Of a stretch of 25,867 nt of DNA, positions 1-25,867 are shown piece by piece (positions within the stretch are counted from its first letter, which is position 1; each line of letters opens with the position of its first letter). A model generated the notes under the pieces. That model did no database searches and had not been told where the DNA came from. It saw nothing but the letters and a program-made list of their open reading frames with translations. The DNA comes from a virus. Made by a program: the position numbers and the translations under genes. The stretch is taken from IMG/VR virus record IMGVR_UViG_3300007760_000088, positions 1 through 25,867 of that record; one strand, written 5' to 3'.

Positions 1-1
1 T

Positions 2-1405
2 TCACTCAAGGCTTGGGGCCACAGACTCGGTGTACAAAAGGATACCTTTGGTGATGCCTTTGAGGATGAGGACTGGGAGACGCTCGAGTATTCGCCGGCC
101 CTGGCCGAGTACTGTGCCCAGGACTGCCGCTCTACTGCAGCACTCTTTGACTACCTGCTCAAACAGGACATCCCTGACGCTGCCCTGGCATTGGAGCAGC
201 AGTTCGCAGGCACGCTAGTGCTGCAGGAGCAGCACGGTTTCCTGTTCGACCAGGTCAAAGCTGACGCATTGGTCAACAGGTTGACAGCAGACAGAGCTGG
301 GCTCAGTGATGAACTCCAAGCTGCATTCCCTCCGCTGGTAGAGACCTACTTGACACCTAAGAAGCAAATCAAGAAGGAGCGCACTGTCGTTTTCAATCCG
401 TCCTCCAGAGTGCAGATCGCAGAGCGTTTCAAGTCTATGGGCTGGGAGCCTGAGCTATTCACGCCTGATGGCAGACCTCGTATCGATGAGGCAGTGCTGT
501 CTGCGATGCCCTACCCAGAGGCGAAGGTGCTGCTGAAATCCCTGCTGCTCGACAAGCGCTTGGGGCAGTTGGCGCACGGGAAGAATGCGTTGACGAAACT
601 TGTGCGTAGAGACTCGCGCATCCACGGTCATGTCATGCACATCGGAACAGTATCATCGCGTTGCGCTCATATCAGGCCGAACATGGCGCAATTGCCAAGT
701 TTGAGTTCTGAGTACGGTCAGGAATTTCGTGAGTTGTTCTGCGTTCCTGCTGGGTACAAACTCGTAGGTGTTGACCTGAAGTCAGCAGAGCTGCGCGTTC
801 TCGCCGGCTACCTCGAGCGTTATGACGGTGGCAAATACATTGACACGGTACTGAACTCTGATGTGCACCAGGCTAATGCTGATGCCTTGGAAATCACGAG
901 AGCCCAAGCGAAACGCGCAGTCTATTGCTGGCTATACGGGGGATCAGCTCGACTGCTAGGTGAGGTAGTTGGAGGGGGTGCAAAGGAAGGTGCCGAATTG
1001 CAGAAGCGCTGGTATGCAAAGATGCCTGCACTCAAGCGATTCAAAGAAGATGTGACTGCAGCTGCAGGTAGAGGTTACCTGCGCGGCATCGATCACAGGA
1101 AGATGCCAGTTAGATCCAAGCACAGTGCGGTGAATCTGCTCCTTCAATCAGGGGCAAGCATACTGTGCAAATACGCAACCGTCTTGCTGCATAGGCATAT
1201 GTCAACCCGGTTGGCCTATGGCATTCAGTGGGCAATGGTTGCTCATGTCCATGACGAAATTCAGATGGAGGTAATCGAAAACCATGCCCAAGACCTGGCG
1301 CAAGCTGCAGTGCAGGCAATTTCTAATTCAGCGGAAGCCGCGTGCTTTCCGTGCCCAATGGCCGGCGACTACTCTATCGGAGATACATGGGCCGACACGC
1401 ACTAG
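2..1405 (+). CDS. T7-like DNA polymerase (family A), 5' end outside window
   Basis: This is the replicative phage DNA polymerase, homologous to T7 gp5. The reading frame is open from base 2, so the start lies upstream of the window. The first residues (SLKAWGHRLGV) and a YCAQD motif (Tyr 110-112, Asp 122-124) match the end of the 3'-5' proofreading domain. Polymerase motif A reads VDLKSAELR (Asp at 773-775). Motif B (O-helix) reads AKRAVYCWLYGG, with Lys at 911-913 and Tyr at 923-925 in the position of T7 Tyr526. Motif C is HVHDE (His-Asp-Glu at 1250-1258). All catalytic residues of the palm are present. The C-terminus GDTWADTH corresponds to the T7 end, so the stop at 1403 is natural and not a truncation. 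A TTG at 191 is internal and is not the start. The last 122 bases overlap a homing endonuclease frame. Confidence 0.97.
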   Translation, partial: SLKAWGHRLGVQKDTFGDAFEDEDWETLEYSPALAEYCAQDCRSTAALFDYLLKQDIPDAALALEQQFAGTLVLQEQHGFLFDQVKADALVNRLTADRAGLSDELQAAFPPLVETYLTPKKQIKKERTVVFNPSSRVQIAERFKSMGWEPELFTPDGRPRIDEAVLSAMPYPEAKVLLKSLLLDKRLGQLAHGKNALTKLVRRDSRIHGHVMHIGTVSSRCAHIRPNMAQLPSLSSEYGQEFRELFCVPAGYKLVGVDLKSAELRVLAGYLERYDGGKYIDTVLNSDVHQANADALEITRAQAKRAVYCWLYGGSARLLGEVVGGGAKEGAELQKRWYAKMPALKRFKEDVTAAAGRGYLRGIDHRKMPVRSKHSAVNLLLQSGASILCKYATVLLHRHMSTRLAYGIQWAMVAHVHDEIQMEVIENHAQDLAQAAVQAISNSAEAACFPCPMAGDYSIGDTWADTH

Positions 1406-1817
1406 GGAATATGAGATCTACGCTGCAGGATATGCAGACGGTGAAGGTTGCTGGTACGCATCTCCGAGCGGAGGGGTCAAAGTCGTAGTCTGGAGCACAT
1501 TCCCGTTTGTGCTCTTCAATCTGATGGAGCGCTACGGGGGCATGCTCTCATCGAGGACATCGCAGAAGAAGAGTTGGCGTTCAGCATACGAGTGGGCAGT
1601 CTACGGGCAGGAAGCAGTTGATTTTAGTCTGCGCGTCTTCCCCTATCTGCATGAGAAGCAGCAGCAAGCGCAGCTGCTGATAGACATCTACAAATCTCAA
1701 CCGCGTTCTGTTCGGCGGGAGAGATTGATCAAAGAACTTCGAGCAGCGAAACGGATTTGTTACGACCCTGAGGAGGGAAACACAGAAGATGAGCGAGAGA
1801 CGAACCCTATTGATTGA
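1284..1817 (+). CDS. LAGLIDADG-type homing endonuclease, free-standing
   Basis: This is a probable site-specific DNA endonuclease of the single-motif LAGLIDADG family, which acts as a homodimer. The motif is AAGYADGEG at residues 47-55, with Glu54 in the metal-binding position. The family pattern continues with a Trp-containing segment (YEWAVYG, about 103-109) and a FPYLHEKQQQAQLL segment (about 118-131). The only ATG/GTG/TTG in frame before the motif is ATG 1284, which lies 122 bases inside the polymerase gene. GGAGG at 1266-1270 lies about a dozen bases upstream of it. The roughly 38-residue extension before the motif is read from an alternative frame of polymerase coding sequence and is probably not ancestral. 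The gene ends overlapping the exonuclease start by 29 bases. Homing genes next to polymerase are common in T7-like phages, though usually of the HNH type. Family assignment is fairly sure; the start and activity are not. Confidence 0.8.
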   Translation: MPKTWRKLQCRQFLIQRKPRAFRAQWPATTLSEIHGPTRTREYEIYAAGYADGEGCWYASPSGGVKVVVWSTFPFVLFNLMERYGGMLSSRTSQKKSWRSAYEWAVYGQEAVDFSLRVFPYLHEKQQQAQLLIDIYKSQPRSVRRERLIKELRAAKRICYDPEEGNTEDERETNPID

Positions 1818-2535
1818 CGCCGATGTATTGATCTACCAATACTCCATAGCTGTAGAGGTGTGTACGGAGTGGGCACCAGATCGCTTCACGCTGACCAGCG
1901 AAGGGGGCGAGGCTAAGGAGCGTTTAGACCTGGAGGTCTGCGAGTTGAAAGATGAACTCGAGGCTACAGATGTGGTGATGTGCGTATCTGATCAGGAGAA
2001 CTTCCGCAAGGGTATCCTCTCCACTTACAAGTCTCATCGTAAGAAGAAGCGCAAGCCCCTGTGCTACGCAGAGGTGCGCGAGTATGTGCTCGATGTGTAT
2101 CGATCAAGGGTCATGCCCAAACTCGAAGCTGATGATGTGCTGGGCATCCTCCAGACCTCACCGCGGATCAAGGGGGAGAAGATCATCGTGAGCATCGACA
2201 AGGACCTGGACACCATTCCTGGGCTACATTACAACCCATGGAAGGATGACGCTGAGGTGTACGATGTGACTGTCGAGCAGGCAGATTACAACCATCTCAA
2301 GCAGACGCTGGCCGGCGACACAACTGACGGGTATGGCGGCTGCCCTAAAATTGGGAACACCCGTGCCGCGCGTATGCTCGATGAGGACGGTGCAACATGG
2401 GCTACGGTCCTCGCTGCCTATGACAAAGCAGGGCTTGGAGAGCAGGAGGCTCTGGTGCAGGCCAGGTGCGCTCGGATCCTTCGCAAGTCTGACTGGAACA
2501 GTCGCAAGAAGGAGGTGATCTTGTGGACACCATGA
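1789..2535 (+). CDS. T7 gp6-like 5'-3' exonuclease (FEN family)
   Basis: This 248-residue flap/5' exonuclease would remove RNA primers and degrade host DNA, as T7 gp6 does. Metal-binding acidic clusters are visible in order: DAD (10-12), EADD (113-116), DKD (137-139) and GDTTD (176-180). The last is followed by a helix-hairpin segment, GGCPKIGN (183-190). The ATG at 1789 follows AGGAGGG (1771-1777) and overlaps the end of the endonuclease gene by 29 bases. The stop overlaps the next reading frame. Length is close to T7 gp6 (about 300) but somewhat shorter. Synteny after DNA polymerase is as in T7 once the endonuclease is ignored. Confidence 0.93.
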   Translation: MSERRTLLIDADVLIYQYSIAVEVCTEWAPDRFTLTSEGGEAKERLDLEVCELKDELEATDVVMCVSDQENFRKGILSTYKSHRKKKRKPLCYAEVREYVLDVYRSRVMPKLEADDVLGILQTSPRIKGEKIIVSIDKDLDTIPGLHYNPWKDDAEVYDVTVEQADYNHLKQTLAGDTTDGYGGCPKIGNTRAARMLDEDGATWATVLAAYDKAGLGEQEALVQARCARILRKSDWNSRKKEVILWTP

Positions 2536-2840
2536 AAATCAAGGAGAGGCATCAGGCCCTATGCGCTGAAGCGCTTGAGATCTTTATCAAGAAGAACTCA
2601 GACTATGCAAGAACTGGCGCACCCTTCAGCAACTTTGAACTGCCTGCGATTCTAGGTGTGTGCCCCACTGACCAAGCAACATTCATACGCCTGTGCGACA
2701 AGATCAGTCGGATGGCGAACCTGTTACAGCGTGACCCAGTAGTGACTGGCGAACGCATGCATGACACCATAATTGACGCGCTGAACTACCTGGTAATCAT
2801 AGCGATCACACGCGGGGAGAATGATGAAGGACCAGTCTAA
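2523..2840 (+). CDS. Nmad1/DUF1599-like small protein
   Basis: This 105-residue protein resembles the nucleotide modification associated domain 1 family (DUF1599). It has KKNSDYARTG (23-32), a short loop, then RLCDKISRMANLL (56-68) and a C-terminal DTIIDALNYLVI helix (about 81-92) containing acidic residues. The family occurs in many phages and is predicted to act on nucleotides or modified bases; no reaction can be assigned here. GTG 2523 is chosen because AAGGAGGTGATC directly precedes it, with GGAGG at 2511-2515 and a 7-base gap. ATG 2532 would give an ATGA overlap with the exonuclease stop but sits 16 bases from the ribosome site. The gene is in one operon with the exonuclease. Confidence 0.72.
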   Translation: MDTMKIKERHQALCAEALEIFIKKNSDYARTGAPFSNFELPAILGVCPTDQATFIRLCDKISRMANLLQRDPVVTGERMHDTIIDALNYLVIIAITRGENDEGPV

Positions 2841-3024
2841 GGAAATTCCCATGCCCCCGATACGCATTGAGTTATTGAATGCGCTTGACGCAAGGTTTCC
2901 AGCACAGCCTCCAGATCTTAAAGACCGCACGCGAGAGATCTGGTTCCGAGCAGGGCAGCGTGCAGCAGTTGAGTACTTGCATTCCATTCACCGACAACAG
3001 CAGGAAGATCAAGATGTGTTCTAG
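2821..3024 (+). CDS. Small hypothetical protein
   Basis: This is a 67-residue protein of unknown function, mostly charged and helical, with no signal peptide or membrane segment. It starts at a double ATG (2821/2824) preceded by GGGGAGA. It overlaps the upstream gene by 20 bases and the downstream proline-rich gene by 11 bases, so it fits the tightly coupled operon. The sequence RIELLNALDARFPAQPPDL followed by RAGQRAAVEYLHSI suggests two short helices. I do not recognise a family. The compact packing makes it a likely real gene despite its size. Confidence 0.6.
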   Translation: MMKDQSKEIPMPPIRIELLNALDARFPAQPPDLKDRTREIWFRAGQRAAVEYLHSIHRQQQEDQDVF

Positions 3025-3184
3025 CCCCAAGATGCCTGAACTCCCGCCCCCGCCCCCTCCTGCTCCCCCTGCGCCGGCCAAGAGTGCGAAGATCGTTAAC
3101 AGGCCCAAGGATCAGGCTGCAGCACAAGCACAGGCAGCGCGGCGCGGCACATCTCTGTATCGAATCCCTCAATTGAACTATTAA
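3014..3184 (+). CDS. Proline-rich small protein in the T7 gp7.3 position
   Basis: This 56-residue protein begins MCSSPKMPEL, runs into six consecutive prolines and Pro/Ala repeats, then has a basic Ala/Gln/Arg-rich C-terminus. Short proteins of this kind (Met-Cys start, polyproline, basic tail) are found just before the portal gene in T7-like phages, at the place of T7 gp7.3, a virion and tail assembly factor. Homology to gp7.3 is inferred from position and composition only. ATG 3014 follows AGGAAG with good spacing; the longer frame from 2879 has no such support. The stop TAA overlaps the portal ATG (TAATG), so the portal is probably translated by coupling. Six prolines in a row are expected to slow ribosomes unless EF-P acts. 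Confidence 0.65.
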   Translation: MCSSPKMPELPPPPPPAPPAPAKSAKIVNRPKDQAAAQAQAARRGTSLYRIPQLNY

Positions 3185-4719
3185 TGCACACCACTGCCGC
3201 GAAGATGTATGCCAAGCTCGAGACGCGGCGGCGGCCTTTTCTTGATCGCGCTAGGGATTGCTCACGCCTGACGATACCGTCAGTAATGCCTGCCGAGATG
3301 CATTCAGGTGCAGATACATTCCCGCAGCCTTACAACTCGACCGGCTCCCGCGGATGCACGCATTTGGCAAGCCGCATTCTGATGACCTTGCTCCCGCCAG
3401 GTGGGCGATTCTTCAGGCTGCAGTACGACTCTGTCGAACTGGCTAAGGCTACAGGTATGGATGACCTGCTTGGTGAGATGGACTCAGCCCTGGCTCTGAT
3501 TGAGGAGCAGGTGCATCAGGAGGTAGATGCAAGCAACTTCCGTATCCAACTCTTCCAGGTGCTCAGGCACCTGATTGTCACAGGTAACTCCTGCCTGTAC
3601 CTCAGCCCAAGCGGCACTGCTCAGGTCTACCATCTCAACCAGTATGTATGCGACCGTGCTGCAGACGGGACCTTGTTGACTCTGGTTATCAAAGAAGATG
3701 TGGCCTACGAAGCGCTGACGGATGAGCTCAAAGCCTATTGCAAGAGTGGGCGCAAAGAAGTCCCTGTGTACACCTGCGTGAAACTGCAAGAGGGCGGCAA
3801 GTACATGGCATTCCAAGAGATGTACGGGAACGCTATCCCTGGCACAGAGGGTGAGTACGATGCAGAGACTCTTCCTTGGATTCCTCTGCGCTTCATCAGA
3901 GCTAACAGTGCTGAGTCAATGGGCAGATCCCTATGCGAGGAGCATCTAGGTGACCTGCGCGTAGCTGAGTCAATCTCGCAAAGCGTGACAGAGGCTGCTG
4001 CTATCAGCGCACGCACAATATTCCTTGTCTCGGGCACAGGCACAACTCGAGCTCGGGCGCTGAGTAAGGCGCAGAATGGTGCGATCATTGAAGGCAACGC
4101 TGGAGATGTGAGTGTCCTCCAGACAGCGAAGCAGAACGACCTGCAGATTGCTTACCAGGTCTTGCGCTCTGCTGAAGAAAGACTCGCGCAGGCTTTCATG
4201 CTGACTGCTGGCCTCATCCGAGACAGCGAAAGAACGACAGCACGCGAGGTTGAGCTTGTAGCGCAGCAACTTGAGGAGACGCTAGGCGGGGTGTACTCGA
4301 ATCTAGCGCAGGAGCTGATGCAACCTATCGTCAAGATACTGCTCTCGCGCATGTCTCAAGCAGGCAAGATGCCCTCGCTGCCTCCTAACCTTGTCAAGGC
4401 ACAGGTGATCACAGGGCTCCCTAACCTTGGCAGGCAGGCAGACCTTCAGCGCCTCGCCATGTTCGTGCAAAACGCCGCACAGACACTTGGGCCTCAGGCA
4501 GTAGATCGCTACATACAAGTGCCTGAATACCTACGCAGGTCTGCAGCTGCACTCTCAATCAATGCTGCTGGCCTGGTACGAAACGAGGAGGAGGTATCCC
4601 AAATGGACCAGGCAGCGCAGCAGCAACAACTCACGGGGCAACTCGGTCCCAGCGTCATGAGTAACTTCAAGGAGGAGATTTCGGCGCAACTACAACCGCC
4701 GGCAGACGAAAATGGATAG
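3184..4719 (+). CDS. Portal (head-tail connector), T7 gp8-like
   Basis: This is the dodecameric portal protein through which DNA is packaged and ejected. At 511 residues it is close to T7 gp8 (about 535). The N-terminus, with the segments KLETRRRPFLDRARDCSRL and PYNSTGSRGCTHLASRILMTLLPPG, is typical of the podovirus head-tail connector family. The C-terminal part is Gln-rich (about 475-486). The start overlaps the preceding stop (TAATG), and no strong ribosome site precedes it, which implies translational coupling. It overlaps the scaffold gene by 8 bases. Confidence 0.95.
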   Translation: MHTTAAKMYAKLETRRRPFLDRARDCSRLTIPSVMPAEMHSGADTFPQPYNSTGSRGCTHLASRILMTLLPPGGRFFRLQYDSVELAKATGMDDLLGEMDSALALIEEQVHQEVDASNFRIQLFQVLRHLIVTGNSCLYLSPSGTAQVYHLNQYVCDRAADGTLLTLVIKEDVAYEALTDELKAYCKSGRKEVPVYTCVKLQEGGKYMAFQEMYGNAIPGTEGEYDAETLPWIPLRFIRANSAESMGRSLCEEHLGDLRVAESISQSVTEAAAISARTIFLVSGTGTTRARALSKAQNGAIIEGNAGDVSVLQTAKQNDLQIAYQVLRSAEERLAQAFMLTAGLIRDSERTTAREVELVAQQLEETLGGVYSNLAQELMQPIVKILLSRMSQAGKMPSLPPNLVKAQVITGLPNLGRQADLQRLAMFVQNAAQTLGPQAVDRYIQVPEYLRRSAAALSINAAGLVRNEEEVSQMDQAAQQQQLTGQLGPSVMSNFKEEISAQLQPPADENG

Positions 4720-5473
4720 CCCACTAGATAGCCAACACACTTTCCAGGCACCGATCCCAGCAGAGGTTGAGCCTTTCAGTAAACAAGATCTCGAGTCCCT
4801 TGAGGCAGCGCCGGCTGATGGGGCCACAGAAGAGCGCCCTGAGTGGCTTCCAGAGAAGTTCCAGAGCGCAGAGGCCCTGGCTGAGGCGTACACAGCGCTT
4901 GAGGCTAAGATGGGCGCACAGCCCGCTCCAGAGCCTGCGCCGGCCACAGCGCCTACAGAGGACTCTCTGGTGCCTGAAGGCTTCTGGGATCAGGCTGCTG
5001 CTTCCTATACGGAAACTGGTGAGGTGAGCGCTGATCAGCTCAAGACGATCACAGATCTGGGTATCCCTGAGCCCATGATCAAAACATACATGGCTGGCCT
5101 CGATGCCATCATCAAAGGACAGGAGCGGGAGGTCTATGAGTCTGTAGGCGGCGAGGAGAATTACAGTCAAATGATGGAGTGGGCAGGCAAGACCATGAGT
5201 CAGGCCGATCAGGAAGCGCACAACAGAGTCGTTGATCAAGGAGATGCTCCAGCGGCTCTGATGGCAATCAGGGGCCTCTATGCTCAATACAAGCAGGCAA
5301 CTGCAGCCCATCCTGAAATGATCACAGGGCAAGCGCCCCAGTTCCCTGGGGTTGCACCATTCGAGGACCGCAGCCAGGTCACTGCAGCCATGCGGGATCC
5401 TCGCTACAGAACATCAGAAGCCTACCGCAAGGAAGTGGAAAGGCGACTGGCAGTCACTAACATCTTTGGGTGA
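4712..5473 (+). CDS. Scaffolding protein, T7 gp9-like
   Basis: This 253-residue acidic protein is the internal capsid assembly scaffold. It lies between portal and capsid as in T7. It has an acidic Pro/Ala-rich N-terminal third, the family-type segment WLPEKFQSAEALAEAYTALE (about 46-65), a PAPEPAPATAP linker and a helical middle. The C-terminus is basic, with AYRKEVERRLAV, the region that in scaffolds binds capsid subunits. ATG 4712 overlaps the portal stop. Two membrane protein genes, not the capsid gene, follow it. Confidence 0.9.
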   Translation: MDSPLDSQHTFQAPIPAEVEPFSKQDLESLEAAPADGATEERPEWLPEKFQSAEALAEAYTALEAKMGAQPAPEPAPATAPTEDSLVPEGFWDQAAASYTETGEVSADQLKTITDLGIPEPMIKTYMAGLDAIIKGQEREVYESVGGEENYSQMMEWAGKTMSQADQEAHNRVVDQGDAPAALMAIRGLYAQYKQATAAHPEMITGQAPQFPGVAPFEDRSQVTAAMRDPRYRTSEAYRKEVERRLAVTNIFG

Positions 5474-5477
5474 ACAC

Positions 5478-5690
5478 ATGGAAAAAGAACCTCTGACAAT
5501 CGGCCCGATTTCTACTGGGAGCCTGCTCACCAGTTCTGAGGGTCTCGCCCTCGCTGGTATGCTGACTCTGGTCACAACTATCTGCACAGGGTCCTACCCC
5601 ATGCAGCTGCAAATGGCGGCAATTGTCTCCATGGGTGTAGCGATGGGCGCTTACGCAGTTGCGCGTGGAATGGTGAAGCGTGCGAAGTAG
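5478..5690 (+). CDS. Small two-TM membrane protein, holin candidate
   Basis: This is a 70-residue protein with two hydrophobic segments, about residues 22-38 (GLALAGMLTLVTTICTG) and 42-64 (up to AYAVARGMV). A tight turn separates them and the C-terminus is basic (KRAK). Size and topology fit a class II holin, with both ends probably cytoplasmic, but no family is recognised. ATG 5478 is 4 bases after the scaffold stop and follows GGGTGA; the frame extends upstream but only as overlap with the scaffold gene. It overlaps the next gene, a likely lipoprotein, by 11 bases. Other options are an immunity or superinfection-exclusion membrane protein. Confidence 0.65.
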   Translation: MEKEPLTIGPISTGSLLTSSEGLALAGMLTLVTTICTGSYPMQLQMAAIVSMGVAMGAYAVARGMVKRAK

Positions 5691-5964
5691 CCTCATTGTC
5701 ATCGCATGCCTAGCATTCGTCAGTTGCTCTGTGCTTGATCCCTTTCTAGGCACAACCGTGACTGTGGCTGACCAGGCAACAGGTGAGCTCGTTTCTACAA
5801 CTGTAGGCGACAGCATCGCAGACAACGCTGATGGTCTAGGCACGCTGATCTCTTCAGCATTGAATGGCATCTCCCCCCTAGCAGCACTGCTTGCAGGCGG
5901 GGCAGCAACAGCGCTATTCGGCAGCGCACGCCGCAAAAAGCAAGCGGCTAAAGTCGAGCAATAG
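5680..5964 (+). CDS. Probable lipoprotein with C-terminal TM segment (u-spanin-like topology)
   Basis: This 94-residue protein starts at GTG 5680, overlapping the upstream gene. Residues 1-16 form a short lipoprotein signal: basic start, hydrophobic run, then FVSC with Cys16 as the likely lipidated residue. Phe at -3 is unusual, so lipidation is not certain. Residues 17-60 are polar and would be periplasmic. Residues about 60-80 (SPLAALLAGGAATALFG) are hydrophobic and are followed by ARRKKQAAK, a positive-inside anchor. A lipidated N-terminus plus a C-terminal TM is the layout of unimolecular spanins such as T1 gp11, which fuse outer and inner membranes at lysis. The periplasmic part (about 45 residues) is short for that role. 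A superinfection-exclusion lipoprotein is the main alternative. Confidence 0.62.
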   Translation: MRSSLIVIACLAFVSCSVLDPFLGTTVTVADQATGELVSTTVGDSIADNADGLGTLISSALNGISPLAALLAGGAATALFGSARRKKQAAKVEQ

Positions 5965-6083
5965 AACACCGTCTACATTGACGGCAGGTCCATCTACGGG
6001 TGGGCAACCTGTGGCGCAAGTGAAGAAGGTAACTGTCCTTTTCATTTACACACACAGGGGTGCAATAGCACCAGGAGTCAGCA
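5965..6083 (+). promoter_or_regulatory. Capsid gene leader with two hairpins and strong RBS
   Basis: This 119-base gap precedes the capsid gene, where T7 carries promoter phi10. It holds an inverted repeat CCGTC/GACGG (5969-5973 and 5980-5984, 6-base loop) and a second perfect hairpin GGTGC-AATA-GCACC (6059-6072). The second hairpin ends directly against the ribosome site AGGAG (6073-6077), six bases before the ATG. A hairpin at this place could stabilise the mRNA or mark its 5' end. I see no clear sigma-70 promoter and no copy of the TATAGGGAGA element found at 25045. Confidence 0.45.
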
Positions 6084-7094
6084 ATGACTGACATTACAAG
6101 ATTAACCACTCCAGGCACCGCAGTCGGGGGGACAACAGATGACCTCTTTGTCAAGGTCTTCGGAAATGAGGTCCTGTCCAGTTTTGAAGAAGCAAGTGTG
6201 ATGCGAGAGCGTCACATGGTAAAGCAGGTCTCGCAAGGCAAGTCCGTAACTTTCCCCGCTGTGGGACGGGCATCCAGTTCGTATCATTCTGAAGGCGAAA
6301 ATTTGCTGGCCGGCACTTATCTCAGCGAGATTCCGCACAACGAGCGCGTCATCACGATGGACTCGATCTTGACCTCAAGTGCATTCGTGCCTGAGATTCA
6401 GGAACTGAAGAACCACTGGAGCGAAAGGCAGGAATATAGCCGCCAGCTGGGGTTTGCATTAAGCACCAAATTTGACCAACAAGTCATCAAGACTGTTGGT
6501 CTTTGCGCTCGAGCAGCCGAAACTGTTGCTGGTGAGTTTGGTGGACTGACTGCTAACACTGACAAACAGGTGACTCATTCCAGTATGCTGACCGATGGGG
6601 CTACCCTGATTGCAGCGCTCTTCGATTCGGCTGAGAAGCTCGACACGATGAATGTGCCTGATTCGAGTGATGGCCGCCGTTGGGCAATCGTTACTCCTGC
6701 GATGTATTACAACTTGCTCCAAGTTGCTCCTACGGCAGGGGGTAACCCCGTTGACTCGCGGATCGGTGGCATGGCAAGCGTGACTCAGGGCGGCAACGCT
6801 CCGATCACTATTGCAGGCATCAAGGTGATCATGTCTAACCACATAACCACCACTGGCGGCACCGGGCAGGAAACTGGAACGAACACCAACTACAATGCGT
6901 CTGTATCAGGTGATACTGCTGGTTATGTCTTCCATGAGCAGGCAGTAGGAACGGCCATGCTCCGAGACTTGACCGTGTCTGCTGATTACATCCCGCAGAA
7001 CCTCGGTACTCTTCTTGTTGCAAAGTTCTGCGTGGGCCACCATTACCTGCGTGCGAACTGCGCTATCGAACTCAACAAAGTTGCGTTCACTTAA
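6084..7094 (+). CDS. Major capsid protein, T7 gp10A-like (HK97 fold)
   Basis: This 336-residue shell protein of the podovirus head matches the T7 gp10A family (about 345). Typical features are the N-terminal DLFVKVFGNEVLSSFEE segment, the GKSVTFPAVGRA strand (about 52-63) and the DSILTSSAFVPEIQEL helix region. It starts at ATG 6084 after a strong AGGAG site and is followed by a strong terminator, as T7 gene 10 is. No gp10B-type frameshift extension was identified. Confidence 0.96.
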   Translation: MTDITRLTTPGTAVGGTTDDLFVKVFGNEVLSSFEEASVMRERHMVKQVSQGKSVTFPAVGRASSSYHSEGENLLAGTYLSEIPHNERVITMDSILTSSAFVPEIQELKNHWSERQEYSRQLGFALSTKFDQQVIKTVGLCARAAETVAGEFGGLTANTDKQVTHSSMLTDGATLIAALFDSAEKLDTMNVPDSSDGRRWAIVTPAMYYNLLQVAPTAGGNPVDSRIGGMASVTQGGNAPITIAGIKVIMSNHITTTGGTGQETGTNTNYNASVSGDTAGYVFHEQAVGTAMLRDLTVSADYIPQNLGTLLVAKFCVGHHYLRANCAIELNKVAFT

Positions 7095-7127
7095 ACTGAG
7101 TAGGACTCCTTGTAGTTCTCTCCTCCT

Positions 7128-7170
7128 GGGGGGCTGCTGATCTTCGGGTCAGTGGTCCCCCTCTTTTTTA
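7128..7170 (+). terminator. Strong intrinsic terminator after the capsid gene
   Basis: GGGGGGCTGCTGATC (7128-7142) pairs along all 15 positions, with a few G-U pairs, with GGTCAGTGGTCCCCC (7147-7161). The loop is the extra-stable C(UUCG)G tetraloop (7143-7146), and the U-run TTTTTT (7164-7169) follows. This is the position of T7 T-phi, which sets the ratio of capsid to downstream tail transcripts. Confidence 0.93.
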
Positions 7171-7182
7171 TCCACTCTGAAC

Positions 7183-7785
7183 ATGGCAATCACAAGCAAA
7201 CTCACAGCGCTCAATCAGATGCTCTCCATATTAGGAGAGATGCCTGTGTCGAGTCTTGACGCAGAAGCTGCAGTACCCGCTGTGATCATGGCTCAGAATG
7301 TGCTTGACGAGGTCCATATAGAAGTGGACAGCATGGGTTGGCACTACAACACAGAGCAGGATGTTGAGCTGGCCTTCGATTCTAATGGTGATATCTTTGT
7401 CCCTACTACGATTGTGCGTCTCGATGTGAAGGCAGGCAATCATTCAGCGATGGACATCGTCCTACGCGGTAATCGTTTGTATGACCTGAAAGAACATACC
7501 TACACATTCACCACACCTATCAAAATAGACGCTATCTACCACAGGGCTTGGGATGACCTACCAGAGCCTGCTGCCAGGTACATCACAGTCAGAGCTGGAA
7601 GAATCCTGCAAGACAGAGTGATCGGATCGCAAGCTCAGAATGCCTACGCAAGTCGCGATGAGTACACTGCTCTAGTGTCTCTGCGAGAATTCGAGGGTGA
7701 CACAGGTGATTACACGATGCTTCAGGCACCTGATGTAGCTAAGACGATCTTCCGCGGGCCATTGAGTGGAGTGACATCTAGATGA
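7183..7785 (+). CDS. Tail tubular protein A, T7 gp11-like
   Basis: This is the gatekeeper ring protein that joins the portal to the tail nozzle. At 200 residues it is close to T7 gp11 (196). The N-terminus MAITSKLTALNQMLSILGE is typical of the family, which supports ATG 7183. That ATG lies only 13 bases after the terminator U-run and has no visible Shine-Dalgarno sequence, so expression depends on readthrough and an atypical initiation region. Its 3' end overlaps tail tubular protein B by 4 bases (ATGA). Confidence 0.93.
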   Translation: MAITSKLTALNQMLSILGEMPVSSLDAEAAVPAVIMAQNVLDEVHIEVDSMGWHYNTEQDVELAFDSNGDIFVPTTIVRLDVKAGNHSAMDIVLRGNRLYDLKEHTYTFTTPIKIDAIYHRAWDDLPEPAARYITVRAGRILQDRVIGSQAQNAYASRDEYTALVSLREFEGDTGDYTMLQAPDVAKTIFRGPLSGVTSR

Positions 7786-10700
7786 CGCTCATTGCCAGCT
7801 CAGTCCCTAGCCTTCTAGGTGGAGTGAGTCAGCAACCGACATCTGTCAGATTCCCCAACCAGTGCGCTGTATCCGACAATGCCTTAGCTTCAGTTGTTGA
7901 AGGCCTGACCAAGCGACCGCACACTGAGCACATTGCTAAGATCATTGATGGAACTCTGGGGTTGGCAAAGGTCCATATCATTGACCGCGGTGTAGGCGAG
8001 CGCTACGCGGTGATCATGCGGGACAAGGCGCTTAATGTCTTCGACCTGACTACTGGTGTGGAGTTAGGTGTGTATGACTCGAGCGGCAATCTAGCAGACG
8101 CTGCAGATCTAGCGTACCTGGCAAGCGCTGACCCTGTCTCTGATTTCAATGCGGTGACTGTAGCTGACTACACCTTCATAGCGAACGGCAGCAAGACTGT
8201 TGAGCTCAACACGCAGACAAACCCTGACGCGCAAGAAGCAGCGTTCCTGTTCGTACAGCAGTCAGCTTATGAAGTTGACTACAAGGTGAGGCTGCAGTCT
8301 TCTGCTGATGCAGCCCCCGAACTGGTATCACTCAGCACATGGGATGGAGATAACACTTCTGGTAATTTAAAGGAGGTCATGCGGATCAGCTCTATTGTAA
8401 CTGCCGTTGGCACCTGGTCTGGTTCAGTGCTGGGCACCACTTGGAGTCTGAGTTACTCCACAGGGCCATTCGAAATACAATTGGCATCTAACATCAGTGC
8501 AGTGCAGGGTGTCACTGCTGAATACCATAATGGTGCGGTCGACATAACATGCGATCACCCTGGGCTTGACCAGCGCTTTACTATTGATGCGGCTCCAACA
8601 GGGGGCAGCTGGAGTCTGGGAACGATTGTAGACGATACGATTACTGAGGAGCAATCATTAAAGACCACAGACCTGGCGACAAGGCTGGCAACAGAAATCA
8701 GCGCACTGACTAACTGGACAGCGTCTTCGATTGGATCAACGGTCAAGATTGAGCCTGCCAGTGGTGAGACAATTGACCTCCTTGAAGTAGAGGACTCAGT
8801 AGGCAGCACCTACCTGAAAAGGGTTTGGCAGAGCGTCAGCTCGATCTCAGACCTCCCGCTCAATTGCCAAGACGGTCATGTCATCCGTATCAACGGTGAC
8901 CAGTCCAGTAATCAGGATGACTATTTCCTGAAGTTTGCGGCTGAGGTTACAGGCAGTTTCGGACCTGGCGTTTGGGAGGAGGCCCCTGAGCCTGGAATTG
9001 AACAAGGGCTAGACACGCTGACTATGCCGCTGGTCCTGGTGCGTAAGATTGCAACAGATACATTTCCCAGCGCACTCAATGAGGGTGATCCTTACTTCGC
9101 AGCGGGAACTAACCCAGAGTCATACGCGAGTTTTGAATGGACAGACCGCGTCGCGGGTAGCGCTGAAACAAACCCCAGCCCTAGCTTTGTCGGGAAGCAG
9201 ATAAAAGGCATCTTCTTCCACGGAAATCGTCTTGGATTCCTTGCTGATCAGAATGTGATCATGAGCGAGACGGGACTCTATGGGAATTTCTGGCGCACCA
9301 CTGTGCTCACGCTGCCTGATTCTGAACCTGTAGATCTGGGTGTTGGGCACACCCGCGTGTCGCTCCTGAATCACGCAATCCCATTCAACGAGCGGCTGTA
9401 CTTGTTCAGTGACAGGACACAGTTTGTAATACCTCAGTCTGTGATCACCCCCTCTACGGCAACCATTGTCACAGCCGCCGAGTATGAGAACAGCGCAGAT
9501 GTAGGTGGTGTGCTGGTAGGCAGCAGCATCTTCTTCCCATTCGGCACGGACGGGTTTGGCCGCATACTTGAGATGTTCCCAAACTCAACAGATGGGACCC
9601 AGGTCAATATCATTGACTCCACGCAGCACATCCCTCAATACATGCCAGGTGCTATCAGTGCGCTGACAGGATCAACGACTGAGTCTATACTTGCCGCTAC
9701 AAGCACAACTGACACCAATGCGATCTATGTGCTCTCGTTCTTGCAGCAGGGCCGTGAGCGCTTGCAATCAGCTTGGCAGCGGTTTGTGCTTGGAGCAGGT
9801 TCAGAAATCATAGGGGCCGGCTTTATCGAAGAGGTGCTCTACCTCACGGTCAAGCGCACAGAAGGGCTCTTTCTTGAATCAATCACATTTGGAAGCGGGC
9901 AATCTGACACAGACAGCACCTACAGGATAGCGCTAGATAGGCGTATCACTGAAGCAGACTTGACTTCTGTCGCATACTCTGCTGACGATCATGAAACAAC
10001 GCTGACGCTTCCCTACGATTTGGACAACAGCGCCGAGTATCAGGTTGTCACTCGCACGCTGAATGGCAAAAACGATCCCTTCAACCTCCTGGGTGGAACT
10101 GAGGCATTCGAGGGCGGGGGTTGGGTCAGTTCAACGCTGAATCCTGGTGGTGGCGCGGATATAAGCATTAGCCGTAACACCCACACAGCCCCAGATGGTG
10201 AACTGACTGCTGACACGCTGACAGGCTTAGGTGATTCAACGCATGACCTGTCCCAAACGGTTGGCGGGGGCGCTAATCCTATTGCTCCAGTTGTGGGCGA
10301 CAGTTATACCTGGTCGATATTCGTCAAGAAAGATCAGGTAGAAGACACAATGCACTTTGTGCTCGATCTCTACCCCGCGTCAGTCTCCCCCTGGGAGCAG
10401 ATAGCTTTCGCCTTAGACACATCGACTGGCCTGGTGACCTACGACTCCTCAGTCTCACAGGGCCCGCTTGGTGCCTATAGCGCGTCAAGCATCACCTCGA
10501 GCCTGCAAGATGGTGACTGGTGGAGAGTGTCTGCAACGCTCACTTATTACGCACCTTCTGGTGCTAATGTGGTTGATCGCGCACGCATAAGTTTGCGCCC
10601 TACTTCAGGCACTGCCATCAGGTCGATAACTGTCTGGGGAGCTCAACTCGTTAAGAACGATCTTGCTGAACCTTACACAAGGGTTGGAGGCGTAGTTGTA

Positions 10701-11141
10701 CCTCAAGAGTCAAAGACTACAAACACCATTGTGCTGCGCGGGGATTGGACAACGACTCCTCTGTGGCTAGGCGAACAGTATGCAATGAAATACGAATTCT
10801 CTGAGATCAATCTCAAGGAGAACTCAGGGCGTCAGGGGCGCAAGGGTATCGTAGCAACAGCAGAGTATTACCTGCGACACGCTACTGTCTTGTTCGATGA
10901 GACTGGTTATTTCAAGCTCAGTGTGCAGCCTAAGTACCGTGCTGCCACAGTACAGCAGTTCACTTCAAATGTACTAGGCGGGGACATAGGTCTGCGTAGT
11001 GGGCGCGAGAGATTCAGCGCAATAGGCAATGCAAAAGACCTGACGATCAGTATTGAGAACGACTCGCCCCTCCCCTCTAACATTCTAGGCATCGAGTGGA
11101 CAGCCAGGTACAACTCAAAGAGCGCCAGATACGCGATATAG
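7782..11141 (+). CDS. Tail tubular protein B (nozzle), T7 gp12-like, enlarged
   Basis: This forms the tail nozzle. The N-terminus (SVPSLLGGVSQQPTSVRFPNQC) and a middle block (DYFLKFAAEV to LDTLTMPLVLVRK, about residues 380-425) are family hallmarks. The product is 1119 residues against about 794 in T7. One extra block is around residues 190-340. A clearer one is at about 767-970: it starts NLLGGTEAFEGGGW, contains TAPDGELTADTL and WSIFVKK, and ends VWGAQLVKNDLAEPYTRVGG. That pattern belongs to jelly-roll carbohydrate-binding domains common in phage fibres. The nozzle sequence then resumes (LWLGEQYAMKYEFSEINLKE, near 1010). Start and stop both overlap neighbours. Function of the core is sure; the domain assignment of the insert is inferred from sequence pattern. 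Confidence 0.94.
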   Translation: MTLIASSVPSLLGGVSQQPTSVRFPNQCAVSDNALASVVEGLTKRPHTEHIAKIIDGTLGLAKVHIIDRGVGERYAVIMRDKALNVFDLTTGVELGVYDSSGNLADAADLAYLASADPVSDFNAVTVADYTFIANGSKTVELNTQTNPDAQEAAFLFVQQSAYEVDYKVRLQSSADAAPELVSLSTWDGDNTSGNLKEVMRISSIVTAVGTWSGSVLGTTWSLSYSTGPFEIQLASNISAVQGVTAEYHNGAVDITCDHPGLDQRFTIDAAPTGGSWSLGTIVDDTITEEQSLKTTDLATRLATEISALTNWTASSIGSTVKIEPASGETIDLLEVEDSVGSTYLKRVWQSVSSISDLPLNCQDGHVIRINGDQSSNQDDYFLKFAAEVTGSFGPGVWEEAPEPGIEQGLDTLTMPLVLVRKIATDTFPSALNEGDPYFAAGTNPESYASFEWTDRVAGSAETNPSPSFVGKQIKGIFFHGNRLGFLADQNVIMSETGLYGNFWRTTVLTLPDSEPVDLGVGHTRVSLLNHAIPFNERLYLFSDRTQFVIPQSVITPSTATIVTAAEYENSADVGGVLVGSSIFFPFGTDGFGRILEMFPNSTDGTQVNIIDSTQHIPQYMPGAISALTGSTTESILAATSTTDTNAIYVLSFLQQGRERLQSAWQRFVLGAGSEIIGAGFIEEVLYLTVKRTEGLFLESITFGSGQSDTDSTYRIALDRRITEADLTSVAYSADDHETTLTLPYDLDNSAEYQVVTRTLNGKNDPFNLLGGTEAFEGGGWVSSTLNPGGGADISISRNTHTAPDGELTADTLTGLGDSTHDLSQTVGGGANPIAPVVGDSYTWSIFVKKDQVEDTMHFVLDLYPASVSPWEQIAFALDTSTGLVTYDSSVSQGPLGAYSASSITSSLQDGDWWRVSATLTYYAPSGANVVDRARISLRPTSGTAIRSITVWGAQLVKNDLAEPYTRVGGVVVPQESKTTNTIVLRGDWTTTPLWLGEQYAMKYEFSEINLKENSGRQGRKGIVATAEYYLRHATVLFDETGYFKLSVQPKYRAATVQQFTSNVLGGDIGLRSGRERFSAIGNAKDLTISIENDSPLPSNILGIEWTARYNSKSARYAI

Positions 11142-11611
11142 AGATCAGGCCGGCGAGGGCAGAGGACTCGCTTGAGCTTGCTCTGAATCTGCGTGCAGCT
11201 GATTGTATTGAGGTCAAGGCTGCATATGGCTGGGGTCCTCTGGAGGCAGTGGAACACTCGAGGCAGCAGTCAAAGGCTGCGTTTACCGTGCTCTACAAAC
11301 AAGTGCCTGCGCTGATGTTCGGTATTGCTGACATGCCTTCTGAGCCAGGGACAGGGGGCATCTGGCTCTTAGGCACAGATGAGGTCAGGCATTTCCGAAA
11401 GCACTTTGTCAGGCATTCTCAAGACTACCTGTCTGAACTGTGCAACGGTTATCAGATCGTTACAAATTGTGTCGATGAGCGCCATCGGGAATCTATCCGT
11501 TGGCTGCGTTCGATTGGCGCAATATTCATTCATCGGCATACACACTTTGGTGTTGCCCGTAAACCCTTCTTGGAATTCATCCTAAAATGTGTGGAGTACC
11601 CGCAATCCTAG
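11096..11611 (+). CDS. Internal virion protein A, T7 gp13-like (GNAT-like fold)
   Basis: This 171-residue protein takes the place of T7 gp13, an assembly factor for the internal core. The sequence has the family's acetyltransferase-like pattern: IEIRPARAEDSLELALNLR, then FGIAD, GGIWLLGTDEV and a C-terminal NCVDERHRESIRWLRSIGA. Catalytic activity is not implied. GTG 11096 is the only usual start before the conserved region and overlaps the nozzle gene by 46 bases. The conserved part begins near residue 15, at the nozzle stop, so a shorter form from a non-standard start cannot be excluded. It overlaps the next gene by 25 bases. Confidence 0.8.
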   Translation: MDSQVQLKERQIRDIEIRPARAEDSLELALNLRAADCIEVKAAYGWGPLEAVEHSRQQSKAAFTVLYKQVPALMFGIADMPSEPGTGGIWLLGTDEVRHFRKHFVRHSQDYLSELCNGYQIVTNCVDERHRESIRWLRSIGAIFIHRHTHFGVARKPFLEFILKCVEYPQS

Positions 11612-12108
11612 CCATCAGCGCTGGGTCCAGTGTTCTAGGTATAATTTCCCAGCACAACTACGCACGCAAGGTGAACGAGCAGCAGAGTGAAGTTCAGAAG
11701 CGTAATGCTCAGATCGCCCAGATGAGTTTCAACAACCAGGCAAAGGCTCTGAATGCGCGAGAGATGGAGGAGCGTGAAGCTGCAGCGTCCAAACTCGCAG
11801 AGGTGAGCAGGCGAGGCATGAAGGCAGCAGGAACGCTCAGAGCTGCAGCCGGCGGCATGAGTGGTGGAGCACTCGAGGCTGCGTATCAAGATGTACAACG
11901 ACAGGAATTAGACTACAGATTTGGGACAGAGCGCACCTTGCAATTTGGGGCTGCTCAAAGACGCAGGCAGATGGAGGGGCTCCGCGCCGGCCGCGCAGCA
12001 CAGGAGTTGCGAGGTGTCTACACCCCATTACAAACTCCTAATTTCCTGGCCGCACTCGGTCGCATTGCTGCCGACACCGCCCTCTTGAACAAAGGACTAA
12101 CTAGCTAA
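11587..12108 (+). CDS. Internal virion protein B, T7 gp14-like
   Basis: This 173-residue core protein (T7 gp14 about 196) is ejected into the host and, in T7, forms a channel in the outer membrane. It starts MCGVPAILAISAGSSVLG, a short hydrophobic N-terminus typical of the family. A long Gln/Ala/Arg-rich helical region follows (about 20-140), with SRRGMKAAGTLRAAAGGMSG in the middle. The start overlaps gp13 and lacks a clear ribosome site, and the stop is 2 bases before the gp15-like gene. Confidence 0.87.
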   Translation: MCGVPAILAISAGSSVLGIISQHNYARKVNEQQSEVQKRNAQIAQMSFNNQAKALNAREMEEREAAASKLAEVSRRGMKAAGTLRAAAGGMSGGALEAAYQDVQRQELDYRFGTERTLQFGAAQRRRQMEGLRAGRAAQELRGVYTPLQTPNFLAALGRIAADTALLNKGLTS

Positions 12109-12110
12109 TC

Positions 12111-15100
12111 ATGCCCCGCAAACCTGCTGCACAACTGCCTAGCGCTATTCCGTCCCCGCAGGCTGCACCAGTTTCAACCTACTACGATCCCCGCCTCCCT
12201 CTGCCCCAAGCTGACCCTACTGCGGGTGAGCTCCAGAAATTCGCTGACAGCCTCTCCAAGTGGGGCCTGCTGCAATGGAAGGACGACAAGGAGGAGGCTA
12301 AGGCTGCGGCTATCAAGTCTGCCTGGGACATCTCCGACAGCGACCTGAGGGAGTTAGTTGAAGCAGACCTTGCGCCTGACACTCCTGATGTTTATGGGCC
12401 TGATCCTGCTCCTGCTGCTATCACTGCTGAAGCTGCAGCTAAGGAAGCAGAAGACCGTGCGCGACATAAAGAACTGCGCGCCAACTTCCTTGACATGCGT
12501 AGCAAGGGATTGGCAAAGAACGCAGATCCGTTCTATCGCAAGTGGAGGTCGCAGATACTAGCGTCACGCCTCGCTCGTCAATACGGTTCAGATGTTGAGA
12601 TCAGGCTGAAGGAAGCGTATGAGCTCGACCCAGACACTGGTGAGCCTGCGCTTGACTACAGTGACCTGGCGCAGGAGATCTACGGGAAGTACGAAGGGCT
12701 CGTCAGTCAGCTAGGCATTCATGGCGAGGAAGCCTTCGCCCCTCTGAAGGGTGTGAAAGACTCTGAACTCGCAGATCGAGCAATCAGGGAGATCAACGCC
12801 CGAGAGGATGATCAGGCAACGCGGGAGACTGCAGTCGCAGCCACAACTATGATGGTTGAGCTGGCCCTAGGCCCTGTCGCTGGCGTGACTGATGATTTCG
12901 GCCAGGTGGATTACGCTGACCCTGAGCAACTCAAGAAGATTGCGGAGTTCTACAAGGCCGCATGGGACAATGTGGATGATCTGCGTGAGGCTATTCCCGC
13001 GCACATAAAGGCGGCCGCGCACATCCTCTTGCAGAAAGAGCGCGATAAGGAATTGCCAGAAGGTGAAGGGGAAAGGATGGCTCTTGAAATGCTTGAGACT
13101 CTGCTACCTTCTGGTGACGAGGATGGCAAGGGTTTGATCCTGGGAACGAGCATCAAGTACGATGAGATCGTGCAGGCACAGATCTCAGACTTGAAATCTG
13201 AGATTGAGGCTACAGCAGAAAAGAACAACGAGACCCGCGATAAGCGGAAGAGGAAGCGCATCTACGACCAGGCCGCTGCCATTATGCTCGAAGTGCAGGC
13301 AGCCGGGGGCACCGAAGACGAGGCGCTTAAGGCTGCCACAGATGCCCTCGCGCAAGACGGGCTAGACCCTAATGATGCCATAGTTGTGGCGCAACTGGAG
13401 CGCCTTAGTGCAGTGTTTACTGACGCTAAAGACGCAGGCAAATGGGAGCCGACTAAGGCGGCTGATATGAAATTTGAATATCATTCAATGCTGATTGCTG
13501 GTGCCTCTGAATCAGAGATAATCGAATGGATGGTCAGCACTGGTGCACTTAGAGGGGACCCAGATTTCTATGGTCCCATCCTTAGGAATATGAAGAGCGC
13601 TAGCTTTTCCGCGCAGGCTCAGAAGCACCCCCAAATAGTGGATGCGAGGGCAGCAGCACTCGCTCAAATATCTCCTGATTACGGGCCTAAATACATGAAA
13701 GACATGGGTGTCTTACGGACTCAATTGACTCAACTCATGTCTGAAGCGGATACTGCGGTCGAGGCGGTAAAGATCGCAAATGTGTACGGTACTAAATTCG
13801 AGGAGGCCACCACTGCGGAGCGCAATCGTGTAAGAGGTATTGAAGAAAAGTTTCAGAGGCACCTTGATAAGTTCGAGCCCGAAGACGCACGCGCCCTCCT
13901 CAAGCAGGAGCAAGGCACATTAACGCGCCGCACTGAAACGCAATTGAATGAGCGCCTCGGGAGGTTCAAGCCCGAAGAGTTGTGGCGCACGGCGCTTCTA
14001 GGGGATATTGCTAACAAGGTAAAGGTGCACAAGGGGAGGAATGCGTTGTTTGTGGCCGCATCAGATAAGAACAGCGTATTCAACGACGATGACGCATTTA
14101 TCCAGGCTAACAAGGATGCTGGGAGTATTGAGGCTTCTTTGCAGGAAAGGGCACATGATATGTGGAAGAAGTTACGGGGCACTATGCCGCCGGCTGAACT
14201 CATCAACCGCATCACCAACGAACTAGAGCCAGTTGCTGAAGAGAGGTTCTCAACTTGGTATCAGAGTGCGAGTACTACCACTGGGACAGACACGGAAACA
14301 TTAAGGACTGTGGTAATGAAAGGTGTAACCCCTGCACTGCTGGAAGACCAACAGGGGTCTACTCCACACGGCGCTGTCTCTGATCCTAACATTGCCGAGG
14401 CGTTGCAGATCTCTGAGAGGGCAGGAAAAATGACTTACTCGCCGCGGCGCATCCTTCAAAGGCAGACAGAATTTGCTATGGATCCCAATAGCCTGGGCAG
14501 TCTTGCATTTGAGCGTGCGCGAGACATGCGCGATCTGCGTATCTTTCTCGTAGACCGCCAAGCGCTTGCTGGGTTATCTAGTGACCAGCGTGACTCTTTA
14601 GTGATCGCCGTAGCACGCACGCGAAACATAAGCATTGGTAACCTGGTGAGTGGGACAATGACCATTACCGGGCGGGGAGACGCTGCCCCGTGGAAAAGGG
14701 GGATTCAATCTGATCACCAGGTCAACATTTCACCAGAGCACTTGAAAGCTATCGGCCTTTCGTCATTCTCCCCTAAGTCCAATCTCTTTGTACACAGCGA
14801 GGAGGACAGTATCCTGCTCAATATACTTGCTACAGGTGAAGACAGTCAGGGTGCAGCTGTAACTGAGGTCAGCGTGGATGGTGTTGCTGTTCCACTTGAA
14901 GAAGCACAGCGGAGACTGCTTGGTGCGTTTGGCATCTCGGAGAAGTCTGTGGCAAACAAATTGGAAGCTGGAGACTTAGGTGACTGGATCAAAGACATTG
15001 CGGAACAGCAGGTTGCTCTTAGCATTAATTGGGCGGTCTCTGGTCCTATGACACCAGGTGAGCGGAATAAACTAGGCAAGAGCTGGGCTTTGGCCCCAGG

Positions 15101-15389
15101 CACTAAGTTCAAAGAGGCTATGAAGAAGCCGGAGAGACCAAAGGTTGAGCTGGTAGGCCCTACATTGGACTCCTTCAGGAAGTTCTCCAAGTCGCTCGGG
15201 GAGACGCTGGTCACCGCACCAACAACTAAAGATCTTGGGGCATTCCTGCAGTTCGCTCAGAAGCAGGATCAAGCCTGGGCCAAGAGTGGATTTGCTACTC
15301 CAGAATTTATCTGGGAACGCATAGAACGCGATGACGCACTCACTGCCCAGTTCATCAAATACCTCGGCAGGAGCCAGGAGAACAATTAA
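12111..15389 (+). CDS. Internal virion protein C, T7 gp15-like
   Basis: This large, mostly helical and charged core protein forms the ejectosome tube with the gp16-like protein. At 1092 residues it is much longer than T7 gp15 (747). The N-terminus is Pro-rich (residues 1-40), followed by GELQKFADSLSKWGLLQWKD, the usual gp15 opening motif. The rest is repeated charged helices with no membrane segments and no visible enzyme motif. Assignment rests on position, size and the N-terminal pattern. The TAA stop overlaps the next ATG (TAATG). Confidence 0.88.
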   Translation: MPRKPAAQLPSAIPSPQAAPVSTYYDPRLPLPQADPTAGELQKFADSLSKWGLLQWKDDKEEAKAAAIKSAWDISDSDLRELVEADLAPDTPDVYGPDPAPAAITAEAAAKEAEDRARHKELRANFLDMRSKGLAKNADPFYRKWRSQILASRLARQYGSDVEIRLKEAYELDPDTGEPALDYSDLAQEIYGKYEGLVSQLGIHGEEAFAPLKGVKDSELADRAIREINAREDDQATRETAVAATTMMVELALGPVAGVTDDFGQVDYADPEQLKKIAEFYKAAWDNVDDLREAIPAHIKAAAHILLQKERDKELPEGEGERMALEMLETLLPSGDEDGKGLILGTSIKYDEIVQAQISDLKSEIEATAEKNNETRDKRKRKRIYDQAAAIMLEVQAAGGTEDEALKAATDALAQDGLDPNDAIVVAQLERLSAVFTDAKDAGKWEPTKAADMKFEYHSMLIAGASESEIIEWMVSTGALRGDPDFYGPILRNMKSASFSAQAQKHPQIVDARAAALAQISPDYGPKYMKDMGVLRTQLTQLMSEADTAVEAVKIANVYGTKFEEATTAERNRVRGIEEKFQRHLDKFEPEDARALLKQEQGTLTRRTETQLNERLGRFKPEELWRTALLGDIANKVKVHKGRNALFVAASDKNSVFNDDDAFIQANKDAGSIEASLQERAHDMWKKLRGTMPPAELINRITNELEPVAEERFSTWYQSASTTTGTDTETLRTVVMKGVTPALLEDQQGSTPHGAVSDPNIAEALQISERAGKMTYSPRRILQRQTEFAMDPNSLGSLAFERARDMRDLRIFLVDRQALAGLSSDQRDSLVIAVARTRNISIGNLVSGTMTITGRGDAAPWKRGIQSDHQVNISPEHLKAIGLSSFSPKSNLFVHSEEDSILLNILATGEDSQGAAVTEVSVDGVAVPLEEAQRRLLGAFGISEKSVANKLEAGDLGDWIKDIAEQQVALSINWAVSGPMTPGERNKLGKSWALAPGTKFKEAMKKPERPKVELVGPTLDSFRKFSKSLGETLVTAPTTKDLGAFLQFAQKQDQAWAKSGFATPEFIWERIERDDALTAQFIKYLGRSQENN

Positions 15390-18300
15390 TGCCGCAAGAC
15401 AACTTCGTGTATGGGAAGCAGCCCTGGATGAGCGGATTCGGGGCAGATAGCCCACCTTATACCCCGCCCCCCTCAGGCGCTGCCGATGTGCATGAGTTCT
15501 TCGATTGGGGTGATCTTGGCATGGGTATCATCGGCGCACCTGTCGAGATGGCAAGTGACCTCTACGGTTTCGCTGATGCACTTGCCTTTGATTCTCTGCC
15601 AGACTGGGAGGCGAGTGATCTGATTGGTGAGCGTACCTCCACCATGGGCGACATCACGCAGGAGATGATCCCCTGGTTGTTCACCTTCAGCAAGGTGTCG
15701 AAATTCTTAGGGGCAGGCGCAAAGATCGGGAAGACTCGCTACCTCAAAGGTCTCTCAGAGACCTCTCAGAAAGTGCTGGCGCGGCGCGGGAACATCAAAG
15801 GTGCGGCTGCTCTACGCATCGGCAGGGCAAATATGGCTGCAGGGCTTACAACAGCAACACTGTACGAGAGGCAGGAAGGGTCACTTACCGAGGCCCTCCA
15901 GCGTATCCCCTACTTGGGCGACCTGGTGCCTGACTTTCTTGACACTGATCCAGATGACGGTGAGGCTGTCTTGCGTCTCAAAGCAGGGCTAGAGGATGCT
16001 CTCTTCGGAGGCATGATAGAAACAGCAGTAGTTGTCTTCAGAGGCATGAGGGGTGTGCGTGCTGCACAGCGCAAGAACCCTGACATGACACCTGAAGAGA
16101 TCGATGAGCTTGCTGAAAGACTGATTGATCAAGACGAACTAGGTGCTGCGCTTGAGCGTGATGGCATCGTACCTGCGTCTAAGGTTGATGATGTTGTTGA
16201 AGAGACAGGAGAGAGGACAGCAGGAGATGTGCCTGAAAGTGCCATCCCACGCGGTCTCATTGATGACGCTGAAGAGGCAGTAGCAAGAGCTGATTCTCAA
16301 GTTGATGAGTTCATGCCTGACAATGCTCAGGAGATCCTTGACATTGCCGAGAGACGCAACCCTGGTGATTGGGCTCATGGAGAGGGCCGCGGCGAGATAT
16401 TGAACCCTAGAGAGCGTCTGGAGGATGGGAGCTATCGATACTCCACTTCTGAGTTGTACCGCAGGCTCACTCTACGCAAGGGTCTGAATGTACAGAACAC
16501 TCTGCTCTCAACTGCAAACCCCCAGGACATGGTCAACCTGATCAGAGCGCTAGATCTCAAGCACTCCAAGATGATCAAAGGGCGCGAACTCGTCACTGAG
16601 GAGCAACTCAGTTCTGCGATGCAGAAGATGAAAGACTTCTACAATGTGGATGACGCCGGCCTCATCCAGAAGCTGAACCCTTCCCTGACGGGCCGCTTTG
16701 GTGCAGGCATGAGTGACGCAGACATCTTGCGTGAATTAGGCCAGAGTGCCATGGCTCACGAGATGACGATGGCACCCCTGTTTGATCAGTTCACGCGCCT
16801 GATGAAGAAGGCTGAAAAGACAGGCAGCCTCGGTGACATGATGGACGCGATGAAGGCGGTAGACAACTTCACTACAGCCTCGAGTGGCGTGCGGGACTTC
16901 AGGGGAGAATGGGGCCGCCAGGGTCGCTTCATGCAGACGCCCCTAGGAGGGCTGCAGCCATCCCAACTCAAGAAGATCTTGGCAGAGCAGGGGCTGGACA
17001 CAAAAGCTATCCAGCGCCAGCTTGACCGTGTCTCAGCTGCACTCAAGCAGAACCCCCACCTGTCTGACTTTGAGAAGATGGCCGGCGTTGCAAAGATGCT
17101 CCGCGGCAAGAAGTTCCGTTGGGGTGATGTAGTCACAGAAGGCTGGGTGAATGCCATTTTGAGCGCCCCCGCCACGCATGTGGCGAACATCATTGGCAAC
17201 TCGATGACGCTTGCGCTGCGTCCTGTCGAGCTCGCCGCAGGTAGCCTGGTGAATCTCAACTCGCGAGGCATGCGTGCTGCGTTTGAGCAGATCAAGTTCA
17301 TCACCAGCGACACCCTCGATGCTCTGTCCCTAGGACTGTCTGTTGAAAGGAACGAGTTCCTGCGCCCGATAGGCAATACCAAGTGGCAGGCTATTGGGCG
17401 CAACAGATCAATTGGGCAACATACCCTCTCCCAGGATTTCATTGATAAGCACCCAGGTGGGGCAGCGCTGGTTGAGCGTGTAGGCAAGATGGTCAACATC
17501 TCAGGCACTCTGCTGGAGAACATGGACAACTTCTTCAAGCAGATCAACTTCCGCTCACGCATCAAGATGCGTCTCTTCGACAAAGGGATGACAGAGTTAG
17601 GCATGCAAGGGGCAGAGGCTGCTGAGTATGTTGTCAAGGAGATGGATCGCATCGTGGACAACGGTCAGATCATCGCGTCTGAAGAGTTCTTCAAACGCGG
17701 TCTAGCGATGGGCCTGAAGCACTTCAAAGGTGACAAGGCGAAAGCTCTGCCATTCGCAAAGCGTTACGCTCGGAAACAGTACAAGGAAAACCGCGCCTTT
17801 GTGGATGAGGCTATGGGATTCGCTGAAGAGAACACCTTCACCAAAAAGCACTCCAAGGAGCGTGGGACACTGTCAGGCATCGCGGCTGGACTTCAATCCT
17901 TCACAGCAGATTTCTGGCCGGCGAGATTCTACATCCCGTTTGTAGGTACGCCAACGAACCTCCTGCTCTATGCGGCAGACAGGATGAATCCGATGGAGAT
18001 GGCAAAGATGGTTGCAGAGCCCATCAATTTCAGGAGGAGCACGCCAGCCCTGAACGAGATCAGGAGTCGCGTTGTCAAAGAACTGCGTAGTGGAGATGTG
18101 ATCATTCAGCGTGAAGCTGTTGGACGGGTCATGCTAGGTAACGCGTTGGTTGTCACTGCTTGGAACCTGGCGATGCAGGGCAAGATCACGGGGCGCGGGC
18201 CGGCGAACTTGCAAGAGCGGAAACTGCTGGAGAGGTCAGAGACAGGTTGGCAACCTTACTCGTTCCTCATAGGTGGCAAAGCCTATTCGTTCCATCGCCT

Positions 18301-19180
18301 GGACCCGCTGGCGACCATGCTCGGGACGGTAGCGGATGTAGTGGCAGCTCTAAGCCAGACAGGGACAGATGACACCTCTAAACTTGAGGCAGTTGCCTCT
18401 GGGCTCTGGGCTGCTGCACAGAACAACTTCACCGAGAAGTCCTACATGAAGGGACTCAAGGCTATGATGGAGATGGGGGGCGCTGACAGCGAACAAGCAT
18501 TGAAAGCTATGCGCCCAATCTTCGGAGGGTTTGTCCCTAACATTCTACCGCGTACATTAGGCGTGCCTGCGATGCCACTGACAGGTGACGATACAATGCG
18601 CGAAGTTGGTGGACTGTTAGAATTCGCTCTAGCTCGAGTGCCCTACTTCTCTAAGACACTCCCGCCACAACGCAATGTGCTAGGTGAGGTTGTGAAGCGC
18701 AAGGGCACAATGTCGAAGCGCCCTGGGCTCTCAATCATTGAGTCCATGTTCCTGCCTATCCAGTACACAGAGACCAACGATGAGTCTGTGCTCGGTGAAT
18801 TCGCTTCTCTGAAAGGCACAGCGTTCTACCCACCGCAGGTACGACCTGGTGGAATCGACTATCGCGAGTTTGAGAACGCAGAGGGTCAAGATGCCTACGA
18901 CAGGTTCATGGAGCTGCATGGTGTGGTGACAGTTGAAGGAATGCACTTGAAGCAGGCGCTAAAGAAGCTCTTCAAGACTGAAGCGTACTTGCGTGCATCT
19001 CCTGAAACCCTGCCTGGTGTCCCCTCACCGCGGGCTGAGATGATCAAGAAATACATCAACATCTTCCGCAGGGCAGCGAGAAATCGCCTCCTACGCGAAT
19101 TCCCCGAAATCAGAGAGGCCCAGCGCGAAATGCGAATCAAAAGCAGGAAGCAACTAGTGTCTGAGGCACTCAACAACTAA
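15389..19180 (+). CDS. Internal virion protein D, T7 gp16-like, no visible transglycosylase
   Basis: This 1263-residue core protein (T7 gp16 1318) is expected to be ejected and to cross the inner membrane. Conserved segments include WVNAILSAPATHVANIIGNS (about 584-603) and FWPARFYIPFVGTPTNLLLY (about 843-862), both typical of large podovirus ejection proteins. T7 gp16 carries a lytic transglycosylase in its first ~150 residues. Here the N-terminus (MPQDNFVYGKQPWMSGFG, then PPYTPPP) shows no such domain or catalytic-Glu motif, and residues 100-300 are charged and helical. ATG 15389 follows AGGAG (15376-15380) with an 8-base gap and overlaps the upstream stop. Confidence 0.9.
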   Translation: MPQDNFVYGKQPWMSGFGADSPPYTPPPSGAADVHEFFDWGDLGMGIIGAPVEMASDLYGFADALAFDSLPDWEASDLIGERTSTMGDITQEMIPWLFTFSKVSKFLGAGAKIGKTRYLKGLSETSQKVLARRGNIKGAAALRIGRANMAAGLTTATLYERQEGSLTEALQRIPYLGDLVPDFLDTDPDDGEAVLRLKAGLEDALFGGMIETAVVVFRGMRGVRAAQRKNPDMTPEEIDELAERLIDQDELGAALERDGIVPASKVDDVVEETGERTAGDVPESAIPRGLIDDAEEAVARADSQVDEFMPDNAQEILDIAERRNPGDWAHGEGRGEILNPRERLEDGSYRYSTSELYRRLTLRKGLNVQNTLLSTANPQDMVNLIRALDLKHSKMIKGRELVTEEQLSSAMQKMKDFYNVDDAGLIQKLNPSLTGRFGAGMSDADILRELGQSAMAHEMTMAPLFDQFTRLMKKAEKTGSLGDMMDAMKAVDNFTTASSGVRDFRGEWGRQGRFMQTPLGGLQPSQLKKILAEQGLDTKAIQRQLDRVSAALKQNPHLSDFEKMAGVAKMLRGKKFRWGDVVTEGWVNAILSAPATHVANIIGNSMTLALRPVELAAGSLVNLNSRGMRAAFEQIKFITSDTLDALSLGLSVERNEFLRPIGNTKWQAIGRNRSIGQHTLSQDFIDKHPGGAALVERVGKMVNISGTLLENMDNFFKQINFRSRIKMRLFDKGMTELGMQGAEAAEYVVKEMDRIVDNGQIIASEEFFKRGLAMGLKHFKGDKAKALPFAKRYARKQYKENRAFVDEAMGFAEENTFTKKHSKERGTLSGIAAGLQSFTADFWPARFYIPFVGTPTNLLLYAADRMNPMEMAKMVAEPINFRRSTPALNEIRSRVVKELRSGDVIIQREAVGRVMLGNALVVTAWNLAMQGKITGRGPANLQERKLLERSETGWQPYSFLIGGKAYSFHRLDPLATMLGTVADVVAALSQTGTDDTSKLEAVASGLWAAAQNNFTEKSYMKGLKAMMEMGGADSEQALKAMRPIFGGFVPNILPRTLGVPAMPLTGDDTMREVGGLLEFALARVPYFSKTLPPQRNVLGEVVKRKGTMSKRPGLSIIESMFLPIQYTETNDESVLGEFASLKGTAFYPPQVRPGGIDYREFENAEGQDAYDRFMELHGVVTVEGMHLKQALKKLFKTEAYLRASPETLPGVPSPRAEMIKKYINIFRRAARNRLLREFPEIREAQREMRIKSRKQLVSEALNN

Positions 19181-19183
19181 GCC

Positions 19184-20548
19184 ATGGCATACAGCACATC
19201 TACCCATACCGTCACTGCTTCCCAGGCAACGAGCAAGACCTTCACCCTGGGGTTTGACTACCTGAGAGCAGTACATGTCACAGCCACAGTCGAAGGTGTT
19301 GCCAATACAGACTTCACTCTTGACTCAGCGTCAGGTGTCCTCACATTTGGTGCAAGCACAACGCTCGAGGAATCTGATGTAGTTGTACTCACGCGAACTA
19401 CGCCGGCTGCAAAGACTGGGCGAGTGATTGATTTCGCAGACGGCAGTATCCTGAGCGAGAGCGCTTTGGATGAGAGTGCGCTGCAGAATCTGTATGTCTC
19501 GCAGGAGGCGCTCGATGACGCTGAGTCTGCCTTGACTGCTGCAACAGCAGCAACTGTCCCGTTCACGCACGAAACAACTGGAACAAACGAGGACGGGGCT
19601 GTTCCTGCGCCTACGCCTGCAGAAGTTACTGCTCAGAAGTTCTTACGATCTGATGGCACCTGGCAGGAACCCCCTGGAACTGGTAGTGGTAGCGGGGGCT
19701 CAAGCACCTTCGTAGGTCTTACTGACACACCGGCGCAATTCGCAAGCAACGCAGGGGACAAGACTAAATTCGTCAAGGTTGACCAGGAGGGCACAGCCCT
19801 TGAGTTCACCAGTTTCATCGGGGCACTCGATAGTCTTGACGATGTGCGGGATGATGAACCTGCTTCTGATGGAGATGCGCTTGTCTATTCATCTGGGCCT
19901 GAGACAGGCTGGGGTCCATCCCCCACTGTCAAGACAGACATCGCTACTGCTCTGACACCTTACGAGGCTGGAAAGATCTGGGTAGCAAACGGCACGCAGT
20001 ACACTCCTCTGGCGAAAGGGGCTGATCAGCAAGTGCTCACCTCAACGACATCAGGTCTTCAGTGGCAAGCAGCAGCAAGCGGGGGCGTGCGCGGATCAAT
20101 ACATAGGTATGGTCCCGACACTGAGATAACAAGCGGAACGGGCATTCCTGTCAAGTGGGACAAACCGTATTCATTGGATGGGCCATTCACAGTAGAGTCT
20201 GGAATGATAGGTTCAGCAGGCGCAGCCACAACATCTGCAGCAATACAAGTTGATGAAGCTGGCTACTACAGTTTCCAGATTCAGGTGGGGATCAAGAATA
20301 TCAGCGGGGCCACAGCCGAGTTCACGCTTCTCGCTTACTACCGTGCGACAGACGGGACCACCACCGTACCATCTCTCGCCGCAGGCCGGAGCACTGTGAC
20401 AGTGGCTGATGATGAAGAAGCGTCCATCTCAATAGGGTACTCGTTCAATATGGCTCTGAATTCGGCGCTGATCGTAGGTGTGACAGGGGGCTCTTCTGAC
20501 TTCAGTTATATGGCATCGAAATCCACACTCACAGGAATAGCGCTCTGA
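19184..20548 (+). CDS. Tail fibre, T7 gp17 N-terminus with C1q-like tip
   Basis: This trimeric tail fibre has 454 residues. Residues 1-115 match the T7 gp17 attachment domain: an FDYLRAVHVTATVEGV strand pair, VVLTRTTP, then VIDFADGSILSESALD and a short helix. Residues about 160-295 are a shaft with repeat-like phrases (STFVGLTDTPAQF, KFVKVDQEGTALEF, SLDDVRD). Residues about 300-454 look like a C1q/TNF-type jelly roll (YYSFQIQVGIKN, FTLLAYYRA, then Gly-rich strands), a plausible receptor-binding tip. It begins 3 bases after the gp16 stop. Confidence 0.92.
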   Translation: MAYSTSTHTVTASQATSKTFTLGFDYLRAVHVTATVEGVANTDFTLDSASGVLTFGASTTLEESDVVVLTRTTPAAKTGRVIDFADGSILSESALDESALQNLYVSQEALDDAESALTAATAATVPFTHETTGTNEDGAVPAPTPAEVTAQKFLRSDGTWQEPPGTGSGSGGSSTFVGLTDTPAQFASNAGDKTKFVKVDQEGTALEFTSFIGALDSLDDVRDDEPASDGDALVYSSGPETGWGPSPTVKTDIATALTPYEAGKIWVANGTQYTPLAKGADQQVLTSTTSGLQWQAAASGGVRGSIHRYGPDTEITSGTGIPVKWDKPYSLDGPFTVESGMIGSAGAATTSAAIQVDEAGYYSFQIQVGIKNISGATAEFTLLAYYRATDGTTTVPSLAAGRSTVTVADDEEASISIGYSFNMALNSALIVGVTGGSSDFSYMASKSTLTGIAL

Positions 20549-20552
20549 GGCA

Positions 20553-22292
20553 ATGGTGTTTACAACTAACCAGGGGCGCTTGCCCACCCTCACAATTGAC
20601 CCTCTCGCGACCTACACCAGTTCAGCAGCCTTCGATGCGACAGCGCCTAAATCGCACATCGTCAAAAAGTTCTGGCAGCGTCATGTCAAAGACGATTCGA
20701 GCACCTTTGACATTGAGCTCAAACTGAGTCTGCCCTCAGGTAGTGGTCAAGGTGGCGCTGATGATGATGTAACTGTTACCTGGGCAGCAACGGGCACCGC
20801 GGCTGCTCTAGAGGACACGCTCTGGTCAAGCTCGACACCTAGCCCGCTCACGATTAGGCAAGGCAACAGCTCTGCTATTATTCAGATCACACTGATTGAC
20901 CAGGAGAAGTGGTTCTTCGAGAAGTTCTTAAACATCACCATCACAGCAGTGGATGGTGCGGTCTTGAGCGCAGCAACAAATCACTGCCAGGTAGTGATCA
21001 TCCCTTCAACAGATCCTCCTCTGGTGGACATCAGCACACCAGGAGGGTCAGTTGCTGCAGAAACTGCTCAAGTTGTTGGGGTCCACCTCAGCTACATACC
21101 TCTGGCCGGCGAAGAGCCTACGATCTACTGGAAGGCTGAAGGGGACCTAGCGTCAGCGATCACAGGCACCGCGTCGGGCTCTCTCGTATTTGCGGCCGGT
21201 ACGCAATCTCGCAATTTCACCGTTGAGCATGACGGCAGCATGGCTTCAGGAACATCAGGCACTATTGTCGCTGACTATGAGAGCGACCAGGTAGCGTACT
21301 CTGACAGGCTTTGGGATCCTGACACTCAAGCCTGGGTGACTGGCGCAAAGCCTGTCCACGCTGACGAGAATCTCTGGTGTCACAGCACAGATACAATGGG
21401 TGCAGGTACAGAGTGGTGGCCTCTGACAACAGATTGGCCTCGCATTCCGGCTGACCCTAGGAACACATTGCTAGGCGGCGTTGATCAGGATGACAAGTCA
21501 CTGCCTATTGGAACTGCGGAGCCGCAGAATACGACAGATTCAAAAGCTACTGACCCCGTCACAGGAACGGCCCTATCTGCGTTCACGCCCAACGCCAACT
21601 ACACCGATGCTGGGGCGCTGCCTTATATTCGCCAGAGCTTCGATGTGGTCTGGGGTGGAGGGCCTGACACAGGCCACATCACGCAAGCATGGTCAAGGAG
21701 TGTCTACCGCATTGCTCACTGGACTGAGAACGAGGTGCTCAATCGGAACATTGCACTGCATAGGGTAGGGATGCGTGTACGCACGCAGGACCGCAATCAC
21801 GGTGCTACATTTGCAACTGATGTTACCGGGCTCACGCCAGGTGTTGCCAAGAACGGTGCTTCAGTCAGCGTCTTTCCCGACTCGTCAGGAGTTAAGCACT
21901 GGTTTTGGGAGCAGCACTCAGGGCATGATGACGACACCTACGGTGTGTTCGAAGATGCGTTTGGTGTGGGGTACTATTACTGTCACAAGATCGACTCGAG
22001 TTTCGTCTACTCGGATGGGATTGGGGCAGAGGTTGAAGGAACTGACTCAGTCAATCCTATTCAGTACCCCATCGCATACGATTCAGCCACTCACGGCAGT
22101 ACACCTGTGGAGATGGCACAGAACAAGGAAGGCGTGCTGATGCACAGCGTTGAGTTCCAGCAGTTCACCGCGTCTACAGCACCTCCTGCGCCAACTACAC
22201 ATTGGCCTAAGGCGGGCATTCATTGGTCTCCCAGGGGTAATGCAGTACTGAATACTGCTGCACCTGGCACGCACACAATCACTGTCGCATGA
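20553..22292 (+). CDS. Second tail adhesin with Calx-beta-like domains
   Basis: This 579-residue protein lies between the fibre and the holin-like gene, a place where T7-like phages keep extra host-recognition proteins. Residues about 45-155 and 156-270 look like two Calx-beta-type immunoglobulin-like repeats, with strands such as LTIRQGNSSAIIQITLIDQE and LVFAAGTQSRNFTVEHDG. Residues 280-579 are rich in Trp, His, Asp and Gly (WCHSTDTMGAGTEWW, HWFWEQHSGHDDDTYG) and match no fold I can name; they may be the receptor-binding or a depolymerase-like part. There is no T7 attachment domain, so it probably binds the fibre or nozzle. The stop overlaps the next ATG (ATGA). Confidence 0.72.
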   Translation: MVFTTNQGRLPTLTIDPLATYTSSAAFDATAPKSHIVKKFWQRHVKDDSSTFDIELKLSLPSGSGQGGADDDVTVTWAATGTAAALEDTLWSSSTPSPLTIRQGNSSAIIQITLIDQEKWFFEKFLNITITAVDGAVLSAATNHCQVVIIPSTDPPLVDISTPGGSVAAETAQVVGVHLSYIPLAGEEPTIYWKAEGDLASAITGTASGSLVFAAGTQSRNFTVEHDGSMASGTSGTIVADYESDQVAYSDRLWDPDTQAWVTGAKPVHADENLWCHSTDTMGAGTEWWPLTTDWPRIPADPRNTLLGGVDQDDKSLPIGTAEPQNTTDSKATDPVTGTALSAFTPNANYTDAGALPYIRQSFDVVWGGGPDTGHITQAWSRSVYRIAHWTENEVLNRNIALHRVGMRVRTQDRNHGATFATDVTGLTPGVAKNGASVSVFPDSSGVKHWFWEQHSGHDDDTYGVFEDAFGVGYYYCHKIDSSFVYSDGIGAEVEGTDSVNPIQYPIAYDSATHGSTPVEMAQNKEGVLMHSVEFQQFTASTAPPAPTTHWPKAGIHWSPRGNAVLNTAAPGTHTITVA

Positions 22293-22507
22293 GTCCTAGC
22301 GCTGGGGATGACCATGATGTGCACTTCCTTCTTGGTAGGCTCGAGGGGAAAGTGGACGCACTCATCTCCCAGACATCAAACCTGAACAGGGCATTTCGTG
22401 GTCATGAGACGCGCATTCGAGAACTTGAAAAAAGCAAGTCCTGGGTGCTCGGACTCTCTGCCGCGTGCTCTTGTGGCATCGCCCTCATCTTCAACCTTTT
22501 GACTTAA
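22289..22507 (+). CDS. Holin-like protein (XhlA-type layout)
   Basis: This 72-residue protein has an amphipathic coiled-coil-like region (about residues 10-48, HFLLGRLEGKVDALI through RIRELEKSKS) followed by one C-terminal TM helix (WVLGLSAACSCGIALIFNLL). This resembles haemolysin XhlA-type holin accessory proteins. It sits where T7 keeps holin 17.5, between fibre and small terminase. The ATG overlaps the upstream stop (ATGA). A role in lysis is inferred from position and topology only. Confidence 0.62.
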   Translation: MSPSAGDDHDVHFLLGRLEGKVDALISQTSNLNRAFRGHETRIRELEKSKSWVLGLSAACSCGIALIFNLLT

Positions 22508-22514
22508 CAACACC

Positions 22515-22844
22515 ATGGGACAGATAAACACCTTCTTCACAGATCGAACTGGAACAGTAACCACTCTTCCAATCTACCCCCAGCGCAGCGGGGACGAATC
22601 AGGCATCTTCCAAATAGACTGGGACGAATCAGGCACCTTCACAATCAATCTCGAGGGGCGTGCCTCATCTGAAGCAGATTGGTATGTGATTGAACAATTC
22701 ACTGAAACCTCCATCGATGACCACAACAACCTAGCTCTTTCAGGTGACACTACAATTGCGTCTGTTGTTGTAATCTTCCCTGAGATGCGCTGCGTAATCA
22801 AAGCCATTTCAAGCGCGACACTCGGTGCGTGGTTGGTGGAGTGA
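22515..22844 (+). CDS. Small beta-rich conserved phage protein, possibly virion-associated
   Basis: This 109-residue, strand-rich protein has no membrane segment. The pattern FTINLEGRASSEADWYVIEQF followed by FPEMRCVIKAISSATLGAWLVE is familiar from small proteins near tail or terminase genes of other phages, but their function is not known to me. Residues about 26-45 contain an imperfect duplication (DESGIFQIDW then DESGTFTINL), encoded by a 30-base tandem repeat at 22591-22650. No ribosome site precedes ATG 22515. Its stop overlaps the small terminase start (TGATG). Confidence 0.6.
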   Translation: MGQINTFFTDRTGTVTTLPIYPQRSGDESGIFQIDWDESGTFTINLEGRASSEADWYVIEQFTETSIDDHNNLALSGDTTIASVVVIFPEMRCVIKAISSATLGAWLVE

Positions 22845-23095
22845 TGAAGACTTCATTCGATGATCTATTCGAGGAGGGCTTTCACGCCTCTATCGAGACA
22901 TTGCTTGACCGCATCAAAGCGGGTGAGGCTACAGCTCAGGAAATCAAGGAGTTCCGCTCTCTAATGAAAGACGCGAACTTCTTCGAGCGTGTCCTGCTGA
23001 ACGAGACACCTATTCTTGAGATCTCTGAGCGCCTGCCTTTCGTTGACCCTGAGCACAAGAGTGTGACTGATGGACCTAGCGAGATGGTAGGTTGA
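22844..23095 (+). CDS. terS: Small terminase subunit, T7 gp18-like
   Basis: This 83-residue protein is the expected size (T7 gp18 is 89) and lies directly before the large terminase. The helical sequence FHASIETLLDRIKAGEATAQEIKEFRSLMKDANFF resembles small terminase subunits of T7-like phages, which recognise the concatemer for packaging. ATG 22844 forms a TGATG overlap with the upstream stop; GTG 22829 in the same frame is possible. The stop TGA lies within TTGA, overlapping the large terminase start. Confidence 0.8.
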   Translation: MKTSFDDLFEEGFHASIETLLDRIKAGEATAQEIKEFRSLMKDANFFERVLLNETPILEISERLPFVDPEHKSVTDGPSEMVG

Positions 23096-24795
23096 CAAAA
23101 GCGCCTCAGATTGACCCAAGACTCAAGGACTTTCGTAACACAGCGTACCTGGTCTTCACTCATCTGGGGTTTGACCCTACCCCGCTGCAGTACGAACTAG
23201 CAGATTTCCTGCAAACAGAGGATCAGAGGATCTTCATATGCGGCTACAGGGGGATCGGAAAGAGTCTGTTGACTTCAGCGTTCATCCTGCACTCATTGCT
23301 GCACAATCCTGCTCTCAACTGCGTGATTGTCAGCGCTTCAAGAGCTCGAGCTGACCTCTTCAGTGGGTTCTGCATGCGGCTGATGCAGGAGATGGAGATC
23401 TTCAAGCATATGTATCCTGGGCCTGACCAACGCAATGCTAAGGTTGCCTTCGATGTTGCCGGCGCACCGGCCGCACATCAGCCTTCTGTGTATTCTTCAG
23501 GTGCTACGGGCCAGCTCACCGGCATGCGCTCTGACATCTTGATTGCTGATGATGCTGAAAGCCTCAACAATTCAATCAGCCCCCTGATGCGCGAGCGCCT
23601 GCTGCATCGCATCGCAGAGTTCGAGAACCTGATGAAGGCCGGGGGAAGGCAGATCATCCTAGGAACACCTCAATCACATGAATCGATCTACAGGTCACTC
23701 AAGTCGAAGGGTTTCTCAACCCGCTACTGGCCGGCGCGTTACCCCAGTCAGGAGGACATCAACCACTACGATGGTGGGTTGGCTCCATCGATTCACCAGG
23801 CGCTGTTGGACAATCCTAAAATCGAAGGCAGCGCGACTGATCCAGGCAGGTTCACAGATCTAGATCTAGCCGAGAGACAAGCCTCGAGTGGTACGCAGAA
23901 CTTCAAGCTGCAGTATCAGCTGAACACTACGACAACAGACGCTGACCGTTGGCCTCTGAAGTTGAGTGACATGATCGTGCATAGTCTTGACAAGACCCTG
24001 CTGCCTGAGCGCTTGATCTGGGCTGCTGACCCTGATCTAGAGATCAAAGACCTGCCCTGCATAGGATTCAGCGGGGACAGGTACTACAGACCTTTCAAGG
24101 TTGAAGGCGATCACCTCGAGCCTGAGAAGACAATCTGTGCATTTGACCCAAGTGGACGCGGCAAAGATGAGTCAGCTATCTGCATCGCGCAAGTACTGAA
24201 TGGGTATATCTTCATACGCCAGGTCGAGGGTTGGCTAGACGGATACTCAGAGAAGACGCTCAGGTCAATTGCTCAATACTGCAAGCGCTGGGAAGTGAAT
24301 GAGATCATCATTGAGAACAACTTCGGGGATGGCGCTGTGACAGAGCTGATGCGTCCTGTGATGCGCGAGATCTACCCCTGCGTGATCAGCGAATCTAGGA
24401 GCACAGGACAGAAGGAGGTCAGGATCATTGATCAATCGCTTGAGCCTATCCTCTCTTCTCATCGTCTAGTTGTTGACAAGAAGGTGCTGGCAAAAGACTA
24501 CAACTCTGTGCAGAGCTCTGACCGCGGTGAGAGGGCAGCGCATTACTCACTCGCCTACCAGATTTCAAGGATCAATCGCTCAAAGGGATGCCTGCCAAAT
24601 GATGACAGGGTTGATGTGCTTGCTCAAGCCTGCACACACTTCATCGATCAACTCGCCAAAGATGCTGCGACACAAATGGTAAGACGCAAAGAGGAACTGA
24701 CAGACATCGCAATCGAGAAGTTCCTCGCTGACGCTGACGGCATCTCACGCCCGCAGGGACCAAACTGGATGACCACAACATCACTCCACACCTGA
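23092..24795 (+). CDS. terL: Large terminase subunit, T7 gp19-like
   Basis: This ATP-driven packaging motor and nuclease has 567 residues (T7 gp19 586). The ATPase has Walker A GYRGIGKS (51-58), Walker B SDILIADDAE (147-156) and the coupling segment ILGTPQSHES (189-198). The RNase-H-like nuclease has FDPSGRGKDE (Asp352), ENNFGDG (Glu408, Asp413) and DDRVD near 504-508. The start is TTG 23092; no ATG or GTG lies in frame nearby, and TTGA overlaps the small terminase stop, so translation is probably coupled. No coding region follows for 460 bases. Confidence 0.97.
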   Translation: MTKAPQIDPRLKDFRNTAYLVFTHLGFDPTPLQYELADFLQTEDQRIFICGYRGIGKSLLTSAFILHSLLHNPALNCVIVSASRARADLFSGFCMRLMQEMEIFKHMYPGPDQRNAKVAFDVAGAPAAHQPSVYSSGATGQLTGMRSDILIADDAESLNNSISPLMRERLLHRIAEFENLMKAGGRQIILGTPQSHESIYRSLKSKGFSTRYWPARYPSQEDINHYDGGLAPSIHQALLDNPKIEGSATDPGRFTDLDLAERQASSGTQNFKLQYQLNTTTTDADRWPLKLSDMIVHSLDKTLLPERLIWAADPDLEIKDLPCIGFSGDRYYRPFKVEGDHLEPEKTICAFDPSGRGKDESAICIAQVLNGYIFIRQVEGWLDGYSEKTLRSIAQYCKRWEVNEIIIENNFGDGAVTELMRPVMREIYPCVISESRSTGQKEVRIIDQSLEPILSSHRLVVDKKVLAKDYNSVQSSDRGERAAHYSLAYQISRINRSKGCLPNDDRVDVLAQACTHFIDQLAKDAATQMVRRKEELTDIAIEKFLADADGISRPQGPNWMTTTSLHT

Positions 24796-24933
24796 TCACA
24801 ACACACGGATACTCTCACAGGCAAGGAGAGAGCGCTGGGCTGCGTTTTGGACAGAAACCACATATACACACCCGTCAAGCCAAAAAGCTCTTAGAGAGCC
24901 GGACAGGGACGATCACGAAAGACACCTGGTCAG

Positions 24934-24971
24934 AGGCATCACAGGCATCACAAGAGATCACAAGAGATCAC
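24934..24971. repeat. Short direct repeats (CATCAC/GATCAC type)
   Basis: Two exact 9-base copies of AGGCATCAC (24934-24942, 24943-24951) are followed directly by two exact 10-base copies of AAGAGATCAC (24952-24961, 24962-24971). All four units end in ATCAC. A related GATCAC lies just upstream, at 24911. Arrays of short repeats like this flank terminal repeats in T7. Confidence 0.85.
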
Positions 24972-25031
24972 AAGCCCTCTTAAGACTGCTGTGATGACAA
25001 ATTCAAATACCCCTGTTCTAAGGCCCTAGGA

Positions 25032-25054
25032 CATGCGGGACCAGTATAGGGAGA
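25032..25054 (+). promoter_or_regulatory. T7-RNA-polymerase-like promoter
   Basis: The sequence CAGTATAGGGAGA (25042-25054) differs at one base from the T7 promoter core CACTATAGGGAGA, with predicted +1 at G25049. The upstream specificity half matches T7 poorly, as expected for a divergent phage polymerase. An AT-rich tract follows it, as at the T7 primary origin. I found no second strong copy in the window, so the consensus cannot be built here. It implies a single-subunit RNA polymerase gene outside the window. Confidence 0.6.
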
Positions 25055-25067
25055 GGGAAAGACCCCC

Positions 25068-25087
25068 TATATATATATATATATATA
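25068..25087. repeat. (TA)10 dinucleotide tract
   Basis: Ten uninterrupted TA units are followed by AAAA. The tract starts 19 bases downstream of the predicted promoter start, in a genome region of otherwise mixed composition. It should melt easily, consistent with an origin DNA-unwinding element. Length could vary between isolates by slippage. Confidence 0.9.
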
Positions 25088-25150
25088 AAAAGACTCCCCA
25101 GACTAGGACTAAGAACAGGGGAGGGGATTTTAAATCCCCGACCCAAGCCA

Positions 25151-25180
25151 TCTTAAGACTTCTTAAGACTTCTTAAGAAG
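25151..25180. repeat. Tandem TCTTAAGACT repeats
   Basis: Two exact 10-base copies (25151-25160, 25161-25170) are followed by a third that matches for 8 bases (25171-25178). Another exact copy lies at 24978-24987. Each unit contains the palindrome CTTAAG. The copies at 24978 and 25151 enclose 163 bases, close to the size of the T7 terminal repeat (160), although this may be coincidence. Confidence 0.88.
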
Positions 25181-25195
25181 GGAAGAAGAAAGGAG

Positions 25196-25242
25196 GGGGC
25201 CTGGTGTGCCACATTTGCCGAGATCTCTAGACACCTAGCCCC
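25196..25242 (+). other. Hairpin upstream of the metallopeptidase gene
   Basis: GGGGC..GGTGT (25196-25207) pairs with ACACC..GCCCC (25231-25242), with a 2x2 internal loop and a 23-base apical loop. It ends 14 bases before the metallopeptidase ATG. It has no U-run, so it is not an intrinsic terminator; an RNA-processing or protein-binding site is possible. Confidence 0.35.
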
Positions 25243-25256
25243 TTCCACTTCCTCAT

Positions 25257-25619
25257 ATGCAACGCACGCTCTGTACACTCCAGGTAGGCGTGCAACAGCT
25301 GAAGGTGGTCTATGACCCTGATCTAGATGGCTGGGGGGCATACGATCCTCAAACGCACAGCATCAATATCAGCACACTGAGGTTCCCTGAACTGCAGCTG
25401 ACCGTGCTGCATGAGCTCCTGCACGCTGTAGATGACATGCTAGGCATCAAGCTCAGTGAGCAGGATGTGCGTTGTTTAGAGCAGATCTTGACACTTATAG
25501 TAAGAGACAATTACAACCTGGCGCTAGGCTGGGTTCAGGCATTTGACCCCGAAGAAAAGCATGAAATATCCACACGATTCAGAGATCAGCATGAGCCACC
25601 TGATTGCACCTCGAGCTGA
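25257..25619 (+). CDS. Small HExxH zinc metallopeptidase
   Basis: This 120-residue protein has the zinc-binding motif HELLH at residues 52-56 inside TVLHELLHAVDDMLGI, with Glu53 as the predicted catalytic base. The preceding YDPQTHSINIS segment (about 29-39) is the beta hairpin usual in small phage zincins. Similar proteins with ImmA/IrrE- or SprT-like cores are common and largely uncharacterised in phages; proposed roles include cleavage of host regulators. ATG 25257 has no ribosome site (a pyrimidine-rich stretch precedes it). GTG 25290 is an alternative that keeps the whole domain. The gene directly follows the terminal region, so it may be one of the first genes expressed if that region is the left genome end. 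Confidence 0.75.
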   Translation: MQRTLCTLQVGVQQLKVVYDPDLDGWGAYDPQTHSINISTLRFPELQLTVLHELLHAVDDMLGIKLSEQDVRCLEQILTLIVRDNYNLALGWVQAFDPEEKHEISTRFRDQHEPPDCTSS

Positions 25620-25818
25620 TCTCAGGATTGGTGGAGGGGGTGCTTCAAGGCGCAGAGCAAGCCTCAAGGTTCCTCAGCGTGAGCTAGCTCCGAGTATGAG
25701 ACAGACTGACAGGCCAGGTGCTTACATGTCTACATCAGCAGGCAGATCGTGGTCAATTGCTAGGATAGGCTCCGGGGTACGCGGGGCAGGTCCCCCACCC
25801 TCTAGAGGCGGCAGATGA
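25591..25818 (+). CDS. Small Gly/Arg/Ser-rich basic protein, unknown
   Basis: This 75-residue protein has low complexity and a high positive charge: LRIGGGGASRRRASLKV early on and GSGVRGAGPPPSRGGR at the C-terminus. No domain is recognised; it is probably disordered and could bind nucleic acid. ATG 25591 lies inside the end of the metallopeptidase gene (29-base overlap), and ATG 25561 in the same frame is also possible. Neither has a clear ribosome site. Its stop lies in a 20-base tandem repeat and overlaps an ATG (ATGA), which supports a real coding unit. Confidence 0.5.
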   Translation: MSHLIAPRADLRIGGGGASRRRASLKVPQRELAPSMRQTDRPGAYMSTSAGRSWSIARIGSGVRGAGPPPSRGGR

Positions 25819-25841
25819 GCACTAGAGGCGGCAGATGAGCA
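25802..25841 (+). repeat. Perfect 20-bp tandem duplication of a start/stop module
   Basis: CTAGAGGCGGCAGATGAGCA occurs twice, at 25802-25821 and 25822-25841, with no mismatch. Each unit carries GAGG six bases before ATG, and the ATGA of a stop/start overlap. The first ATG (25815) opens a 7-codon frame (MSTRGGR) whose TGA (25836-25838) overlaps the second ATG (25835). Confidence 0.95.
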
Positions 25842-25867
25842 AGTACTTTGATTGGATTGCGAAGCAT
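25835..25867 (+). CDS. Start of a gene cut by the window edge
   Basis: ATG 25835, preceded by GAGG at a 6-base distance, opens a frame reading MSKYFDWIAKH to the last base of the window. Eleven residues are too few to identify a family. The start is coupled to the upstream stop of a 7-codon frame created by the tandem duplication. Confidence 0.5.
   Translation, partial: MSKYFDWIAKH

Follow-up and report, generated by a model that had tools for sequence, protein, structure and literature searches.

Downstream of the gene coding for the terminase large subunit (TerL), whose product is 39-45% identical to the TerL of nine named T7-like phages, the window (the whole virus record analysed here, 25,867 b) holds a noncoding gap and then three small right-end genes (Table 1). 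The features that an earlier note had named in this gap, i.e. a T7-type promoter core, a (TA)10 tract, exact 10-base inverted arms and TCTTAAGACT copies 163 bases apart, were all recovered. Copies of TCTTAAGACT start at 24978, 25151 and 25161, the 163 bases separating the first two, and the array ends in an inverted repeat (25159-25168 / 25171-25180). As for the 10-base inverted repeat, it extends to 16 bases at 88% with the neighbouring bases. The TA tract lies 13 bases from the end of the core and 19 bases from its first G (+1, 25049). In the predicted fold, TATAGGG (25045) pairs with CCCTATA (25065, at the left edge of the TA tract), and the core would be partly buried in a stem, as the earlier note had proposed.

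Concerning the right-end genes, the HELLH motif of the first product is presumably zincin-like, and no PHROG family was found for the 91-aa ORF. Through a perfect 20-base tandem duplication (window 25802-25841), the start region (ATGAGCA) is present twice in the 84-aa ORF.

Table 1. Features of the gap downstream of the TerL gene and of the right-end genes (window positions)
Feature	Position	Strand	Basis or remark
Terminase large subunit gene (T7 gp19-like)	23092..24795	+	phrog_38, E 7e-97
Noncoding gap from TerL to first right-end gene, at the position of T7 phiOR	24796..25256 (461 b)		ORF list, synteny of relatives
Period-10 array ATCACAAGAG, 2.8 copies, 28 b	24947..24974		TRF
First TCTTAAGACT copy, including palindrome TCTTAAGA	24978..24987
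Inverted repeat, left arm CCCCTGTTCT, exact 10 bases	25010..25019	+
Candidate phage promoter core CAGTATAGGGAGA	25042..25054	+	predicted +1 at 25049
(TA)10 tract	25068..25087		begins at +20
Inverted repeat, right arm AGAACAGGGG, exact 10 bases	25112..25121	+
Small hairpin GGGGATTTTAAATCCCC	25123..25139
TCTTAAGACT array, 2.8 copies, 28 b (25151-25178)	25151..25180		TRF
First right-end gene, 120 aa, HELLH motif	25257..25619	+	phrog_1233
Second small right-end ORF, 91 aa	25543..25818	+
Third small right-end ORF, 84 aa, running on into contig G001	starts 25835..25867	+

Genome and gene content of the phage

A second contig, IMGVR_UViG_3300007512_000103 (36,778 b, hereafter G001), is near-identical to the window, with 99.97% identity over 22,835 b, 99.82% over 2,826 b and 13 differences. 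The window supplies the 206 b missing from G001 and so closes the map to a circle of 36,984 b. Map numbering starts at window base 3033, so that a window position equals the map position plus 3032, which is valid up to the window end (map 22,835).

The order of genes is that of T7 (DNA polymerase, exonuclease, portal, scaffold, capsid, tail tube, internal virion proteins and TerL), as judged from PHROG matches and leaving out the large tail and internal virion genes at 7782-11141, 12111-15389 and 15389-19180. A single-subunit RNA polymerase, without which the earlier note would have withdrawn its reading, is encoded by G001 (805 aa; Pfam RNA_pol, 2.6e-78, and also RPOL_N; E 5.5e-67 against the T7 RNA polymerase chain 1aro_P). 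Since this enzyme is 25-35% identical to seven compared polymerases (26% to that of T7), its promoter specificity is not readable from the sequence; by eye, one of its arginines aligns with T7 Arg746, a residue with a role in specificity. Other G001 genes code for a tyrosine integrase (map 25,095), a cytosine methylase, a GP88 protein, a primase-helicase and a RusA-like nuclease, while the match to the T7 single-strand binding protein is weak and below the Pfam cut-off. Judged by its sequence, this uncultured, integrase-bearing phage is T7-like (Autographiviridae as the records use the name).

No DNA relative of the last 5.9 kb of the window was found by blastn among 50,697 phage records. The pattern CAGTATAGGGAGAGGG occurs in five stretches of the viral contigs, namely G001 and four others, the latter being taken as chance because TerL, RNA polymerase, capsid and portal have no match in their DNA. 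Two further observations concern the rest of the window: an HNH endonuclease gene (1284-1817) overlaps the 3' end of the DNA polymerase gene, and a GC-rich hairpin with TTTTTT behind it, situated between the capsid gene and the tail genes (7095-7182), resembles by eye the T7 Tphi terminator.

The promoter candidate and its surroundings

The twelve bases TATAGGGAGAGG (25045-25056) are identical to positions -4 to +8 of T7 phiOR, while the upstream half (-17 to -5) matches that of T7 at 4 of 13 positions. T7 phiOR (NC_001604, 39229) likewise lies between TerL and the right-end gene, before the terminal repeat, and points rightward. It stands 99 b after gene 19; for the candidate, 254 b separate the predicted +1 from TerL and 208 b from the gene that follows. 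TATATA occurs at +25 in T7 phiOR and at +20 here, and the AT fraction from +1 to +60 is 0.62 in both. The upstream specificity region differs between the two, and the core within a stem and the pure (TA)10 tract set the present site apart.

The earlier note had proposed to look for further promoters of this type. Neither the window nor G001 contains a second core with at most one mismatch, compared with 17 phage promoters in the T7 record. Sites with at least 12 of 18 matches number 10, while the reversed motif gives 17. As a second site, GGACCAGTCTAAGGAAA (window 2829-2845) is the best, with 14 of 17 matches, and lies where two ORFs overlap, 355 b before the portal gene; on the plus strand, 118 of 2000 permuted motifs do equally well, and with three other motif lengths 315-448 of 2000 do. 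At most two mismatches being allowed, TATAGGGAGA is not over-represented in the window (10 observed vs. 14.4 expected).

Eighteen-base words shared upstream of 35 gene starts were also compared, giving 177 pairs with at least 14 matches vs. 63-99 in five mononucleotide shuffles, and a best pair of 17/18 matches vs. 15-16 in the shuffles. A promoter family built on these words was rejected: the excess consists of overlapping words of few pairs, and the pairs inspected fall within coding sequence, in two places only, none of them including the candidate core. The best pair (window 20465 and map 26,873; GCGCTGATC(G/C)TAGGTGTG, 17/18) lies in coding sequence at most 200 b upstream of gene starts.

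The occurrence of the core was then counted in T7-like relatives, drawn from 160 loci, of which 80 are the best of at least 600 viral stretches and 80 the best of 111 genome stretches. For this count 147 loci were used, the other 13 having less than 400 b downstream or being duplicates. With at most one mismatch, TATAGGGAGA was found 10 times, in 9 loci, within the first 500 b after TerL, while the controls on the same 147 relatives gave 2 (reversed motif), 2 (minus strand) and 0.7 (scaled TerL coding sequence). The exact ten-base TATAGGGAGA occurs once after TerL, in locus L122, and is absent from the controls. Exact TATAGGG is present 22 times on the plus strand, 12 times on the minus strand and 5 times in reversed form, and the plus vs. 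minus counts indicate that part of this enrichment is due to the palindrome CCTATAGG.

This palindrome, as CCTATAGG(G), recurs in the right-end regions of T7-like genomes (map 23,244-23,253 in G001, and loci L117, L118, L121, L152 and L153) and is also found in T7, just before its repeat. Another relative, L053, carries a tandem duplication of ~120 b with two identical copies of ATGATCGTATAGGGGGA, 111 and 231 b past the TerL stop; ATGATCGTATAGGGGGA is a probable promoter of that locus.

The singularity of the module was evaluated on dinucleotide shuffles of the 461-base gap. A 20-base TA run appeared in none of 1000 shuffles, and it is the sole TA or AT run of at least 10 bases in the genome; TATAGGGAGA was rare as well (14 of 5000 shuffles). 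The repeats alone are unremarkable, since 10-base direct and inverted repeats were obtained in 134 and 37 of 1000 shuffles, respectively. The predicted RNA folds of 25010-25121 (z -4.6) and 24968-25200 (z -5.2) were equalled by none of 300 and none of 200 shuffles, respectively, the energy of the former being only 16th among 659 genome windows.

Such a strong RNA structure right after the last late gene would also be expected if the stem-loops served to terminate the late transcript or to process its 3' end, with the T7-like core in the stem a coincidence. The uniqueness of the core in the genome agrees with this, as do the LUZ100 terminators T20-T22, which lie between the end of TerL and the terminal repeat or overlap the repeat, and the many small palindromes seen by eye after TerL in the relatives. 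However, no five-U run follows the stems (by eye), no plus-strand site was returned by a terminator scan of 24700-25867, and the core recurs at the same position in relatives above the controls, so that a purely structural role of this kind is considered rather unlikely. As a whole, these data make it likely that the core at 25042-25054 has promoter activity for the phage RNA polymerase, an activity which is unproven insofar as the core is unique in the genome.

Predicted position of the genome end

The left end of the direct terminal repeat is marked in T7-like phages and prophages by a signal of two blocks, a first one close to TTGGnnnAAAAATCTGAGAG and, after a spacer of ~25 b (mostly 24-26 b), a C-run close to TTCCCCCCGTGGG. 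The reference ends were identical record ends or annotations for T7, Syn5, HTVC019P, LUZ100, Pasto and ProddE, while for RHEph21, a circular record, the start was taken as the end. Counted from where the first block begins, the cut of the record is at exactly 24 b in T7, Syn5, HTVC019P and Pasto, and at other offsets in LUZ100 (36), ProddE (32) and RHEph21 (14). The seeds had been chosen by eye next to the record ends. In a leave-one-out test of block plus C-run, the site adjoining the record end came first in 7 of 7 genomes. It did so again (7/7) after the two-block model had been refitted on 100 distinct rows from other loci; this refit contained no seeds from the seven genomes, yet its training rows had been chosen with the seed-based model.

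Among the 160 relative loci, 128 have a site of at least 18 bits after TerL. For the 146 loci with at least 600 b downstream, the best site is on the plus strand and reaches 18 bits in 124, always past TerL and 26-4,613 b from its stop; this 124/124 is partly built in, because the model was fitted only on sequence downstream of TerL. The seven-genome tests ran on whole genomes and are free of this bias. None of the literature matches listed on termini or packaging was a paper on a group-wide terminus signal, much of the T3/T7 packaging work in subscription journals lying outside the search, and a search with the letters of the first block listed only matches unrelated by title.

In the present phage, the top two-block site is at map 23,061-23,080 (CAGTTCACAAATTATGAGCA, followed 27 b on by GCGCCCCCCGTGGG), with a predicted cut at map 23,085, i.e. 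~13,694 on the minus strand of G001 and 250 b past the window end. The cut would thus lie ~1.07 kb (1,068 b) downstream of the promoter core, about twice as far as in T7, where phiOR stands 549 b before the repeat. This site is weak, with 12.5 bits vs. 22-36 in the seven other genomes, the next site having 5.2. A score of 12.5 bits was attained somewhere in 64 of 200 Markov genomes, and in 6 of 2000 random stretches standing for the syntenic interval between the HELLH gene and the GP88 gene, an interval picked after the site had been seen. A single-block model placed the same site 94th (3.4 bits), its own top site being at map 33,556 (13.1 bits); as the two-block model was made after this ranking, the first rank of map 23,061 is not a blind prediction.

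Other observations concern the same place. Of the 659 RNA windows, the one with the lowest energy starts at map 23,073, where the terminus is predicted. A repeat at map 23,357-23,428 follows it, to be compared with the short repeats after the left repeat of T7. By eye and by comparison with LUZ100, the right end of the terminal repeat might be guessed near map 23,337. Gene order provides an independent argument. In all three relatives with a homologue of the 25257 gene (L089, L029 and L054), that homologue is placed after TerL and before the terminus signal, and homologues of GP88, a left-end gene, lie beyond the signal in 12 of 12 loci, some of the loci in these counts being related to each other; the GP88 gene is on the minus strand in this phage and on the plus strand in the 12 homologues. 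Since the module precedes the 25257 gene, it belongs to the inner side of the genome end, and on these sequence comparisons the end itself is probably situated ~1 kb beyond the module, just outside the window.

The earlier note had taken the module for a concatemer junction, with a terminal repeat in or around 24978-25180 and an end-located origin inside. The module is indeed downstream of TerL and near the right end of the gene map, it combines a promoter-like core with an AT tract, and its two short arrays enclose 176 b, which is near the 160-b repeat of T7. The single-block model even ranks a site of the gap, 24877, above that at map 23,061 (35th, with 5.7 bits, vs. 94th). Against this, the two-block model gives -6.0 for 24877 and -2.8 at best anywhere in the 24796-25256 gap, compared with 12.5 at map 23,061; the gene after the module is a right-end gene by its position before the signal in the relatives, and the lowest-energy RNA window is away from the module. 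That both contig records run unbroken through the region fits junction and non-junction readings alike. All in all, a junction at this place is improbable. A terminus at ~24842 (TTTTGGACAGAAACC) was also considered and dropped, 24877 being the best single-block site of the gap.

A probable right-end control region

A phage with a tyrosine integrase and with direct and inverted repeats in the gap could be thought to carry there an attachment or recombinase site, or a stem-loop bound by another phage protein, but the integrase gene is ~3 kb away from the module and neither a tRNA nor an Rfam match was found within the window, to which the tRNA scan was confined, which makes such a role extremely improbable. 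For comparison, a tRNA-Leu adjoins the integrase gene in LUZ100 and lies ~2 kb from it in Pasto.

The explanation held here, with moderate confidence, is that the segment is an intergenic right-end control region, the counterpart of the T7 phiOR region, with a promoter for the phage's own RNA polymerase. It is based on the place next to TerL, the 12-base match to phiOR, the presence of this polymerase, the enrichment of the core in relatives and a predicted terminus lying downstream. From the earlier note, this retains the T7-like nature of the phage, the T7-type core near the right end and the AT tract, and it abandons the concatemer junction.

A comparable arrangement exists in LUZ100 (OP329100), another T7-like phage with an integrase, whose phage-specific promoter phi8 is annotated between TerL and the direct terminal repeat. 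The core differs: ATTACCACACAG is found in 7 of the 8 phage promoters of the LUZ100 record. The promoters of the LUZ100 study come from ONT-cappable-seq data, with five phage-specific promoters found above its threshold and three recovered by motif.

If the phiOR-counterpart explanation holds, rightward transcription from ~25049 would pass through the three small right-end genes, and the transcript would continue across the terminal repeat, which is predicted ~1.07 kb further on. Next to the promoter candidate, the (TA)10 tract and the hairpin form an easily melted stretch, and the site may on this account be a secondary replication start. The stem around the core would arise in RNA that reads through from TerL and, at the DNA level, solely by extrusion; with a start at 25049, the transcript would be without the left arm of the stem.

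The T7 primary origin consists of phi1.1A and phi1.1B plus an AT-rich tract, and, in T7 and T3, replication starts at promoters that have AT-rich DNA behind them, while packaging is aided by transcription through the junction and by pausing of the polymerase there. The module resembles the T7 primary origin in that a promoter, here a candidate one, is followed by AT-rich DNA, whereas its genome position differs. An origin function of the module is only possible and speculative, and the same holds for any part played by the hairpin or the TCTTAAGACT repeats. The idea of the earlier note that the promoter in its stem could couple transcription with replication and packaging is likewise speculation. 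A more elaborate version, in which a sole T7-type promoter is set in a foldable stem with (TA)10, extrusion or melting would switch between repeat-crossing transcription (packaging) and replication initiation, and the late genes would use other promoters, must be regarded as very doubtful.

With this phage, the metagenomic T7-like phages gain an integrase-bearing member that has a phiOR-like site. It also suggests that repeats near TerL together with a promoter are poor markers of the genome end in the T7-like group. The terminus signal may be the more useful by-product, and the two blocks may allow the ends of assembled T7-like genomes to be placed from their sequence alone.
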